A stretch of 64,000 nucleotides of DNA from NCBI RefSeq assembly GCF_016863035.1, contig NZ_BOOC01000032.1, positions 62,001 to 126,000 of the forward strand, given 5' to 3'. Both the position numbers and the translations under genes were made by a program. Positions 1 through 64,000 of the stretch are shown in pieces. The stretch comes from Microbispora corallina (GTDB taxonomy: Bacteria > Actinomycetota > Actinomycetes > Streptosporangiales > Streptosporangiaceae). Each line of letters starts with the position of its first letter. Position 1 is the stretch's first letter. The notes beneath the pieces are model-generated. The model worked only from the letters and a program-made list of their open reading frames with translations. It was not told the origin of the DNA and ran no database searches.

Positions 1-978
1 GCCGTCGGAGAACCAGATGGCCGCGATGGCCGCCAGGCCCACCGAGACGCCGGTGACCGCGTTGGGCGTGAGGTTCAGCCGGGCGGCCAGCCGGACGACG
101 TGGCGCGACCACGAGCTGACGCAGAAGGTCGCGAACAGGCCGTCGCCGGTCTTGATGGCCGCGTCGAGCCGCGCCTCGGGCTCGTCCACCCGGGCGAGCT
201 CGGCCACGGCCTCCTCCGCCGCGGCCTGCCCGGCGACGCGCGAGCAGTGCAGGGAGCGCAGCGAGACGGCGTGGACCGGTACCCCGGCGCGCACGAGCCC
301 GGTGAGCAGCAGGTCGGTCACCTCGGCGTCGCTCACCCGGCCGAGCCGGCGGCGCTGGGCCAGGTCGGCCAGCTCCTCGGCGACGTCGGCGAAGCCCGCG
401 AGGTGGGCCTCCCCCACCTGCAGGACGCCGCGGAACGTGCCGTTGGGCCACTCGACCTCGTGGAAGGAGTTGCCGGCCGACACCACGCGCCCCCACTCGG
501 TGCGTACGGGCGGGCGGAGCGGGGAGGGGTCGCCGTTGCCGACGACGGCGCCGGTGGGCCGCGAGGGGTGCTCCAGCAGCCCGGCCAGGGCCTCGGTGTG
601 CGCCACGACGTCGGCCGCGAGGACGGCGACGGGCGAGGTGGCCGCCCTGGCCACCTTGGCGACGATCCGCAGGTCCTCGGCGAGGCCGTCGCTGGTGGCG
701 GCCAGATGCCGCATGCCGTCCACGGTGGGGAGCCCGGGGGCGCGGCCGGGAGGGCCGTCGGGCCAGGCGCCGTACCCGCCCGGGGAGGCGTCGCCGCGCG
801 TCACCACGTGCACCTCCCGGACGGGGAGCGTGACGAGCTGGGCGGTGAGGCGCTCCAGGAGCGTGCCGCCGGCGCACGGCAGTCCCGCGGCGGGCGAGGT
901 CGCGAGGACCACCGCCACCGTGTCGGTTTCCCGCACTGTTTCGTGCACTGTGCCGGGCTTGCTCGGATCCGCCCCCAT
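1..978 (-). CDS. CDP-alcohol phosphatidyltransferase with N-terminal nucleotidyltransferase-like domain (partial)
   Basis: The reading frame opens at ATG 978 and runs 326 codons off the left edge, so the C-terminus is missing. About 260 residues come first with the feel of a MobA/IspD-type nucleotidyltransferase domain (VAVVLATSPAAG near the N-terminus, then a VLAADVV stretch). The last 50 visible residues (DGLFATFCVSSWSRH, then LNLTPNAVTGVSVGL) match the start of a membrane CDP-alcohol phosphatidyltransferase domain. The catalytic DGxxAR...GxxxDxxxD motif would lie beyond the edge and cannot be checked. Fused proteins of this kind occur next to polymer genes in actinomycetes. It is divergent from the CDP-ribitol synthase across 121 bp, which suggests a role in a phosphodiester-linked envelope lipid or polymer (inference). 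Confidence 0.7.
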   Translation of the reverse strand, partial: MGADPSKPGTVHETVRETDTVAVVLATSPAAGLPCAGGTLLERLTAQLVTLPVREVHVVTRGDASPGGYGAWPDGPPGRAPGLPTVDGMRHLAATSDGLAEDLRIVAKVARAATSPVAVLAADVVAHTEALAGLLEHPSRPTGAVVGNGDPSPLRPPVRTEWGRVVSAGNSFHEVEWPNGTFRGVLQVGEAHLAGFADVAEELADLAQRRRLGRVSDAEVTDLLLTGLVRAGVPVHAVSLRSLHCSRVAGQAAAEEAVAELARVDEPEARLDAAIKTGDGLFATFCVSSWSRHVVRLAARLNLTPNAVTGVSVGLAAIAAIWFSDG

Positions 979-1099
979 GAAAAACCCGCTTCACGTCGAC
1001 CACGCGGTGCTCACCTCGCAAAGTAATCGAGTGATCACTAGGTGGCAATCACCTTCACCGGCTCCCCACACGGGTATGGTCTGACGCGGGGAGGAGATC

Positions 1100-2506
1100 A
1101 TGATCGCGGAATCGCGTCTGCGCAGGGTAGGGGTGGTGCTCGCCGGCGGGGTCGGCCAGCGGGTCGGCCTCAACACGCCGAAGCAGCTGCTGAAGATCGC
1201 CGGGAAGACGATCCTGGAGCACACGATCGACGTGTTCGACGGGCATCCGGAGATCGACGAGGTGATCGTGCTGATGGTGCCCGGCTTCGTCGCCGAGGCC
1301 GAGGAGCTGGTGCGCCGCAACGGCTACGCCAAGGTCAGCCAGATCATCGAGGGGGGCGCGACCCGCACGGAGACCACCTGGCGCGCGCTGCGGGCCCTGG
1401 GCGACCGGGAGTGCGACGTGCTCCTCCACGACGCCGTGCGGCCGCTGGTCGAGCCCCGGGTCATCAGCGAGTGCGTCGCCGCGCTCGACCGGTACGAGGC
1501 CGTCGAGGTGGCGATCCCGTCGTCCGACACGATCGTGGTGGCGGCCCCCGGGCCGCGTGGCGACATCATCAGGGACATCCCCGACCGCTCGCGGCTGCGG
1601 CGCGGGCAGACCCCGCAGTGCTTCCGGCTGTCGGTGATCCGGGCGGCGTACGAGCGGGCCTTCGCCGACCCCGGGTTCGCCTCGCTGCCCACGACCGACG
1701 ACTGCGGCGTCGTGCTGCGCTACCTGCCCGACGTGCCGATCTACATCGTGCCGGGCAGCGAGCAGAACATGAAGGTCACCCACCCCGTCGACGTGTACAT
1801 CGCCGACAAGCTCTTCCAGCTCGGCGCGAGCGCCGCGCCCGCGCTCGACGACGAGGGATACCGCGCCGGGCTCGCGGGCCGTACGCTCGTGGTCTTCGGC
1901 GGCAGCTACGGCATCGGGGCCGACGTCGTCGCGCTGGCCGCGCGCCACGGCGCGAGCGTCCACCCGTTCTCCCGCAGCCAGAACGGGGTGCGCGTGGAGG
2001 ACGTGGCCGCGGTCGAGGACGCGCTCGCCCGCGTGTACGCCGAGACCGGCCGGATCGACTATGTCGTCAACACGGCGGCCGTGCTGCACATGGGCAAGCT
2101 CGGCGAGGCCGGGCACCACACGATCGAGGAGACGATCGGGGTCAACTACCTCGGCCCGGTCAACATCGCCCGCGCGTCCATCAAGTACCTCATCGAGACC
2201 CGCGGCCACCTGCTGCTGTACACCTCCTCGTCGTACACGCGCGGCCGCGCCGACTACAGCCTCTACTCCTCCACCAAGGCGGCCGTCGTCAACCTCACCC
2301 AGGCCCTCGCGGACGAGTGGGCCTGCCACGGGGTGCGCGTCAACTGCGTGAACCCCGAGCGCACCGCGACCCCCATGCGGCTGCGCGCCTTCGGCGACGA
2401 GCCCGCCGCGACGCTGCTGTCCCCCTCGGCCGTCGCCCGTACCAGCCTGGACGTCCTGCTGTCCCGCCTCACGGGGCAGGTCGTGGACGTCCGGCTGACC
2501 CGCTGA
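1100..2506 (+). CDS. Bifunctional cytidylyltransferase / SDR reductase, probable CDP-ribitol synthase
   Basis: A 468-residue two-domain protein. Residues 1-230 are an IspD/TarI-type cytidylyltransferase: LAGGVGQR glycine-rich loop near residue 14, TPKQLL just after, and HDAVRPLVEP. Residues 255-468 are a short-chain dehydrogenase with GGSYGIG as nucleotide-binding loop and YSLYSSTKAA carrying the catalytic Tyr-x3-Lys. The same fusion is known in Haemophilus Bcs1, which reduces ribulose 5-phosphate and couples ribitol 5-phosphate to CTP. CDP-ribitol is the building block of ribitol teichoic acids. ATG 1100 has GAGGAG just upstream. The polymer transferase follows after 44 bp, so the two are probably cotranscribed. 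A plain IspD is unlikely because of the reductase domain. Confidence 0.85.
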   Translation: MIAESRLRRVGVVLAGGVGQRVGLNTPKQLLKIAGKTILEHTIDVFDGHPEIDEVIVLMVPGFVAEAEELVRRNGYAKVSQIIEGGATRTETTWRALRALGDRECDVLLHDAVRPLVEPRVISECVAALDRYEAVEVAIPSSDTIVVAAPGPRGDIIRDIPDRSRLRRGQTPQCFRLSVIRAAYERAFADPGFASLPTTDDCGVVLRYLPDVPIYIVPGSEQNMKVTHPVDVYIADKLFQLGASAAPALDDEGYRAGLAGRTLVVFGGSYGIGADVVALAARHGASVHPFSRSQNGVRVEDVAAVEDALARVYAETGRIDYVVNTAAVLHMGKLGEAGHHTIEETIGVNYLGPVNIARASIKYLIETRGHLLLYTSSSYTRGRADYSLYSSTKAAVVNLTQALADEWACHGVRVNCVNPERTATPMRLRAFGDEPAATLLSPSAVARTSLDVLLSRLTGQVVDVRLTR

Positions 2507-2550
2507 CCGAACGATCGCGCGGCCGGGGGCCGCGACACATGGGGGGAACG

Positions 2551-4338
2551 ATGAGGGGGCGAAAAGGCCTGCTCACCGCACTGCTGCTCGCGTCGTGCGC
2601 GGCTCTGCTCGCGGCCGCGCTGTGGCCCGCGCCGTGGGCCTTCGCGGTCCTCGTGCCGCTGTCGTACGCCGGGGAGGCGGCGCTGCCCGGGAGGGCGGCC
2701 GACGCGCTCGGCAGGGCGCACCTGAGCGCCACCGTGCGGTTCATGACACGGGAGACGGCCGCGGTCCTGCTGCTGGCGCGGTCGGCGCCCGGGCGTCCCT
2801 GGGCGTACGCGCTGCTGGCGGCCGGGCTGTTCGCGTTCCATCTCGGGCGGGCGGCGCAGACGTGGCTCGCCCTGTTCCTCGACCGCTGCCACAACCAGCG
2901 GCCGGTGACCACCCGCAACCTCGACCTGCCGTCGCTGCGGATCCCGCCCGCGCCGCCGAGGGCGCTGCTCGTCTGGCGGGGCACCCGGCTGCTCTACCTC
3001 GACGTGCTGCCGGTCGGGCTCGCCGCGTCCGGCGCCCTGGCCGGGTGGGGGTGGGCCGGGGCCGCCGGCGCCGGGGCCGCCCTGGCGGCCGAGGGCGCGG
3101 CCGTGCTCGCGCTGCTGGTCCACGCCCGGCGCGCCGCCCACCTGCGCGACCGGAGCCGGGTGCTCGCGGCCGTGGACGACGAGGTCCGCGCCTACCGGCC
3201 GGAGGTGCTGCTCTACTTCTCCGGCCCGGCGAGCGCCGTCTACCAGGCCACGATGTGGCTGCCGACGATGGAGCGGCTCTCGCTGCGGTCGCTGGTGGTG
3301 CTGCGCGAGCGGTCGCTGCTGAACGCGCTGGGGCCGACCACGCTGCCGGTGGTGTGCGTCCCCGCCTCGGTGGACCTGATGAACTTCCGCGGCCTCGACT
3401 CCGCCAGGGTCGCGCTGTTCCCCGCCAACGTCGGCAACAACATCCACATGCTGCGGATGCCGGGCGTGCGGAGCGTGTTCATCGGGCACGGCGACAGCGA
3501 CAAGGAGGCGTCGTTCAACCCGTACACGAAGGTGTACGACGAGGTGTGGGTGGCCGGGCCGGCGGGCCGGGACCGCTATCTGCGGGCCGACGTCGGCGTG
3601 CGGGACGACGCCGTCGTGGAGGTGGGCCGTCCCCAGCTCGCCGCCGTCCTGCGGACCAGCCCGCACGCCGAGGGGGCCGTGCCGTACCGGACCGTGCTGT
3701 ACGCGCCGACGTGGGAGGGCTGGACGGACGACCTGTTCCACAGCTCGATCCAGGCCATGGGCCCCGCGCTCGTGCGCGCGCTGCTGGACCGGGGGGCGCG
3801 GGTCGTCTACAAGCCCCATCCGCTGACCGGGCACCGGTCGCCCCGCGCCCGCGCCGCCCACCGGGAGATCGTGGCGCTGCTGGAGGCCGCGGAGGGCTCG
3901 TCCCTCCCGCACCTGGCCGTGACGGGGGGCGAGCCCGGCCTGTACGACTGCTTCAACGAGGCCGACCTGCTCGTCGCCGACATCAGCAGCGTGGTCTCCG
4001 ACTTCGTGGCGAGCGGCAAGCCGTACGCCGTGACGAACGTGGCGGGGCTGCCGGCCGGGGAGTTCCGGGAGCGCTACCCGGCCGCCGGGGCGGCGTACCT
4101 CCTCGGCCCGGACCTCGGCGAGCTGCCGGACGTGCTGCGGCGGCTCGCCGGCGGCGAGGACCCGATGGCCGCCGCCCGTCGCGCGCTGCGCGCCTACCTC
4201 CTGGGCGCCGACCATCCCGACCCGGTGGCGCGGTTCGAGGAGGAGGTCAGGCGGGCCTGCATCCGGTCGGCCGCCCGGCTGGAGCGACTGGAGGCCGCCC
4301 GCCGGCCCGAGTCGCTCGCCCTGCCGGGCCGCGACTGA
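2551..4338 (+). CDS. CDP-glycerol glycerophosphotransferase family protein (TagF/TarL-like)
   Basis: A 595-residue protein. About four hydrophobic segments lie in residues 5-200, then a TagF-type catalytic domain from about 230 to 575. Visible family signatures are FIGHGDSDKE (first catalytic His), YAPTWEGW, YKPHPLTGH (second catalytic His) and DLLVADISSVVSDF. The enzyme should transfer glycerol- or ribitol-phosphate units from the CDP-activated form to a growing teichoic acid at the membrane. The frame stays open far upstream through the previous gene, but ATG 2551 is preceded by GGGGGGA and gives the sensible N-terminus; ATG 2539 in the same frame is the alternative. The N-terminal membrane portion is unlike the soluble Bacillus TagF. 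The upstream CDP-ribitol synthase suggests ribitol-phosphate as donor (inference). Confidence 0.85.
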   Translation: MRGRKGLLTALLLASCAALLAAALWPAPWAFAVLVPLSYAGEAALPGRAADALGRAHLSATVRFMTRETAAVLLLARSAPGRPWAYALLAAGLFAFHLGRAAQTWLALFLDRCHNQRPVTTRNLDLPSLRIPPAPPRALLVWRGTRLLYLDVLPVGLAASGALAGWGWAGAAGAGAALAAEGAAVLALLVHARRAAHLRDRSRVLAAVDDEVRAYRPEVLLYFSGPASAVYQATMWLPTMERLSLRSLVVLRERSLLNALGPTTLPVVCVPASVDLMNFRGLDSARVALFPANVGNNIHMLRMPGVRSVFIGHGDSDKEASFNPYTKVYDEVWVAGPAGRDRYLRADVGVRDDAVVEVGRPQLAAVLRTSPHAEGAVPYRTVLYAPTWEGWTDDLFHSSIQAMGPALVRALLDRGARVVYKPHPLTGHRSPRARAAHREIVALLEAAEGSSLPHLAVTGGEPGLYDCFNEADLLVADISSVVSDFVASGKPYAVTNVAGLPAGEFRERYPAAGAAYLLGPDLGELPDVLRRLAGGEDPMAAARRALRAYLLGADHPDPVARFEEEVRRACIRSAARLERLEAARRPESLALPGRD

Positions 4339-4369
4339 GCCGGCCGGGCCGGTCGTGCGGGTGGCGGTG

Positions 4370-5428
4370 TCAGTCCTCGAAGAAGTCCTGGAGCCGGGCC
4401 CGTTCCGGCTCCGGCTGCTGCTTGCTCAGCTTCGGCGGGCTGGTCAGGAACCCGGTGCCCCACGAGAGGTGCATCGTGGCGTACACCAGCGGCAGCCGGG
4501 CCAGCGCGGCGGGCGGCAGGCCGCGGCCGGTGAGCACCGAGCCGGCCAGGATCGCCGCGACGTAGGCGCCGGGGATCAGCAGGCCGGGCCAGAAGAACGG
4601 CGACGCGACCAGGCCGGCCGCCATGGCGGCCACGGCCGTCGGCGGGGCGAGGTAGCGCAGGTTGATGGTGCCCTGGTGGGTGCGGGAGACGACCCGCCGC
4701 CAGCGGCCGTAGTGGAAGTACTGCTTGGCCAGCGCCCGGACGTTGGGCCGGGGCCGGTAGGAGACCCGCATGCGCGGCTGGAACCACACCAGGCCGCCGG
4801 TCTCCCGGATGCGGTGGTTCATCTCCCAGTCCTGCGCGCGCTGGAAGTGCTCGTCGTAGCCGCCCACCCGGTCGAGTGCCGACCTGCGGAACACGCCGAG
4901 GTAGACGGTGTCGGCCGGGCCGGGCTGCCCGCCCGTGTGGAACCGGGCGTTGCCCACGCCGATCTTCGACGTCATCGCCGCGGCCACGGCCTGCTCGAAC
5001 GGGGTGACCCCCTCGGCGGCCATGATGCCGCCGACGTTGTCGGCCCCGGTCTCCTCCAGCGTCTCGACGGCCGTGCGGAGGTAGTCGGCCGGCAGCATCG
5101 CGTGCCCGTCGACGCGGGCCACGATGGGGTTGCGGGAGGCGGCGATGGCCGCGTTCAGCCCGTTGGGGGTGCGGCCGGTCGGGTTGGCCACGACCGTGAC
5201 GCGGGGGTCCTCGGCGGCGATCGCGTCGGCCACCTCCTGCGTGCGGTCGTGCGACGGGCCGACGCTGATGACGAGTTCGAGGGGGCCCTCGTAGTCCTGG
5301 TCGAGGACCTGCCGCACGGCGTCGCGCAGGTGCCGCTCCTCGTTGAGCACCGGCATGATCACCGAGACCGGCGGCCATTCGCGCGTTGGCGCCGGCCGCG
5401 TGTGGCGCGAGTCGGGAAAGGGCTTCAT
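4370..5428 (-). CDS. Family 2 glycosyltransferase, ExoA-like
   Basis: A 352-residue GT2 enzyme. It begins with PVSVIMPVLNEERHL, has VARVDGHAML as the DxD-type metal site at about residue 110, and GGYDEHFQRAQDWEMNHRI as the acceptor/catalytic ED motif. Hydrophobic segments near residues 260-310 suggest membrane attachment. The overall pattern follows succinoglycan-type ExoA glycosyltransferases that use nucleotide sugars on the inner membrane face. It is transcribed toward the TagF-like gene and diverges from the LCP gene across 52 bp, so it likely decorates or links the same polymer. Donor and acceptor cannot be told from sequence. Confidence 0.82.
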   Translation of the reverse strand: MKPFPDSRHTRPAPTREWPPVSVIMPVLNEERHLRDAVRQVLDQDYEGPLELVISVGPSHDRTQEVADAIAAEDPRVTVVANPTGRTPNGLNAAIAASRNPIVARVDGHAMLPADYLRTAVETLEETGADNVGGIMAAEGVTPFEQAVAAAMTSKIGVGNARFHTGGQPGPADTVYLGVFRRSALDRVGGYDEHFQRAQDWEMNHRIRETGGLVWFQPRMRVSYRPRPNVRALAKQYFHYGRWRRVVSRTHQGTINLRYLAPPTAVAAMAAGLVASPFFWPGLLIPGAYVAAILAGSVLTGRGLPPAALARLPLVYATMHLSWGTGFLTSPPKLSKQQPEPERARLQDFFED

Positions 5429-5480
5429 GGCGCGCTCACGCTACTGTACGGAGGGGTGGAGACGGCAACCGGAGGACGGA

Positions 5481-6992
5481 ATGCCTGGGGACCATGATGA
5501 GGACTCCGCCGTCCGCGTTGGGGGCGACGGCTACGGCGGAGTGAGGATCGCGGCCAGGCGCGCCCGACGAAAGCGGACGAACGTCAGATCTCTGATCATC
5601 TCCGGCTCCCTGTCGGGCGTCGTGCTGGCCGGATCCGCCGTCCTGTGGATGGTGCCCAACTACGCCGCCAGCCAGATCAAGGCGGTCGACGCCGGCACCA
5701 GCCAGAACACGTCGCAGGGTGCGATGAACATCCTGCTCGTCGGCGTGGACAAGCGCGACGACCTGTCCCGGCGGCAGCAGAACCAACTCCACCTCGGCCG
5801 CGAGGTCGGCGAGCGCAGCGACACCATGATGGTGATCCACCTGTCGCGCGACCACCGCAAGGTCACCGTCGTCAGCATCCCCAGGGACACCTGGACGACG
5901 ATCCCCGGCAAGGGCGAACACAAGATCAACTCGGCGTACCAGTTCGGCGGGCCGAAGCTCGCCGTACGGACCGTGGAGCAGCTCACCGGGCTGCCGATCA
6001 ACCACTACGTCGAGGTGAACGTGCTCGGCTTCATCGACGTGGTGCAGTCGCTCGGCGGCGTCACCGTCTGCACGCCGGTCGCCATCGACGACCCGAAGAC
6101 GAAGCTGACCCTCCAGCCCGGGACGTACACCCTGGACGGCGTCCGGGCGCTCGCCTACGCCCGCACGCGGGCCACCGCCCGGTCCGACCTCGACCGCATC
6201 GACCGCCAGCAGCAGGTCATCTCCGCGCTGCTGAACAAGGCGCTGAGCGGCGGCACGCTGGCCAACCCGGCCAAGCTGGGCGCGTTCGTCAGCTCGACGC
6301 TGAAGACGCTCACGGTCGACAACGCGCTCGCCCAGGACCTGCTCGGCCTGGCCGGCCAGCTCAGGGACGTCTCGACCGACGACGTGTCGTTCGCGACCGT
6401 CCCGCTGGCCGACGTGAACTACAAGGCGCCGACCGGCGAGTCCGCCGTGCTCTGGGACAAGGCCGGGGCCCGCACGCTGTTCCAGCGGATCGACGCCGAC
6501 CAGCCGCTCGTCGCCCCCTCGCCGAAGGCCTCGGCCTCGGAGTCCCCCTCCGCCGGCGCCTCGGCGGCTCCCTCCGCGTCGCCGTCCCCGACCTCGACCG
6601 CGCTGACGATCCCGCCGCAGCGGATCTCCCTGCGGGTGCTGAACGGCACGCTGATCAAGGGGCTGGGCGCCAGGACCAAGGCGGCGCTCGTCGCGGACGG
6701 GTTCATGGTGCCGGCCGCGCCCGGCGACACCGTCCAGCGTGACTTCGCCACCACCGTGATCCGCTACCCGCCCGGCCGGGAGGACTCGGCCCGGACGGTG
6801 GCCGCCGCGATCCCGGGCGCCAAGCTCCGGGAGCAGCCGGACGTGTCCGGCATCGAGGTGGTCGTCGGGCAGAGCGCCCACGACGTGTCGAAGGTGACGG
6901 TGGCCACCGCGACCCCGGGCGCCGCCGCCGGCGCGCCGACCCCGCTGCCCACGGCGCGGACGGCCACGCAGAACATCTGCCGCGCGCACTGA
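5481..6992 (+). CDS. LytR-CpsA-Psr family glycopolymer transferase with C-terminal LytR_C domain
   Basis: A 503-residue membrane-anchored enzyme. A basic cytoplasmic N-terminus is followed by one membrane helix at about residues 37-58. The LCP catalytic domain (about 75-260) contains LLVGVDKRDD, RSDTMMVIHL, VSIPRDTW and RTRATARSDLDRIDRQQQ, the conserved Arg/Asp phosphate-binding residues. A Ser/Ala/Pro-rich linker near 345-370 precedes a LytR_C domain (ISLRVLNGT to about 465). LCP enzymes move undecaprenyl-linked polymers such as teichoic acids onto peptidoglycan outside the membrane. The start at ATG 5481 is set by GGAGGA a few bases upstream; upstream in-frame codons lack a ribosome site. 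Its position beside the CDP-ribitol and TagF-like genes fits wall attachment of that polymer. Confidence 0.92.
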   Translation: MPGDHDEDSAVRVGGDGYGGVRIAARRARRKRTNVRSLIISGSLSGVVLAGSAVLWMVPNYAASQIKAVDAGTSQNTSQGAMNILLVGVDKRDDLSRRQQNQLHLGREVGERSDTMMVIHLSRDHRKVTVVSIPRDTWTTIPGKGEHKINSAYQFGGPKLAVRTVEQLTGLPINHYVEVNVLGFIDVVQSLGGVTVCTPVAIDDPKTKLTLQPGTYTLDGVRALAYARTRATARSDLDRIDRQQQVISALLNKALSGGTLANPAKLGAFVSSTLKTLTVDNALAQDLLGLAGQLRDVSTDDVSFATVPLADVNYKAPTGESAVLWDKAGARTLFQRIDADQPLVAPSPKASASESPSAGASAAPSASPSPTSTALTIPPQRISLRVLNGTLIKGLGARTKAALVADGFMVPAAPGDTVQRDFATTVIRYPPGREDSARTVAAAIPGAKLREQPDVSGIEVVVGQSAHDVSKVTVATATPGAAAGAPTPLPTARTATQNICRAH

Positions 6993-7132
6993 CCCGTGCC
7001 GGATGTTTCCGCCACGTCAACCGCGTGATGCGCCGATCACCAACTCATTCGCGCCTCTTCATCGAGGTGGAACGGCGCCCGGTGATCCTCCTGTTCAGCA
7101 CACCGTGTCGTACGGCAGGCGGGAGGAACGGG

Positions 7133-7501
7133 ATGACGTCCATCTTCGACCGGATCGGCGGCGCCGAGGCGGTGAACGCGACGGTGGAGGAGTTCTACGC
7201 GCGCGTGGTGAGCGACCCCTCGCTGCGGGAGTACTTCGCGGACGTCGACATGAGGAGGCTCAAGGCGCACCAGCGCAGCTTCGTCGCCGCCGCGCTCGGG
7301 GGGCCGCAGGAGTACCGCGGGAAGTCGATGGGCGAGGCCCACGCCGGCCTGGGCGTCACGGCGGCGCACTTCGACCTGGTCGTCGGCCATCTGGCGGCTG
7401 CCCTGGCTGCGTGCGGCGTCGCGGACGACACGATCGCGGCGATCGCGTCGGCCCTGGCCCCGCTCAAGGCGCAGATCGTGGACAGCGCCGCGGCCGCCTG
7501 A
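7133..7501 (+). CDS. glbN: Group 1 truncated haemoglobin
   Basis: A 122-residue 2-over-2 globin of typical group 1 length. It starts SIFDRIGGAEAV. Tyr22 in VEEFYARV sits at the B10 position that stabilises bound ligand, His46 lies in the KAHQRSF stretch, and the proximal haem ligand is His70 in GEAHAGL. Such proteins bind O2 and NO and are usually linked to NO detoxification or oxygen handling. The frame is open further upstream, but ATG 7133 follows GGGAGGAACGG and gives the canonical N-terminus. It stands alone, 140 bp after the LCP gene and upstream of a decayed gene. No operator was recognised. Confidence 0.9.
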   Translation: MTSIFDRIGGAEAVNATVEEFYARVVSDPSLREYFADVDMRRLKAHQRSFVAAALGGPQEYRGKSMGEAHAGLGVTAAHFDLVVGHLAAALAACGVADDTIAAIASALAPLKAQIVDSAAAA

Positions 7502-7594
7502 CGGACCTTCCCGACGACCGCCTCCGGCCTCGTAGGGGTACGGGAAAAGCGACAAAGGGTATGAAAAGTGACGTCTCACCAAAGGGGAGGCGTC

Positions 7595-8479
7595 ATGACC
7601 GTCCATGTCGCGCGCTCGCCGGCGGAGACCCTCGGGGGGCTGCCGACGCAGGTCCGGCCCCGGGTGGACAGGGCGGACGTGGTGGTCCCCGAGGGCTTCA
7701 GGTGCTCGGCGGCCCGCGCGGCGTGGCGTACCGGGACGGCGCGATCTACGTCAGCGTCAAGGGCGGCTACCACACGCACATCGACCGGTACGACCTGGCG
7801 ACGGGCGAGCGGACGGTCGTCGTCCACGGGCTGCCGAACGGCGGCTGGCACGAGCCCGGCGGCCCGCTGTTCGGCCCCGGACGGCCTCGTGTACTTCGCC
7901 CAGGGCTCGGCGTCGCAGAACGGCGTGTGCCTGCCGCAGGGGTTCACGGTCGACCTGGCCAAGCACCCGAAGGCGTGCGACGTCCCGGGGCAGGACGTCA
8001 CGCTCACCGGCAACGACGTGTGGAGCCGCGACCCGGAGCGGCTCATCGAGGACCCGCCGCCGATGGCGGGCCCGCCCGTGTACCTGGCCCGCCCGCACTC
8101 CTGCCTGACGAAGACGGAGAGCGTCGTCCTGGTCGAGCTGGACGAGGAGTACTGGGCCGGCCGGCTGGACAAGGTCGCCGCCTGGCTCGGCAACGTGGCC
8201 CTGACCCAGTCCACGTTCCGGCGGCTGGCCGAGTCGGCCGTGGACGCCGTCGAGGAGCCGCACATACGGGCGTTTGACGGGCAGGAGCTGCCGGAGCGGG
8301 TCCAGCAGGCCCTGGGCGCGCCTTCGCCACGGCCGAGCAGCTCGGACTGGCGCTCGGCCTCAACCACCTGGCCGAGGCCGTTTCCCGATCGTGCGCGAGA
8401 AGGAGACGCACCAGCTGCTCATCCAGGAGTTCGTCCTGCAGATGGCCACCAGGCCATCCTGTACGAGGGCGGCGTCTGA
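7595..8479 (+). pseudogene. Multiply frameshifted remnant, N-terminal part NHL/sorbosone-dehydrogenase-like propeller
   Basis: A good start exists (ATG 7595 after GGGGAGG), but coding sense jumps between frames. About 7595-7700 reads in one frame to VVVPEGF; about 7705-7880 reads in another with GGPRGVAYRDGAIYVSVKGG and GGWHEPGGPLFGP; 7880-8320 returns to the first with DGLVYFAQGSASQNGV; 8320-8384 reads FATAEQLGLALGLNHLAEAV; 8385-8450 reads PIVREKETHQLLIQEFV; the end reads AILYEGGV and stops at 8479. That is at least four indels. The first half resembles beta-propeller sugar dehydrogenase-like proteins. The second half is an unrecognised helical region, so an internal deletion joining two genes is also possible. 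Assembly error is the alternative to true decay. Confidence 0.7.
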
Positions 8480-8503
8480 CGCCCCGCGCCGTACGGTGGA
8501 CGC

Positions 8504-9115
8504 ATGCTGATCCACCCCTGGGACGCCGCCGGCGAGGACGAGGCCGCGGCGTTCCTCCGCGCCAACGAGTTCGGCCACCTCGTCGCCTCCGGCCGGGACC
8601 GGGACGTGCCCGTCGTCGTCCCGACCCAGTTCCTGCTCGCGGACCCGTCCACGATCCTGCTGCACCTGGCCCGTCCCAACCCGATCTGGGCCGCCGTCGA
8701 GGAGAACCCCACGGTGGTGATGGCCGTCGCCGGGGACTGGGCGTACGTCGAGGGGGCGTGGAAGGCCCTTCCGGGCACGGACGAGGACCCCCGGCTCGGG
8801 ATCCCCACGACGTACTACGCGGCGGTGCAGGCGGTCTGCCGCGCCGAGATCGTCGACGACCCCGCCGGGAAGCTGGAGATCCTGCGCGCCCAGCTCGGCC
8901 GCCTCGACCGCGGGCTCGCCGACCCGGCCGGGCACCAACGGCGGCTGCCCGGCATCCGCGGCCTGCGGCTGGCGGTGCAACGCGTGGACGGCAAGTTCAA
9001 GTACGGCGGGAACGTGGACGAGGCCCACCGCAGGCACGTCGCGGACCGGCTCGCCGAGAGGGGCGCGCCCGGCGACGCCGCCGCCCGCGGGCACCTGCTC
9101 CGGCGGCTCGGCTGA
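8504..9115 (+). CDS. PaiB-family FMN-binding putative transcriptional regulator
   Basis: A 203-residue protein of usual PaiB length. It begins MLIHPWDAAGEDEAAAFLRANEFG and carries VPTQFLLADPSTILLHLARPNP, the split-barrel flavin-binding core, followed by VAGDWAYVEGAWK and PTTYYAAVQAVC. A KFKYGGN stretch lies near the C-terminus. Bacillus PaiB affects sporulation and protease genes; many homologues may be flavin-dependent enzymes rather than repressors. It starts 24 bp after the pseudogene. Nothing in the neighbourhood identifies a target. Confidence 0.85.
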   Translation: MLIHPWDAAGEDEAAAFLRANEFGHLVASGRDRDVPVVVPTQFLLADPSTILLHLARPNPIWAAVEENPTVVMAVAGDWAYVEGAWKALPGTDEDPRLGIPTTYYAAVQAVCRAEIVDDPAGKLEILRAQLGRLDRGLADPAGHQRRLPGIRGLRLAVQRVDGKFKYGGNVDEAHRRHVADRLAERGAPGDAAARGHLLRRLG

Positions 9116-9177
9116 ACCGTTCCGGCCCGGCGTCCGTTTCTGTTTCGTAAGCTCCCCCGAGCGACCCGGGAGGCCTG

Positions 9178-10311
9178 ATGAGGATCAGGCAGATCACCCT
9201 GTGCGCCGCCGCACTCGTCGTGGGCGCCACGACGACCCTGCCGGCGCACGCCGCCTCCGTCCCCGCCGCCACCGCGACGACCACCCGCTTCCAGGAGATC
9301 GACCTGGTCGCGGACGTCGCCGGCCGGGCGGCCCGCACCGATCCGAAGCTCGTCAACCCCTGGGGCATCGCCGTGGGCCCGCGTGTCTGGGTCTCCGACG
9401 CCGACGCCGGCGTCGCCACGGTGTACTCCGGCGGCGGCACGGCCGGGCCCGTCGTCAAGGAGCCGCTCACCGTCGCGGTGCCCGGCGGCCCCACGGGCCA
9501 GGTGTTCAACTCCGGCCCGCACTTCGTCGTCCACGGCCCCAAGGGGTCGGGGCCGGCCGCCTTCGTCTTCGCCACCGAGTCCGGCACGATCCAGGGCTGG
9601 AACCTCAAGGCCGATCCGGCGCACGCGGTCGTGGCCGCCAAGGTACGCAGGGCGAGCTTCAAGGGCCTCGCCCTGCTCCAGGCCCGCGGGGGACCGTTCC
9701 TGCTGGCGGCCGACTTCTTCCACGGCAGGATCGTCGTCTTCGACGGGCGGTTCCACCGGGTCTCCCTCCCCCACGCGTTCCGCGACCCGTCCCTGCCCCG
9801 CGGCTACGCGCCGTTCAACGTCGCCGTCGTGGGCGGCACGGTCTACGTCACGTACGCGCGGCAGAACGCCCACCACGACGAGGAGGTCGCCGGGCCCGGC
9901 AAGGGCTTCGTCAGCCGCTTCACCGCGTCGGGCGCCTTCCGGGGACGGCTCGCCGCCCGCGGGCCGCTGAACGCCCCCTGGGCCGTGACGGCCGCCCCCG
10001 CGAGCTTCGGCACGTACGCCGGGGCCCTGCTCGTCGGCAACTTCGGCGACGGCACGATCAACGCGTTCACCCGGAACGGCCGCTTCCTCGGCCCGCTGCG
10101 CACCCCGGAGGGGAAGCCGATCCGGATCGACGGGCTCTGGGGGCTCGCCCCCGGCACCGCGGCCAACGGCGGCGCGAACGCCCTGTGGTTCGCCGCCGGC
10201 ACCGACGACGAGAAGCACGGCCTCCTCGGCCTCATCCGCCCGACCCCGCGCAAACCCGGGACCGGCGGCGACGACGGCGGCCACATCACCTATCCCCCGC
10301 CCCGCTACTGA
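9178..10311 (+). CDS. Secreted TIGR03118-family beta-propeller protein
   Basis: A 377-residue protein with a Sec signal peptide (RIRQITLCAAALVVGATTTLPAHA, likely cut after AHA near residue 25). The mature part begins RFQEIDLVADVAGRA and repeats propeller-like blades: PKLVNPWGIAVGP, PTGQVFNSG, GTIQGWNL, APFNVAVVGGTVYVTYA, APASFGTYAGALLVGNFGDG and IDGLWGLAPG. These are the family hallmarks. Function in the family is unknown; an extracellular binding or structural role is likely. A strong hairpin at 10315-10344 closes the transcript. Confidence 0.88.
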   Translation: MRIRQITLCAAALVVGATTTLPAHAASVPAATATTTRFQEIDLVADVAGRAARTDPKLVNPWGIAVGPRVWVSDADAGVATVYSGGGTAGPVVKEPLTVAVPGGPTGQVFNSGPHFVVHGPKGSGPAAFVFATESGTIQGWNLKADPAHAVVAAKVRRASFKGLALLQARGGPFLLAADFFHGRIVVFDGRFHRVSLPHAFRDPSLPRGYAPFNVAVVGGTVYVTYARQNAHHDEEVAGPGKGFVSRFTASGAFRGRLAARGPLNAPWAVTAAPASFGTYAGALLVGNFGDGTINAFTRNGRFLGPLRTPEGKPIRIDGLWGLAPGTAANGGANALWFAAGTDDEKHGLLGLIRPTPRKPGTGGDDGGHITYPPPRY

Positions 10312-10314
10312 TGC

Positions 10315-10344
10315 CTGTGACGGGCCCCGCCGGGCCCGTCACAG
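10315..10344 (+). terminator. Hairpin terminator after the TIGR03118 gene
   Basis: A perfect 13-bp inverted repeat (CTGTGACGGGCCC and its complement) encloses a four-base loop, immediately after the stop codon at 10311. It has no T-tract, as is common in high-GC actinomycetes. Confidence 0.75.
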
Positions 10345-10453
10345 CCCGGGGATCACGATTGCGTCACCGGGGTACGCGACCACCTGAGGCGACCGCATGC
10401 TTGCGTCATGAGCGGCGGTTCGAGGCCCCTGCGTCCACCGGCTCGGCCTGTCG

Positions 10454-11254
10454 GTGATCGTCGTCTGGGTGTCGCTCGTCGCCTCGGCGGGCCTCGTCGA
10501 CTCGGTCTCCGCGAGCAGCCCGCCCGGGCGCGTCCAGGGCGGGCTGCTCACGCTGATCGGGGCGTACGCCGCGGGCTCTCTCGGACGGGCCTGGCGGCTG
10601 GCGTCGGACGACCATCGCCGCCGCGCGGCAGTGGGAGCCGGGCTGGCCCTGCTCCTGTGCGTGTACCTGGGCTACGAGGTGTCCACGGACTTCTCCGGCC
10701 AGACGCGCGTCCTCGCCGTCGCCGCCCTGACCGTCGCCGCCGCCCTGAGCGCCGGCGTGGTGACATCGGTCAACCTGTTCGTCCTCGCCCGCACCGGGAC
10801 CGGCGGACGGTCGGCAAGCCTGCGGGACGTGTGGGCAGGCCCGGGCACGCCCGCCACCGTGACGCCGGTCTCCGACCCGGCCTCCGCCCCCGAGCGCCTG
10901 GAGGCCGCCCTGCGCGAGAACTACGGCCCGGCGGCGAGGTACAACACGTTCGCCCGGTACGGGCAGGCCGAACTCATCCAGTTCGGCCAGGTGGTGACGG
11001 ACGCCGCCGTGCTCATCCCGGACGAGGAGACCACGGCCACCGTCGTGGTGTTCGTGCCGCGCGACAGGCTCACGGGACGGCGGCCGTTCGCACTCCTGCG
11101 GCTCACGGTCGACCTGGTCTTCGCCCGGACCGACCGCATCCCCCTCGGGCCGCCCGTGGAGGTGGACAGCACGAGCGCCGCCGGCAGGGACGCGGAGGGC
11201 TGCGAGGGCCTCCAGGTCCTCCGGAAGCGATGGCCCGTGTCTACGGCAGCCTGA
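10454..11254 (+). CDS. Hypothetical membrane protein, probably affected by frameshifts
   Basis: The frame from GTG 10454 gives 266 residues with four hydrophobic segments (roughly residues 1-17, 30-48, 55-75 and 83-115), followed by a soluble domain of about 130 residues that I do not recognise (NYGPAARYNTFARYG, VVVFVPRDRL). The N-terminus looks cut: ATG 10408 in a different frame encodes MSGGSRPLRP, and joining the two needs one indel near 10432. The C-terminus also runs out at 11254 where another frame continues with sensible sequence (next entry). So this may be one longer protein broken twice, or sequencing errors. Confidence 0.5.
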   Translation: MIVVWVSLVASAGLVDSVSASSPPGRVQGGLLTLIGAYAAGSLGRAWRLASDDHRRRAAVGAGLALLLCVYLGYEVSTDFSGQTRVLAVAALTVAAALSAGVVTSVNLFVLARTGTGGRSASLRDVWAGPGTPATVTPVSDPASAPERLEAALRENYGPAARYNTFARYGQAELIQFGQVVTDAAVLIPDEETTATVVVFVPRDRLTGRRPFALLRLTVDLVFARTDRIPLGPPVEVDSTSAAGRDAEGCEGLQVLRKRWPVSTAA

Positions 11255-11502
11255 CCGAACGTCTCACCCAGAGCGACCGCGAGGTGACGATCGGACGGGT
11301 GATCGGGCCGCCCTCCGCCGTTCCCTCCACGCCGAGGACCATCTGGTGGCAGGACGCGCCGTCGCTGAACTTCTCGATCCACCACGGGGACAAGCCGTGC
11401 GGCGAGCTTCTCAAGGACACCCGCGACGAATCCGACCTCGACCTGGAACGGCGGAGCATGCTCGACGAGGCCGGATCGGTGACGGAACTCGTCCCCGCGT
11501 GA
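11230..11502 (+). CDS. Hypothetical small protein or displaced C-terminus of the preceding membrane protein
   Basis: The frame from ATG 11230 (ARVYGSLTERLTQSD to GSVTELVPA) encodes 90 residues with composition like its neighbours, and overlaps the preceding frame by 25 bp. There is no clear ribosome site before ATG 11230, so it may be the C-terminus of the previous gene after a frameshift near 11225-11250. Acidic and soluble; no family recognised. Confidence 0.4.
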   Translation: MARVYGSLTERLTQSDREVTIGRVIGPPSAVPSTPRTIWWQDAPSLNFSIHHGDKPCGELLKDTRDESDLDLERRSMLDEAGSVTELVPA

Positions 11503-11672
11503 CCGGAACCGCGAGGCGACGGGCGGGCCGTCTCACGGCGGCATTCTGGAATAAGACACGCGCGGACCCGGGTGCGACGATGAGGCCCGTACGCCTCGCC
11601 GGGCCAGCCTGAGCCGGGCTGCGGGGGTTGGTCGCCGGCGTCCGGGAAACGCCGACGACAGGATGTGACGTT

Positions 11673-12263
11673 GTGAGCATCACCCTCTGGTTCGACCCCG
11701 TCTGCCCCTTCACCTGGCGCACCTCCCGCTGGGTCCGGGACGTCGCCGCACGTCGCGGCGAGCCGGTGACCTGGCGGTTCATGAGCCTGGCCCTCCTCAA
11801 CGAGGGCAAGGACCTCCCCGAGAGGCTGCACCGGGCACACCGGAGGTCGCTGGCGGCGCTGCGCGTGCTCGCCGCCGCCGAGGAGCGGTTCGGCCAGCCG
11901 GCCGTCGACGCGCTGTACACCGCGATCGGGCACCGCGTGCACGACCTCGACGACGACCTCACACCGGACACGATCGGCGCCGCGCTGGCCGACGCCGGAC
12001 TGCCGTCCGACCTGCTGCTCGCCGCGGACGACCCCGGGTTCGACACGCTGATCGGTGAGAGCCACCGCCTCGGGCAGTCGCGGGTCGGCACCGAGAGCGG
12101 CAGCCCGGTGACCGCGATCGACGACGGGCCCGGCTTCTTCGGCCCGGTGGTCGCGAGCGTCCCCGCGGCAGAGGAGGCCGACCGGCTCATCGACGCCATG
12201 CGGCTGCTGTCGTCGGTGCCGGTGTTCAGCGAGCTGAAGCGCGAGCGCGCGCCGCTGAGCTGA
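11673..12263 (+). CDS. DsbA-family mycothiol-type reductase (Rv2466c-like)
   Basis: A 196-residue thioredoxin-fold protein. FDPVCPFTWRTSRW, FMSLALLNEGKDLP, LYTAIGHRVHD, ADAGLPSDLL and FFGPVVASVP follow the pattern of the mycobacterial mycothiol-dependent nitroreductase Rv2466c. The active site reads Cys11-Pro-Phe-Thr14, while Rv2466c has CPWC, so the resolving cysteine is replaced by Thr and the enzyme probably uses a monothiol mechanism with mycothiol. A GTG start at 11673 gives the expected N-terminus; the upstream ribosome site is weak. It is monocistronic and ends at a bidirectional terminator. Confidence 0.87.
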   Translation: MSITLWFDPVCPFTWRTSRWVRDVAARRGEPVTWRFMSLALLNEGKDLPERLHRAHRRSLAALRVLAAAEERFGQPAVDALYTAIGHRVHDLDDDLTPDTIGAALADAGLPSDLLLAADDPGFDTLIGESHRLGQSRVGTESGSPVTAIDDGPGFFGPVVASVPAAEEADRLIDAMRLLSSVPVFSELKRERAPLS

Positions 12264-12283
12264 GCGGCGCCGGACCTGAGGAA

Positions 12284-12324
12284 CGCCGCAGGGGCGGAGG
12301 GGAGTCCCCTCCGCCCCTGCGGCG
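12284..12324. terminator. Bidirectional terminator between convergent genes
   Basis: A perfect 20-bp inverted repeat (12284-12303 with 12305-12324) lies between the convergent ends of the DsbA-like gene (12263) and the MFS gene (12338). It can serve both strands. Confidence 0.85.
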
Positions 12325-12337
12325 TCTCCGCGGGTCC

Positions 12338-13666
12338 TCACCTCACCTCCTCGGCGGCGCGCTCGGACTCCTCGAACCGGGTGACGGCGCTCGGCAGGAA
12401 GCGGGCGAAGACGAGCCATCCGGCCGCCAGCGCGAGGATGCAGAGGAACATGGCGGGGCGCAGGCCGAGGCGGTCGCCCGCCAGGCCGCCCACGATGCCG
12501 CCGACGCCGATCGAGCCGAACGCGAGGAACCGGTACGTCGCCGAGACGCGGGCCAGCATGCCGTCGGGGGTGGCCCGCTGGCGCAGCGAGATGCCGTAGA
12601 TGTTGAACACCGTCATGCCCACGCCGTAGACGACGAAGGACAGCGTGGTGAGGGCGACCAGCACGGCCTGCGACCCCGAGGCGAGGGGGATGACGACGGG
12701 GGCGAGGGACGCCACGCCCATGCCGAGGATCAGCACCCGGGTCGTGCCCAGCGTGTCGCCGATGAGCCGGGCCACGCCCGAGCCCGCGAGCACGCCGATC
12801 GCGCCGAGCGACATCGTGAGGCCGACGAGCTGGGGGGAGAACCCCAGCACCCGGATGCCGTACAGCAGGTAGAGGGTGAGCACCGCCTGCTCGAAGAGGT
12901 TGAACCAGGCGCCCTGGAGGGTCAGCACACGCAGCAGCGGCATCCCGGCGGTGAACCTCATGCCCTCGGCGATCCGCCGGAGCGTGCCCTCGCCGCCGCG
13001 CGCCGCCGCCGGCAGGCGCTCCTCGCGGGCGCGGATGGCCAGCACGCCGATCGCGGCGAGCACGTACGCGACGACGGCCGACATCATGGCCGCGGACCCC
13101 CCGAACGCGCCGATCAGCAGGCCGCCGAGGCCGGGCGCGCCCACCATGGCCAGCGAGAACGCCACCTCCAGCCGGCTGTTGGCCTGAACCAGCTGGTCGC
13201 CGCGTACGAGCTTGGGGATGTACGCCTGGTAGGCGACGTCGGAGAAGGCGATCAGCGAGCCCATCCCGAACGCCACGAAGAACAGCACGGAGACGTGCAC
13301 GACGCCGAGCGAGCCGGCCAGCGGCAGGGTGGCGGCCAGGATCGCGTTGCCGACGTAGGCCGCGATCAGGGCGGGACGGCGCGGGCGGCGGTCCAGCCAC
13401 GCCCCGGCGAAGAGGGTGACGACGAAGACGGGGAAGAACTGGGCGGCGTTCAGCAGGCCGACCTGGGTGGGGGTGGCGGCGAACGTGACGACCGCGACGA
13501 GCGGTAGAATGACCGCGAGGCTTTTCGACGCGAATTGCGCGACGATCTGCGCGAGCAGGAATTTCGCGAAATCCTGGTTGACGAGGAACCGGGACGCCCG
13601 GCTTTCCCGTGGCCGGACCGCGGAACCGGCGTGACCCGCCGACCTGTGCAGCGTGGAAACCGACAT
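12338..13666 (-). CDS. MFS exporter (EntS-like MFS_3 family)
   Basis: A 442-residue permease with about 12 predicted membrane helices. QDFAKFLLAQIVAQFASKSLAVILPL starts helix 1 (written in two parts: QDFAKFLLAQIVAQFA, then SKSLAVILPL), and the cytoplasmic loop signature GAWLDRRPRRPALI follows helix 2. EntS-type members export siderophores and small peptides. ATG 13666 has AAGGA about 8 bp upstream; a longer frame to 13789 lacks a ribosome site. It lies 236 bp downstream of the FemAB/ATP-grasp pair on the same strand, separated by a terminator hairpin, so it has its own promoter. Its position next to the biosynthetic genes suggests product export or self-protection (inference). Confidence 0.85.
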   Translation of the reverse strand: MSVSTLHRSAGHAGSAVRPRESRASRFLVNQDFAKFLLAQIVAQFASKSLAVILPLVAVVTFAATPTQVGLLNAAQFFPVFVVTLFAGAWLDRRPRRPALIAAYVGNAILAATLPLAGSLGVVHVSVLFFVAFGMGSLIAFSDVAYQAYIPKLVRGDQLVQANSRLEVAFSLAMVGAPGLGGLLIGAFGGSAAMMSAVVAYVLAAIGVLAIRAREERLPAAARGGEGTLRRIAEGMRFTAGMPLLRVLTLQGAWFNLFEQAVLTLYLLYGIRVLGFSPQLVGLTMSLGAIGVLAGSGVARLIGDTLGTTRVLILGMGVASLAPVVIPLASGSQAVLVALTTLSFVVYGVGMTVFNIYGISLRQRATPDGMLARVSATYRFLAFGSIGVGGIVGGLAGDRLGLRPAMFLCILALAAGWLVFARFLPSAVTRFEESERAAEEVR

Positions 13667-13845
13667 GATGAGTTCCTTGAGAATCGTGGCGGCCGACCCT
13701 GCGGGTTCTCTTCGGCCCCGGAGTTCGTTCTGACAGGAACAACTCTCCGTTTTCCACGATCCTCGGAACAGCACAATCGAATGCAGCAACCTGCAGCGCC
13801 CCGGCAGCTTCCTGCCAGCCGCCTGCCACGCCTCCCGACGCGCGG

Positions 13846-13876
13846 ACGTCCCATGGCCGCCTGGGCCATGGGACGT
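13846..13876 (-). terminator. Hairpin terminator after the FemAB-like gene
   Basis: A perfect 13-bp inverted repeat (ACGTCCCATGGCC, five-base loop, complement) lies 27 bp past the stop of the FemAB-like gene, in the 236-bp gap before the MFS gene. Confidence 0.75.
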
Positions 13877-13902
13877 CTCTCAGATCGCGCGTCAGCGCCG
13901 TC

Positions 13903-15084
13903 TCAGCAGAACGGCTCCCACAGGTCGCGCACCAGCGCCTTGGCGACCGCCGGGGACGACTCGCTCCAGCGGGCCACGACGGCCGCGTTGTACGCCCGCA
14001 CGTCGTCGTCGCGGCCGTCGAGCACGCTGTCGCGCGACAGGTCGAGCATCCACAGCGGGCGCAGCTCCGCGCCGCGCAGCACCTTGGCCTCCGCCGCCTC
14101 GATGCCGGCGTGCAGCCGGCGGACGCCGTTCTCGCAGGCGATGAGCAGCGGGATGTAGTACACGAGGTTGAAGTACTCCGCCGCCCCGGCGAGCCGGTCG
14201 TAGTCGAACCCCGCGGCGCGCAGGTACAGCGTGTCGCCCCAGATGTAGTAGAGGCAGTACCCGACGGGCTCCTCCCCCGGGCGGCGCAGGAGCAGCACGC
14301 GGGCGGCCGCGCCGAGCGCCTCGGACTGGATGCGGATGGACTCCGTGAGGTCGCCGACGTCGGCGTCGTGGCCGTACCGGCGCTCGGTGCACGCCAGCAG
14401 ACGGGCCGCCCGCGGACCGCACTCGCCGAGCGTGGTGTGCACGACCTCGTAGCCGACGTCCAGGAAGACCCTGCGGTCCCTGCGGACGATGCCGGCCCGC
14501 CGGCTGGAGGGCAGCGAGCGCAGCCACGCGTCCCAGCCGCCGTCCTCGGGCAGGGGGATCCAGGCGTCCGGCTGCAGCGCCACCGGCATCGCCTGTACGC
14601 CGGCGGCGCGCAGCGCCACGACGTCCGGCGTGGACAGGAACATCGCGACGACGGGGACGCCGTCCGCGCCGGCCAGGCCCTGGGCGGCCAGCCCTCCGGC
14701 GAGGTCCTCCAGGGCGGCGAGGACCTCCTTGGCGGCCTGTTCCCTGGAGAGGCCGGGCGAGGCGAGGAGGTTCGTCTGGTACCCCCGGTGCGCTCCGACG
14801 AGCAGCCCGCTGAGGCCGGGCGACGGCAGCCCGGCCTCGTCGAGGATGCGGTGCCACTGGTAGAACGGGTTGCCGATCGAGCGCACCGCCGTCACCGGCA
14901 CCCCGGCCGTGCCGGCGCCCGGCACCTCCAGATGCAGCCCGCCGGTGGTGACGCCCCGGTCGCCCGCGCAGAAGCGCAGCCAGTCGGCCGACGAGTAGAA
15001 GTGGTCCCGGGCGAGCGCGTCCCAGGTGGCGGCGTCCATGCCGCCCGTCACGCCGGAGAAGGCCGGCAGCGGGATGTCGCTCAC
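13903..15084 (-). CDS. FemAB/GNAT-fold acyltransferase (peptidogalycan-type), candidate peptide-bond former
   Basis: A 393-residue protein of the FemAB-like GNAT superfamily. FYSSADWLRFC near residue 30 and YQWHRILDEAGLP occur in the first half. LRSLPSSRRAGIVRRDRRVF is the central signature of the peptidogalycan/FemAB-like family, and the second GNAT lobe follows (RVLLLRRPGEEPVGYCLYY, LYLRAAGFDYDRL, AEYFNLVYYIPL, RLHAGIEAAEAKVLRG). FemAB-fold enzymes transfer an amino acid, often from aminoacyl-tRNA, onto an amine; several antibiotic pathways use them in place of NRPS. The start overlaps the ATP-grasp stop by 4 bp (ATGA), so the two are translationally coupled. Acceptor and donor are unknown. 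Confidence 0.75.
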   Translation of the reverse strand: MSDIPLPAFSGVTGGMDAATWDALARDHFYSSADWLRFCAGDRGVTTGGLHLEVPGAGTAGVPVTAVRSIGNPFYQWHRILDEAGLPSPGLSGLLVGAHRGYQTNLLASPGLSREQAAKEVLAALEDLAGGLAAQGLAGADGVPVVAMFLSTPDVVALRAAGVQAMPVALQPDAWIPLPEDGGWDAWLRSLPSSRRAGIVRRDRRVFLDVGYEVVHTTLGECGPRAARLLACTERRYGHDADVGDLTESIRIQSEALGAAARVLLLRRPGEEPVGYCLYYIWGDTLYLRAAGFDYDRLAGAAEYFNLVYYIPLLIACENGVRRLHAGIEAAEAKVLRGAELRPLWMLDLSRDSVLDGRDDDVRAYNAAVVARWSESSPAVAKALVRDLWEPFC

Positions 15085-16433
15085 GAACGGCTCCCGGCGT
15101 CCGCGAGCTCCCGCGCGCCCTCGCCGGCCGTACCGCCCGCCACGCTGATCGTCACCGTGGCGGTGAACCTCTCCGCCAGGCCGTCCGCCGGCGTGTCGAG
15201 GGGGGCGTCGAAGACGACGGAGACCGAACGCGCCTCGGAGTCGGTCTGCGGGCCGAGCACGGTTCCCGGCCGCTGGGTGACCAGGACGGCGTGGTCGGCC
15301 GGCGGCGCGTCGGCGGCGACCGGTTCGAAGACCGGCCAGGTGTTGTCGACCGAGACCCAGGACACCGGGGCTCCGGTGCTGGTCACGTCGAGCAGGCCGC
15401 CGTACGGGTGCTCCAGGTAGACCTGGTACGCCCGGCGCCGGGGGACCGGGTAGGAGGTGGGCTCGCCGAGGGCGAGGTCGATCATGACGGGCTCCAGCGG
15501 CTCGCCCGTGGCGAGGTGCCAGAGGAAGGTGATGCCGTCGCCCGGCAGGCGCGTGGCGACCTCCATCAGCACTGCACGCCCCTCGGAGAGCCGGAACTCC
15601 GCGTGGGTGATGCCGTCGCCGAAGCCGATGCGGCGCAGCACCTCGGCGTTCGCGTCGCGCAGGGCCCGTACGTGCTGCTCGGGCAGCCGGGCGGGCGACG
15701 TGTGGCCCATCTCCGTGAAGAAGATCCCGGTGGACTCGTTGGTGGCCTTGGCGGTCACGCCCGCCCAGACGATCTCGCCGTTCTGCGTCAGGGCCTCGAC
15801 GGAGAACTCAGGACCGACCACGCGGCTCTCGACGAGCACGGTCTCGTCCTCGGGGTAGGTCGCGAGGATCGCCGGGAGGTCCTCGGGGTTCCTCACCTGG
15901 CGCACCCCGAGGCTGGAGAAGCGCCCGACCGGCTTGACCACGACGGGGAACGAGAGCCCTTCGGCGGGGAATCCGGCGCGCTCCTCCGGGGTGACCACGC
16001 GGAAGTCCGGCGACAGGTGCGGCACGGTGGTGCGCTGCAGGAGCTTGTTGCGGCTGGTGCGGCTGGCGCCCGCGCCCGCGCCCGGCAGGTTGAGACACGC
16101 GGCGACCATGCCCACGGGCTCCACGAAGAGATCCCCGATGCACAGCACGCCGCGCACGTCGTAGCGGCGCAGGAGCGGCTGGATGGCGGGCACCACCAGG
16201 TCGACCTTGGGCTCGGCGACGTTGACGACGTCCGCCAGCAGCGACAGAGGGTGGGTGTCGTCGGCCCGGCAGGCCGCGAGCTCGCCGGGGTCGGTGTCGG
16301 GGGTGATGACCAGCAGCGGGGCGTACCCCCGCCGGTGGGCCTCGGTGATGAGCCGGAGCTGCCGGGCGACGATCACCATGTCGCCCATGAACAGGATGGC
16401 GCGCGGGCGGGACGGGTTCGTGTCAGTGGTCAT
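15081..16433 (-). CDS. ATP-grasp carboxylate-amine ligase
   Basis: A 450-residue ATP-grasp enzyme. ILFMGDMVIVARQLRLITEA starts the N-terminal fold, VVVKPVGRFSSLGVRQV is the ATP-binding lysine/grasp loop, VESRVVGPEFSVEAL the central strand and ITHAEFRLSEG plus LMEVATRLPGD the metal site. The usual Glu-x-Asn of the metal site reads Glu-Val-Ala here, a departure from most peptide ligases. About 100 extra C-terminal residues follow the core (VYLEHPYGGLLDV onward). Such enzymes join amino acids through acyl phosphates and build dipeptides without NRPS. It is first in a two-gene unit with the FemAB-like gene and divergent from the questin-oxidase-like gene. Confidence 0.8.
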   Translation of the reverse strand: MTTDTNPSRPRAILFMGDMVIVARQLRLITEAHRRGYAPLLVITPDTDPGELAACRADDTHPLSLLADVVNVAEPKVDLVVPAIQPLLRRYDVRGVLCIGDLFVEPVGMVAACLNLPGAGAGASRTSRNKLLQRTTVPHLSPDFRVVTPEERAGFPAEGLSFPVVVKPVGRFSSLGVRQVRNPEDLPAILATYPEDETVLVESRVVGPEFSVEALTQNGEIVWAGVTAKATNESTGIFFTEMGHTSPARLPEQHVRALRDANAEVLRRIGFGDGITHAEFRLSEGRAVLMEVATRLPGDGITFLWHLATGEPLEPVMIDLALGEPTSYPVPRRRAYQVYLEHPYGGLLDVTSTGAPVSWVSVDNTWPVFEPVAADAPPADHAVLVTQRPGTVLGPQTDSEARSVSVVFDAPLDTPADGLAERFTATVTISVAGGTAGEGARELADAGSRS

Positions 16434-16797
16434 GATGTCCGATTCCCTGAACGGGTGTCAGCCGGTGGTGGAAGGTGCCCGGGGCGAACGCGTGAATGGC
16501 CGCGAATGGCCGCGAACGGCATGGCCGGCATCGGCGAACGGCGGCCGAAGGGTCTCGTGGAAAAGACCGAAGGGCCTCGCGGGAATTCGATGCCGTCGGC
16601 CCCGCATTCGCGCATCAGACCATCTCCTCTGCCCTGCGCCCAGTCAATACGGTCCCGTCACGGGTGTCTTCTCCGATCGTGCTGAGTGGCGGCCGCCGAT
16701 GCGCCCCGCGCGATCGCCCGCCGGAAGTTAGGCTTTCCGCACACCCGCGGTGAGCTTCTCCCGGGTGACGGTCTCGGACGATCCCGGGGAGGCGACG
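16434..16797. other. Divergent intergenic region (364 bp)
   Basis: This gap separates the ATP-grasp gene (minus) from the questin-oxidase-like gene (plus) and must hold both promoters. It contains a short tandem repeat near 16493-16520 (GAATGGCCGC twice, then GAACGGC). I see no convincing gene; the open frames across it have no coding pattern. Confidence 0.5.
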
Positions 16798-17847
16798 ATG
16801 AGCAGCGCGATCCTGAACGAGGCCTACGAGCGGTTCCGGGGCACCGGCCCCGAATGGGGGGAGAGCAGGCTCACCAACCACGGGCCGATGGCCGTCGAGG
16901 TGCTGGTCAGGCGCGGCCACGAGGACGCCGTGCACCGCTGGGTCGACGCCTACGCCCACCGCCTCGACGACCTGCCGTCCGCCCGCGAGCCGATCGGCGA
17001 CGCGAACTGGCGGGAGGCGCTGGGCGACGGCGACCGGGTGGGCGACTGGGCCGGGTACTTCACCCGGCAGGTCGCCGAGCGGCCGTGGCGCGAGGTGCTG
17101 GCGGTGTGGTGGCCCCGGCTGCTGCCCGGTGTCCTTGCGGGCACCACCCACGCCGTCATCAGGGTCGGCCACGCCGTGCGCACGCTGCTGGCCGACGACG
17201 GGAACGCGGTCGCGGCGGCCGAGCTGGCCCAGGGCCTGGCGTTCTGGGGCGCCCGCTCGCTCGGCATGCCGGTCGCGGCCGAGCCCCGGGGCGATCTGGA
17301 CCCCGGCGAGGCCATGGCGCGGGTGCCGCGGGTCCCCTCGCAGGACGGACCGGTCCGGGCCCGCCTCGGCCAGCTCCCCGGCCTGGCCGGCTGGCCGGAG
17401 GCCGTCGCCGCGCTGCGGCCCGCGCTCACCCCCGACGAGGTCCCGGCGCGGCTGGAGGCCCTGGTGGACGCCGCCACGCTGCGCTATCTCACCCACGGGC
17501 ACGCGAGCCCGGTGATCCTCGTGCACACCGCGACCGCGCCCAACGCCGTGCTGCACACGCTGCCGGCCCTGCCACGCGAGCTGTGGGTGCCGAGCCTGTC
17601 GGCGATCTGGGCCGCCTGCGCCGGGGTGCAGGCCGCGTTCGAGCCGGTGGAGGCCGCGCCGCGCGACGCCCTGCCGGAGGCGCCCGCGCACCCCGACGCC
17701 CTGCACGACGTGATCGAGGCGGCCGTCGCCCACGGCGACGAGCACGTGATCAAGTTCACCGACACCGCGGCCGAGGTCTTCACCCGCACCGGTCACCCGG
17801 ACGCGCTGGCCGCCGCGACCCGCGTCCGCCTGCTCCTCGCCCGCTGA
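16798..17847 (+). CDS. Questin oxidase-like (DUF4243) family protein
   Basis: A 349-residue protein. LNEAYERFRGTGPEWGESRLTNHGPMA is the family N-terminus (split here as LNEAYERFRGTGPEWG and ESRLTNHGPMA), followed by LPGVLAGTTHAVIRVGHAVR, YLTHGHASPVILVHTATAP and VIKFTDTAAEV with conserved histidines. Fungal questin oxidase opens an anthraquinone ring in a Baeyer-Villiger-like step; bacterial homologues are uncharacterised and the reaction here is not predictable. ATG 16798 has GGGGAGG upstream. It sits inside the biosynthetic region but on the other strand from its neighbours, so membership is uncertain. Confidence 0.78.
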   Translation: MSSAILNEAYERFRGTGPEWGESRLTNHGPMAVEVLVRRGHEDAVHRWVDAYAHRLDDLPSAREPIGDANWREALGDGDRVGDWAGYFTRQVAERPWREVLAVWWPRLLPGVLAGTTHAVIRVGHAVRTLLADDGNAVAAAELAQGLAFWGARSLGMPVAAEPRGDLDPGEAMARVPRVPSQDGPVRARLGQLPGLAGWPEAVAALRPALTPDEVPARLEALVDAATLRYLTHGHASPVILVHTATAPNAVLHTLPALPRELWVPSLSAIWAACAGVQAAFEPVEAAPRDALPEAPAHPDALHDVIEAAVAHGDEHVIKFTDTAAEVFTRTGHPDALAAATRVRLLLAR

Positions 17848-18256
17848 CGACTCGCGCTCCCTCAGGAGGGGCCGGCGACCCACGCTCACCACGGCCGAGC
17901 ACCCAGACTCACCGCGGTTGAGCACCTCCGCTCCCCGCGGCCGGCCACCCGCGCTCGCCGCGGGAGAGGCGGGCGACCCCGCGCCTCCCCCGGCCGCGGG
18001 AATGAGCACATCTTTTCCCGCTCCTGTGGATCCGCCCCCGCCGGGAGTTTCCCGGCCGGGGCCTTTCTTTGTTTTTCGCGTTTCTCCGCGCCGGATTGCA
18101 GGAAGTTGTCAGCGCGGGGCAGCTTGCTGACTTTCCCATCCCTGGTCCGCGTCCTTACCGGCACGCAGTGTTGTGGGCGGATTCGAATCCGCGGCCCCGT
18201 TTTCCGGGGTCGTGCGCCGCCGTCAACCAATTCCTGCGTACAGACCGGGTGCACAA
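17848..18256. other. Intergenic region (409 bp) before the FAD/NAD(P) gene
   Basis: The first 130 bp contain loose direct repeats of CACGCTCACCACGGCCGAG type. Around 18030-18140 the GC content drops, as expected for a promoter. A 16-bp palindrome (18177-18192) and an adjoining hairpin (18193-18211) lie 46-80 bp before the ATG at 18257. No gene seen. Confidence 0.45.
18177..18211. promoter_or_regulatory. Palindrome plus hairpin upstream of the FAD/NAD(P) gene
   Basis: GCGGATTCGAATCCGC (18177-18192) is a perfect 16-bp palindrome. It abuts a 7-bp stem (GGCCCCG, loop TTTTC, CGGGGTC with one G-T pair) at 18193-18211. This could be an operator or a 5'-leader structure. It resembles a tRNA T-arm only superficially. 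Confidence 0.35.
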
Positions 18257-20251
18257 ATGAGAAGCACGCAGAAGGATCCGTTCGTCGTCGTGATCGTGGG
18301 TGCGGGGCCACGGGGTACGGGAGTGCTGGAGCGCCTGCTCGCCAACGCCGCCGAGACGCCGCCGTCCCGCCCGCTGAGCGTCGAGCTCGTCGACCCCTAC
18401 CCACCGGGGGGCGGCCGGGTGTGGCGGGAGGAGCAGTCGCCGCTGATGTGGATGAACGCCACCGCCGAGAACGTCACCATGTTCCCCGACGAGACCGTGA
18501 CCTGCGACGGGCCGATACGCTCGGGGCCGTCCCTGAGCGAGTGGGCCGCGGCCGAGGGCGCCTGCGCCGAGGTCACCCGCACGACGTTCGCCACCCGCCA
18601 GGTGCAGAGCCGCTACCTGCGCTGGGTCTTCGACAAGGTCGTCGCCGAGCGGCCGCAGAACGTGTCGGTGCGCGTGCACGCGACCCGGGCCACCCGGATC
18701 GAGGGCGGCGCGCGCACCCGGCAGCGCGTGTGGCTGGAGGACCGCGACGCGCCGCTGCTCGCGGACGTGGTGGTCCTGGCCCTGGGGCACCTGGACGCCG
18801 TCCCCTGCAAGGACCAGCGGCTCCTCGCCGACTTCGCCGACCGCCACGCCCTGGGCCATCTGCCGTGCGCCTACTCGGCCGACGCGGACCTGTCGGTGTT
18901 CCGGCCCGGCGAGGACGTGCTGATGCGCGGCATGGGCGCCGCGTTCATCGACCTGATGGTGCTGCTGACCGAGGGCCGCGGCGGCGCCTTCGCCGAGGGG
19001 GCGGACGGCCGGCTGCGCTACGTCCCCTCGGGCAGGGAGCCCCGGCTGCACGTCGGGTCGCGCCGCGGGGTGCCGTACCGCTCGAAGATCTCCTACCGGC
19101 TCGTGGGCGACCCTCCGCCGCTGCCGCGCTTCTTCTCCGCCCCCGAGGTCGACGCGCGGTTGGCCGGCCGCGACCGGATCGGCTTCTGGGACGATCTGTG
19201 GCCGCTGATGGCCAAGGAGATCGCGTACGGCTACTACCACGAGCTGTTCACCGCCCATCCCGAGCGCGTCGCGATGCCGTGGCGGGAGTTCTCCGCGGCG
19301 TACGACGGCCTGGACTGGGACGGCGAGCCGTTGCGCGCCCTCGTCGAGGCGTCCGTCCCGTCGAAGGCGGATCGCCTGGACTTCGCCGCGCTCGACAGGC
19401 CGCTGCGCGGGCTGCGCTTCCCCGGGTCCGCGGATCTGCAGGACCACGTGCGCGAGCACATCAGGGCGGACGTCGACCGCCGCTCGGACCGCCGGCACAG
19501 CGCCGACCTCGGGGCGTTCCTCGCCCTGCTCTCGGTGTACGGGCAGTTGCCGCTGCTGACGTGCCTCGCCAGGCTGCCCGCCCGTTCGCGCGTCACGGAC
19601 GTCGACGGCTGGTGGCAGGGCTTCTTCGAGTACGTCGGCAGCGGCTCGCCCCGCGAGAGGACCCGGCAGCTGCTCGCGCTCGCGGAGGCCGGCGTCGTGC
19701 GGTTCGTCGGCGCGGACATGTGGGTCGAGACGGACGAGGAGAGGGGCGTGTACCGGGCGGGCGGCGCGAGCACGCCGGACACCGTCGAGGCGACCGGCCT
19801 GATCGAGGCGCGGCTGCCCGACGCCGACCTGCCTACGTGCACGGAGCCGCTGCTGCGGTCGCTGTACCGCAGCGGCGAGGCCGCCGAGCACGTGCTGGCC
19901 GACGACGACGGGTACGCGCACCGCACCGGGCTGCTGCACGTCTCCCCCGAGGACTTCCGCGTCCTGTCCCGGGACGGCGTCCCGCACCCCCGCCGCTTCG
20001 CGCTCGGACCCTTCACCAACATCCGGCGGTTCGCGACCTTCGCCCGGCCGCGCAGCAACGCGCTGTCGTTCCGGCAGAACGACCGGCTCGCCCGGGAGGT
20101 GCTCCGCCTCCTCGGCGCGCCGGCGCGCGTCTCCCGGAAGGACGGCGGGCGGGGCGGGACCGGCCTCCCCGCGGAGACCGGCCCCGCCCTGCCCGCCGAA
20201 GGGCGGCTAGCGCTCCAGGACGTGGCCGTCGTCCGGCCGATGGTCGCGTGA
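18257..20251 (+). CDS. FAD/NAD(P)-binding protein (NAD_binding_9 type), cluster-associated flavoenzyme
   Basis: A 664-residue flavoprotein. The dinucleotide-binding motif VVVIVGAGPRGTGVLERLL lies at residues 8-26, then ELVDPYPPGGGRVWR, LMWMNATAENVTMFPDE and VVVLALGHLDAV. The later region (LQDHVREHIRADVDRR, ALSFRQNDRLARE) follows actinobacterial FAD/NAD(P)-binding proteins of pfam13454 type, which lack a characterised reaction. The start at ATG 18257 has no strong ribosome site but gives the correct N-terminus. The 3' end overlaps the convergent 2-oxoglutarate dioxygenase gene by 45 bp. In characterised hydrazine pathways a flavin oxidase of another family cleaves the lysine-glycine hydrazine; this protein might perform an oxidative step, but that is speculation. 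Confidence 0.7.
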   Translation: MRSTQKDPFVVVIVGAGPRGTGVLERLLANAAETPPSRPLSVELVDPYPPGGGRVWREEQSPLMWMNATAENVTMFPDETVTCDGPIRSGPSLSEWAAAEGACAEVTRTTFATRQVQSRYLRWVFDKVVAERPQNVSVRVHATRATRIEGGARTRQRVWLEDRDAPLLADVVVLALGHLDAVPCKDQRLLADFADRHALGHLPCAYSADADLSVFRPGEDVLMRGMGAAFIDLMVLLTEGRGGAFAEGADGRLRYVPSGREPRLHVGSRRGVPYRSKISYRLVGDPPPLPRFFSAPEVDARLAGRDRIGFWDDLWPLMAKEIAYGYYHELFTAHPERVAMPWREFSAAYDGLDWDGEPLRALVEASVPSKADRLDFAALDRPLRGLRFPGSADLQDHVREHIRADVDRRSDRRHSADLGAFLALLSVYGQLPLLTCLARLPARSRVTDVDGWWQGFFEYVGSGSPRERTRQLLALAEAGVVRFVGADMWVETDEERGVYRAGGASTPDTVEATGLIEARLPDADLPTCTEPLLRSLYRSGEAAEHVLADDDGYAHRTGLLHVSPEDFRVLSRDGVPHPRRFALGPFTNIRRFATFARPRSNALSFRQNDRLAREVLRLLGAPARVSRKDGGRGGTGLPAETGPALPAEGRLALQDVAVVRPMVA

Positions 20252-21202
20252 GCTGCGCAGGTTCACGGAGACGAACGTCCGCTGGAGCCAGCGGTCGCGG
20301 CCGTCGTACCGGGGCCGGAAGGCGGTGCGCCCGTGCACCGTGACGCGGTTGTCGACGACGGCGAGGTCCCCGGTGACCAGCCGGACGCTCTGCGCGGTCC
20401 GGTCGAACACCTCGCCCAGCTCGGCCAGCGCGGCTCGGGCCGCCGGCGTCAGCGGCGTGGTGGCGGCGAGGTCGACCCGCATGTCCGGGTCGTCGGGGGC
20501 GCCGGACAGCACGCCGTGCGGGAAGGTGGCGTCGCGGTTCGCGCCGAACGAGGGCGGGGCCTCGGTGACGAACTCGGGCAGGAACAGCGTCCGCCGCGTC
20601 TCGTCCGTGAGCAGCGGGAGGATCTCCCGTGAGCACGCCGTGCGCAGCCCCGCGACGCGGTCGTGGTCGGGCCGCAGGCACAGGAGGAGGACGTAGTCGG
20701 GCCGGTGCTCGTGGAAGGCGTTCTCGTTGTGGAACGACAGCGTGACCGAGCCGGCGTTGCCCTGGAACTCCTCCTTTCCCGGCACGGGGACGACGTCCTG
20801 CACCAGCGCGCCGGACTTCTCCGCGCGGAAGGCGATCGGATCGCCGAGCGCGCACGCGACGAGCAGGAGCATCGCGGCGGGGCCGCTCAGCGTCTGCTGC
20901 ACGGAGCCGTCCACGGTGGGGGTCGCGGGCAGCAGGTTCTCGTCGACGGGAAGGCCGCGCACCAGCAGCGCCCCCGTCGGGCCCGAGTGCCTGCGGAACG
21001 CCCGCAGCGCCCGGCGCAGGGCCGGGGGCAGCGCGTCGGAGGTGTCCCTGGCCGCGGCCATGGTCGCGGCGTCGTCCACCGTGCGGGCGGCGGACGACCG
21101 CACGGCGAGCACGGCCCTGCGGACGCGCGCGCCGTCCGCGCCGTCCATCACGACGCCGTCCGCCGGGGTCTGAGTGATCATCGATAGCACTGTGTCCACC
21201 AT
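20207..21202 (-). CDS. Fe(II)/2-oxoglutarate-dependent amino acid hydroxylase (clavaminate synthase-like, VioC/AsnO type)
   Basis: A 331-residue dioxygenase. The iron triad is visible: His158 and Glu160 in SFHNENAFHEHRPDYVLLL, and His290 in VVDNRVTVHGRTAF. FRPRYDGRDRWLQRTFV supplies the 2-oxoglutarate-binding Arg. These signatures match the AsnO/VioC group, which beta-hydroxylates free Asn, Arg, Orn or Lys for peptide antibiotics. The ATG at 21202 directly follows the TGA of the MetRS-like gene (TGAATG), so the two are coupled; MITQ at 21181 is an alternative start. It is the last gene of the four-gene operon. Predicted role: hydroxylation of a diamino acid or its hydrazine derivative. The substrate is not determinable. 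Confidence 0.85.
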   Translation of the reverse strand: MVDTVLSMITQTPADGVVMDGADGARVRRAVLAVRSSAARTVDDAATMAAARDTSDALPPALRRALRAFRRHSGPTGALLVRGLPVDENLLPATPTVDGSVQQTLSGPAAMLLLVACALGDPIAFRAEKSGALVQDVVPVPGKEEFQGNAGSVTLSFHNENAFHEHRPDYVLLLCLRPDHDRVAGLRTACSREILPLLTDETRRTLFLPEFVTEAPPSFGANRDATFPHGVLSGAPDDPDMRVDLAATTPLTPAARAALAELGEVFDRTAQSVRLVTGDLAVVDNRVTVHGRTAFRPRYDGRDRWLQRTFVSVNLRSSRDHRPDDGHVLER

Positions 21203-22846
21203 TCACTGAGGATCGAGAGTGGCCCGGCGCGCGGCCGCCGTGTCGCCGGGGGTCGCCAGCAGGGGCAGGGCGAAGGGGGTGACGCGCGCCGGACGGAACT
21301 CCTCGGCGTCCAGCCGGCAGGTGAACCCGCCCGCCTCGCCCGCGGCCCGGGCGAGGTCGATCAGGATCGGCGAGGCGCAGGCCACCAGGACCCGCACGTC
21401 GAGGAAGAGGTCGCCGAGCCTGGCCGGATCGTCCGCCGCGTCCCGGTGGCCCTCGTGGACGAGCCGCGCCTCGCCGACCAGCCGGTCGAGCTGGCCGACG
21501 ATCAGGTTGGCGGCCCGGGTGAGGCTGTAGCCGGACAGCTCGTAGCAGGCGCGGAACCGGGCGAGCACCGCCTCGGCGCGCCGCCGGCCCTCGTCGGACA
21601 CCGGCAGGTCCGCGCCCTCGGCGCCGGCGTCGGCGACGGCCTTGCCCAGCAGCCCGGCCAGCCGGTTCCACGGCCGCACCAGCCGGTCGCCGCAGACCCT
21701 GGCCAGCGCCTCCCGCCCGAAGTTGGCGAGCTGGTGCTCCGGGGCGCTGATCGCGAGGTAGAAGCGCACCAGGTCCCTCGGCACCTCCTTGAGCAGGTCC
21801 TTGGTGTAGAGGACGTGGCCGAGGCTGGTGGAGAACTTGGCGTTCTCCAGCTCGTAGAACTCGTTGGAGATGAAGGTGTCCGGCAGCGCGTACCTGCCCT
21901 CGTGCGCCATCAGCAGCGCGATGTGGGTGAAGCCCCAGAAGTAGACGTTGTCGAACCCGATGAAGTAGACGATCTCCGGGTCGTGCTCGGCGCGCCACAG
22001 CTCGTCGTCCGCCGCGTGCCGCTCGCCGAGCCGCTCGGCGGCGTACGCCGTGGTGTACATGACGGCGGGCATGCCCTCGGCCCAGGCGTTGATCCGCTGG
22101 CCCGGCGTCTCGGGGAACGGCGCGGGGATGCCCCAGCCGATGGGATAGGTGATCGGGAAGTCGGGCAGCGGCCGGGCCAGCACCTCGCGGACCAGCTGCG
22201 TCGTGTGCGGCCGCAGGCGCGGCTCGCGTTCCCGGTAGTAGGCGGTGAGCCGGTCGCGGTACTCCTCCATCGGCAGCACCAGGATCCGGGCCTCGCGGTG
22301 CGTCACCACGTCGTCGGGGTCGATGGTGGAGCGCGGCCGGATCAGCTCGTCGAAGTTGTTCGGGTGGCCGCAGGTCTCGCACAGCCCGCCGCGGCTCTCC
22401 ACCAGGCAGATCGGGCAGTAGCCGCAGACCAGGCCCTCGACGAGGTACTCGCCCCTGCGCTCGGAGTACGGCAGCATGACCGTCTTCTCGCGGAACCTGC
22501 CCGCCCGGTGCAGCGCCGTGAGGAACGACAGCACCGACGCCCGGTAGCGGTCGTCGTACGGCGCGAACCCGTCGAGCGAGACGCCCATCCCGGCGAGCGT
22601 GCCGCGGATCTCGTGCCAGGACCTGCCGCTGAGCTCCTCCGGCGTGAGCCCCTTGCGCCGCGCGCTCGACAGCACGTACGTCTGGCTGTCGTCGGTGCCG
22701 CTGGAGAACACCACGGGACGCCCGTTGGCCCGCAGGTAGCGGGCGTAGACGTCGGCCGCCATGAACGGGCCCGCGAGGTGCCCGACGTGCAGGTCGCCGT
22801 TCGAGGTCGGCGGGGTGTCGATGATGATGGCCCGGCGTTCGTTCAC
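21203..22846 (-). CDS. Methionyl-tRNA synthetase-like ligase, predicted hydrazine synthetase subunit
   Basis: A 547-residue class I synthetase-like protein. IDTPPTSNGDLHVGHLAGP carries the HIGH motif as HVGH (20-23). Cys141, 144, 147, 156 and 159 with His161 form a zinc-knuckle-like insert. The KMSKS loop is Lys337-Phe-Ser-Thr-Ser341, with Thr for the second Lys. In the C-terminal helical domain the Asn-x3-Arg used by housekeeping MetRS to read the anticodon is not evident (RPWNRLAG at that place). In characterised pathways (Spb40 of s56-p1, Tri28 of triacsin, and pyrazomycin/formycin homologues) a MetRS-like domain fused to a cupin condenses N-hydroxylysine with glycine to form an N-N bond. 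Here the cupin gene is separate and overlaps by 4 bp. The alternative is a resistant MetRS for self-protection. Confidence 0.8.
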   Translation of the reverse strand: MNERRAIIIDTPPTSNGDLHVGHLAGPFMAADVYARYLRANGRPVVFSSGTDDSQTYVLSSARRKGLTPEELSGRSWHEIRGTLAGMGVSLDGFAPYDDRYRASVLSFLTALHRAGRFREKTVMLPYSERRGEYLVEGLVCGYCPICLVESRGGLCETCGHPNNFDELIRPRSTIDPDDVVTHREARILVLPMEEYRDRLTAYYREREPRLRPHTTQLVREVLARPLPDFPITYPIGWGIPAPFPETPGQRINAWAEGMPAVMYTTAYAAERLGERHAADDELWRAEHDPEIVYFIGFDNVYFWGFTHIALLMAHEGRYALPDTFISNEFYELENAKFSTSLGHVLYTKDLLKEVPRDLVRFYLAISAPEHQLANFGREALARVCGDRLVRPWNRLAGLLGKAVADAGAEGADLPVSDEGRRRAEAVLARFRACYELSGYSLTRAANLIVGQLDRLVGEARLVHEGHRDAADDPARLGDLFLDVRVLVACASPILIDLARAAGEAGGFTCRLDAEEFRPARVTPFALPLLATPGDTAAARRATLDPQ

Positions 22847-23235
22847 AGCTCAGCCCTCGCTCCCTGTGTGGTGAGGCTCGTGTCGTGGTGGCGGGCGGTG
22901 AAGCGCTCACTCATGGGGACGTCCCACCACACCGCGTACATCTCGAAGTCCTCGTCGCCCTCGTTGACGACCTGGTGGTCCACGTACGGCGGGAAGTGGA
23001 CCAGGTCGCCGGGCCTGAACGGGGTGCGTTCACCCCCGGACACGAGCACGGCCTCCCCGGAGACCGCGATGAAGACCTCGTACTCGTGGTGGGCGTGGCT
23101 GGTGGTCGCCGTGCCCGGCCTGACGACGCACCAGGCGCCCTCGAAGGGGGCGTTCAGCGTGTCCCACGGCATCAGCCGCTGCGAGTGGTTGTTGGCGGGA
23201 CCCAGCCGGTCCCGGTCCAGCCTGCGGACGTCCAC
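22843..23235 (-). CDS. Cupin protein, predicted N-N bond-forming partner of the MetRS-like ligase
   Basis: A 130-residue single-domain cupin. Motif 1 is complete (His47-x-His49-x3-Glu53 in SHAHHEYEVFIAVSGE) and motif 2 has PGDLVHFPPYVDHQVVN with His87, so a full metal site is present. In known hydrazine synthetases a cupin domain of this kind is fused to the MetRS-like domain and rearranges the O-glycyl-hydroxylamine ester into the hydrazine. Here it is a separate gene, 18 bp after the N-monooxygenase stop and overlapping the MetRS-like start by 4 bp. The arrangement strongly implies a two-subunit version of the same enzyme (inference). Confidence 0.82.
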   Translation of the reverse strand: MDVRRLDRDRLGPANNHSQRLMPWDTLNAPFEGAWCVVRPGTATTSHAHHEYEVFIAVSGEAVLVSGGERTPFRPGDLVHFPPYVDHQVVNEGDEDFEMYAVWWDVPMSERFTARHHDTSLTTQGARAEL

Positions 23236-23253
23236 GGTCGCTCCTTCGCACTC

Positions 23254-24579
23254 TCAGTTGGCGGGGACGGGTACGGCGACGGCCTGCGACGGCACGGCGG
23301 CGAGGCTCCGCGGCCCGCCCTCCGCCCGGTCGGCCAGGATGTCGGCGGTGATCTCCCAGGCGCGTACGGCCTGCATGCTGAGCAGCGAGTCGGCGATGCC
23401 GTGCGTCGCCTCGTTGACCCCCTGCAGGTAGCAGGCCGCGGTCGCGGGGCCGGGGACGGCGAGCCGGTAGGTGCGGTTCACCGAGACGTCCTCCAGGCCG
23501 AGCGCGCCGGCGAGACCGCGCACCAGGCCCGGCATCGCCCGTACGAACCCGGTGCCGAGCAGCACCAGGTCGCACCGCAGCTCCTCCGTCTCGCCCGTCC
23601 TGCGGTCGGTCAGCTCCAGCACGACCTCGTCGCTGTCCTCCCGGGCCGAGGTCACGTCGTGCATCGTGACCACGCGCAGCCGTCCCTTGCCGGTCAGCCG
23701 GTCGAGGTACAGCGCGTGGTACAGCTTGTCGAGCGTGGCCGGGTTCAGGCCCGAGTAGTTGGTGATGTGCATCTCGTCGAGGATCTGCCGCCGCGCCTCC
23801 TGCCGGGCGCCGAAGAAGGCGTCCACCGCGGACGGGAAGTACAGCTCGTTGGTGAACTTGCTGTTCTCGTACGTCTTCAGGCCGATCGACCGCATCACCA
23901 GGGTCGGCTGGCAGCCCGGCAGGTCGCGCTGCACGGCGTCGAACATCTCGGCCGCGCTCTGCCCGCCGCCGATCACCGCCACCCGGTACGGCACCCCCTT
24001 GGGCAGCTCCGCGATCCGCTGGACGTACCTGGTGCTGTGGACGACGCGCCGCGCCGGCAGGGCGGCGAACGCCTCGGGCACGTGGACGTCCCTGCCGATC
24101 CCCATGACGAGGTAGCGGCTGCGGATCGTCGAGCCGTCGGCGAGGCGGGTCAGCCAGCCGGTCAGCGCGCCCTCGGCGTCCCGCAGCGGCTCGACGGCGG
24201 TGCAGCGCCGGTTGTACTCGAGCCGCACCCGGCTGAGGGAGTCGGCGACCCAGGCGAGGTAGTCGGAGATCTCGATCCGGTACGGCCAGAGGCTGCCGAC
24301 GTTGATGAACTCGCTGAGCCTGCCCACCGCGTGCAGGTAGTTCACGAACGAGAACCGGCTGCACGGGTTGCGCAGGGTGACGAGATCCTTGAGGAAGGAG
24401 ACCTGGCTCTGCGCCTCCGGCAGCAGCATCCCCGGCTGCCACGCCACCGTTCCGGCCTGCTCGATCACCAGTGAGCCGGTGGCCAGCCCTCCGGGGGCGA
24501 GCTCTTCGAGGGCCACGGCGAGGGCCAGGTTCGCAGGTCCGGCGCCAATCGCGAGCAGTTCCACATCCCTGTGTTTCAT
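23254..24579 (-). CDS. L-ornithine/L-lysine N-monooxygenase (SidA/IucD/PvdA family)
   Basis: A 441-residue flavin N-hydroxylase of normal length. The FAD site GAGPANLALAVAL is at residues 12-24, SFLKDLVTLRNPCSRFSFVNY is the family signature (first part SFLKDLVTLRNP), the NADPH site is VAVIGGGQSAAEMF, then FTNELYFPSAVDAFF, TNYSGLNPATLDKLY and LLGTGFVRAMP. GVNEATHGIADSLLS ends the core. It uses NADPH and O2 to hydroxylate the side-chain amine of Orn or Lys; the choice cannot be read safely. ATG 24579 follows GAGGAAAA. It leads the operon N-monooxygenase, cupin, MetRS-like, dioxygenase. No siderophore synthetase is nearby, which favours hydrazine formation over a hydroxamate siderophore. Confidence 0.9.
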   Translation of the reverse strand: MKHRDVELLAIGAGPANLALAVALEELAPGGLATGSLVIEQAGTVAWQPGMLLPEAQSQVSFLKDLVTLRNPCSRFSFVNYLHAVGRLSEFINVGSLWPYRIEISDYLAWVADSLSRVRLEYNRRCTAVEPLRDAEGALTGWLTRLADGSTIRSRYLVMGIGRDVHVPEAFAALPARRVVHSTRYVQRIAELPKGVPYRVAVIGGGQSAAEMFDAVQRDLPGCQPTLVMRSIGLKTYENSKFTNELYFPSAVDAFFGARQEARRQILDEMHITNYSGLNPATLDKLYHALYLDRLTGKGRLRVVTMHDVTSAREDSDEVVLELTDRRTGETEELRCDLVLLGTGFVRAMPGLVRGLAGALGLEDVSVNRTYRLAVPGPATAACYLQGVNEATHGIADSLLSMQAVRAWEITADILADRAEGGPRSLAAVPSQAVAVPVPAN

Positions 24580-24997
24580 CGGTTTTCCTCGGATTTCTTT
24601 CGGCGTGTCCGTGGCATGGGCGGGGCGACCGGCTGCCGCGCGGCGGGGATGGTCGCGTGGCACGGCGTCGTGGGCGTCGGGCCGGGTGGTCGGGGATTGG
24701 AAGGCTGGGGCGACGATCGGCGGCGCGTTCATCGGGCCACCGCGCCCGCCGAGGGACCTGTGAGCAGACGGCATGTGCGGGTCCGGATCCGCGGGGCCGG
24801 ACACCATGGGGAGTGATCGCTTCGGCCATGTGGTCCGGGAGGTGAACGGGTCAGGTCCCGGACATCTCGCAGGCTGCCCGCATCCGCTATCGAACGCCTT
24901 TCGCGCGCCTATTGAGGGGAATCGCGAAAGGTCAGCACATATGCGAAGACCCCGCCTGCCCGGTACGGGAGGCGGGGTGTCCGCTAGGCGATGGCTG
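24580..24997 (-). other. Promoter region of the predicted hydrazine operon (418 bp)
   Basis: No gene seen. It contains the terminator of the upstream SGNH gene (24949-24978) and a perfect 9-bp inverted repeat (CCTTTCGCG 24898-24906, CGCGAAAGG 24924-24932; 17-base spacer) that could bind a regulator. No iron-box sequence of the IdeR/DmdR type was recognised. Confidence 0.45.
24949..24978 (-). terminator. Hairpin terminator after the SGNH hydrolase gene
   Basis: ACCCCGCCT (24949-24957) pairs with AGGCGGGGT (24970-24978), with a further CCCG/CGGG pairing inside. It lies 20 bp past the stop of the large secreted protein. Confidence 0.7.
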
Positions 24998-27900
24998 TTA
25001 CAGCCCCATCTTCCGCAGCGTCGCGTCGGCCGCGTCGGCGTAGTTCCCCGCGCCGTCGAGTGTCGGGTGGAACGACTGCAGGGACACGGGTGAGTCCGTC
25101 ACCGGAGGGTCCCCCGGCGTACGGTCCAGGACGAGCCCGTGGATCCTCTCCGGCGAGCCGCAGACGCCCTGGCCGTCGAAGTCGTCCTGCGGGTCGGAGA
25201 ACCACACGGGGACGCCCGTGCCGGTGAGCTCGTCGGCGAGACCGCTGAGCGTGTCGTCGAGGAGCCCGGCCATCTGGTTGATCCACGACGCCTCGCTCGG
25301 GCTGACCCCGATGACGCACACGCCGAGGTTGCTCAGCAGCCTCGGATATCCCATCAGGAGGATTTTGGCGTTGGGGGCCTCCTGGTGGATCCGCAGCAGA
25401 GTGCTCCTGACCGCGTCACGCACCGGCCCCTTGATCCGCTGCGGCTCGGCGATCTGCAGGGAGACGTTCTCTCCCGGCAAGGGGGTGTCCTGGCAGTCCT
25501 GGGGGGTCGACAGCACGAGGCACTGCTTGATCACGTCGGAGAAGCCGGCGTCGTTTCCGCCGATGGACAGCATCACCAGCGTCGTGTTCTCGTCCAGGTA
25601 TCCCTGGGAGATCTGCGGCAGCTCGTGATACTGCGGATCCTTGAGGACGTTGTCCGTCACCGCGCCGGAACAGGCGGTGAAGTGGTAGTCCAGGTCCTCG
25701 GTGCCGAGGTCCCAGTGCTCGGCGCGGTATCCGATGGTGTACTCGGGGACGTCGGTCAGCGCCGCCCGCCGCGACCAGGCGTACGGGGAGCGGTGGCACG
25801 CGTCCCGCCACTGCTTGTCGTGGCCGTCGACGTCGGTCTCCTTGTAGTAGTCGGTGGGGTCGCTCTTCGCGGAGACCCCCTCACCCGAGGAGTAGGAGTC
25901 GCCCATCGCCACCACGAAGTCCCTCGGTTTGCGCGGCAGCGGCTGGACCGCGACGGCGTCCCAGGCGAGGTCCTCGTCCCCGGTCCCGTCGGCGGTCTCG
26001 TTGCCCAACGTGATCTCGGGTGTCCCGTCGAACCGGAACACGCCGAGGGAGACCCATTTGTTGGCCTGGATGCGCTGTTGTATGGCCCGGGATGAGGTGA
26101 GCGCGTCGTTGAGGGTGTAGACCGCCTGCCGGGTGTGCGCGCCGTGGTCGGGGACGTGGACCAGGACGCGGGCCCAGCCGTTGACGGACCGGTCGAGCGT
26201 CCAGGTTCCCTTCACCGCGAACTGGTCGCCCGCCGCACGAGTGTGGACGAACCAGAAGTGCCCGCCGCTGCCGCCGCCGAGCTGATGCAGGTCGATCTTG
26301 GCCGTGTAGGTGCCGGTGCTGCGGTCGTACGGGTCGAAGTCGAAGCTGAACCGGCCCGAGCTGCTCATCGTCCTGCCGCATCTCGGGATGAAGGTGCCGT
26401 CGGGGACGTCGTCGATCACCAGCGCGCCGGAGGGCAGACCGGCCCTCTGGTCGCACTGCGGCGGGAAGTGGGTGCCGTCCGGCGGCTCGGGGTACGGCGG
26501 GTCGAAACGGATCAGCTCGTGCCCGCACGTGGTCGCGCAGTCCGGCTTCCACGTCGAGGACTGGTGGTAGTAGCAGTGCAGGTCGTACAGGCCGTTGTAC
26601 TGGTGCGCGCAGGGCCCCGGCTTCTCGGACGACACCTCGGGGTCGGTGGGCTGGTACGACTTCCCCCACTCGCAGTCGTTCGACGAGTCGCAGAACTGCG
26701 GGTACGGCGGCGTGGCGTGGAGGCGCTGGTCGTCGGTGTTCCACCAGGCCGGCCGGAAGCCGGGGCCGTCGGGGGTGTCGATGGACCACGACGCGAACCC
26801 CAGGACCTTCTCCGGGTAGGTCCAGCGCTCCGGGTGCGCGGCGTCGGACCAGGAGTTGTTGTACAGGAACGGGTACCGGGAGGGGCTGTAGCGGGGGTTG
26901 GCCGGGTTGTTGAACCAGCCGAGACCCCAGACGCCGTGGTTCTTGCCCGCATCCGACTGCGCGTGGAAGCCGCTGTTGTAGGCCCAGGTGGCGAAGTACC
27001 AGTTCTCGATCCGGGTGGGGTCGCCGTTGTTGACCCTCATGATCGGGTACAGCTCGTTCCACTTGTCGGAGACGAGCTTCAGGCCGGCGGCGATGTTGGC
27101 GGCGTAGTCCAGCGCGATCGCCCGCTGCTGCACCTCCGGCAGGATCTTCTCGTCCTCGTCCCGCGGATGGCCGGCCATGCGCATGCCGTCGGTCATCTGG
27201 GAGATCCCGTACCCGCAGTCGGCGTCGTCCCAGTGGATGGACCAGTCGGTGATCTCCCCTGTGGTGCTGTCCGCCTTGAGGCCGTAGAAGTTCCCGATCA
27301 GAGGGTTGCTGTACTCGCCGGGCTCGCCGTAACGGTCGGCCTGCCACAGGTTCGACTCCTGGGAGAGGATGCCGAGGAACACCTGCGGCGGGACGTGCCC
27401 TCCCCCGGCCAGCGCCGGGACGGGGAACATCCCCTGCGGGGTGTACGAGGGCAGGCCGGTCCCGTGGGTGGGGCGGCTGACGTCGAGCCTCCCCACCACC
27501 GCCATGTCGACCGCCCACTCCACCTGCCGCGCGGTCGGCTGGTAGGTCTGCGATTTCAGGTCGTTGCGGGGCACCGAGCAGTACCTGTCGTCGTCGACGG
27601 GGCTGCTGGATGACGCGGCGGCCGTGAGAGCCGGGTGGACGCCCGGCGTGGCAGCGGGCAGGCGAACCGGCGCACGGCCCTCCGCGTACCTGCCGCTCGT
27701 GCCCGCCCCGGGTTCGACCCGGAAGTCCACCGACGCGCCCGTCGCCGGGATCAGCTGTTTCACCTCCACGGGTTCGGGATGCTCGGGGTCGACCGGGGCT
27801 CCGATCCTCCGCTTGGCCGGGTCCGCGAAGTCGACCCCGGTCAGCGCCGCCTGCCCCTCGGTGGAGACCTGCGCCTCCGCGGGGACGTCGAGGTGCCGGA

Positions 27901-28855
27901 CCGGCGACGGCAGGGCCGTGAGCCTGGTGGGATGTCCGGTGATGAACACCCGTCCGCCCGCGCCGGCGGACAGGCCGACGTCGTGGAGTCCCCCGTCCGC
28001 GAGCGTCGTGGTCTTCCGGCCGACCGTGCGCTGGACCCGGACCTGGTCGTCGAGCCGGTCCAGGTAGTTCACCCCGCCCTCGGCGTCGACGCGCAGGTCG
28101 AACGGGACGTTGGTGGTCGCCGCGAGGGCCTTCGTCGTGCCGTCGGCGCCGAAGCGCACGATCCTGTTGCCTCTGGCGGCCACGATCCCGTCACTCGCGG
28201 GAACGGCCGAGGTGACCTGCCCGGGGAACTTGAGCGGCCGTCCGGCCTTGCCGGTGTCGGCCGCGAGCGGGATGAGCCGGGTGGCGCCGAGGTCCTCGTC
28301 GCCCTCCTGGGTGAGGACCGCCGACTCCCCCGTCCCGCACCCGGGGTTGAAGTAGGAAAGACTCGTGGTGAAGGGAAGCTTCGTGACGGCTCCCGACCGC
28401 ATGTCCACCACCGCCGTGAACGCCCCTCTGCGGGCCAGCTCGGCCTTGTTGGTGAACGCCCTGGGCGCGTAGACGACCACGGCGCGGCGTCCCGAGGCGG
28501 TCAGGCACGCGTTCCCGATCCACCGGTCGGTCTCCAGCCCCGGCTCGGCGAGGGTGGCGACCGTACGCCAGGTGTATCCGCTGGAGGCGTCCGCGGCCAG
28601 CAGGTGGAACCCGTTCGCGTCGCCGTTGGTCGTCCAGGCCAGATCACCGGAGGTGCGCCAGTCCTTCGGCAGCACCGCGTCCCGTCTGGCCGGCTCGATC
28701 GTGCTCGCCGTGGGGGGCGGCTGCGGCGGCGTCGCCGCCGGTGACGCGGCGGCGGGAGTGGGCGGCGGCCCGGCGGCGGAGGCAGGAGGGACCGCCAGAA
28801 GTGGACAGATGAGGCTTGTGACGGACAGTAAGGCCAAGCGCCGGTGCGCTTTCAT
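24998..28855 (-). CDS. Large secreted SGNH/GDSL hydrolase with lysozyme-like and golvesin-like regions
   Basis: A 1285-residue secreted protein. The signal peptide is RRLALLSVTSLICPLLAVPPASAAG (residues 4-28 in two hydrophobic parts). Residues 60-430 are a repeat-rich region that may be a beta-propeller (WTTNGDANGFHLLAADASSG, VVVYAPRAF). About 485-700 resembles a transglycosylase or lysozyme-like fold (PPQVFLGILSQESNLWQ with a likely catalytic Glu, DCGYGISQMTDGM, NWYFATWAYNSGFH). About 840-940 looks like a golvesin C-terminal domain (GSGGHFWFVHTRAA). The end is an SGNH hydrolase: GDSYSSGEG near 985 (nucleophile Ser), SIGGNDAGF (Gly/Asn oxyanion hole) and SFHPTLDG near 1262 (catalytic His). 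ATG 28855 has GGAGGG upstream. Likely an extracellular enzyme acting on cell-wall or polysaccharide esters. Confidence 0.8.
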   Translation of the reverse strand: MKAHRRLALLSVTSLICPLLAVPPASAAGPPPTPAAASPAATPPQPPPTASTIEPARRDAVLPKDWRTSGDLAWTTNGDANGFHLLAADASSGYTWRTVATLAEPGLETDRWIGNACLTASGRRAVVVYAPRAFTNKAELARRGAFTAVVDMRSGAVTKLPFTTSLSYFNPGCGTGESAVLTQEGDEDLGATRLIPLAADTGKAGRPLKFPGQVTSAVPASDGIVAARGNRIVRFGADGTTKALAATTNVPFDLRVDAEGGVNYLDRLDDQVRVQRTVGRKTTTLADGGLHDVGLSAGAGGRVFITGHPTRLTALPSPVRHLDVPAEAQVSTEGQAALTGVDFADPAKRRIGAPVDPEHPEPVEVKQLIPATGASVDFRVEPGAGTSGRYAEGRAPVRLPAATPGVHPALTAAASSSSPVDDDRYCSVPRNDLKSQTYQPTARQVEWAVDMAVVGRLDVSRPTHGTGLPSYTPQGMFPVPALAGGGHVPPQVFLGILSQESNLWQADRYGEPGEYSNPLIGNFYGLKADSTTGEITDWSIHWDDADCGYGISQMTDGMRMAGHPRDEDEKILPEVQQRAIALDYAANIAAGLKLVSDKWNELYPIMRVNNGDPTRIENWYFATWAYNSGFHAQSDAGKNHGVWGLGWFNNPANPRYSPSRYPFLYNNSWSDAAHPERWTYPEKVLGFASWSIDTPDGPGFRPAWWNTDDQRLHATPPYPQFCDSSNDCEWGKSYQPTDPEVSSEKPGPCAHQYNGLYDLHCYYHQSSTWKPDCATTCGHELIRFDPPYPEPPDGTHFPPQCDQRAGLPSGALVIDDVPDGTFIPRCGRTMSSSGRFSFDFDPYDRSTGTYTAKIDLHQLGGGSGGHFWFVHTRAAGDQFAVKGTWTLDRSVNGWARVLVHVPDHGAHTRQAVYTLNDALTSSRAIQQRIQANKWVSLGVFRFDGTPEITLGNETADGTGDEDLAWDAVAVQPLPRKPRDFVVAMGDSYSSGEGVSAKSDPTDYYKETDVDGHDKQWRDACHRSPYAWSRRAALTDVPEYTIGYRAEHWDLGTEDLDYHFTACSGAVTDNVLKDPQYHELPQISQGYLDENTTLVMLSIGGNDAGFSDVIKQCLVLSTPQDCQDTPLPGENVSLQIAEPQRIKGPVRDAVRSTLLRIHQEAPNAKILLMGYPRLLSNLGVCVIGVSPSEASWINQMAGLLDDTLSGLADELTGTGVPVWFSDPQDDFDGQGVCGSPERIHGLVLDRTPGDPPVTDSPVSLQSFHPTLDGAGNYADAADATLRKMGL

Positions 28856-29030
28856 TCGTGACCCTCCACTCGGGGGGAGTACGCACGCGGGGACGTGCGG
28901 AACTGCGCACGCCGGCTCGCGGTGGGGACCGGCGAGCCGGCGTGCTGCGAGGAACACGGGGTGATCCGCCGGGGCCGTCTGTGACCGGCAGGCTCGTCAG
29001 CGGGACGCGGCGGACGTCAGGTGATCGCGG

Positions 29031-30077
29031 TCAGTTCACGGCGATGATGGATCTGGCGTGCGAGACCCATGACTTGAACGTCGTAAGGGCGGTTGTGAGG
29101 TCCGCCTGGTTCTCGGCGAGGAACTGCTTCTGGTAGGCGATCTCGAGGGCCTTGTACGTACCGACGAGGTTGGTCTCCGCCTGGCAGCCCGCGTCGGCGG
29201 CCGCGGTGGCCTTCTCCTCGGCGCCGGCCGGGGTGCCGGAGGGCCGCTCTCCCCAGCGCGGATCGGTCTGCGCGCTCAGGGGGTCGTCGTAGTGGAGGCC
29301 CTTGCGGTCCATGCAGGCGCTCCAGGCCGCGAAGACCTGCTGCATCCGGTCGTCCCGGAGCGCCGAGAACTTCGCCTGGCCGGCGAGGAAGCGGGGATCC
29401 ACCGGAAGCTGCGTCGTACCGCCCTTCACCTGCCTGTCGCCTTCCGCCTCGCACCCGCCGTCGGGGACCGCGGCGCCGCCGGCCGTCTGGGCCTCGGCGC
29501 CGATGTACGCGCGCACGGCGTCCTGGCTGAGAGCGGACGCGGCGCCGACGTTCGTCTCGCCGGACAGGTCCGAGAAGATCGAGGGATAGCCGGTCTGGCC
29601 GGCGTCCGCGGGCGGGAGGTAGTCGAGGACGTCGTTCTCCTTGTCGTCGGCGGGGCCGGGAATCGCGCCGGCGGTCCATGTCGTGAAGCCGAGCGACCTC
29701 ATGCAGTCGCGGGCCTTCAACTCGGCGGCGTTGTCAAGGAGGTTGATGTCGCTCAGCGAGGTCATCACCGGATCCAGCGGCATGGCGATCGGGTCACGAC
29801 TGGTGATCGTCGGGATCGGTCCGAGAGGCGGCGGGGACGCCGTCTCCGACGGATCGGGCTCGGGTGTCGGCGGCGCCTCGGTGGGCTGCACGACGGGCCC
29901 ACTGGGGGTGGCGCTGGGGGTGGCGCTGGGGGGCGGGTTGCCGGCGCCGGGCCCTCCCGGTCCGGCCTTGGCCGCCGCGACGCCTCCGATGGCCAGTACG
30001 GCCACGCCCAGCGTCACCACCAGAACCCGGGTCCCGCGCCCCTGCGAACCGCCCGTCTCACGGATGTGGGTACTCAT
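29031..30077 (-). CDS. Hypothetical exported protein with N-terminal membrane anchor
   Basis: A 348-residue protein. One hydrophobic segment (RVLVVTLGVAVLAIGGVAAA, residues 17-36) lacks a lipobox and may be an uncleaved anchor or signal peptide. A Pro/Thr/Ser-rich linker (about 38-90) precedes a helical domain with cysteines in repeated contexts: ARDCMRSLGF, GGCEAEGD, WSACMDRKGLHYDDP, DAGCQAETN. This pattern recurs in unannotated actinomycete envelope proteins. No enzymatic motif seen. It starts 15 bp after the stop of the lectin-like gene on the same strand, so they form an operon. Confidence 0.7.
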   Translation of the reverse strand: MSTHIRETGGSQGRGTRVLVVTLGVAVLAIGGVAAAKAGPGGPGAGNPPPSATPSATPSGPVVQPTEAPPTPEPDPSETASPPPLGPIPTITSRDPIAMPLDPVMTSLSDINLLDNAAELKARDCMRSLGFTTWTAGAIPGPADDKENDVLDYLPPADAGQTGYPSIFSDLSGETNVGAASALSQDAVRAYIGAEAQTAGGAAVPDGGCEAEGDRQVKGGTTQLPVDPRFLAGQAKFSALRDDRMQQVFAAWSACMDRKGLHYDDPLSAQTDPRWGERPSGTPAGAEEKATAAADAGCQAETNLVGTYKALEIAYQKQFLAENQADLTTALTTFKSWVSHARSIIAVN

Positions 30078-30092
30078 GATCTCCTCGACTTC

Positions 30093-30698
30093 CTATTTCC
30101 AGGTGCAGTAGTTGCTGGGCCCCATCTCGTCCGGCCAGAGCGCGAGGCTGCATCCGCCCGACTTTTCGGAATATAGGAAGACCTGATACAGGCTTGGGTG
30201 TTCGAGGCTGATCGACAGAATGTCGTGCCAGGCGTCGCCGCTGCATCCCGCCTTGTTGATCAGCACCCAGCCGTAATCGGAGCTGAGGTGCTTCTCCTTC
30301 CACTCCTGCGTGGAATACACGTGCCGGCCGTCGGACGTGGGCCATTGCGTGACTCCGCTGCCGCAACTGTTGTAGGCGGTGAGCAGCAACCCGCTGTTGT
30401 AGTTGAACTCGGCCCAGTATCTGTCGCTGAGTTTCTGGTCGTACCAGTACTGCGTCTTACTGCCGTTCCACGGCCACGCGCCGACGTAGGCGCCCTTCTT
30501 CTTCGAGGACTGGTAGACCTCCAGGTAGCGCTTGGTTCCGACGTTCTTCCACGTCACCCTCCCGTTCGCGTGGGCGGCGCCGGCGGGGAGCACGCCGAAG
30601 GCCAGGACCAGGCCCATGGAGGCCGCCGCCGCCTTTCTCGTCCAGCGAGTCGCGGCCCGGACCGCCGAAGTGGGGACCGAGGGTTTCTGGGGTTGCAT
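30093..30698 (-). CDS. Secreted protein, possibly ricin-type beta-trefoil lectin-like
   Basis: A 201-residue protein. The signal peptide runs to about residue 43 (AAAASMGLVLAFGVLPAGAAHA). The mature region is aromatic-rich with recurring TWKNVGTKRYLEVYQSS, TQYWYDQKL and QEWKEKHLS elements that suggest a beta-trefoil, but QxW spacing is irregular, so the assignment is tentative. Four cysteines are present in the mature region, compatible with disulfides. ATG 30698 is fixed by GGGAGGAAG just upstream. It heads the unit with the 348-residue exported protein and lies upstream of the SGNH protein on the same strand. Confidence 0.6.
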   Translation of the reverse strand: MQPQKPSVPTSAVRAATRWTRKAAAASMGLVLAFGVLPAGAAHANGRVTWKNVGTKRYLEVYQSSKKKGAYVGAWPWNGSKTQYWYDQKLSDRYWAEFNYNSGLLLTAYNSCGSGVTQWPTSDGRHVYSTQEWKEKHLSSDYGWVLINKAGCSGDAWHDILSISLEHPSLYQVFLYSEKSGGCSLALWPDEMGPSNYCTWK

Positions 30699-30996
30699 TC
30701 TTCCTCCCGTTTCGTCTGAGCTGCGTCCCGTCGCGCCGCCGGATTCGCCGAGCATGAGGGGGGTGGTCTCCGGCCGGCTCACGGCATCCGTCTCACCCCG
30801 CGCCCTCCCCCAGGGCGTCCATGGTTGCGCCGCGCCATTTATCTGAGTTGATGATCCATGCGAGAGAGTAAACTTTGATGAGAGGGAGCGTCAACTGGCG
30901 TGTGAAGATTCAGAGACGAATGTTCAAGTAAGTTGATGGCCGGTAGACTGGCGGGCGCCGGGCCGTCTCGGACGAGGCGGGGCAGGGAGGCGTTGA

Positions 30997-31440
30997 ATGC
31001 CGGACACCGAGCCGGAGGACGGGCGGACGCTCGCCGCCAAGCTGAACCACCTGTTCCGGACGATCCGTCCCCGCGCCGGCGGCGAGTACAGCTTCGAGGA
31101 GGTCGCCACGGCCATCCGCGACCGCGGCGGGCCCACGATCTCGGCGACCTACGTGTGGCAGTTGCGTAAGGGCATCCGGGACAACCCGACCAAACGGCAT
31201 CTCGAAGCCCTGGCCGGGTTCTTCGGCGTGCCGCCTGCGTACTTCTTCGACGACGAGGCGGCCGAGCGCATCAACGCCGAGCTGGCCCTGCTGAGCGCGC
31301 TGCGGGACGCGTCGGTCCGGCAGATCGCGCTCCGCGCGGCGGGCCTGTCCCCCAAGTCCCTGGACGCGATCACCGAGATGGTGGAACGCGTCCGCGAGCT
31401 CGAAGGGCTGCCCGGCAGTCCACCTTCGCAAGGAGCCTGA
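30997..31440 (+). CDS. XRE-family helix-turn-helix regulator
   Basis: A 147-residue protein with an N-terminal HTH: YSFEEVATAIRDRGGPTISATYVWQLRKGIRDNPTKRHL spans residues 29-67 (SFEEVATAI and SATYVWQLRKG are the helices), followed by LAGFFGVPPAYFFDD and a helical C-terminus. The architecture fits actinomycete XRE proteins paired with ImmA/IrrE peptidases. ATG 30997 has GGGAGG upstream. The metallopeptidase gene follows with a gap of about 114 bp to the preferred start, and a MAB_1171c-type gene comes third, a recurrent trio in actinomycetes. The 298-bp gap upstream is divergent from the secreted lectin-like gene and is AT-richer. Confidence 0.82.
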   Translation: MPDTEPEDGRTLAAKLNHLFRTIRPRAGGEYSFEEVATAIRDRGGPTISATYVWQLRKGIRDNPTKRHLEALAGFFGVPPAYFFDDEAAERINAELALLSALRDASVRQIALRAAGLSPKSLDAITEMVERVRELEGLPGSPPSQGA

Positions 31441-31554
31441 CGTGTGCTCTCCAGGCACGCGGCCCGTCGCCGTCGCCCGCCGCCACGGCGGGCGGGACGA
31501 CGGCCGCCACGGCGGGAGTCCGCCCGACGACTCCCCCACCGTCCGGAGATCCCG

Positions 31555-32100
31555 GTGAGACGCCGGTCGAGCGGCCTGCGGGAGTTGCGCCGCCGCTGCG
31601 AGGCGCGGCTGGACGAGCTGACGCTTCCCGTTCCGTTCGACGCCCGCGCTCTGTGCCGGACGGTGGCGGACAAGCGGGGCCGGCCGATCCTGCTGCAACC
31701 ACTGGCCGGGCGTTCCGGGCTGTGGGGGCTGTGGGTGGCGACGGAGACGAGCGACTTCATCTTCTACGAGGAGTCCACGACCCCGCCTCATCAGGAGCAC
31801 ATCATCCTGCACGAGCTCAGCCACCTGCTGTGCGACCACTACGGGGCGGCGGTCCCCGGCGGTGACCACACGCGCCTTCTCATGCCGAGCCTGGATCCCG
31901 AGATGGTCCGCAGGATGCTGGGGCGTACGACGTACTCCGCGGTCGAGGAGCAGGAGGCCGAGCTGCTCGCGTCGCTCATCCGGCAGCGCGCGGGCCGGCC
32001 TCCCGGACCTGGGCCGTCCGGTCCGGGCAGCCTCCTGCTCAACCGCCTCCTCGCGGCGCTCGACTGGTCGCAGGCGGGGCCACCGGACCAGCAGCACTGA
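31555..32100 (+). CDS. ImmA/IrrE-family metallopeptidase-like protein (ParH-like)
   Basis: A 181-residue protein. The zinc motif is HELSH in EHIILHELSHLLCDH (HExxH present, so possibly active). VPFDARALCRTVADKRGRP and GLWGLWVATETSDFIFYEE precede it as in ImmA/IrrE proteins, and YSAVEEQEAELLASLI supplies a likely third ligand Glu. Family members cleave a paired XRE repressor. GTG 31555 with GGAG upstream is preferred; a longer frame from 31444 is Arg/Pro-rich and has no family sequence. Located between the XRE and MAB_1171c-type genes. Confidence 0.78.
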   Translation: MRRRSSGLRELRRRCEARLDELTLPVPFDARALCRTVADKRGRPILLQPLAGRSGLWGLWVATETSDFIFYEESTTPPHQEHIILHELSHLLCDHYGAAVPGGDHTRLLMPSLDPEMVRRMLGRTTYSAVEEQEAELLASLIRQRAGRPPGPGPSGPGSLLLNRLLAALDWSQAGPPDQQH

Positions 32101-32116
32101 CCGTGAGGGGCCGACC

Positions 32117-33328
32117 ATGGGAACCTGGCTGCGCATGTACGGCCCGACGATCCTGGCGTGGGCCCTGCTGGTCTCGCTGCTGTCCTACGCGTCATGGCGT
32201 CCGCCCGGCCTCGCTCGGCGGCTGCTGACCGAGATGCTGGTGGCGGTCGCCATCGCTTTGACCGTGCTGACTCCCGCGGTCTACTCCGCCGTCGCCCGGA
32301 TCAGCGGCGTCCCGAACCTCGCCCGGCTCCTCGGGCACGCCGGCATGCTGGTGGCGGTGTGGTCGGCCCAGTCGCTGCTGCGTATCCTCACCATGTCCTC
32401 GCAGGAGGAGGCGGCCCGGTACCGGCGCACGCAGGTCCGGATGCTGGCGGGGGCCGTGACGACGCTGGCCGTCGTGTTCGCGCTCGCCGCGACGCCGGTG
32501 GACGACGTCCGGTTCGCCGCTCATTACGCCCGCAGGCCCTGGGTGCTGGAGTACTGGGTCGTGTACTCGGTGTTCCTCATGCCGGCGTACGGGAACCTGC
32601 TGCGCCTGACCTGGCGATACGCGAGGCTGACGACCAACCCGACGCTGCGCCTGGGCCTGCGCCTGGCCGCGTTCGGCGCGGCCTTCGGTCTGGTGTACCA
32701 GCTGCACAAGACGTTGCTGTTCGGCTCCGCCCGCTTCGGCTATCACTACATCCCATCGGCTTGCAGCCAGTTCCTCGACGAACTGTTACCCCTCGCCGGT
32801 TATGTCCTGTTCCTCGTCGGCGCCACCATGCCGACCTGGGGGCCACGCCTCGGCCTGGCCGTGCTGCTCGACTGGCTCCAGCGGTGCCACACCTACCACG
32901 CGCTGCGGCCGCTCTGGCTGGCGCTGTACCGGGCGAGCCCGCAGATCGCGCTGGCCCCGCCCGTGCCCGCTCTGCTCGACCTGCTGATGCTTCAGGACCT
33001 GGGGCTTCGGCTGTACCGCAGGGTCATCGAGATCCGCGACGGCCGGATGACGTTGCGCCCGTACTTCGACCCCGCGGTGACCACCGCCGCCCGCGCCGCG
33101 GCGGTGGCGGCGGGCGCGAGAGGCCAGCGCCTGGAGGCCGTCGTCGAGGCGGCCACCCTGGCCGCGGCCCTGCGGGCCAAGGCGCGGGGCGTGGCGGCCG
33201 CCGAGGACCCGCCGGCCGCGGCGATCCCCGGTGGGGGCGACCTGACCAGCGACATCGCCTTCCTCCACGACGTCGCACGCGCCCACCGGCGTCTCCGCTT
33301 CCGGCCCGTGGCCCCCGGGCACCTGTGA
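32117..33328 (+). CDS. MAB_1171c-family putative membrane transporter
   Basis: A 403-residue membrane protein. About seven hydrophobic segments occupy residues 5-240 (PTILAWALLVSLLSYASW, LVAVAIALTVLTPAVYS, GMLVAVWSAQSLLRIL, MLAGAVTTLAVVFALAA, and others). WRYARLTTNPTLRLGLRLAA and FLDELLPLAGYVLFLVG are typical of the MAB_1171c family. A cytoplasmic C-terminal domain of about 150 residues follows (LRPLWLALYRASPQIAL). The transported substrate is unknown. ATG 32117 lies 16 bp after the peptidase stop, so it is cotranscribed with the XRE/ImmA pair. Confidence 0.82.
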   Translation: MGTWLRMYGPTILAWALLVSLLSYASWRPPGLARRLLTEMLVAVAIALTVLTPAVYSAVARISGVPNLARLLGHAGMLVAVWSAQSLLRILTMSSQEEAARYRRTQVRMLAGAVTTLAVVFALAATPVDDVRFAAHYARRPWVLEYWVVYSVFLMPAYGNLLRLTWRYARLTTNPTLRLGLRLAAFGAAFGLVYQLHKTLLFGSARFGYHYIPSACSQFLDELLPLAGYVLFLVGATMPTWGPRLGLAVLLDWLQRCHTYHALRPLWLALYRASPQIALAPPVPALLDLLMLQDLGLRLYRRVIEIRDGRMTLRPYFDPAVTTAARAAAVAAGARGQRLEAVVEAATLAAALRAKARGVAAAEDPPAAAIPGGGDLTSDIAFLHDVARAHRRLRFRPVAPGHL

Positions 33329-33675
33329 GGGCGTGAGCACCGGGCGGGCCATGACCGTCCGCCGGAACCTGTAGGCGCCCTCGTAGGTCTGAGGTGATCT
33401 CCCGCACCGTGGACCGCCCGGATCTCGTCACGGGAAGCACCCCTGGCCTCCCCGGCCACACCTGATCGAAGCTTCTGGGCGCGGATCGCGCCCGAGCCGG
33501 GCGGAGTACGGAACTGTTCCGGACGCCCGCGGACCTTGTGGAGGCTCGCGGGGGACGGGGATCTTCGTGCTGCTCCCCCCAGACGCTCCTCGCGAGACGC
33601 CTATGGAGGTCCCCTCGTGCACCGATCATCCGGCTGGAAGCGAACGTCGGCCCACTCGGGCCTCCGGAGGGCGGA
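33329..33675 (+). other. Intergenic region (347 bp) upstream of the SARP regulator
   Basis: It must hold the SARP gene promoter. I see no coding pattern, and the heptamer repeats found at the cluster promoters were not found here. Confidence 0.4.
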
Positions 33676-35478
33676 TTGAACCTCCGGTTCGGGCTGCTGG
33701 GCCCGGTCCAGGTCCGGCGGAACGACAGGCCGGTCCCGCTCGGCACGCCCAAGCAACGCGCCCTGCTGACCGCGCTGCTGCTCGAACCCAACCGGGTCGT
33801 GTCGATCGACCGGCTGATCATGGCCCTGTGGGACGAGGAGCCGCCCTGCTCCGCCGTCGCCAACGTCCGCACCTACGTGAACCGGTTGCGGAGCACACTC
33901 GGCGAAGGCGACCGGCTGACGGCCCGGCCGCCCGGCTACGTGCTCGCCGTACGCGCCGGCGAGCTCGACGTGGCCGAGTTCGCCGACGCCCTGCGGCAGG
34001 GCAGGCGGTCGCTGTCCGCCGGGCGGCCGGAGGAGGCGCTGCGGCACCTGTCGTCGGCCCTCGCGCGGTGGCGGGGCGCCCCCGCCGAGGACGTGCCCAG
34101 GTCGGCGGCGCTCGGCCCGCGCCTGGACGCGCTCGCCGAGCAGCGCTGCCTGGCCCTGGAGGCGCTCGCGGAGGCCCGGCTCATGCTGGGCGAGCACGCC
34201 GACGTGCTGGCCGAGCTCCATGAGACGGTGGCCGCCCATCCCACCAGGGAACGGCTGTGGGGCGCGCTCATGCTCGCGTCGTACCGCACCGGCGACCCGG
34301 CGGCCGCGCTCGCCGCCTACGGGCAGGCGCGGGCGTTCCTCGCGCAGGAGCTGGGCGTCGAACCCGGGCCCGAGCTGGCCGAGCTGCACCGGAGCATACT
34401 CAACCGGGACCCCGCGCTCCGGGCGGTTCCCGCGCCTTCCGCCCCCGGCCCGTCCCGCCCGGCGCCCACGTCGAAGGCGGCGCCGCTCACCGCACCGGGA
34501 TGCCTCGTCGGCCGGGACCTGGAGCTCAAGGAGGTGGTGGCGGCGATCACCGCCTCCGCCCCGCGGCCCGTCGCCGTCCACGGCCCGGCGGGGGTGGGGA
34601 AGTCGGCCCTGGCGCTCGCCGCCGTCCGGGCGGCGGCGCCGCACTTCCCCGGCGGCGTGCTCCACGTCGATCTGCGGGCCCTTCCCCGCCCCGGCGCGTA
34701 CGAGACGCTCGCGCGGCTGCTGAGCCTGCTGGGGCTGGCGGACGACGAGATCGCCCCGGACCTCGACGACGCCGCGCTCCAGTTCAGGACGGCCACGGCC
34801 GCGGGGCGCGTGCTCGTCCTCCTCGACAACGTGACCGGCGAGGGGCAGCTGCGCCCGCTGGTCGGCGCCAGCCCGGACTACCGGTTCGTCATCACCAGCA
34901 GGACGGTGCTCGCCGCGCTCGACGACGTGGACCACCTGCCGCTCGCTCCCCTGACGGACGACGCGGCCTGCGAACTGCTCGCCCGGCTCTGCGGCCGGGA
35001 CCGGATCGACCCCGAGCAGGTGAGGAGGGTGACCCGGCTCTGCGACAACCTGCCGCTCGCGCTGCGGATCGCGGGCAAGCGACTGGCCGTCAGGCGAGAG
35101 TGGACGATGGCGGCGTTCGCCGACATGCTGGCCGACGAGGAGCACCGGCTCGACCTGCTGACCTGCGGCGACCTTTCCGTGCGGGGCGCCCTCGACCTCG
35201 ACTACCAGGCCCTGCGGCAGTGCGGGGGGACCGCGGCCGGCAGCGCGCTCGCCCTGTTCCACCGCCTCGGCGAGCGCGGCATGGCCGGCTGCGGGCCGGC
35301 TGCGGCCGCCGAGCTCCTCGGGTGCGACCGGCGGACGGCGTCGGCGGCGCTCGGCGTGCTGGCCGATCTCCGTCTGATGGAGCCGCTGACCCTCGGCCAC
35401 TACCGGATGAACGGCCTCACCCGCCTGTACGCGGCGCAGATGGCCTCATGCCCGGACAGGAGAGCACACCGCGACTGA
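33676..35478 (+). CDS. SARP/AfsR-family transcriptional activator with NB-ARC ATPase domain
   Basis: A 600-residue regulator. Residues 1-95 are the OmpR-like winged helix (LRFGLLGPVQVRRNDRPVPLG, with PKQRALLTALLLEPNRVVS as core). Residues 96-245 are the BTAD domain ending ELGVEPGPELAELHRSIL. Residues 275-600 are an NB-ARC ATPase with Walker A GPAGVGKS near 303 and VLVLLDNVTGE; no long TPR tail follows. SARPs bind direct repeats of about seven bases spaced 11 bp apart and activate secondary-metabolite or peptide clusters. TTG 33676 after CCGGAGG gives the exact domain start. It converges on the peptide cluster, whose three promoters carry such repeats (35781, 36067, 39616), so it is the likely activator (inference). 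Confidence 0.85.
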   Translation: MNLRFGLLGPVQVRRNDRPVPLGTPKQRALLTALLLEPNRVVSIDRLIMALWDEEPPCSAVANVRTYVNRLRSTLGEGDRLTARPPGYVLAVRAGELDVAEFADALRQGRRSLSAGRPEEALRHLSSALARWRGAPAEDVPRSAALGPRLDALAEQRCLALEALAEARLMLGEHADVLAELHETVAAHPTRERLWGALMLASYRTGDPAAALAAYGQARAFLAQELGVEPGPELAELHRSILNRDPALRAVPAPSAPGPSRPAPTSKAAPLTAPGCLVGRDLELKEVVAAITASAPRPVAVHGPAGVGKSALALAAVRAAAPHFPGGVLHVDLRALPRPGAYETLARLLSLLGLADDEIAPDLDDAALQFRTATAAGRVLVLLDNVTGEGQLRPLVGASPDYRFVITSRTVLAALDDVDHLPLAPLTDDAACELLARLCGRDRIDPEQVRRVTRLCDNLPLALRIAGKRLAVRREWTMAAFADMLADEEHRLDLLTCGDLSVRGALDLDYQALRQCGGTAAGSALALFHRLGERGMAGCGPAAAAELLGCDRRTASAALGVLADLRLMEPLTLGHYRMNGLTRLYAAQMASCPDRRAHRD

Positions 35479-35487
35479 CATACACAG

Positions 35488-35514
35488 GGCGCGCCCCGGC
35501 GTGCGGGACGCGCC
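35488..35514. terminator. Hairpin between the SARP gene and peptide 1
   Basis: An 11-bp stem with one mismatch (35488-35498 and 35504-35514, five-base loop) lies between convergent stop codons at 35478 and 35539. Confidence 0.6.
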
Positions 35515-35538
35515 TGGTGGTTCACGCAGACGTCAGGA

Positions 35539-35718
35539 TCAGCACCATTGCGTCCAACCGCTGCAGTAGCGGTCCCCGTCGGGGACCCCCGCGCCGGTGC
35601 AGCAGGTGCGGCGCCAGCAGCCGGCCCAGTCGTACGAACAACTCGTGGCCGCCGCCTGAGTGGCCGGGACGAGGCGGGCGACCATCTTGTCCGCCAGCCG
35701 CTGAATCGTCTTCGTCAT
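35539..35718 (-). CDS. Six-cysteine secreted peptide precursor 1 (knottin-like framework)
   Basis: A 59-residue precursor with AGGAGGAACCGA before its ATG, one of the strongest ribosome sites in the window. Residues 1-24 (MTKTIQRLADKMVARL then VPATQAAA) form an amphipathic leader without a Sec-type hydrophobic core and end in Ala-x-Ala. The predicted mature peptide of 35 residues has Cys27, 34, 39, 40, 52 and 59, spacing C-x6-C-x4-CC-x11-C-x6-C, and is rich in Trp, Tyr and Gly. The order C-C-CC-C-C is the inhibitor cystine knot framework known from conotoxins. Peptide 2 shares 18 of 24 leader residues by eye and all six cysteines. Last gene of the cluster, with its own promoter. Antimicrobial, signalling or enzyme-inhibitor roles are all possible. 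Confidence 0.85.
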   Translation of the reverse strand: MTKTIQRLADKMVARLVPATQAAATSCSYDWAGCWRRTCCTGAGVPDGDRYCSGWTQWC

Positions 35719-35752
35719 TCGGTTCCTCCTTTGAAGGACTCCCTTTTCCCCG

Positions 35753-35798
35753 ACATTAGGAGCGGCCCCGATCACGGACATACCACCGCGATACACGG
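35753..35798 (-). promoter_or_regulatory. Peptide 1 promoter with SARP-type direct repeats
   Basis: On the minus strand the -10 hexamer TAATGT (35758-35753) lies 22 bases from the nearer heptamer. On the plus strand the heptamers read TACCACC (35781-35787) and TACACGG (35792-35798), starting 11 bp apart. Confidence 0.6.
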
Positions 35799-35837
35799 AC
35801 ACCTGTATTCGACAGCGGAGCGCTCCGTTGTGCTCGT

Positions 35838-36005
35838 TCAGCAGATGTACTGCCAGTTGGTGCAGTAGTTGACGCCCGACCCCTTGCAGCAGTAGCGGCG
35901 GACGCAGCCGCTGACCTCGTACCAGCAGTTGACCGCCTCCGCGCGGGTGGCCGGGACCAGCCGGGCGACCATCCGGTCCGCCAGCCGCTGAATCGTCCGC
36001 GTCAT
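35838..36005 (-). CDS. Six-cysteine secreted peptide precursor 2 (knottin-like framework)
   Basis: A 55-residue paralogue of peptide 1. The leader (MTRTIQRLADRMVARL then VPATRAEA, residues 1-24) ends in Ala-Glu-Ala, a good signal peptidase I site. The 31-residue predicted mature part has Cys27, 34, 39, 40, 48 and 55 (C-x6-C-x4-CC-x7-C-x6-C), ending in Trp-Gln-Tyr-Ile-Cys. The first four cysteines are spaced exactly as in peptide 1; only the fourth-to-fifth loop differs. Promoter and ribosome-site sequences upstream are also near-copies of those of peptide 1, so both arose by duplication of a promoter-gene unit. No lanthipeptide, radical SAM or cyclodehydratase gene is nearby, so disulfides are the expected modification. 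Confidence 0.85.
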   Translation of the reverse strand: MTRTIQRLADRMVARLVPATRAEAVNCWYEVSGCVRRYCCKGSGVNYCTNWQYIC

Positions 36006-36038
36006 TCGGTTCCTCCTTCGAAGCACTCCTTTTCCCCG

Positions 36039-36105
36039 ACATTAGGAGTGGCCGCCGTCACGGACATACCACCGCGATACACGGAAACCTGTATTCGATA
36101 CACGT
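36039..36105 (-). promoter_or_regulatory. Peptide 2 promoter with SARP-type direct repeats
   Basis: The minus-strand -10 TAATGT (36044-36039) is again 22 bases from the first heptamer. TACCACC (36067-36073) and TACACGG (36078-36084) repeat the peptide 1 arrangement, and a third TACACGT lies at 36099-36105. Confidence 0.6.
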
Positions 36106-36108
36106 GAT

Positions 36109-36567
36109 TCACGCGTTCAGCCGCCGGAGCACGACACCCGTGATCCTGCTCTCGGGGAGGAGGCCCCACTGCCGGGAGTCGGTGCTCCGCGAGGGGTTGT
36201 CCCCGAGGACGAGCAGGCGTCCCGGCGGCACGTGGACCTCTCCCAGGGCCTCTCCCAGCGCCTCGAACCCGGGAGGGATCGGGTCCCCGGCCACGGCCGC
36301 CGCCCGCTTGATCACCAGGTTCGTGCCGCCGTCGAGCGTGAAGCCCTCCCCCGGGCCCACGCGGGCGATGACGACGATGTCCCCGCGCCGGACCCGCCGG
36401 CCGGCCCGGCCGGGCCGAAGTCTCCGCACGAGGACCTGGTCACCGGGCCACAGGCCGGGCTCCATGCTCTCCCCGTGAACCTCGACGACGCGCAGGATCT
36501 GTCCGGCCGCCACCACGGCGGCGGCCACGAGCGCCGCTGCGAGCAGGACGACCAGGACGAGCGTCAT
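36109..36567 (-). CDS. S26-family (type I) signal peptidase, cluster-dedicated
   Basis: A 152-residue enzyme. One N-terminal membrane helix (VLVVLLAAALVAAAVVAAG) is followed by the catalytic Ser34 in HGESMEPGLWPGD and the general-base Lys87 in LVIKRAAAVAGD; LVLGDNPSRSTDSRQWG is the third signature. It is shorter than housekeeping LepB, as cluster-dedicated versions often are. The start overlaps the ABC exporter stop by 4 bp (ATGA), so the proteins are made together. The Ala-x-Ala ends of the two peptide leaders are the obvious substrates (inference). Confidence 0.88.
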   Translation of the reverse strand: MTLVLVVLLAAALVAAAVVAAGQILRVVEVHGESMEPGLWPGDQVLVRRLRPGRAGRRVRRGDIVVIARVGPGEGFTLDGGTNLVIKRAAAVAGDPIPPGFEALGEALGEVHVPPGRLLVLGDNPSRSTDSRQWGLLPESRITGVVLRRLNA

Positions 36568-38438
36568 CGTGTCCCCGAGAGCCGGTCGCGCGGGGCGTCC
36601 GCGTCCCGGTTCTCCCCCTGCCGGTATCCCTCCGCCTGGAGGGCGAACATGTGGGCGTAGATCCCGCCGCGCTCCAGCAGCCCTGCGTGCGTGCCCCGCT
36701 CGGCGACCTGGCCGCCGTCGAGGACGACGATGTGGTCCGCCTCGCGCACGGCGCCGAGCCGATGGCTGATCAGCAGGCTCGTACGGCCGCGGCGATGCTC
36801 CCGCAGTCCCCGGTGGATCTCGTGCTCCGCCTCGGCGTCGAGGCCCGAGCTGGGCTCGTCCAGGATCAGCAGGTCCCGCTCGCCCCGCAGGTAGGCACGG
36901 GCGAGGGCGAGCCGCTGCCACTGCCCGCCCGACAGGCGGACACCCGCCTCGGCGCCGTCGTCCTCGGCGGGGTCGGCGAAGATGCGCGACAGCATGGTGT
37001 CGTACCCCCGGGGCAGGGCGTCCACGGCGTCGTGCGCGCCCGCCCTCCGCGCCGCCGCCTCGATCCTCCCCCGGTCGTCCATCGCGGTGAGATCGCCCAG
37101 GCCGATGTTCTCGGCCGCGGTCATGTCGTACTCCATGTAGTCCTGGAACACCGCCCCGATCCTGGCCCGAAGCTCCGCCGGGTCCATCTCCCTGAGATCG
37201 ACCCCGTCCCACAGGACCGAGCCGCGTTCCGGGTCGTACATCCGGCAGAGCAGCTTGACCACGCTGCTCTTGCCCGCCCCGTTCCTCCCGACGAGCGCCA
37301 CCGCGCTGCCGTACGGGATGGTCAGGCTGACGCCGCGCAGGACCCAGGGATGGCCGGGCGAGTAGCGGAACCACACGTCGCGCAGCTCGATCCCCCGGTG
37401 CGGCGGACCGGCCCGCCGGGGCCGGGACGGAACCGGCAGGTCCGGCTCGGCGTCCAGGACGGCGAGGTAGTGCCCGAACAGCAGCACCTGCTGGTGCGCG
37501 GTGACGAGTTCGACGACGAGACCGCTCACCGCCGCCTGGACTCCGGCGACGGCGGCGACGAACAGCGCGACGTCGCCGGCCCCGCCCGTGCCGTTCGCCG
37601 CGGAGACGAGAACCCACAGCAGGCCGGCCCCGGTCGCCAGCGCCGCCGTGGTCCCTGTGAGGGCCTGGACGCCGAGTTCCCGCCGGTCGGTGCGGCTCCG
37701 CTCAGCGTTCGCGGCCCGCCGCTGGGCGGCCATCAGCCCGCGCAGATGCGCTCCGATGCCGAAGAGCCTCAGCTCCTTGGCCGCCTGGACGTTGACGAGA
37801 AGCTCAGCGAAGAAGAACTCGCGGCGCTCGACCGGGCCGATGCCCCACAGCATCGCGGCACGCCGCCGGGAGAGCCACAGCTCCGCGGCCATGGACGGCG
37901 CCGCGGCGCAGACCACGAGGGCGGCCGTCCACGGGCTTATCGTCACGAGGGAGACGAGGAAGCCGGCACCGGTCAGCACCGTCCTGGCGGCGCCCAGGGC
38001 GGCGGAGACCACCAGGCCCGGGGTCGCCCCGCCGTACCGCTGGGCCATACGGATCCGGTCGAGGAACGCGGGATCCTCGAACCTCGCGAGGCCGACGAAC
38101 CGCTCCGTGGCCCTGAAGAGGCGGTCCTGGGCGACGAGCCCGATCCTGCGCCCGCTCTCGTCCCTGACGTACTGGACCACCTGCGGCCCGAGCGCCGTCA
38201 GCACCCCGCACCCGGCGAGCGCGGCGCCCAGCGCCGCCGTCACCCCGGCCCCGGGCCGCCCGCCGGCGATCTCGTCGAGGACCAGCTTGGTGCACCAGGC
38301 GATCGCCACCGGCAGCACGGCCATGAGCGTGCTGAGGACGGCGAAGGCGACGGTCAGCCCGCTGCCGGCCCGCCAGGCCATGCCGAGAGCGGCGACCACC
38401 GCCCGCGCTCCGGCCGGGCCCCGCACGTGCGCCGTCAC
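36564..38438 (-). CDS. ABC transporter, fused permease and ATPase, peptide exporter
   Basis: A 624-residue half-transporter. Six membrane helices (about residues 20-310) precede an ATPase domain (about 355-600) with Walker A VGRNGAGKSS, signature RLSGGQWQRLALARA, Walker B LLILDEPSSGLDAEAE and H-loop LISHRLG. No N-terminal C39 peptidase domain is present, so leader removal must come from the signal peptidase next door. The GTG start at 38438 overlaps the TlpA-like stop (GTGA), and the end overlaps the signal peptidase start. A fragment similar to its 37681-37770 segment recurs at 40960-41048. Expected role: export of the two cysteine-rich peptides. Confidence 0.88.
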   Translation of the reverse strand: MTAHVRGPAGARAVVAALGMAWRAGSGLTVAFAVLSTLMAVLPVAIAWCTKLVLDEIAGGRPGAGVTAALGAALAGCGVLTALGPQVVQYVRDESGRRIGLVAQDRLFRATERFVGLARFEDPAFLDRIRMAQRYGGATPGLVVSAALGAARTVLTGAGFLVSLVTISPWTAALVVCAAAPSMAAELWLSRRRAAMLWGIGPVERREFFFAELLVNVQAAKELRLFGIGAHLRGLMAAQRRAANAERSRTDRRELGVQALTGTTAALATGAGLLWVLVSAANGTGGAGDVALFVAAVAGVQAAVSGLVVELVTAHQQVLLFGHYLAVLDAEPDLPVPSRPRRAGPPHRGIELRDVWFRYSPGHPWVLRGVSLTIPYGSAVALVGRNGAGKSSVVKLLCRMYDPERGSVLWDGVDLREMDPAELRARIGAVFQDYMEYDMTAAENIGLGDLTAMDDRGRIEAAARRAGAHDAVDALPRGYDTMLSRIFADPAEDDGAEAGVRLSGGQWQRLALARAYLRGERDLLILDEPSSGLDAEAEHEIHRGLREHRRGRTSLLISHRLGAVREADHIVVLDGGQVAERGTHAGLLERGGIYAHMFALQAEGYRQGENRDADAPRDRLSGTR

Positions 38439-38977
38439 GCGTGTACGGGAATCTTGTCGAGGTCCTCCAGAGTGGTCCCGCTGGCGACGACCCTCCCGCG
38501 CCCGTCGACCAGGGCGAGGGACGGGAACCCGTTGACCTGCAACGCCTTCGTCAGGCCGGTGCCGTACTCCTCGATCAGCACCAGCGCGACCGGCTCCAGC
38601 GCCCGCCGCTCGTCCGCCACCTCCTCCTCCGCGCCGACGAGAACGGCCAGCACGTTGCCGCGCCCTCCCGGGAAGGACCGCGCGCGCTCGGCGAACTGCG
38701 GCAGGCGGTCCTCGCAGGCGGAGCAGCCGGGCGAGAAGACGCCGACGAGGACCGGCTCGGTCAGCGCCTCGTCGGAGACGTAGACGCCGTCGGTGCTCAC
38801 GGCGGAGAAGCCGCCGATCACCGCCCCGGGCGGGAGCACGATCGGCGGGGACGCCACCGGTCTGGCGCGCAGCATCTCCTCGTGCGCCCGCAACCGCCGG
38901 ATCACCCCGACCGTCAGCACCAGGTCGATCAGGCACAGGACGCCGACGCCCAGGACAAGCGCTATCAGGAACGGCAT
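38435..38977 (-). CDS. Membrane-anchored thioredoxin-fold (TlpA/MauD-like) protein
   Basis: A 180-residue protein. One N-terminal membrane helix (LIALVLGVGVLCLIDLVLTVG) is followed by an extracytoplasmic thioredoxin domain with the redox pair Cys85-Ser-Ala-Cys88 in VGVFSPGCSACEDRLP and the cis-Pro loop VNGFPSLALVDG. It resembles MauD/TlpA proteins that handle disulfides outside the membrane. It lies between the MauE-like gene and the exporter, 15 bp after the former and overlapping the latter by 4 bp. Together with the MauE-like protein it should oxidise or isomerise disulfides of the six-cysteine peptides (inference). Confidence 0.88.
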   Translation of the reverse strand: MPFLIALVLGVGVLCLIDLVLTVGVIRRLRAHEEMLRARPVASPPIVLPPGAVIGGFSAVSTDGVYVSDEALTEPVLVGVFSPGCSACEDRLPQFAERARSFPGGRGNVLAVLVGAEEEVADERRALEPVALVLIEEYGTGLTKALQVNGFPSLALVDGRGRVVASGTTLEDLDKIPVHA

Positions 38978-38992
38978 GAGGGACTACCTCCG

Positions 38993-39544
38993 TCAGGGTG
39001 TACTCGTGAAGAGACCGGCGATCTCGCCGATCGCGGACAGCAGGACGGCCGCCGCTCCGGCCGCGAGGGCGACCGCGGCGACCCCGGCCGGCCCGAGGTC
39101 CGCGGGGACGACGCCGGATACGGCAGGAAGCGCTCCGGCCCGGATGGCTCCGGCCTGGATCGCTCCGGCCGCCGTCATGACGATGAGCACGGCGTTGCGC
39201 GCGAGATGCCCAGGGCCCACCGGAACGGCGGATGCGCCGAAGCAGCGGCAGGGGACCCGCCTGCCGCGCCGAACGGCGACGGCGATGGCCGCGGTGAAGG
39301 CCACGAGGAGCCCGAGCGCGACGCAGAAGCCGGCGAGCGCGGTGGGCGGCCAGGCCAGCAGCGGCGCGACGGCGACCTCGGCGGCAACGACGAGCACCGC
39401 GACGGGCCGGGCGGGCAGGCGCGTGAGGGCGCGTGTGGCCGCCGTGAACTCCTCGTACGCCGCCCGCCCGCGCAGCTTGCTCACCGCGGACATGAGGAAG
39501 ACGATCCCCGTGAGCAGCCGGCAGAAGGTGAAGAGATAGGCCAC
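38993..39544 (-). CDS. MauE/DoxX-like redox-associated membrane protein
   Basis: A 183-residue membrane protein starting VAYLFTFCRLLTGIVFLMSAVSKLRG (TFCRLLTGIVFLMSAVSK is the MauE entry helix), with four to five hydrophobic segments and the family motif VPCRCFG, which carries a redox Cys pair. MauE proteins support disulfide formation in the periplasm together with MauD-type thioredoxins, the pair seen here. I chose GTG 39544, which has GAGGA eight bases upstream; ATG 39586 in the same frame lies over the predicted transcription start and is less likely. First gene of the exporter operon. Confidence 0.82.
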   Translation of the reverse strand: MAYLFTFCRLLTGIVFLMSAVSKLRGRAAYEEFTAATRALTRLPARPVAVLVVAAEVAVAPLLAWPPTALAGFCVALGLLVAFTAAIAVAVRRGRRVPCRCFGASAVPVGPGHLARNAVLIVMTAAGAIQAGAIRAGALPAVSGVVPADLGPAGVAAVALAAGAAAVLLSAIGEIAGLFTSTP

Positions 39545-39587
39545 AGGTGCGTCCTCATCCCCGGTCGGGCGTGGCGGGTCGCCCATC

Positions 39588-39633
39588 ACGCTAGGAACCA
39601 CCGCGGAACGCCGAATACACGACGGCTACACGC
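39588..39633 (-). promoter_or_regulatory. Exporter-operon promoter with SARP-type direct repeats
   Basis: The minus-strand -10 TAGCGT (39593-39588) is 22 bases from the heptamer TACACGA (39616-39622), with a second heptamer TACACGC (39627-39633) 11 bp further. This is the same geometry as the two peptide promoters. Confidence 0.6.
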
Positions 39634-39770
39634 TTCGATGTATCGGAGACGAACGCCCCGCGCCGTCAGCCTCGGGCGGCTGCCGCGACGCCTGCCCGAG
39701 CTGACCGCCGCCGTCCCCCGGCCCGGTCAGGCGCAGGCATCGAGGGCGACGGTGAGCAGGGCGTGTGATC

Positions 39771-40937
39771 TCAGCCGCGGATGCTCTCGTCGCTCAGCTC
39801 GTCCAGCGGGGTGAGCGTGGCCGAGGCCGCGTCGTGATCCATGCCGGTCGCCTCGAGCAGGTCGACGGCGATGGAGCGCAGCTGCGCGATGATGACGCTC
39901 GCCGAGAAACCCAGGTTCTTGGGCCGCTCCCGTGCGGCGACGGCGAGCAACGCCTGCCTGGCCAACATCGGTTCCCGCCCAGCCCCCAGTTCGAGCTGGA
40001 GGAGCAGCGCCGCCTCCGAGACCTCGCGCAGCAACTCGGCCAGGGCGACCGGTGGCGGGCTCGCCTCCCCCATCGCCGCGAGCGTCCGGCGGACCAGCAC
40101 CCGAGCGTTGCGCAGCGCCAGGTCCACCGGCAGGGCGGCGGTCGTGTACCTGGCCAGTCTGGCCCGGTGATGCCAGCGCAACGGCGAGATCCTGATGATC
40201 TCCTTGCTGTTCTCCAGCGCCGCCGCGAAATCCTCGACCGCGGTCTGGGTCCTGCGCCCGCACTCCAGTGCCTCGGCGGCCAGGTCCATATCGCCCTTCT
40301 CGATCGCCTCCGCCGCCTGCTCCAGCACCGTGGAGAAGGCGTCCAGTACGCCGGACAGATGTCTACCCGCGATGGTGAGCGGGCTGGCGGGCAGCAGCGC
40401 GACCGCGACGAGGCCGACGAGGCCGCCGGCGAGCGCGTCGGCCATTCGGTCCAGTCCGCCGGCGTCCGCGCCCGGCACCAGCATGGTGACCAGCACCGCG
40501 GACGACCCGACCTGCGACACGAACAGCTCACCGCTGTTCAGCAGCGCCGCGATGGTCATCGCCAGTGCGATCACGAGCGCCAGCTGCCAGGGACCCGAGC
40601 CGATCCAGGACACCAGCACGTCGCCGATGCCCACACCCAGACTGACGCCGACCACCAGCTCGGCCACCCTGCGCAGCCGCTGCCCGAACCCCAGGCCCAC
40701 ACAGATCATCACGGAGATGGGTGCGAAGAGGGGGTGGGCGTGGCCGAGCAGATGAACGGCGACGATCCAGGCCAGCGCCGCGCCCACGGCGCACTGCGCG
40801 ATCGAGGGCACGATCAGACCGAACGTGCCCAGCCGTTTCCTCACCTGATCGCCGAGCCACGTTCGCACTCCTCCACGATCGCGGATCTTTATGACATTGG
40901 GATCACATTTGCCCCGGATTCTTCTAATTCGAGCCAT
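39771..40937 (-). CDS. FUSC/aromatic acid exporter-like membrane protein
   Basis: A 388-residue protein (365 if it starts at GTG 40868). Six hydrophobic segments occupy about residues 40-190 (FGLIVPSIAQCAVGAALAWIV, LFAPISVMICVGLGFG, VVGVSLGVGIGDVLVSWIG, LALVIALAMTIAALLN, ALAGGLVGLVAVALLPASP). GFGQRLRRVAELVVGV is the typical FUSC/ArAE motif joining helices. A long helical soluble domain follows. Members are proposed to export aromatic or amphipathic acids. The ATG at 40937 lacks a ribosome site and a CATAAAG promoter-like stretch lies downstream of it, so the later start is quite possible. It is not obviously part of the peptide cluster. Confidence 0.75.
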   Translation of the reverse strand: MARIRRIRGKCDPNVIKIRDRGGVRTWLGDQVRKRLGTFGLIVPSIAQCAVGAALAWIVAVHLLGHAHPLFAPISVMICVGLGFGQRLRRVAELVVGVSLGVGIGDVLVSWIGSGPWQLALVIALAMTIAALLNSGELFVSQVGSSAVLVTMLVPGADAGGLDRMADALAGGLVGLVAVALLPASPLTIAGRHLSGVLDAFSTVLEQAAEAIEKGDMDLAAEALECGRRTQTAVEDFAAALENSKEIIRISPLRWHHRARLARYTTAALPVDLALRNARVLVRRTLAAMGEASPPPVALAELLREVSEAALLLQLELGAGREPMLARQALLAVAARERPKNLGFSASVIIAQLRSIAVDLLEATGMDHDAASATLTPLDELSDESIRG

Positions 40938-41607
40938 TCGGCGAAGGTCAGGATGACCACGCCGGTCGGTGCGGCTCCGCTCGGCGTTCGCGGCCCCCGC
41001 CGGGCGGTCGTCAGCCCGCGCGGGTGCGCCCCGATGCCGAAAGGGCCTCGGCCGCCTCCTGTCGCGGCAGGAGTCGAGAGGACCCTTACAACTGGTACGA
41101 TCCGGGCCATGGAGATTGAGGTCGACAGAATCTAGCCACCGAACTGCCGGTGGCTTTCACCTGCGGGAAGCATCGCTCCCTCATCGGTGACGACTGTTCC
41201 CTCCCCGCAGAGCCGTTGGTCCGCCGCTTCATGGCGTCGACCTTCCTGCGTGAACCTCACCGGTACGTTCGCATCGCACCGACCTCGGTCACGAGTCCGT
41301 GCTCGCGAACACCTGCGATGTCGATCTCGCCGTCTTTCCGGCTTCTCTCCGCTCCGACAGCGGACCCGCCCGCTGCCGCACGTCGGCGGGCTTCCCCGGT
41401 GCCGGGATCGACTCCGTTGCCGCACTGACACCTGGCCAGGGTCCGGTTGCCGCTGTCAGCTTCGCCGGCTCTCGCAGAAGGCCATCACACGCAGCACCGC
41501 GAGTCCCACTCCGAGACCTGTCACGTCGCGCGCGATGGACGACAAGCGCACTGATCCCCAGCACACCCGTCCCGCGGTGACGGGCAGAAAGAAGAGACCC
41601 ACCAGCC
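40938..41607. other. Intergenic region (670 bp) with duplicated exporter fragment and ABC-F leader
   Basis: Positions 40960-41048 are a diverged copy of the ABC exporter segment 37681-37770, and on the minus strand encode FGIGAHPRGL against FGIGAHLRGL. Position 41109 starts a nine-codon open frame (MEIEVDRI, stop at 41133-41135) that runs into a 7-bp hairpin (GCCACCG 41135-41141, CGGTGGC 41148-41154). The remaining 450 bp up to ATG 41608 show no gene and are probably the leader or promoter of the ABC-F gene. Confidence 0.5.
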
Positions 41608-43215
41608 ATGTCCACCAAATCCGCCATCACCCTCCGCGACCTGACGTTCGAATGGCCCGACGGCGCCGTCGCACTCTCCGGCGTCAACGGCACGTTCACG
41701 ACCGGCCGCACCGGCCTGATCGGCCGCAACGGCGCCGGGAAGTCGACCCTGCTGCGGCTGATCGCCGGAATCCTGACCCCGACGTCCGGCCAGATCGACA
41801 CGATCGGCGAGGTCGGCTACCTGCCGCAGACGCTCACCCTCCACCAGGAGACGACCGTCGCCGGACTCCTCGGAATCGACGGCGTCCTCGCCGCGATGAG
41901 AGCGATCGAGGCCGGTGACGTCGACCAGCGGCACTTCGACACCATCGGCGACGACTGGGACATCGAGGCGCGCGCCGACGAGGCGCTGCACCAGATCGGC
42001 TTCGCCGCGGCGGACCTCGACCGCCGGATCGCCGAGGTCTCCGGCGGGGAGGCGATGCTCATCGCCATCACGGGCCTGCGCATCCGCCGCACTCCGATCA
42101 CGCTGCTCGACGAGCCCACCAACAACCTCGACCGGCCCACCCGGGCCAGGCTCGCCGAGTTCGTGGACGAATGGCCCGGAACGCTCGTCGTCGTCAGCCA
42201 CGACCTCGAACTCCTGGAGCACATGGAGAACACCACCGAGCTCTACGCCGGGAACCTCGACACGTTCGGCGGACCCTACAGCGCGTGGAAGGAGCACCGG
42301 GAACAGGAGCAGGCCGCCGCCGTCCAGGCCGCTCGTTCGGCCCAGCAGGCGCTCAAGGTCGAGAAACGGCAGCGGGTCGAGGCCGAGACCAAGCTCGCCC
42401 GCAGGGAGCGCACCGCCAGGAAGACGCAGAAGGACGGAGGCATCCCGAAGATCCTGGCCGGCAACAGGGCCAGCAGGGCGCAGGCATCCGCCGGATCGCT
42501 GCGCTCCACCCTGGACGACAAGGTCCAGGCCGCCCAGGCCGCCGCCGACGCCGCCGACGCACGCGTCCGCGAGGACGGGCACATCAACCTCACGCTTCCC
42601 GACCCCGACGTACCGCGCGGCCGCCGCCTCGCCGAGCTCCACGACGACGACCGCACCGTGGTCGTCCAGGGGCCGGAGCGAGTCGCCCTCGTCGGGCCGA
42701 ACGGGGCCGGGAAGTCGACGTTGGTCGAGCAGCTCCTCCATGGCGGAACGCCGACGCCCGGCCGGGCGCACGGGAGACTCCTGACCGATCTCGTCGGCTA
42801 CCTGCCCCAGCGCCTCGACGGACTCGATGAGGACGCGAGCGCCATGGCGAACGTGCAGGCGGTCGCTCCCGGCACACCGGCCGGGACGATCCGCAACCAG
42901 CTCGCCCGCCTGCTGCTGCGCGGGGACAGCGCCGACCGTCCGGTCAGCACCCTCTCAGGCGGTGAACGCTTCCGGGTCTCGCTCGCGAGACTCCTCCTCG
43001 CCGAGCCGCCCGCCCAGCTGCTGATCCTCGACGAACCCACCAACAACCTCGACATCGCCAGCGTCGAGCAACTCGCGGAAGCCCTCGACGCCTACCGCGG
43101 AGCCCTCCTCGTCGTCAGCCACGACTTCGCGTTCCTCGAGCGGATCGGGATCGACACGGTCCTCGAACTCGGCGCGGACGGGCGCATGCGCCAACGTCCC
43201 GGCCTGGCCATCTGA
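41608..43215 (+). CDS. ABC-F family ATPase (ribosome-associated, possible antibiotic resistance)
   Basis: A 535-residue protein with two ATPase domains and no membrane segments. Domain 1: GLIGRNGAGKSTLLRL, VSGGEAMLIAI (signature) and ITLLDEPTNNLD. A charged linker (about 220-320, EQEQAAAVQAARSAQQALKV) is the P-site tRNA interaction motif region. Domain 2: VALVGPNGAGKSTLVEQ, LSGGERFRVSLARLLL and LLILDEPTNNLD. This is the layout of ABC-F proteins that act on the ribosome and often protect against macrolides, lincosamides or pleuromutilins; others regulate translation. The ATG at 41608 is preceded by AGAAAGAAGAGA. A long untranslated leader hints at attenuation control, usual for resistance versions. 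Confidence 0.88.
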   Translation: MSTKSAITLRDLTFEWPDGAVALSGVNGTFTTGRTGLIGRNGAGKSTLLRLIAGILTPTSGQIDTIGEVGYLPQTLTLHQETTVAGLLGIDGVLAAMRAIEAGDVDQRHFDTIGDDWDIEARADEALHQIGFAAADLDRRIAEVSGGEAMLIAITGLRIRRTPITLLDEPTNNLDRPTRARLAEFVDEWPGTLVVVSHDLELLEHMENTTELYAGNLDTFGGPYSAWKEHREQEQAAAVQAARSAQQALKVEKRQRVEAETKLARRERTARKTQKDGGIPKILAGNRASRAQASAGSLRSTLDDKVQAAQAAADAADARVREDGHINLTLPDPDVPRGRRLAELHDDDRTVVVQGPERVALVGPNGAGKSTLVEQLLHGGTPTPGRAHGRLLTDLVGYLPQRLDGLDEDASAMANVQAVAPGTPAGTIRNQLARLLLRGDSADRPVSTLSGGERFRVSLARLLLAEPPAQLLILDEPTNNLDIASVEQLAEALDAYRGALLVVSHDFAFLERIGIDTVLELGADGRMRQRPGLAI

Positions 43216-43230
43216 CGAGACGTGCCTGTG

Positions 43231-43757
43231 TCACACCGGGAACGTCACCCCGGTCAGGTCCTCGGAGATCGTCCACAGCCGACGCTGGGCGGCCACGTCG
43301 TAGGACTGCGCGCTCGACCTGACGAGCCGGGGACATGCAGCATTCTGTCGAGCAGCAGCCCGGTGAGAGCGAAGTGGCCCAGGTGATTGGTGCCGAACTG
43401 CAGCTCGAAGCCGTCCGCCGTGGTCGCTTGCGAGGCGTACATGATTCCGGCGTTGTTGATCAGCAGGTCGACGCGGTCACGGGTGGCCCGCAGTTCGTCC
43501 GCGGCCGCGCGGACGGAGGCGAGCGAAGCGAGGTCGAGGCGTTGCACCGCGACGTCGGCGTCCGGAGTGGCCTCGGTGATCTCGGCGGCGGCGCGCCTGC
43601 CCTTGTCCGTGTCCCGTACGGCGAGGATCACGGACGCCCCGCGCGCGGCGAGCACCGTGGCGGTCTCGAAGCCGATGCCGGTGTTGCCCCCGGTGATCAC
43701 GGCGACGCGGCCCCGCTGATCGGGCACGTCGGCGATGGTCCACCACTGTCGGGGCAT
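43231..43757 (-). pseudogene. Short-chain dehydrogenase with internal deletion and frameshift
   Basis: The N-terminal half is intact from ATG 43757 (GGAGGAACC upstream): PDQRGRVAVITGGNTGIGFE is the cofactor loop, LLINNAGIMYA the NNAG motif, FGTNHLGHFALTGLLLDRML follows, and then sense is lost near residue 150. The C-terminal tail of such enzymes (AQSYDVAAQRRLWTISEDL then TGVTFPV, stop at 43231) continues in another frame. The catalytic Tyr-x3-Lys region and about 100 residues are missing, so the product is inactive. It diverges from the TetR gene. Confidence 0.8.
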
Positions 43758-43776
43758 GGTTCCTCCAGATAAAATC

Positions 43777-43819
43777 GGGGCGCTCGTTCCGCTTAGGAAC
43801 CTACCGGAACGCGCGCCCC
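43777..43819. promoter_or_regulatory. Probable TetR operator between the SDR remnant and tetR
   Basis: GGGGCGCTCGTTCCG (43777-43791) and CGGAACGCGCGCCCC (43805-43819) form a 15-bp inverted repeat with one mismatch. The inner GTTCC-5-GGAAC also pairs. It lies in the divergent promoter region. The left arm recurs exactly at 44460-44474. Confidence 0.65.
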
Positions 43820-43839
43820 GCTTGTCCAGGAGAGTCGTT

Positions 43840-44457
43840 GTGACTGAGAAACCCCGGCCGCTGCGCGCGGACGCCGCCCGCAACCGCGCTCGCGTGTTGC
43901 AGGTCGCCTACGAGACGTTCGCCGAAGAGGGCGCGGGCGTCCCGATCGACGAGATCGCCCGCCGCGCGGGAGTGGGCGCCGGCACGGTGTACCGGCACTT
44001 CCCCACCAAGGAATCGTTGTTCCAGGCCATCGTGGCCGACCGATTGCGGCAGATCGTCGAGTGGACGCGCGCACAGGCGGCGGCCGACCCCGGCGAAGGG
44101 CTGTACGCGTTCCTCTTCCAGATGGCCGAGCAGGGCGCGACCGACCTGGGGCTCACGGAAGCCTTCGCCGGAAGTGGCTTCGACCTGGCGGCGGCGCTGC
44201 CCGACGCCGAGAAGGAGTTCACGGAAATGATGACCGAGATCCTCGCCCAGGCCCAGCGCGCGGGGACCGTACGGCCCGACCTCGACGCGGCCGACATCAA
44301 GACCCTGGTCGTCGGCCTGCAGGCGATGCGCCGCTTCCGCGGCGACAGCGACCTGATGCGGCGCGTCTACCCGGTGATCCGAGCCGGCCTGGCCGTACCG
44401 GACTCGCCTGAGCCATCGACGCGAGGCTCCGGGACCGAGCGACTGGGCTCCGCATAA
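43840..44457 (+). CDS. TetR-family transcriptional repressor
   Basis: A 205-residue regulator. RADAARNRARVLQVAYETFAEEG (first helices), then VPIDEIARRAGVGAGTVYRHFPTKESLFQA is the HTH (recognition helix GVGAGTVYRHF). The C-terminal ligand domain has FLFQMAEQGATDLGLTEAF and LVVGLQAMRRF. GTG 43840 with CCAGGAG upstream is the preferred start. It is divergent from the decayed SDR, and an identical operator half lies before the downstream oxidoreductase remnant, so it probably controlled both. Confidence 0.87.
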   Translation: MTEKPRPLRADAARNRARVLQVAYETFAEEGAGVPIDEIARRAGVGAGTVYRHFPTKESLFQAIVADRLRQIVEWTRAQAAADPGEGLYAFLFQMAEQGATDLGLTEAFAGSGFDLAAALPDAEKEFTEMMTEILAQAQRAGTVRPDLDAADIKTLVVGLQAMRRFRGDSDLMRRVYPVIRAGLAVPDSPEPSTRGSGTERLGSA

Positions 44458-44459
44458 CC

Positions 44460-44480
44460 GGGGCGCTCGTTCCGGTATAG
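44460..44480 (+). promoter_or_regulatory. Second TetR operator half plus -10 element
   Basis: GGGGCGCTCGTTCCG at 44460-44474 repeats the operator arm found at 43777, with TATAGT (44476-44481) overlapping as a likely -10 box for the following oxidoreductase remnant. Confidence 0.55.
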
Positions 44481-44493
44481 TCCTAACCGGGAG

Positions 44494-44853
44494 ATCATCC
44501 GCAGCCGGCACATCAGCCTGACCACCTTCCGCAGGAACGGCGGGGCCGTACCGACCCCGGTCGGGTTCGTCGTCGACGGCGACGACCTGTTCGTGCTGAC
44601 GGCGCGAGACAGCGGCAAGGCCAAACGCATCCGCGACAACTCGTCCGTCGTGGTCGCACCGTGCGACGGCAGGGGCCACATCCTGGAGGGCGCGCCGAGC
44701 GCGGAGGCCACGGCCCGGCTTCTGGACGAGGCGCAGACGGCCCGCGTCCGGAGACTCATGTCGCGCAGGTATCCCGTGGCTCGGTTGGTGTTCTGGTGGA
44801 ACCGGCTCCGCGGTGGCACTGACCCCTTGATCGGCATCGAGGTGACGCTGTGA
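44494..44853 (+). pseudogene. PPOX-class F420-dependent oxidoreductase lacking its start
   Basis: The frame reads IIRSRHISLTTFRRNGGAVP, TPVGFVVDGDDLFVLTARDSGKAKRIR (GKAKRIR is the cofactor strand) and VVVAPCDGRGHILEGAP, typical of F420-dependent PPOX-class proteins of 120-140 residues. No ATG, GTG or TTG precedes the family sequence; the first in-frame start lies inside the fold at 44593. The promoter-like TATAGT and the TetR box sit just upstream, so only the first few codons seem to be lost. It may be inactive or use a non-standard start. Confidence 0.6.
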
Positions 44854-45111
44854 CCATCCCTCCGGGCACCGGACGCGAGGGAGCCTCGATTGCCGAGGCA
44901 GGTGCGGCGGCGCCGCCGACCGTTTCCGCCCCCGGAACAACTGATCGCTGTGCACGCCGCGCGGGCCTGAGGAACTGACCGCACGGAAATCGGACTGTCG
45001 AGCTACGGTGCCGCGCCCACCCCGGAACTCCTGACGGAGATCGAGCGCACGGCGGCACACGGCTTCTCGCGCTCTCCACGCAGGATCTCCAGCGCCTGGA
45101 GCACGCTTCGT
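44854..45111. other. Gap with possible gene fragments (258 bp)
   Basis: A plus-strand stretch near 44990-45065 reads IGLSSYGAAPTPELLTEIER, followed in another frame by LSTQDLQRLEHASFNPV. These look like scraps of a decayed gene, but are too short to assign. Confidence 0.3.
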
Positions 45112-45837
45112 TCAACCCGGTACGTGGCCGACGGCGTCGAAGACGGCCGCGGCCACCGCGTCGGGCTGGGACGCCCCCACGGCGTGGGAGGCGCCCGCGA
45201 TCTCACGGGTTCCGCGCGAGCCGGCGCGTTCGGCCATGAACCTCAGCGCGGCGGCCGGGATGTTGAGGTCGCTATCACCGTGGACGAACCAGGACGGCTT
45301 GGCACGCCAGCCCGGCTCGCTCACCGTCAGCCCGTCAGTCAGCGCCTGTTCGGTCACCGGCCGTTGGGTGGCCGCCATCAGGGCGGCCTCATCGGCGTCG
45401 AGATCGGCGCAGAACTGGTGGTGGAACCTGTCCTCGGCGATCCGGAACTCGTTGCCGCCGGAGGAGACCGGGTAGGCGACCAAGGTGCCACCCAGGCTGC
45501 TGCCCTCGAACGTGCCGGACAGCACCAGCGCGCTCTCCCCGGGTTCGGGCGCGAAGGCGGCGACGTACACGAGGGCCTGCACGGCGTCGTTGCCGGACGC
45601 CGCCTGGCTGATCACCATGCCGCCGTAGGAATGGCCGACCAGGACGACCGGCCGTCCGATGCCGGCGATCACGTCGCGCACATAGGCGGCGTCGCCCTCC
45701 ACGCTCCGCAACGGGTTGGCCGCCGCGACGGCGGTCAGCCCGCGGCCGTGCAGACGCTGGATGACGCGGTTCCAGCTCCCCGACTCGGCGAAGGCGCCAT
45801 GGACGAGGACGACGACGGGCTGTTCCGTGGCGGTCAT
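45112..45837 (-). CDS. Alpha/beta-fold hydrolase (EstC-like)
   Basis: A 241-residue enzyme. VVVLVHGAFAESGSWNRV is the oxyanion HG motif, VLVGHSYGGMVISQAA carries the nucleophile Ser in GHSYGG, WFVHGDSDLNIP the acid Asp and GASHAVGASQP the catalytic His. This is the small esterase/hydrolase group close to plant methylesterase-like proteins. ATG 45837 with AAAGGTGA upstream. It is last in a same-strand row with an SDR and two more hydrolases. Confidence 0.85.
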   Translation of the reverse strand: MTATEQPVVVLVHGAFAESGSWNRVIQRLHGRGLTAVAAANPLRSVEGDAAYVRDVIAGIGRPVVLVGHSYGGMVISQAASGNDAVQALVYVAAFAPEPGESALVLSGTFEGSSLGGTLVAYPVSSGGNEFRIAEDRFHHQFCADLDADEAALMAATQRPVTEQALTDGLTVSEPGWRAKPSWFVHGDSDLNIPAAALRFMAERAGSRGTREIAGASHAVGASQPDAVAAAVFDAVGHVPG

Positions 45838-45961
45838 GAGTTCACCTTTCCGGAGGTCAGAGCGGCCTCGATTACCTCGACGGCCTGGGCGGCGGCGCCT
45901 GCCGCCGCGGTGGAGCGGAGCCACGAACGCACCGACGAGGCGCGCGCCGCCGTCCACCCGG

Positions 45962-46750
45962 TCACAGGGTGCCGATCAGGCCGCCGTCGATGACGAAGTC
46001 CGCGCCGGTGACGTTGCCGGCGCGCTCGCTGGCGAGCAGGACGACGAGGTCGGCGACCTCGTCCGGGCGGGTGAACCGGCCGGTGACCGAGTCGGCGGCG
46101 GCCTGCTCCGCCACCGCGTGCGACTCGCCGCCGTTGTGGCGGGCGAGCGTGGCGGCGACGCCGTCCGCGCCGAGCCACAGGTCGGTGGCGACCGGCCCGG
46201 GGCTGACGGTGTTGACCCGTATCCCGTGCGGGCCGAGCTCCTTCGACAAGGACTTGCTGAAACTGGCCAGGGCCGCCTTCGCGGCGCTGTAGTCGATCAC
46301 CAGCGGGTCCGGCAGCGACGCGTTGACCGAGCTGACGGACACGATCGTGCCGGCGCCGCGGCCGAGCATGAGCGGCAGCGCCTCGCGGGTGGCGCGCACC
46401 GCGGACAGGAAGTTGACGGTCAGGGTGGCGAGCCAGTCCACGTCGGTGACGGAGGCGAAGCCGCCCGTGCGCGGGCGTACCCCGCCGACGTTGTTGACCA
46501 GGATGTCCAGGCCGCCGAAGGCCTCGCCGGCGGCCTCGACCAGTTCGGCCGGGCCGTCCAGGGTGGTGAGGTCCACCGCGACCGGGCGGACGCGGCCCCC
46601 CGCCGCCAGCTCGGACAGCTCGGCACTGATGTGCCGCGCTCCGGCGGTCACGCTGACGCCCTCTGCCGCGAGCGCCCGGGTGATCGCCAGCCCGATGCCC
46701 TTGCTCGCGCCGGTGACCACGGCGGTCCTGCCTGACAGGTGCAGCTCCAT
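45962..46750 (-). CDS. Short-chain dehydrogenase/reductase
   Basis: A 262-residue classical SDR. AVVTGASKGIGLAI is the cofactor loop, DILVNNVGGVRP the NNxG motif, VSVSSVNASLPDPLVIDYSA holds the catalytic Ser, then YSAAKAALASFSKSLSKEL with Tyr-x3-Lys; GADFVIDGGLIGTL is the usual C-terminal cofactor-side tail. Complete triad, so probably active. Substrate unknown. It lies 54 bp downstream of the secreted hydrolase gene. Confidence 0.88.
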   Translation of the reverse strand: MELHLSGRTAVVTGASKGIGLAITRALAAEGVSVTAGARHISAELSELAAGGRVRPVAVDLTTLDGPAELVEAAGEAFGGLDILVNNVGGVRPRTGGFASVTDVDWLATLTVNFLSAVRATREALPLMLGRGAGTIVSVSSVNASLPDPLVIDYSAAKAALASFSKSLSKELGPHGIRVNTVSPGPVATDLWLGADGVAATLARHNGGESHAVAEQAAADSVTGRFTRPDEVADLVVLLASERAGNVTGADFVIDGGLIGTL

Positions 46751-46804
46751 GACGGGCCTTTCTGCGGGACGTGGCCCCGCCCGGAGGCGGGGCCACGTGC
46801 GGGT

Positions 46805-47611
46805 TCAGCGGACGGACCTGGCGGCGGCGACGATGACGTCCACCACGGCCTGCGGCCGGGACAGCATGGACAGGTGCGACGCGGCGACCTCGGTGACGTG
46901 GCTGTGGGCCCGGTTCGCCATGGTGAGCTGCAGCGACGGCGGCAGGATGCCGTCCTTCGTGCCTACCAGGTACCAGCTCGGCAGCGTCTTCCATGCGGGC
47001 GCCCCGGACGGCTCCTGCAGCGCGCTCAGCGCGATCGGGCGCTGCCCGGCGGCCAACCGGGCGGCCGTGGCGGCCGGTAGATCACCGGCGAAGGCCTGCG
47101 GGAACACCGCCTGCTTGATGTAGAGGTCCACGTCTCCGGCCGGCGCCCCGGGGTAGGCCACGACGTCGAACAGCGCGCTCGGGTCGCCGCCGCCCTGCAG
47201 CCCGAGAACCGTCTCGCCCTTGTCGGGCGCGAACGCGTTGACGTACACGAGCGCCTTCACGTCGGGGTCGGTGCCGGCCGCGTTGGTCACGACCGCGCCG
47301 CCGTAGGAGTGGCCGACCAGGACGACAGGGCCGCTGGTCCGCTGGTCGAGGAACGCCGACAGGTACGCGGCGTCGCTGCCGAGCCCGCGCAGCGGGTTGG
47401 GCGCGGCGAGCACGGTGTACCCGAGCCGTTGCAGCAGGCCGGTCACGTCCGACCAGCTCGACGCGTCGGCCCAGGCGCCGTGCACGAGCACGATGGTCGG
47501 CTTCGGACGAACGGGACGGCTGGCGGCCGAGGCCGGGACGCCGAGCGTGAACAGGGCGAGGACGGCCAGCGTGATCAACGCACCGCGCCGCCGTAGGGGC
47601 CGGTTCATCAT
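46805..47611 (-). CDS. Secreted alpha/beta hydrolase
   Basis: A 268-residue hydrolase, related to the one at 45112. A signal peptide (RRRGALITLAVLALFTLGVPASAAS, cut near residue 31) makes it extracellular. TIVLVHGAWADASSWSDV, VLVGHSYGGAVVTNAAG (nucleophile Ser), WYLVGTKDGILPP (acid) and VAASHLSMLSRP (His) complete the triad. The start is ATG 47611 with GAGGTGG upstream; ATG 47608 follows directly. Confidence 0.85.
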   Translation of the reverse strand: MMNRPLRRRGALITLAVLALFTLGVPASAASRPVRPKPTIVLVHGAWADASSWSDVTGLLQRLGYTVLAAPNPLRGLGSDAAYLSAFLDQRTSGPVVLVGHSYGGAVVTNAAGTDPDVKALVYVNAFAPDKGETVLGLQGGGDPSALFDVVAYPGAPAGDVDLYIKQAVFPQAFAGDLPAATAARLAAGQRPIALSALQEPSGAPAWKTLPSWYLVGTKDGILPPSLQLTMANRAHSHVTEVAASHLSMLSRPQAVVDVIVAAARSVR

Positions 47612-47748
47612 GATGGGGATCCACCTCTCGGTCGAGGAAGGCGAGCAGGAGCCGGGCGGGAAGGCGCGGAACCACCCGAGGCCCGCCCGCAGGTAGCGGG
47701 CGAACCACCGGACCTGTGCCGACATCCCGGCACGTTCGGTGATCGCGT

Positions 47749-48540
47749 TCAGAGCGACTGGCGGGCGAGCCAGGCCAGCGTGACCTCGGCGACCTCGCGC
47801 CAGCCGCCGTCGATGGTGAGCGAGTGCGCCCGGTCAGGGAACTCGTGGAAGTCCGTGACCGCGGCGGAGTGCCGGTACTGCTTCAGGGTGGCCAGGGTGA
47901 CGGCCTCGGGCACGGTGTGGTCCCGGCCGCCGGTGATCAGCAGCAGCGGGCCGCGGCCCTCGTTCCCGGTCGCCACCTTCGCGGGCGAGTGCGGGTCGAA
48001 GTTGGCCGTCGCGGCCTCGAACAGCGGCTTTCCGGGCGCCGGGATGCTCCAGCGCCGGTACAGCTCTCCGGACTCCTGCTCGGAGACGGCGTTGCCGAAG
48101 GCGTACCGGAACTGCTCCTCGGTGAGCGACACGGCCCGGTTGCGGTTGGCGGGGTTGCGGAACACCGGGAGCGCCGAGCGCAGCGCGGTCAGCGGCACCG
48201 GCAGCACGCCCTTGATCTGCGCGGCGTCGATCGCGACGGCGGCGGCCCCGAGGTCCAGCCCGAGCAGCTTCTGAGCGATCATGCCGCCGAACGAGTGGCC
48301 GATCAGGATCGGCCGTTCCGGCAGACCATTGATGATCTTCGTGTAGTGCTCGACGACGTCGTCGATGCCGTGACGCGCGATGGCCTCAGGATTCGCCCGG
48401 GACTCCTCGACGGTCGCGCCGTCGCCGGGCCAGCCGGGCGCGCTCGGCGCGTAGCCGGCCTCCTGGAACAGGTCGATCCAGGGGGTCCAGGAGGAGGCGT
48501 GCAGCCAGAGTCCGTGAATGAAGATGACGGGGGTGCTCAT
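47749..48540 (-). CDS. Alpha/beta hydrolase
   Basis: A 263-residue enzyme. VIFIHGLWLHASSWTPWI, ILIGHSFGGMIAQKLLG (nucleophile Ser in GHSFGG), LLLITGGRDHTVP (acid Asp) and FPDRAHSLTIDGGW (His) form the triad. It belongs to the AB_hydrolase_6 group. First enzyme of the hydrolase row; a LuxR-type regulator of the same strand lies 275 bp upstream. Confidence 0.85.
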   Translation of the reverse strand: MSTPVIFIHGLWLHASSWTPWIDLFQEAGYAPSAPGWPGDGATVEESRANPEAIARHGIDDVVEHYTKIINGLPERPILIGHSFGGMIAQKLLGLDLGAAAVAIDAAQIKGVLPVPLTALRSALPVFRNPANRNRAVSLTEEQFRYAFGNAVSEQESGELYRRWSIPAPGKPLFEAATANFDPHSPAKVATGNEGRGPLLLITGGRDHTVPEAVTLATLKQYRHSAAVTDFHEFPDRAHSLTIDGGWREVAEVTLAWLARQSL

Positions 48541-48815
48541 GGTGACCTCTCAGCAAGGTGATCAAGCAGAAGGCCGGGGACCAGTGACGTGGAGCGCGCG
48601 GCCCGTGCGCGGCCCGGCCGGCCGCCAGGGGTGCGTACGGGCATGGTTGATCAGGGGTTCCGCGGCGGGAACGGGCGTACGCCCGGAGGATCAGGACGCC
48701 GTATCGAGTGCAGGTGCAGTCATCACGCTAGGGATCCGGCCCGCGAGCCACCCCACGTGAACACGTAGTCCTCGGCATTCGGGACCCCGCACGCCGTCAA
48801 CCCGGGATCACGGGC

Positions 48816-49388
48816 TCAGCCGGCCCGGGTCGCCATCAGCCGGGCCAGCTCCACCCGGGAGCGCACCTGGAACTTCCGGAACACCTGCCGCAGGTGGTAG
48901 TCGACGGTGTGCGGCGAGATGAACAGCAGGGCGGCCGTCTCCCGGTTGGTGAGCCCCCGGGCCACGTGCTCGGCGACGGTCCGTTCCGAATCGGTGAGCC
49001 GGGACCAGGCCGGCCCGGTCTCGTCCGACCGGCCGATCAGCCAGATCACCGCGCCGGCCAGGACATCGTCGTCGTAGACGCCCTCGCACCGCCCGGTCAG
49101 CGTGCCCGACGGCAGGGTCAGCCGCGCGGGCCGCCGCCCCGGCCCGATGCTCAGCCGCCGGCCGGCCCACTCCCACAGCAGCGTGCGGTCCGCGGACGAC
49201 AGCAGGCCCGCGGCGGCGCTGTTCACGAACATGGTGTGGGCGTCGACGACGGCGACGGGCCCCTTCGCCTTCCGGCGTACCTCAAGGAAATACGCGTGCA
49301 AAGCCCGATGCCGGCCGGGTCCGGCGGTGTGCGGATCGTGAGCGGGCACCGTTTGCTCCCCTGCGTCGCCTTGACCGGTCGTCCTCAT
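48816..49388 (-). CDS. LuxR-family transcriptional regulator
   Basis: A 190-residue protein. The N-terminal part (GPVAVVDAHTMFVNSAAAGLLS) resembles the tail of a GAF/PAS sensory region. The C-terminal LuxR HTH spans about 128-185: LTDSERTVAEHVARGLTNRE, then TAALLFISPHTVDYHLRQVFRKF. It could act on the downstream hydrolase/SDR row (inference). It follows closely downstream of the large LuxR gene (63 bp). Confidence 0.82.
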   Translation of the reverse strand: MRTTGQGDAGEQTVPAHDPHTAGPGRHRALHAYFLEVRRKAKGPVAVVDAHTMFVNSAAAGLLSSADRTLLWEWAGRRLSIGPGRRPARLTLPSGTLTGRCEGVYDDDVLAGAVIWLIGRSDETGPAWSRLTDSERTVAEHVARGLTNRETAALLFISPHTVDYHLRQVFRKFQVRSRVELARLMATRAG

Positions 49389-49451
49389 GGAACCGCGCCG
49401 GGGCGGGCCGCCGAATCAGGGAAACACCCCAGTATGTCCACAGGCCGGGGG

Positions 49452-52319
49452 TCAGCCGGCGGGGCCGTCCTTGAAGAGCTCGCGCAGCTGCCGCCGGGAG
49501 GTGAGCCGCAGCTTCCGGAAGATCTTGGTGAGGTGGTACTCGACGGTCGAGGTGCTGACGTACAGCCGCCGGGCGATCTCCGCGTTCGTCGCGCCCTCTG
49601 CGGCAAGAGTGGCGATCTTGGTTTCCTGCGGGGTGAGCACGGGGCCGACCGGCGCGGCGGGGGGCGCGACCCGCTCGCCGGTCGCGGCGAGCTCTCCCCG
49701 GACGCGCTCGGTGAAGATCCCGGCGCCCATCGCGGCGAACATCTCGTGCGCGGTACGCAGCTGCGCCCCGGCCTCGCCGCGCCGCCGGTGCCGCCTGAGC
49801 CATTCTCCGTACAGCAGGTGGGTGCGGGCCAGGTCGGTGCGCATCCGGGTACGCCCAAGCTGCTCCAGCGCCTGCTGGTAAAGCGGCTCCGCGGCTCCGC
49901 CGGTCTGCTCGGCGAGCAGCGCTTGGCTGCGCGCGAGCAGACCCAGCCCCCAGGGCATGCCGCTGACCGGCGCCCGCTCCTCCAGCCGCGCCAGCGCCTG
50001 CCGTGCCGTGTCGGGGTCGCCTGCCCGCACCGCCGCCTCGACCAGGTCGGGCAGCACCCGGTTGCCGGTGCCCGGCGGGTCGCGGTCGAACAGCGGGCGA
50101 GCCCGGTCGAGCGCCTCGCGGTAGTTGCCGAGGCTCACCTCCAGCACCGTCATGGCCAAGGCCGCCTGGTTGACCAGGGCCGGGACGTTCTGGGCCGCGA
50201 CGACGGCGATCCGGTCGGCGGCCGCGCGGGCCTCCTGCTCCCGGCCCTGCCAGACCAACTGCTCGATCTGCCACTGCGGGCCGCCCCGCGGCATCACTCC
50301 GCTCATCGCGTACAGGTCGAAGTTCTCGGCGTAGTGCCCGTCGGCGACGGCGATCCGGCCGGCACGCAGCTCGCTGCCGGCGAGCAGGGTGAGCGTCACC
50401 CGGAGCGCGTGCAGCGCCCCGCTCTCGCGGCCGGACGCCGCCAGCCGGCGCAGCAACGCGGACCGTCCCTGCTCGTCCCAGAGCTCGTCGGCGGCGAGCC
50501 CGCCGAGCAGCGCGAGCGGCATGCCCTCCTCGCTGAGCCGTTCCGCCGTGCAGAGCTCGGCGACCGCGGCCCGCATCAGCGGCACCGCGGCCCCGTACCC
50601 GGCCGTGACCCGGGTGGCGAACGCCCGGGCCAGCAGGTCGGCCGCCGTCCCCGCCGGGTCGGCCGGTACGGCGAGCACGGCACGGGCCACCTCGAGCGGC
50701 GTGGTGCCGACCGTGTGCTCCAGCGCGACCATGGCGGTCTCCATCGCCTCCCGGAGCATCACCCGGGTCAGCCGCTCGTCCCGGCCGCCGAGCGCGGCGG
50801 CGGCGTCCATCAGGATCGCCGGCGTGTCCGCCACCCGGTCGTCGAAGTTGGCGACGGCGGCGCGCAGCCGCTCCCCCATCGCCCGGGCGACCGGGGTGTG
50901 CAGCATCGGCCGCGCCTGGTCGAGCAGCCGGCGGACCGCGGCGATGTCCCCGGCGACCAGGAACGCCCCGGCCGCGGCGAGCAGCCGGCCGCCGCGCGCC
51001 GACGCGTCCGGGCTGAGCTCGGCGGCGCGGGCCAGGAAGGCGGCCTGGGCTGTGTAGCCGCCGCGTGCTCCGGCCCGCTCGGCGGAGGCCTCCAGGTCCC
51101 GGGCGACGCCCTCGTCAGTGCCCGACGTGGCGGCGGCGAGGTGCCAGGCCCGGGTGTCGGGGTCGAGCACGGGGTCGCTGGAGTCCGCCAGCGCGCGGTG
51201 CGCGCGGCGGCGATCGGCCGGCGTGGACGCGTTGTAGACCGCGGCCCGGATGAGCGGGTGCCGGAAGGTGACGCTGCCGCCGGCCAGGTCGCCGAGCAGC
51301 AGGACGCCCTCGGCGAGCGCCGGGTCGGCGTCCACCGGGGACATGCCCAGCAGCGCCGCGGCCCGCCAGAGCAGCGCCTGGTCGTGCGCGGGCGCGATCG
51401 AGGCGACGAGCAGCAGCTCCCTGGTGGCCGGGGGCAACGCCCGTACCTGGCCCAGGAAGTACGTCTCCAGATGCGTGCCCAGCGGGAGCCGTACCGGCAG
51501 CTCGATGTGGCCCGCGAGCTGCTCCGGCGAGAGGGCGGTGGCGAGGGTGATGAGCGCGAGCGGGTTACCGCCGGTCTGCTCCACCACCCGCTCGGCCACC
51601 GTGTCGTCGAGCGGCCCGGCGACGCGCTCGGCGAGCAGCCGGCGGGCGGCCGCGTCACCCAGCCCGCGGACGGGGCGCACCGGCAGGCCCTCGAAGAGCG
51701 CGGTCCGGGATTCGCGCAGCGCGACGAGCACCCCGACCCGCTCCGCGTGCAGCCGCCGGCCGACGAACGCGAGCGCCTGGGCGGAGTCGCGGTCCAGCCA
51801 GTGCGCGTCGTCGACGAGGCAGAGCAGTGGCCGGTCGGACGCGATCTCGGCGAGCAGGCTGAGGGTGGCGAGGCCGATCAGGAACAGGTCCGGCGGGGGG
51901 CCGTGCATCAGCCCGAACGCCCGCCGCAGGGCGTCGCCCTGGGGGCCGGGGATCCGTTCGAGCCGATCGAGGAACGGCGCGAGAAGGTGGTGCAGTGCGG
52001 CGAAGCCGAGCGGAAGCTCGGACTCGACGCCGGAGATGGTGAGCACCCGCACCTCCGCGGCCGAGGCCGCCGCGGCCGCCTCCTGCAGCAGCCGGGTCTT
52101 ACCGACGCCCGGCTCGCCGACGAGGACGAGTGAGTCGCTGAGCCCCGCGCCGAGCCGCCGGATCACCTCGTCGATCGCGTGTCGTTCCGCGTCCCGGCCG
52201 TGCAGCGACGCGGGCGCCGGCCAGGGTTCCTGAGCGGTGACGTCGTCGGACAGGATTCCCCCTCGACTATGCGGTGCGCACGTGCCGGGGCCGGACTCGG
52301 TTCGACCGGGAGGCGGCAC
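49452..52319 (-). CDS. Large ATPase LuxR-type (LAL) regulator 1
   Basis: A 955-residue regulator. AAA-type ATPase near the N-terminus: Walker A GEPGVGKT at 68-75 and Walker B LLCLVDDAHWLD. A long TPR-like helical middle follows, then a C-terminal LuxR HTH (LTPQETKIATLAAEGATNAE, then IARRLYVSTSTVEYHLTKIF). LALs often control secondary metabolism or sugar use. The GTG at 52319 is the longest reasonable start, but lacks a clear ribosome site. Its 5' end lies 17 bp from the divergent LAL 2 start, so the promoters must overlap. Confidence 0.85.
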   Translation of the reverse strand: MPPPGRTESGPGTCAPHSRGGILSDDVTAQEPWPAPASLHGRDAERHAIDEVIRRLGAGLSDSLVLVGEPGVGKTRLLQEAAAAASAAEVRVLTISGVESELPLGFAALHHLLAPFLDRLERIPGPQGDALRRAFGLMHGPPPDLFLIGLATLSLLAEIASDRPLLCLVDDAHWLDRDSAQALAFVGRRLHAERVGVLVALRESRTALFEGLPVRPVRGLGDAAARRLLAERVAGPLDDTVAERVVEQTGGNPLALITLATALSPEQLAGHIELPVRLPLGTHLETYFLGQVRALPPATRELLLVASIAPAHDQALLWRAAALLGMSPVDADPALAEGVLLLGDLAGGSVTFRHPLIRAAVYNASTPADRRRAHRALADSSDPVLDPDTRAWHLAAATSGTDEGVARDLEASAERAGARGGYTAQAAFLARAAELSPDASARGGRLLAAAGAFLVAGDIAAVRRLLDQARPMLHTPVARAMGERLRAAVANFDDRVADTPAILMDAAAALGGRDERLTRVMLREAMETAMVALEHTVGTTPLEVARAVLAVPADPAGTAADLLARAFATRVTAGYGAAVPLMRAAVAELCTAERLSEEGMPLALLGGLAADELWDEQGRSALLRRLAASGRESGALHALRVTLTLLAGSELRAGRIAVADGHYAENFDLYAMSGVMPRGGPQWQIEQLVWQGREQEARAAADRIAVVAAQNVPALVNQAALAMTVLEVSLGNYREALDRARPLFDRDPPGTGNRVLPDLVEAAVRAGDPDTARQALARLEERAPVSGMPWGLGLLARSQALLAEQTGGAAEPLYQQALEQLGRTRMRTDLARTHLLYGEWLRRHRRRGEAGAQLRTAHEMFAAMGAGIFTERVRGELAATGERVAPPAAPVGPVLTPQETKIATLAAEGATNAEIARRLYVSTSTVEYHLTKIFRKLRLTSRRQLRELFKDGPAG

Positions 52320-52336
52320 CAGGAGACTATGTCACC

Positions 52337-55099
52337 ATGTCCAGCGAATCCGCTAAATCAGGGCTTTTCGGGCGAGAGTCGGAGATCGCCCGGCTCTCCG
52401 GCCTCGTCCGCGGACTTCGCGACGGAGGCAGCTCACTGGTCGTCCGCGGCGAGCCCGGGATCGGCAAGTCCGCACTGCTCACTGCTGCTGCGGACGCGGG
52501 CCGGGACGCCGGGCTGCGGGTGCTGTCCACGGCCGGCACGCAGGCCGAGTTCCATCTCCCGTACGCGGGGCTGCACCGCCTGCTGCATCCCGCCCGGCTG
52601 GACGACGAGGCGCTGCCCGATCCGCAGCGGCGCGCGCTGGCGGCCGCGCTCGGGCTCATCGACGCCGCCGTCCCCGATCTGTACCTGGTCGCGCTCGCCA
52701 CGCTCAACCTGCTGGTGGAGGCGGCGAGCCGGACTCCGCTGCTGGTGCTCGCCGACGACGGCCAGTGGCTCGACCCGCCCACCGCAGGGGTGCTGTCCTT
52801 CGTCGCCCGGCGGCTGGAGGCCGAGCCGGTGGCGCTGGTCGCCACGCTGCGCGACGGCGTGCCCTGCGCGCTGGGCGAGGCCGGGCTGCCCGAGCTCGTC
52901 CTGCGGCCGCTGCCGGACGCGGCCGCGGCGCGCCTGCTCGACGCGCGCGCCCCGGGGATGGATCCGCGGACCCGGCGGCGGCTGCTCGACGAGGGCGCCG
53001 GCAACCCGCTCGCGCTGGTGGAACTGACCGGCGAGTGGCGCGACCAGGGGGCCGGCCTGCTCTCCTCGCCGTGGCTGCCGCTGACGGAGCGGCTGGAGCG
53101 CGCCTTCGGCGCCCGGCTGGGCGACCTTCCCCCCGCCACGCGAGCGCTGCTGCTCGTCACGGCCCTCGACGACGGCACCACGCTGGAGGAGGCGATCGCG
53201 GCCGCGGCCGTCCTCACCGCCGGCCCTGTCGCACACGACGACCTGGCGCCGGGGATTCGCGCCGGGCTGATCGAGCCGGACGCCGCCCAGATCCGGTTCC
53301 GTCACCCGCTCATGCGCTCGGCGATCTACCAGGCCGCGACGCTGCCGCAGCGCCGCGCGGGCCACGCCGCGCTCGCCGAGGCGCTCGCCCGGCAGAGTGG
53401 CGAACGCGCCTCCGACCGCCGGATCTGGCACCGCGCGTCCGCCGCGGCCCGGCCCGACGAGGAGATCGCGACAGAGCTGGACAGCATGGCCGCCCGCGTC
53501 GCGCAGCGCGGCGCCCCGACCGAGGCGGTGACCGCGCTGGAGCAGGCGGCCAAGCTCACCGAGGACGCGCGCCTGCGGGCCGACCGGCTGCTCCGGGCGG
53601 CGGACCAGGCCGTCGAGCTGGGTGGCCGTGACGTCGTCGTGCGGCTGCTGCGCCAGACCGAGCTGCTGCCGCTCACCTCCCGGCAGCAGGCCCAGCTGCG
53701 GTGGATCCGGGGCACTCTCAACGACGGTTCCGACGGCCGGGCGACCGGCCCGCAGGTGCTTGCCGCCCTCGCCGAGTCGGTCGCCGCCGACGGCCGGCCC
53801 GAGGAGGCGCTGCGCATCCTGTGGAGCGCCGCCCTCCAGTGCTTCTGGATCGAGCCGGGCGCCGAGGCGCGCCGCCGGATCGTCGCGGCCGCCGAAAGCC
53901 TGCCGGTGCCGGCCGCGAACCCGCTGCTGCTGGCGATCCTCGCGTACGCCGCGCCGCTCGACCGCGGCGCCGTAGTCATCGACGGCCTGCGGGAGCTGGC
54001 CGAGCAGCCCGTCATCGACCCACAGGCGGCCCGGCTCCTGGGCTCCGCGGCGGTGCTCGTCGGGGCGTTCGAGCAGGTGGAGAGCTTCTCCGCGGCGGCG
54101 CTGCCCGGGCTGCGCGCCCAGGGACGGCTTTACCTGCTCACCCGTACCCTCGCCCAGCAGGCGTGGAGCGCGGTGCACCGGACCAACCTGAACGTGGCGA
54201 TCCCGGCCGCCGAGGAGGCGGCCCGGCTCGCCCTCGAGACGGACCAGCCGCAGATGTACGGCACCGCCGTGTCCACCCAGGCGATGCTCGCGGCGCTGCG
54301 CGGCGAACCGGACCGCGCTCGGGAGCTCGCGGCGCGTGCCGAGGCGATGAGCGTCGCCGCCGGCGTGCGGCCGGTGCTGGCCACCGTGCAGATGGCCCGC
54401 GGCCTGGCAGCCCTCGGCGAAGGCCGGCACGAGGAGGCATACGAGCACCTGCGCCGTCTGCACGACCCCGCCGATCCGTCGTACCAGCTCGCGCTGCGCT
54501 GCTACGTGGCGGCCGCGTACGCCGACGCCGCCGCCGGAAGCGGCAACGCCGGCGCGGCGCGGGGGGTGCTGCGCGAGCTGGAGGAGGTGGCGCGGACGAC
54601 GCCCGCGCCCGCGCTGCACGTGGGCCTGCCGCTGGCCCGGGCGCTGCTCGCCGACCCGGCGGACGCACAGGCCCGGTTCGCCGACGCGCTCGCCGCCGAC
54701 CACGCCCTCTGGCCGTTCGCCCGGGCGTACGTGCAGGTGGCCTACGGCGAGTGGCTGCTGGACCAGGGCGATCCCAGCTCGGCCCGGCCGCTGCTGCGCA
54801 CCGCCCGCGACACGTTCGACGCTCTGGGCGTCGTGCCGTGGAGCGACCGGGCCCGGCGCGGGCTGCGCGCCTGCGGGGAGGCCAGTGCCGACCGCGTCCT
54901 GACGGCCCGCGACAAGCTCACCCCGGTGGAACTGCAGATCGCCCGCCTCGCCGCCGAGGGCCTGTCCGACGAGGAGATCGGCGAGCAGGTCTACCTGTCC
55001 CGCCGGACGGTCGGCGCACACCTGGCGCAGCTGCTGCCCAAGCTCGGCATCGACGCCCGGGCGGACCTGCCCGCCCTCCGCCGGGACCGGGCGGATTGA
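52337..55099 (+). CDS. Large ATPase LuxR-type (LAL) regulator 2
   Basis: A 920-residue regulator of the same architecture as its divergent neighbour: LFGRESEIARLSGLVRGL, Walker A GEPGIGKS at 38-45, Walker B LLVLADDGQWLD, a long helical middle and a C-terminal LuxR HTH (LTPVELQIARLAAEGLSDEE, then IGEQVYLSRRTVGAHLAQLLPKL). ATG 52337 with AGGAG about 12 bp upstream; a longer frame to 52274 overlaps the other LAL gene and is unlikely. It ends 135 bp before the convergent GH44 gene. Confidence 0.86.
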   Translation: MSSESAKSGLFGRESEIARLSGLVRGLRDGGSSLVVRGEPGIGKSALLTAAADAGRDAGLRVLSTAGTQAEFHLPYAGLHRLLHPARLDDEALPDPQRRALAAALGLIDAAVPDLYLVALATLNLLVEAASRTPLLVLADDGQWLDPPTAGVLSFVARRLEAEPVALVATLRDGVPCALGEAGLPELVLRPLPDAAAARLLDARAPGMDPRTRRRLLDEGAGNPLALVELTGEWRDQGAGLLSSPWLPLTERLERAFGARLGDLPPATRALLLVTALDDGTTLEEAIAAAAVLTAGPVAHDDLAPGIRAGLIEPDAAQIRFRHPLMRSAIYQAATLPQRRAGHAALAEALARQSGERASDRRIWHRASAAARPDEEIATELDSMAARVAQRGAPTEAVTALEQAAKLTEDARLRADRLLRAADQAVELGGRDVVVRLLRQTELLPLTSRQQAQLRWIRGTLNDGSDGRATGPQVLAALAESVAADGRPEEALRILWSAALQCFWIEPGAEARRRIVAAAESLPVPAANPLLLAILAYAAPLDRGAVVIDGLRELAEQPVIDPQAARLLGSAAVLVGAFEQVESFSAAALPGLRAQGRLYLLTRTLAQQAWSAVHRTNLNVAIPAAEEAARLALETDQPQMYGTAVSTQAMLAALRGEPDRARELAARAEAMSVAAGVRPVLATVQMARGLAALGEGRHEEAYEHLRRLHDPADPSYQLALRCYVAAAYADAAAGSGNAGAARGVLRELEEVARTTPAPALHVGLPLARALLADPADAQARFADALAADHALWPFARAYVQVAYGEWLLDQGDPSSARPLLRTARDTFDALGVVPWSDRARRGLRACGEASADRVLTARDKLTPVELQIARLAAEGLSDEEIGEQVYLSRRTVGAHLAQLLPKLGIDARADLPALRRDRAD

Positions 55100-55234
55100 C
55101 CCGCGCCGGCGGCAAGGGGTGGGCGGCCCGCCTAATCGGACATGGCAAGCCCGCTCCCGACACGAAGAAAGCAGGGTTTCCACGTCTAGGCCGGGAGAGG
55201 TCGGCCTACCAGGGCCGCTCCCTCCCGGGAAGCA

Positions 55235-56893
55235 TCAACGCCGATGCCCTGGCACGACCAGCAGGGTGATCGAATTCGCCGGGTACGTCGCAGTGACCCG
55301 GCCCTGGTGCACCATGAGATCGTCACCGCGCACGATCGAGTTGAGATCGGCCGGGCTGTAGGTGAACCGCTGCGCCCTGGCGTTGCCGTGCAGTCCGGCG
55401 ATCGACAACGGTGAGGTCAGATCACCGCCGGTCTTGTTGATGACCATCAGGGTCAGCGCCTTGTCGCGCGAGCGCTGCGCCCCGTACACCGCCAGCTGTC
55501 CTTGATCGCTGCTGGCCGCCGACACGCTCACGTCGCCGAACCGGCTCCCCGCGCCGTCGTAGTTGCGATACATCCGGAACGCGTAGGCGCCGGGCTGCGT
55601 CGGCTGAGGTTCGCCCCAGATGGTCGCGAGGTCGAGACCCTCACGCCCGAAGATGCCGAGAACGTCGGCCTGCGCCAGGGCGCCGTTGATGTCGTCCAGC
55701 GCGCCCCAGTTGTACTCGGTGATCGCGGTCTTCGTGCCGGGGTAGTACTGCGCGACCCACTCCTTCATCTTGCGGATGAACTGCAGGGGCGGCGCGTTCA
55801 CGCCTGTGGGGCCGATCCAGGACTCCTCGACGTACGTCGGGTCCCACAGCGAACGCGTGGACCGCAGCCGCCACGCGTTGGACTCGGGGTCCTTCCCGCC
55901 GTTGATCTGCGGGTAGTAGTGCTGGTCGAAGTAGTTCAGCATGCGCTTGCCGCCGTGGGCGTCGCTGTAGTCCTTCATGTTCTTCAGGAACCACTGCGAC
56001 AGGTTGAGCCCGCCGTGCGCGGCCGCGTCGGCGCCCGGCGCACATCCGTCCACCCCGGACGCGACCCACTCGCAGTATCCCCAGCCGGACGGGCCGAGCA
56101 CCGCGGCGCTCGGGTCGGCGGCCTTGATGGCCGCGGCGGTCGCGGTGCTCTTGCTGCCCAGCTCGTCGTACGAGACCGCCTCGGGGTGCACGTCGCGGTG
56201 CGTGGAGTTCCACAACACCGGCTCGTTGTCGAGCTCGTAGATCGACACGCCGCCGCGCGCCGCCGTACCGAACTGGCTCACGAGATGCGACACCATCTCG
56301 CCGTCGAACGAGGCGTCCACCGGGATCGAGGTGTCCTCAGGCACCGCCCCGGTGAGGTTCGCGTTGTTGAGCCTGCCGTTGCCGCAGGCGGCGTCCCACT
56401 GGTCGAATCCGTCCTGAGCGGGGAACCGGCTGGCAGGAAATCCGCAGGCGAACGGGTGCTGGGCGGGCGAGTCCTTGGCTACCCACCCGCTCATCGGCAC
56501 GGTGACGACCTGTTTGCTGCCGCGGTCCTGGTTGGTCTTGACGAACGCCTCGACCGTGTTGTCGGGCCCGGCGACGATGTTCTCGAAGTACCAGTCGCTT
56601 CCCGTGTTGTAGGTGTGGTTCTTGAAGTTGTAACGCGTAGTCGCGTTGCCACCCCAGCGCGCCACCGGCAGGCCGATCTCGGCGGCGAACGCCGGGTCGG
56701 CGCCGTTCATGCCGTAGATGTCCGGACTGATCGGGTGCCGGGCGGCGGACAGGTCCACCGACAACGTAGGACCCGCTGCCGCCGCAGCCGGGTCCAGGGC
56801 CGCCTGGACGGTCAACGTCCCCGCCACGAAGGACACCGCTACCCCGAGCGTCGTGGCCGATCGCAGCTTCCGCCGCCGTTGAGCACCCATCAT
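55235..56893 (-). CDS. Secreted glycoside hydrolase family 44 (endoglucanase/xyloglucanase)
   Basis: A 552-residue secreted enzyme. The signal peptide ends near residue 40 (TTLGVAVSFVAGTLTVQAAL). The GH44 barrel begins LSVDLSAARHPISPDIYGMN and has RWGGNATTRYNF, the acid/base Glu224 in SIYELDNEPVLW and the nucleophile Glu393 in TAITEYNWGALDD, 169 residues apart, close to the 173 of characterised GH44 enzymes. A C-terminal beta-sandwich follows (LTLMVINKTGGDL). It cleaves beta-1,4-glucans such as xyloglucan or CMC. ATG 56893 has GGGAG upstream; ATG 56917 is an alternative. Confidence 0.9.
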   Translation of the reverse strand: MMGAQRRRKLRSATTLGVAVSFVAGTLTVQAALDPAAAAAGPTLSVDLSAARHPISPDIYGMNGADPAFAAEIGLPVARWGGNATTRYNFKNHTYNTGSDWYFENIVAGPDNTVEAFVKTNQDRGSKQVVTVPMSGWVAKDSPAQHPFACGFPASRFPAQDGFDQWDAACGNGRLNNANLTGAVPEDTSIPVDASFDGEMVSHLVSQFGTAARGGVSIYELDNEPVLWNSTHRDVHPEAVSYDELGSKSTATAAAIKAADPSAAVLGPSGWGYCEWVASGVDGCAPGADAAAHGGLNLSQWFLKNMKDYSDAHGGKRMLNYFDQHYYPQINGGKDPESNAWRLRSTRSLWDPTYVEESWIGPTGVNAPPLQFIRKMKEWVAQYYPGTKTAITEYNWGALDDINGALAQADVLGIFGREGLDLATIWGEPQPTQPGAYAFRMYRNYDGAGSRFGDVSVSAASSDQGQLAVYGAQRSRDKALTLMVINKTGGDLTSPLSIAGLHGNARAQRFTYSPADLNSIVRGDDLMVHQGRVTATYPANSITLLVVPGHRR

Positions 56894-57403
56894 CGACGCT
56901 CCCGTCAATCGATCCATCGGTCAACAATCGAGGAGCCTGACCGGGCACTTCACCGGGGTCAAGGCGCTGCAGTCGCGCGGAGGCGGGCGGCCAGGCGGAA
57001 CCGAAGAACCGTGGCCCCCCTGACTTGGTGCGTCTCCAGGTCAAGCCTTGGCCGCCCCCGTAACGACCTGGCCGCGGTTCAGGAGGACTGCCTGAAAGTT
57101 GCACGCAGCCCACGAGTTCGGCCTCTCGGCTAAACGGCGACCTGCAGATCGACTTCGTGGGCTCGGTTGACCTCTATGGTCGACAACCGCGATCACTGGA
57201 CAACGTCACCACCTGGTGGTGTGACCGAAAACGATCAGGGCTGATCGCTTGGTCGGACGAGGGCGTCCAGGCGTTGATCCACGCTCACCCCGACCTCTTC
57301 CGTCTGGTCACAGGGACGGAACAGTGATCGTTGAGGAGCCTCGTCAGGACACAGCGAACCCCGCCTCCCATATACGGCAGGCGGGATTTCCGCTGGTCAA
57401 CCC
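56894..57403. other. Intergenic region (510 bp) with a low-confidence gene fragment
   Basis: The plus frame 57121-57327 is open and reads LNGDLQIDFVGSVDLYGR, then LIAWSDEGVQALIHAHPDLF to a stop at 57325. It has no good start and looks like the C-terminus of an unknown gene with lower GC. The GH44 promoter must lie near 56900-57000. Confidence 0.35.
57360..57385 (-). terminator. Hairpin terminator after the acyl-CoA dehydrogenase gene
   Basis: CCCGCCT (57360-57366) pairs with AGGCGGG (57379-57385); minus-strand orientation, 19 bp past the stop. The stem is almost the same as that of the terminator at 24949-24978. Confidence 0.65.
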
Positions 57404-58567
57404 CTACTTCAGCAGTTGGCGGGCCATGACGACGCGCTGGATCTGGTTGGTGCCCTCGTAGATCTGGGTGATCTTGGCGTCGCGCATCATGCGCTCGACC
57501 GGGTAGTCACGGGTGTAGCCGTACCCGCCGAGGAGCTGGACGGCGTCGGTGGTGATCTCCATGGCGGCGTCGGAGGCGGCGCACTTGGCGGCGCTGGAGA
57601 AGAACGTGAGGTCCTTCACGCGGGTGCCGTGCATGGCCAGCTCCGACTTCGCGGCGGCGGCGTAGGTGAGCTGGCGGGCGGCCTCGAGCTTCATGGCCAT
57701 GTCGGCGATCATGAACTGGAGGCCCTGGAACTCGGCGATGGGCTTGCCGAACTGCTTGCGCTCCTTGACGTACCCGATCGCGTAGTCGAGGGCGCCCTGG
57801 GCGATGCCGAGCGCCTGGGCGGCGATCGTGACGCGGGTGTGGTCGAGGGTGGCCAGCGCCGTCTTGAAGCCGGTGCCCGGCTCGCCGATCATGCGGGAGG
57901 CGGGGATGCGGACGTTCTCCAGGATTACCTGGCGGGTCGGCGAGCCCTTGATGCCGAGCTTCTTCTCCTTGGCGCCGAAGGTGACGCCCTCGTCGTCCTT
58001 CTCCACGACGAACGCCGAGATGCCGCGGGCCCCGGCGGACGGGTCGGTCACGGCCATGACCGTGTAGTACTCCGACACGCCCGCGTTGGTGATCCACATC
58101 TTGGTGCCGTTGAGCACGTAGTGGTCGCCGTCCTGGACGGCCCGCGTCTTCATCGAGGCGGCGTCGGAGCCGGCCTCCGGCTCGCTCAGGGCGTAGGAGA
58201 ACATCGCCTCGCCGCGGGCGACGGGGGCCAGGTAGCGCCGCTTGAGCTCCTCCGACGCCGACAGCAGCAGCGGCACCGTGCCCAGCTTGTTCACGGCGGG
58301 GATGAGCGAGGACGAGGCGCAGACCCGCGCCACCTCCTCGATCACTATGACGGTGGCGAGCGCGTCGGCCCCGGCGCCGCCGTACTCCTCCGGGACGTGC
58401 ACGGCGTGCAGATCGGCCGCGACGAGGTCCTTGTAGACCTCCCACGGGAACTCCTCGTTCTCGTCGGCCGCGGCGGCACGGGGGGCGATCTTTTCGTCGG
58501 CGAGCGCCCGGACCGTCTCGCGGAGCAGTTCGTGCTCCTCTGTGGGCGCGTAGAGAGGGAAGCTCAT
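57404..58567 (-). CDS. Acyl-CoA dehydrogenase
   Basis: A 387-residue flavoenzyme of standard length. [19 protein letters not shown] is the acyl/FAD-binding signature, [17 protein letters not shown] the substrate side, [17 protein letters not shown] the C-terminal helical signature and [19 protein letters not shown] the end, where the Glu in YEGTN is the catalytic base. It oxidises acyl-CoA to enoyl-CoA, passing electrons to ETF. It sits in the purine/UDP-sugar neighbourhood usual in actinomycetes and diverges from the UDP-sugar dehydrogenase. Confidence 0.92.
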
Positions 58568-58800
58568 AGCGCGATACTAGGACGTCCCACGACTTGGTTA
58601 CCAGTCAGTAGGGTAGCCGCCGCCCCATTCGCTCCCCTGACTGGCGATGTGACTTCGCAGAAGTGGCAGGGCGACCTCGACCAGCCGGAACGGCGGCCGT
58701 ACCGTTGGGCCGTGGCCGGTTTGCCCTGGTGGTTCACAGGGCAGTTGACTGGCCCGGTACCATGCCAGATCACAAAGAGTCGGTAAGAGGGGAGCATGCC

Positions 58801-60114
58801 GTGCCGTACCGCCTCACCGTGCTTGGGACCGGTTACCTGGGTGCTACGCACGCGGCGTGCATGGCCGAGCTGGGCTTCGAGGTGCTCGGTCTCGACGTGG
58901 ACCAGGCCAAGATCGACCGGCTTCAGGCCGGCGACCTGCCGATCCACGAGCCTGGCCTGGAGGACATGCTCCGGCGCAACCTGGAGTCGGGACGGCTCCG
59001 CTTCACCACCTCCTACGAGGAGGCGGCCCGCTTCGGCGACGTCCACTTCATCTGTGTGGGCACGCCGCAGGTCAAGGACGGTTACGCCGCGGACGTCTCC
59101 TACCTGGACGCCGTGGTCGAGTCGCTCGCCCCCCACCTCGACCGCGAGTGCCTCGTGGTCGGCAAGTCCACGGTCCCCGTCGGCACGGCCGAGCGCCTCG
59201 CCGAGAAGCTCGTACGGCTCGCGCCCGCCGGCATGCAGGTGGAGCTGGCCTGGAACCCCGAGTTCCTGCGCGAGGGGTACGCCGTGCAGGACACGCTCCA
59301 CCCGGACCGCATCGTGCTCGGCGTCGCCTCGGAGCGGGCCGAGAAGGTGCTCCGGGACGTGTACGCCCCGCTGGGCGAGGTCCCGATCGTGGTGACCGAC
59401 TTCCCGACGGCCGAGCTGGTCAAGTCGGCGGCGAACGCGTTCCTCGCCACCAAGATCTCCTTCATCAACGCCATGGCCGAGCTCGCCGAGGCGGCGCACG
59501 CCGACGTCAAGCAGCTGTCGCAGGCGCTGTCGTTCGACGAGCGGATCGGCGGCAAGTACCTCAACCCCGGCCTCGGCTTCGGCGGCGGCTGCCTGCCCAA
59601 GGACATCCGGGCGTTCATGGCTCGGGCCGACGAGCTGGGCGCCCACCAGGCGCTCACGTTCCTGCGCGAGGTCGACGCCATCAACATGCGGCGCCGCGGC
59701 CGCATGGTCGACGTGGCCCGCGAGCTGCTCGGGGGCGAGTTCACCGGCCGCCGGGTGGCCGTTCTCGGCGCCGCCTTCAAGCCGAACTCCGACGACATCC
59801 GCGACTCCCCGGCGCTGGAGGTCGCGGTCACGATCGCCGAGCAGGGCGGAGACGTCGCGATCTACGACCCGGCGGCGCTGGGCAACGCCCGGGCCGCGTA
59901 CCCGCACCTCGGGTACGCCGACAGCGCCCTCGAGGCCGCCCGCGACGCCGACGTCGTGCTGCTCCTCACCGAGTGGCAGGAGTTCGTGCGGCTCGACCCG
60001 GAGGCGCTGGGGGACGTCGTCGCCGTGCGGAACATCGTCGACGGGCGCAACGCGCTCGACGCCGAGGCCTGGCGCGACGCCGGCTGGCACTACCGCGCCC
60101 TCGGCCGCCCCTGA
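58801..60114 (+). CDS. UDP-glucose/GDP-mannose dehydrogenase family protein
   Basis: A 437-residue NAD-dependent sugar dehydrogenase. LTVLGTGYLGATHAACMAELG is the N-terminal Rossmann loop (GTGYLG near 10), then KSTVPVGTAE, ELAWNPEFLREG and ELVKSAANAFLATKISFINA. The catalytic nucleophile is Cys264 in GFGGGCLPKD. VAVLGAAFKPNSDDIRDSPA starts the C-terminal domain. It makes UDP-glucuronate or a related sugar acid for envelope polymers. GTG 58801 has GAGGGGAG upstream; a longer frame to 58663 is not supported. Confidence 0.9.
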   Translation: MPYRLTVLGTGYLGATHAACMAELGFEVLGLDVDQAKIDRLQAGDLPIHEPGLEDMLRRNLESGRLRFTTSYEEAARFGDVHFICVGTPQVKDGYAADVSYLDAVVESLAPHLDRECLVVGKSTVPVGTAERLAEKLVRLAPAGMQVELAWNPEFLREGYAVQDTLHPDRIVLGVASERAEKVLRDVYAPLGEVPIVVTDFPTAELVKSAANAFLATKISFINAMAELAEAAHADVKQLSQALSFDERIGGKYLNPGLGFGGGCLPKDIRAFMARADELGAHQALTFLREVDAINMRRRGRMVDVARELLGGEFTGRRVAVLGAAFKPNSDDIRDSPALEVAVTIAEQGGDVAIYDPAALGNARAAYPHLGYADSALEAARDADVVLLLTEWQEFVRLDPEALGDVVAVRNIVDGRNALDAEAWRDAGWHYRALGRP

Positions 60115-60211
60115 TCGAGCCTCCCGCCCCGGCCCTCAAACCCTGACCGGGCCGCCCACTCAGACCCTCGAACCCTGACCGGGCCTCCCGCCCCGGCCTT
60201 CGAAGCCGGGG
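60115..60211. repeat. Short imperfect tandem repeats between convergent genes
   Basis: CCTGACCGGGCC and CCTCCCGCCCCGGCC elements recur two or three times in 97 bp between the UDP-sugar dehydrogenase and tetR ends; CCCCGGC and GCCGGGG can pair. It may serve as a terminator. Confidence 0.4.
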
Positions 60212-60811
60212 TCAGCCGGCCCTGAGGCGGACGAGGGGCATGAAGACGTCATCCACGATCTCGATGATGACGTCGTCGGGGACCGGCCGCAGGGTCATCA
60301 GCAGCTCGTGCCTGAGCAGGTCCATCGGCAGGTCCGCCAGCCGTGGCGTGAGGCGGGCGAGGTCGATCTCCCCGCGGTCGGCGGCCCGCCGGAGGATCTT
60401 CTCCAGCCAGTGCGGTCTCCCGCGCTCGGCCAGGAACCGCTCGCGCAGCTCGGCCATGCTCGAGTCGGTCTCCGCGAAGTACTGGCCCATCTGCACGCTC
60501 ACCACCGCGGCCATCTCGCCGCGCCGCGACGACGCCACCCGCAGCAGGGCGACGAGGTCGTCGCGCAGCGACCCGGTGTCCGGCACCACGACCGGGTCCC
60601 GCGCGGCGTGGTGCGCGATGGCGGCCGCCGCCAGCTCGGCGCGGTTGGGCCACCGGCGGTAGACGACGGGCCGGCTGGTCTGCGCGCGCTCGGCCACGCC
60701 CTCGATCGTGAAACCGCCGTAGCCCACGCTGACCAGCTCGTCCCAGGCGGCGTCCAGCAGCGCCTCCTCCAGCTCGGCCCCGCGCCGGCGGCTTCCGGTG
60801 TTCCCTGGCAC
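60212..60811 (-). CDS. TetR-family repressor, likely of the adjacent MFS pump
   Basis: A 199-residue regulator. ELEEALLDAAWDELVSVGYGG, then FTIEGVAERAQTSRPVVYRRW form the HTH (recognition helix TSRPVVYRRW). TLRPVPDDVIIEIVDDVFMPL ends the ligand domain. GTG 60811 with AAGGAGG upstream is clear; the longer frame to 60853 would run over the operators. Divergent from the MFS pump with two palindromic operators in between. Confidence 0.88.
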   Translation of the reverse strand: MPGNTGSRRRGAELEEALLDAAWDELVSVGYGGFTIEGVAERAQTSRPVVYRRWPNRAELAAAAIAHHAARDPVVVPDTGSLRDDLVALLRVASSRRGEMAAVVSVQMGQYFAETDSSMAELRERFLAERGRPHWLEKILRRAADRGEIDLARLTPRLADLPMDLLRHELLMTLRPVPDDVIIEIVDDVFMPLVRLRAG

Positions 60812-60824
60812 GATCCTCCTTGAA

Positions 60825-60885
60825 GATACAGGCACGTATCTTATTGACGGCACCCCTTCGGGTGGATTAGATACACAAGCGTATC
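60825..60885. promoter_or_regulatory. Twin TetR operators
   Basis: GATACAGGCACGTATC (60825-60840) and GATACACAAGCGTATC (60870-60885) share GATAC-N6-GTATC. They lie in the 95-bp space between the divergent tetR and MFS starts, 45 bp apart, the usual layout for a repressor that controls itself and a pump. Confidence 0.75.
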
Positions 60886-60906
60886 CAATCTTCCTCGGAG
60901 GGCATC

Positions 60907-62331
60907 GTGACCCAACCGTCCGCCGATCGCGAACGCCTCGACCCGGCGTTCGTCCGGCTCGCGCTCGTCATGCTGACCGGCGTCCTCGCCGTGGTCTTCG
61001 ACACGACGATCGTCAACATCGCACTGGACACCCTGGGACGGCAACTCGGCGTGCCCGTCTCGACCGTCCAGTGGGTCACCACGGGCTACCTGCTCGCGCT
61101 CGGCATGGCCGTGCCGCTGACGAGCTGGCTGACGGGGCGGTTCGGCGGCAAACGGGTGTGGATGTACGCGCTGGCGCTCTTCCTGGCCGGGTCAGTCGGC
61201 GCGAGCCTCGCCCCCGGCGCGCCCGCGCTCATCGCGTTCCGGGTCGTGCAGGGCGCGGGCGGCGGCCTCATGCTGCCCGTCATGCAGACGTTGCTGTTCC
61301 GGGCGGCGGGCGGGCGCTCCCTCGGCCGGGCGACGGCGGTGATCGCGCTGCCCGCCCTGCTGGGCCCGATCCTCGGCCCCGTCGCCGGCGGTCTGATCGT
61401 CGAGCACCTCGACTGGCGCTGGATCTTCTGGGTCAACGTGCCGTTCTGCGTGGCGGGGCTCGTCCTGGCCTGGCGGTTCATGCCGTCCGGCGACCGCGAC
61501 CGCGAGGCGTCGCTCGACGGGGTGGGGCTGGCCCTGCTGTCCCCCGGCATCGCCGCGGTCGTCTTCGGGCTCTCCCGGGTCGGCGCCGCCGGCGGGTTCG
61601 GCCATGCCGAGGTGCTCGTGCCGCTCGTGGCGGGCGGCGCGCTCGTAGCGGCCTTCGCGGTCCGCGCGATCACGATGGACGGCATGCCCCTCGTCGACGT
61701 GCGGCTGCTTCGCGTCCCGTCGTTCGGAGCCGCGAGCGCACTGATGTTCCTGTCCGGTTTCGTGCTGTACGGCGCCATGTTGCTGGTCCCGCTCTACTTC
61801 CAGCAGGTCAGGGGCCAGGACGCGCTCACGGCGGGCCTCCTGCTCGCCCCGCAGGGGGTCGGCCTGCTGCTGACCCGCACCCCGGCGGGCCTGCTCACCG
61901 ACCGCCTCGGCGCCCGCCCGGTCGCCGTCGCCGGCCTCGCGGTGACCGCGCTCGGGACGCTGCCGTTCGCCCTGGCCGGCACGGCGACCGGGACCTGGTG
62001 GCTGATGGCCGCCCTGGTCGTCCGCGGCGCCGGCCTCGGCGCCGTGACCATCCCCATCATGACCAGCGCGTACGAGGGGCTCGCCCACGAGCAGGTCCCG
62101 CACGCGAGCGTGATCACCCGGACGTTGCAGCAGATCGGCGGCTCGTTCGGGACCGCCGTGCTCGCGGTCGTGCTCGAACGCGAGCTCGCCGGTCACCGCG
62201 GCGGCGGGCCGGCGGGTGCGGCCGCCGCCTTCGGCGACGCGTTCTGGTGGTCCGTCGGCTTCACCGCGCTCGCGCTGGTGGTGTCGGCGTGGCTGCCGTC
62301 CCGCCTCACCCGCCGCGCGGCGGCTCGCTGA
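60907..62331 (+). CDS. MFS drug efflux transporter, DHA2 (EmrB/QacA) type
   Basis: A 474-residue permease with about 13-14 hydrophobic segments. [20 protein letters not shown] is the DHA2 helix 1 signature, [13 protein letters not shown] the loop 2-3 motif, [20 protein letters not shown] motif B and [20 protein letters not shown] motif C of antiporters. It should extrude drugs by proton antiport. The GTG at 60907 has CGGAGGGC upstream. It is controlled by the divergent TetR. Its 3' end overlaps purE by 26 bp on the opposite strand. Confidence 0.9.
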
Positions 62332-62836
62332 CCGCGCCGGGCATGCCGGCGGCCTCGGCGCGCAGCCGCTCCCCCTTGGCGTACGCCTGCTCCTTGAGCG
62401 CGGCCTGGAACTCCTCCATCCGCCGCCGCAGGCCCTCGTCGGCCGCCGCCAGAATCCGTACGGCGAGCAGACCGGCGTTGCGGGCGCCGCCGACGGCGAC
62501 GGTCGCCACCGGCACCCCGGCCGGCATCTGGACGATGGACAGCAGCGAGTCCATTCCGTCCAGATACGTCAGCGGCACCGGCACCCCGATCACGGGCAGC
62601 GGGGTCACCGAGGCCAGCATCCCGGGCAGGTGGGCGGCGCCCCCGGCGCCCGCGATGATCGCCTTGAGTCCCCGCGAGGCGGCGCGGGAGCCGTACTCGA
62701 TCATCTCGGCGGGCATGCGGTGGGCCGAGACCACGTCGGCCTCGAACGGCACGCCGAACTCGGCGAGCGCCTCGGCGGCCTGGCGCATGACCGGCCAGTC
62801 CGAGTCGCTTCCCATGACGATCCCGACGTCAGGCAT
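62306..62836 (-). CDS. purE: 5-(carboxyamino)imidazole ribonucleotide mutase
   Basis: A 176-residue class I Pur[22 protein letters not shown] is the substrate loop (GSDSDW), [11 protein letters not shown] carries the catalytic His in [21 protein letters not shown] and [21 protein letters not shown] complete the fold. It converts N5-CAIR into CAIR in purine synthesis. The start overlaps the purK stop by 8 bp, so both are translated from one message. Confidence 0.96.
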
Positions 62837-63995
62837 CGACAGGTCCTCTCAGGCAGGTCACGGCGTGGTGGGCGCGGGCCCTGACCTCGTCGAGGTCGGT
62901 GCCGAGCGCGGTCACGTGCCCGATCTTGCGGCCCGGCCGCACGTCCTTGCCGTAGAAGTGGATCTTGATGCCGGGATCGTTGGCCATCACGTGCTCGTAG
63001 CGGGAGTACACGTCGGGGTCGGGGCCGCCCAGCAGGTTGGCCATGACCACGACGGGCGCGGTGAGCGACGGCGAGCCCAGCGGCAGATTGAGCACGGCCC
63101 GCAGGTGCTGCTCGAACTGGGACGTGCGGGCGCCCTCGATCGTCCAGTGGCCGCTGTTGTGCGGCCGCATGGCCAGCTCGTTGACGACCAGGCCGGACGC
63201 GGTGGCGAACATCTCGACCGCGAGCAGGCCGGTGACCCCGAGGTCGCGGGCGATCGTGAGGGCCACGTGCTGGGCCTCGGCCGCGGCCTCCTCGGACAGG
63301 CCCGGCGCCGGCGCGATGACCTCCACGCAGATGCCGTCCTTCTGGACGGTCTCCACGACCGGGTAGCTCACACCCTGCCCGTGCGGGGAGCGGGCCACCA
63401 GCACGGCGATCTCCCGCTCGAACGGCACGAAGGCCTCGGCCAGCAGCGGCACCCCGGTGTCCAGCGCCTCCCGCGCCTCCTCCGGGGTGGAGCAGACCCA
63501 GACGCCCCGGCCGTCGTACCCGCCGCGGACCGCCTTGAGCACAACCGGCCAGCCGTTCTCCGCGGCGAACGCCTCGACGTCGGCGAGCGCCGACACCCGC
63601 GCCCAGGCGGGGCACGGGGCGCCGATCGCGGTGAGCCGCTCGCGCATGACGGCCTTGTCCTGCGCGTGGACGAGCGCGTCGGCGCCCGGGTGGACGGCGT
63701 GACCCTCGGCGAGCAGCGCCCTGATGTGCTCGGTCGGCACGTGCTCGTGGTCGAACGTGACGGCGTCGCAGCCCTTGGCGAACTCCATCAGGTCGGCGAG
63801 GTCGCGGTAGTCGCCGAGCCGGGTGTCGACGACGACCCGGGCGGCGCTCTCGTCGCGGGTGTTGGCCAGCACGCGCAGGTCCACGCCCAGCGCGATCGCG
63901 GCCTGCTGGGTCATCCGGGCGAGCTGGCCCGCGCCGACCATGCCGACGACCGGCGCGGTCACGACCGGGACAGGGGGTACATTCGGCCTGTTCAC
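62829..63995 (-). CDS. purK: 5-(carboxyamino)imidazole ribonucleotide synthase
   Basis: A 388-residue ATP-grasp enzyme. [20 protein letters not shown] starts the N-terminal domain, [17 protein letters not shown] is the ATP-grasp loop, [14 protein letters not shown] and [19 protein letters not shown] the metal and product site. It makes N5-CAIR from AIR, bicarbonate and ATP. The GTG at 63995 lies five bases from the window edge, so no ribosome site can be judged and an earlier start outside the window is possible. Confidence 0.93.
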
Positions 63996-64000
63996 GACAG

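Follow-up and report, generated by a model that had tools for sequence, protein, structure and literature searches.

Bonds between two nitrogens are reactive and seldom found, and few enzymes form or tailor them. In the pathways to s56-p1 (Spb38/39/40), triacsin (Tri26/27/28), azaserine and N-nitroglycine, the available portions of two articles describe the same hydrazine formation by a flavin-dependent N-monooxygenase (NMO) and a MetRS-like/cupin enzyme (PMC11705231, PMC13274452). Spb40 and Tri28 are didomain enzymes that use Gly, and in pathways of this type a D-amino-acid oxidase (DAAO) homologue cleaves the hydrazine; an AsnO is not mentioned there in those portions. The amino acids given for the MetRS-like/cupin family in the accessible part of one review are Gly, Ala, Ser, Glu and Tyr, with Asn not included (PMC11705231). 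Stand-alone MetRS-like and cupin pairs also make N–N bonds in characterised systems, and for the RHS1 system of Rhodococcus jostii RHA1, in which the separate proteins occur with an N6-lysine hydroxylase, an N–N product was demonstrated according to the excerpted text (PMC8664883). RHS1 uses Glu. The RHA1 locus on pRHL1, whose gene content led us to equate it with the RHS1 system, further contains ATP-grasp and FemAB-like genes, a saccharopine dehydrogenase and a luciferase-like oxygenase.

The locus studied here lies within a window of 64,000 nucleotides of Microbispora corallina DNA. It shares with RHA1 the separate cupin and MetRS-like proteins, a pairing already known in print, and the ATP-grasp and FemAB-like genes, whereas AsnO-like and CreE-relative matches are absent from the 15 kb searched at RHA1. 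What is new, as judged from sequence comparison, is a MetRS-like clade linked to AsnO, a CreE relative that has lost six of eight substrate-site residues, and the absence of a DAAO from the nine loci that hold this relative. The initial annotation knew of no described cluster with this exact gene set; we likewise found none in the titles and abstracts retrieved, a coverage that excludes most subscription journals.

Gene content and the predicted hydrazine-synthetase operon

The cluster spans 11628-24579, with the Rv2466c-like gene as its edge (Table 1). Every gene named in the initial annotation was found in its place, and the NMO start at ATG 24579 agrees with the alignable part of the protein and with its closest relatives (the longest frame runs to 24807). 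The questin-oxidase-like and Rv2466c-like genes are members beyond those first named.

Table 1. Genes of the cluster, with supporting matches
Feature	Position	Strand	Match or remark
NAD(P)H/FAD N-monooxygenase, Lys/Orn omega-hydroxylase family	23254..24579	-	PF13434 E 2.4e-86
Stand-alone cupin	22843..23235	-	Cupin_2 5e-17
MetRS-like amino-acid-activating protein	21203..22846	-	PF09334 (tRNA-synt_1g) 3.2e-64
Fe(II)/2-oxoglutarate oxygenase, AsnO type	20207..21202	-	TauD 7.1e-14
Flavoprotein, CreE/FzmM relative	18173..20251	+	PF13454 7.2e-43; likely start near 18257
Questin-oxidase-like (DUF4243) protein	16750..17847	+	predicted non-heme iron dioxygenase fold
ATP-grasp ligase, L-amino acid ligase type	15081..16433	-	ATP-grasp_4 1.6e-19
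FemAB/FemX-fold aminoacyl transferase	13903..15084	-	FemX fold; sub-threshold Pfam match
MFS transporter, predicted exporter	12338..13789	-	MFS_1 6.8e-30
Rv2466c-like protein (mycothiol-dependent nitroreductase, DsbA fold)	11628..12263	+	PF22234 3.2e-52

The flavin omega-N-hydroxylase is co-encoded with the cupin, the MetRS-like protein and the 2-oxoglutarate (2OG) oxygenase in one tight operon, in which by coordinates the cupin and MetRS-like genes share 4 bases and the hydroxylase ATG comes directly after the MetRS-like stop codon; the ATP-grasp, FemAB-like and MFS genes lie downstream on the same strand. The cupin and MetRS-like pair falls within the hydrazine-synthetase family, with PyrN and RHS1. 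Formation of an N–N bond by this trio, as first suggested from a SidA/IucD-type N-hydroxylase accompanied by these two proteins, is very likely and well supported by family assignment and motifs, with the chemistry itself predicted. The NMO, predicted to hydroxylate Lys, Orn or a relative at the side-chain amine, has 3s5w (L-ornithine 5-monooxygenase), MbtG 9nns and KtzI 4tlx as its best solved relatives, and its FLKD and THGI.DSLLS stretches are conserved in 10/10 aligned rows. For the cupin, the predicted N–N-forming half of the synthetase, the best solved relatives are 4rd7, 4mv2 (plu4264) and 5uqp (the RHS1 entry); its metal motif (H47, H49, E53, H87) has equivalents across 20 aligned cupins, including the invariant Glu, and H47 stands where the RHS1 cupin has Asp63. 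The MetRS-like protein, the predicted ester-forming half, keeps the class I ATP-site motifs HVGH and KFSTS and is 29% identical to its RHS1 counterpart.

The 2OG enzyme is probably a free L-asparagine 3-hydroxylase of the AsnO type. It matches AsnO (2og5) with 364 bits in phmmer and is 59% identical to it over the aligned part, and equivalents of E125, N146, H155, E157, D241, H287, R301 and R305, which we take to include the HxE...H iron ligands, the 2OG arginine and the Asn-site residues, are present in the window and in 16/16 relatives (17/17 cluster-linked copies). Clavaminate synthase, used as a control, differs at 125 and 146 and shares the other listed residues, including the D241 and R305 equivalents, and therefore E125 and N146 alone discriminate. 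The gene and family proposed earlier for this hydroxylase thus hold, but its substrate is probably asparagine rather than a diamino acid. AsnO is part of a lipopeptide NRPS cluster, whereas the window's enzyme sits with a hydrazine synthetase; in work on the calcium-dependent antibiotic AsnO reportedly acts on the free amino acid, which is later incorporated into the peptide. The enzyme studied here could likewise supply hydroxy-Asn that enters the peptide part alone.

A tree of 42 rows was built after removal of E. coli MetRS and of L045 (25% identity). In it the 17 AsnO-linked loci, counting the window, contributed MetRS-like proteins that formed one clade (SH-aLRT 99), within which those of the nine loci with a CreE relative formed a single nested clade (SH-aLRT 96). 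This clade of hydrazine synthetases is apparently unstudied and may take an amino acid with a functional side chain (hydroxy-Asn or Asn). Five of 446 MetRS-like columns separate the 17 AsnO-linked rows, all of which share one ancestor, from 24 others (L045, E. coli MetRS and RHA1 left out), and one of these (E. coli Y260) falls in what we assume to be the 11-residue methionine pocket of E. coli MetRS (P 0.12). Adding two neighbouring positions to the pocket post hoc gave P 0.0002, which was excluded as evidence. Among AsnO-linked relatives, Streptomyces sp. BHT-5-2, S. bicolor and their kin (L005, L018-L020) have NMO, cupin, MetRS-like and AsnO-like proteins 57-67% identical to those of the window, but keep a DAAO, carry other ATP-grasps and gave no CreE-relative or FemAB matches; we know of no product for these clusters. 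In the BHT-5-2 group the AsnO gene sits ~8 kb downstream of the trio, with transporter genes in between.

The CreE-related flavoenzyme and the distribution of DAAO

The FAD/NAD(P) enzyme of the initial annotation is present and can be placed more exactly as a relative of the CreE-family N-oxygenases. Its residues 36-648 matched 8cp2 (phmmer E 1.4e-102; 39% identity), the L-aspartate N-hydroxylase of Streptomyces sp. V2 (CreE/FzmM, PMC10404684), but six of eight substrate-site residues (R266, R276, R409, R412, N413 and R416) are replaced, with R13 and R577 kept. Across the copies of the CreE relative, R276 and N413 are replaced in 9/9 and R416 in 7/9. A CreE paralogue in the same genome (C18) keeps R13, R276, N413, R416 and R577 and adjoins a Lyase_1 gene (CreD-type nitrosuccinate lyase). 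With sides assigned by bit score, such a neighbour was found in 13/18 loci closer to the C18 CreE and in 0/21 closer to the CreE relative; none of the six Lyase_1 matches in the genome lies on the contig of the cluster (C32), which is thus without the partner lyase. An ordinary nitrosuccinate synthase was rejected on these site residues and neighbour genes, and the CreE relative probably acts on a substrate other than aspartate. Ten loci (L084–L093) with homologues closer to the CreE relative than to the C18 CreE gave no match to the NMO, cupin, MetRS-like, AsnO, ATP-grasp, FemAB, questin-like or Rv2466c-like proteins. Clustering of the neighbours in 11 loci yielded two recurring protein groups, in 4 and 5 loci, the latter resembling the window's ABC-transporter gene at 36564.

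A domain search found no DAO domain (Spb39-type oxidase) among the cluster genes, and the analogy with s56-p1 and triacsin drawn in the initial annotation holds for the N–N trio but not for the hydrazine-releasing oxidase of those pathways. Within the stretches compared, which extended over 10 kb flanks or as far as the contig end and to which every absence refers, a DAAO match was present in 27 of 41 loci, counting L010 from a 56-residue match at the locus end and leaving out L032 and L038, where a second, weakly similar type (32–34%) occurs alone; in L025–L027 and L041 the DAAO lies ~7 kb past the MetRS-like gene. None of the eight core loci with a CreE relative had a match (0/8), while 8 of the 16 AsnO-linked loci other than the window have a DAAO and no CreE relative, and L009, L031, L033 and L045 have neither. 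A missing DAAO is by itself no proof of replacement.

The six-gene core (NMO, cupin, MetRS-like, AsnO, CreE relative and ATP-grasp) was found in 8/41 loci compared, in eight named genomes of the Streptosporangiaceae, Pseudonocardiaceae and Micromonosporaceae, and all ten genes together in 4/41, on which ground we reject a chance grouping. In L016, L017 and L021 the AsnO, CreE-relative and ATP-grasp genes share the strand of the MetRS-like gene and lie downstream of it.

Proposed pathway and alternative readings

We propose, at odds slightly better than even (about 0.55), that the cluster makes a small N–N-bonded peptide without an NRPS, via a hydroxy-Asn-derived hydrazine that is N-oxidised instead of cleaved. 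The AsnO-like enzyme would convert free L-Asn to 3-hydroxy-Asn, a step suggested by close homology and conserved residues. By analogy with the characterised enzyme family, the NMO would then hydroxylate Lys or Orn at its side-chain amine, the MetRS-like protein would adenylate hydroxy-Asn (or Asn) and form an unstable ester on the N-hydroxyl oxygen, and the metal cupin would turn this ester into a hydrazine joining the alpha-nitrogen of hydroxy-Asn to the omega-nitrogen of the diamino acid. The latter could be either Lys or Orn, and its partner could be Asn, 3-hydroxy-Asn or a different amino acid. We infer the remaining steps, and the order of all from family membership: the CreE-related flavoenzyme would oxidise a nitrogen of the hydrazine or its product, replacing an oxidative cleavage of the Spb39 type, with the iron dioxygenase and Rv2466c-like protein possibly acting later or in self-protection, amino acids would be added by the ATP-grasp ligase, together with the FemX-type enzyme in Streptosporangiaceae, and the MFS protein would export the product. 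It seems rather doubtful that the cluster represents a separate N–N branch, in which hydroxy-Asn is joined to an N-hydroxy diamino acid, the CreE-derived enzyme, no longer tied to aspartate and a lyase, N-oxidises the intact hydrazine in place of the cleavage of known pathways, giving an azoxy, N-hydroxyhydrazine, hydrazone or nitramine product, and tRNA-dependent peptide synthesis adds a cap.

Somewhat unlikely is that the same hydrazine cassette operates with Gly, Ser or Ala on the MetRS-like protein while hydroxy-Asn is joined separately by the ATP-grasp or FemX-type enzyme. Such a use of hydroxy-Asn would fit both the reported role of AsnO and the omission of Asn from the reviewed family list, and ATP-grasp matches also occur in many AsnO-free loci. 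However, four loci of one AsnO-linked subclade (L035, L039, L042 and L044, of which L042 and L039 are partly annotated) keep AsnO with no ATP-grasp match within the stretch, a pattern suggesting a role of AsnO in making the hydrazine itself; certain columns of the MetRS-like alignment also shift with AsnO linkage, albeit within a single clade. We consider it improbable that the CreE relative gives nitrite or a nitro/nitroso donor, leading to a triazene, diazo or nitrosamine product. Triacsin does pair the NMO/hydrazine route with the aspartate hydroxylase Tri21 and the lyase Tri16, according to the accessible part of one article (PMC7347517), the C18 CreE-lyase pair could provide nitrite from elsewhere, and an Rv2466c-like gene also adjoins this pair in the same genome and in 7/8 same-genus loci. 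Against this stand the loss of six site residues, the lack of lyase neighbours on the CreE-relative branch, and the absence among the cluster genes of an AMP-binding or other candidate nitrite-dependent N–N ligase.

NMOs of this kind also supply hydroxamate siderophore pathways, and the MetRS fold family would suit either a hydrazine synthetase or a resistant or spare MetRS in a siderophore or other non-N–N cluster. This last reading is highly improbable because a housekeeping MetRS is encoded separately (at C49, 499.8 bits against the metG model), the cluster's protein scores 174.6 bits, below the cut-off of 336.35, and the cluster genes gave no siderophore synthetase family match. The C-terminal anticodon region also shows little resemblance to E. 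coli MetRS in the alignment, and a cupin adjoins the MetRS-like gene, with an NMO in the locus, in 40/41 loci (the exception being L045). Charging of tRNA-Met and a hydroxamate siderophore, both raised as counter-readings in the initial annotation, thus look unlikely. Among known products, negamycin, a hydroxylated-lysine hydrazide peptide, was rejected: the available text ascribes its hydrazine to the heme enzyme NegJ and describes N-methylation and beta-lysine genes in its cluster (PMC12154649), none of which was found among the cluster genes here. Pyridazomycin has ornithine, oxaloacetate and glycine as precursors and an NMO given as unknown in the portion available (PMC7347517), and no fitting C–C-forming enzyme for such a product was found in the cluster.

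If correct, the proposed pathway via an N-oxidised hydrazine would provide N–N biocatalysis with one more building block and perhaps with a new N-oxidation step, and would point to NRPS-free hydrazine peptides as a class that NRPS/PKS-centred mining can overlook. Since the gene set is short, has its core in eight named genomes and can be expressed piecewise, the claims for the hydrazine synthetase and the flavoenzyme are directly testable.

Predicted peptide-forming, accessory and transport genes

The view of an NRPS-free cluster with ATP-grasp and FemAB-type enzymes was borne out by the absence of NRPS domains among the cluster genes. The ATP-grasp ligase, predicted to form a peptide or amide bond, has the L-amino acid ligase 3vot as its best solved relative, and its copies are 67-89% identical in 8/8 core loci. 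By sequence the FemAB-like protein reaches 24.5 bits against a Pfam cut-off of 27, yet its model has the tandem GNAT (FemX) fold; in the structure comparison it resembles FemX and the tRNA-dependent peptide synthases Sbb17/Sba18 at 10-18% sequence identity, and no acetyltransferase ranked above the FemX group. It is accordingly a predicted aminoacyl-tRNA-dependent peptide synthase. The questin-oxidase-like protein is modelled with a BTG13 fold and is a predicted iron dioxygenase (models used 46 and 34 of 120 listed homologues). Questin oxidase-type iron dioxygenases have His ligands plus a modified lysine; H44, H134, H141, H259, H332 and K335, which may or may not correspond to the BTG13 ligands, are invariant in 34 aligned sequences. 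The questin-like, FemAB, MFS and Rv2466c-like genes are not common to all eight core relatives: the Rv2466c-like gene occurs in 7/8 other core loci, and the MFS copy in 4/4 Streptosporangiaceae loci. The true start of the MFS gene is probably 3' of the listed TTG.

The conserved gene cluster

The initial annotation described an operon for N–N bond formation with peptide-forming and export genes around it, and we found that this observation holds as a whole: each of the genes it named is present at the coordinates it gave, with high GC3. Pfam matches support the N-monooxygenase, cupin, MetRS-like protein, TauD-type oxygenase, ATP-grasp and MFS genes, with an NAD_binding_9 flavoprotein on the opposite strand, and two further genes, questin-oxidase-like and Rv2466c-like, belong to the cluster. 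The group of ten genes is conserved, order included, in Planobispora longispora and in two genomes of Sphaerisporangium; in a Sphaerisporangium metagenome-assembled genome the ten are again together, with the last two rearranged. At the Planobispora site, the N-monooxygenase gene is closely preceded by equivalents of window genes 57404 and 58663, and the window genes between 24.9 and 57 kb have no match there, so the conserved cluster extends from 24579 down to 11628, and the large secreted-type proteins upstream lie outside it. One protein of the unmatched block has Golvesin-C-like and GDSL-lipase-like matches, both just below the Pfam cut-off. BTAD-like matches, as in the regulator outside the cluster, were also obtained at several of the related loci, such as L021 and L022.

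Features of the window (G000:C32:62001–126000 of the 8.36 Mb draft genome), in window coordinates
Feature	Position	Strand	Remark
Rv2466c-like	11628–12263	+	added to the cluster here
MFS	12338–13789	-	
FemAB-like	13903–15084	-	
ATP-grasp	15081–16433	-	
Questin-oxidase-like	16750–17847	+	added to the cluster here
CreE relative (flavoprotein)	18173–20251	+	
AsnO-like 2OG oxygenase	20207–21202	-	
MetRS-like	21203–22846	-	
Cupin	22843–23235	-	
N-monooxygenase	23254–24579	-	
1319-aa protein	24998–28957		in the unmatched block
BTAD-type regulator	33538–35478		outside the conserved cluster

The cupin has 4rd7, plu4264 (4mv2) and 5uqp (the RHS1 entry) as its nearest solved relatives. According to PMC8664883, Rhodococcus jostii RHA1 uses RHS1, a separate MetRS-like protein and an N6-lysine hydroxylase to make an N–N product, by ATP-dependent formation of an ester between an amino acid and N-hydroxylysine and subsequent rearrangement by the zinc cupin. 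In the window, the MetRS-like protein retains its ATP motifs and the cupin its metal ligands, and the genome's own MetRS is encoded elsewhere. We put the probability that the cluster forms a hydrazine at roughly 85%. At a threshold of E 1e-60, 27 of 341 genomes of the family carry the MetRS-like gene; in four of them, not counting that of the window, identity is 78–92%, and the 14 other genomes of the genus all lack it. The full gene set was not found in the titles and abstracts of the literature searched, a coverage that leaves out most subscription journals. The proposed hydroxylated hydrazine joined into a peptide without an NRPS was right in kind, with its content refined below. Two departures from the known kind, an AsnO-linked clade of hydrazine synthetases and a CreE-derived enzyme that lacks both most of its aspartate site and the lyase, are sharp and testable.

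The AsnO-linked clade

With the 2OG enzyme as query, asparagine oxygenase AsnO scores 364 bits, as compared with 160 bits or less for clavaminate synthase and the arginine and lysine hydroxylases. All 17 cluster-linked copies, the window protein among them, retain the ligands of iron, the arginine for 2OG and the equivalents of AsnO E125, N146, D241 and R305, which we take to bind asparagine. Of these last four, clavaminate synthase shares the D241 and R305 equivalents but has other residues at 125 and 146. The predicted activity is most likely hydroxylation of free asparagine.

We compared 41 loci (35 from a scan of genome contigs and 6 from plasmids), of which 16 contain the AsnO-like gene and eight the CreE relative, the latter always with an AsnO-like gene and an ATP-grasp 67–89% identical. 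A quick tree-building method applied to 42 MetRS-like proteins gave some long branches (RHA1, L009, L006, L037, L021) and placed all 17 AsnO-linked rows, the window among them, in one clade (SH-aLRT 99); nested inside it, the nine that have the CreE relative form a clade of their own (SH-aLRT 96). A homologue of the hydrazine-cleaving D-amino-acid oxidases (DAAO) is found in 27 of the 41 loci, including every AsnO-linked locus without the CreE relative (8/8) and none of those with it (0/8). The simplest history would be a single gain of AsnO, followed by gain of the CreE relative and loss of DAAO; this exchange is suggestive only, because four other loci without DAAO also have no CreE relative.

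The CreE relative

By sequence, the sole solved relative found for this flavoprotein is the L-aspartate N-hydroxylase 8cp2, for which PMC10404684 names eight residues at the sulfate and aspartate sites. Six are replaced in the window protein (K266, P276, L409, Y412, G413 and P416) and two kept (R13, R577). R276 and N413 are replaced in all nine orthologues; elsewhere in the site, arginine remains at 409 in L021 and is present at 416 in L016 and L017. The genome's second CreE copy, on contig C18, is 62% identical to 8cp2 with all eight residues present, and adjoins a Lyase_1 gene. Of the 39 loci compared, 18 are closer to the C18 copy, and 13 of these have the lyase; the other 21 resemble the window's CreE relative more, and none has it. 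Given the replaced residues and this distribution, the CreE relative represents a lyase-free branch, probably with a substrate other than aspartate. Its exchange with DAAO leads us to predict that it oxidises the hydrazine.

The C18 group (G000:C18:123231-129402; L094:6232-12403) consists of nitronate monooxygenase, CreD-like Lyase_1, CreE-like and Rv2466c-like genes, and looks like a nitrosuccinate/nitrite pathway. It recurs in seven of the eight same-genus loci compared (L119-L125); the exception is L138, whose CreE homologue is more distant. The genome has four Rv2466c-like genes, two of which adjoin its two CreE-family genes.

Predicted peptide assembly and other hydrazine-synthetase loci

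The model of the FemAB-like protein (pLDDT 95.8) has the tRNA-dependent peptide synthases Sbb17/Sba18 and FemX as best fold matches, and the ATP-grasp is nearest to L-amino acid ligase. Since FemAB matches are confined to four Streptosporangiaceae among the 41 loci, the core product may require the ATP-grasp only. Like the window cluster, the RHA1 locus carries ATP-grasp and FemAB-like genes, and NRPS-free hydrazine peptides are therefore probably not unique to the window.

A related AsnO-linked cluster in Streptomyces natalensis (L042:5771-17477) and Actinokineospora enzanensis (L039:8593-17186) comprises cupin, MetRS-like, AsnO, a distant N-monooxygenase, DAAO, a TauE-type exporter and acetamidase/formamidase, with no match to the ATP-grasp. 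Enterobacterial plasmids of Pantoea (L007, L008) and Klebsiella variicola (L010) carry hydrazine-synthetase clusters of N-monooxygenase, cupin, MetRS-like and DAAO genes, which in Pantoea, where both plasmids are typed as conjugative, continue with MFS, ATP-grasp, solute-binding protein and GNAT genes. On a Deinococcus ficus plasmid (L006:4946-14919), the trio is accompanied by two FAD oxidoreductases and three ATP-grasp genes. In a Streptomyces angustmyceticus plasmid (L009:4775-11497), an adenylation-domain protein is encoded directly upstream of the N-monooxygenase, cupin and MetRS-like genes, a possible NRPS-linked hydrazine pathway.
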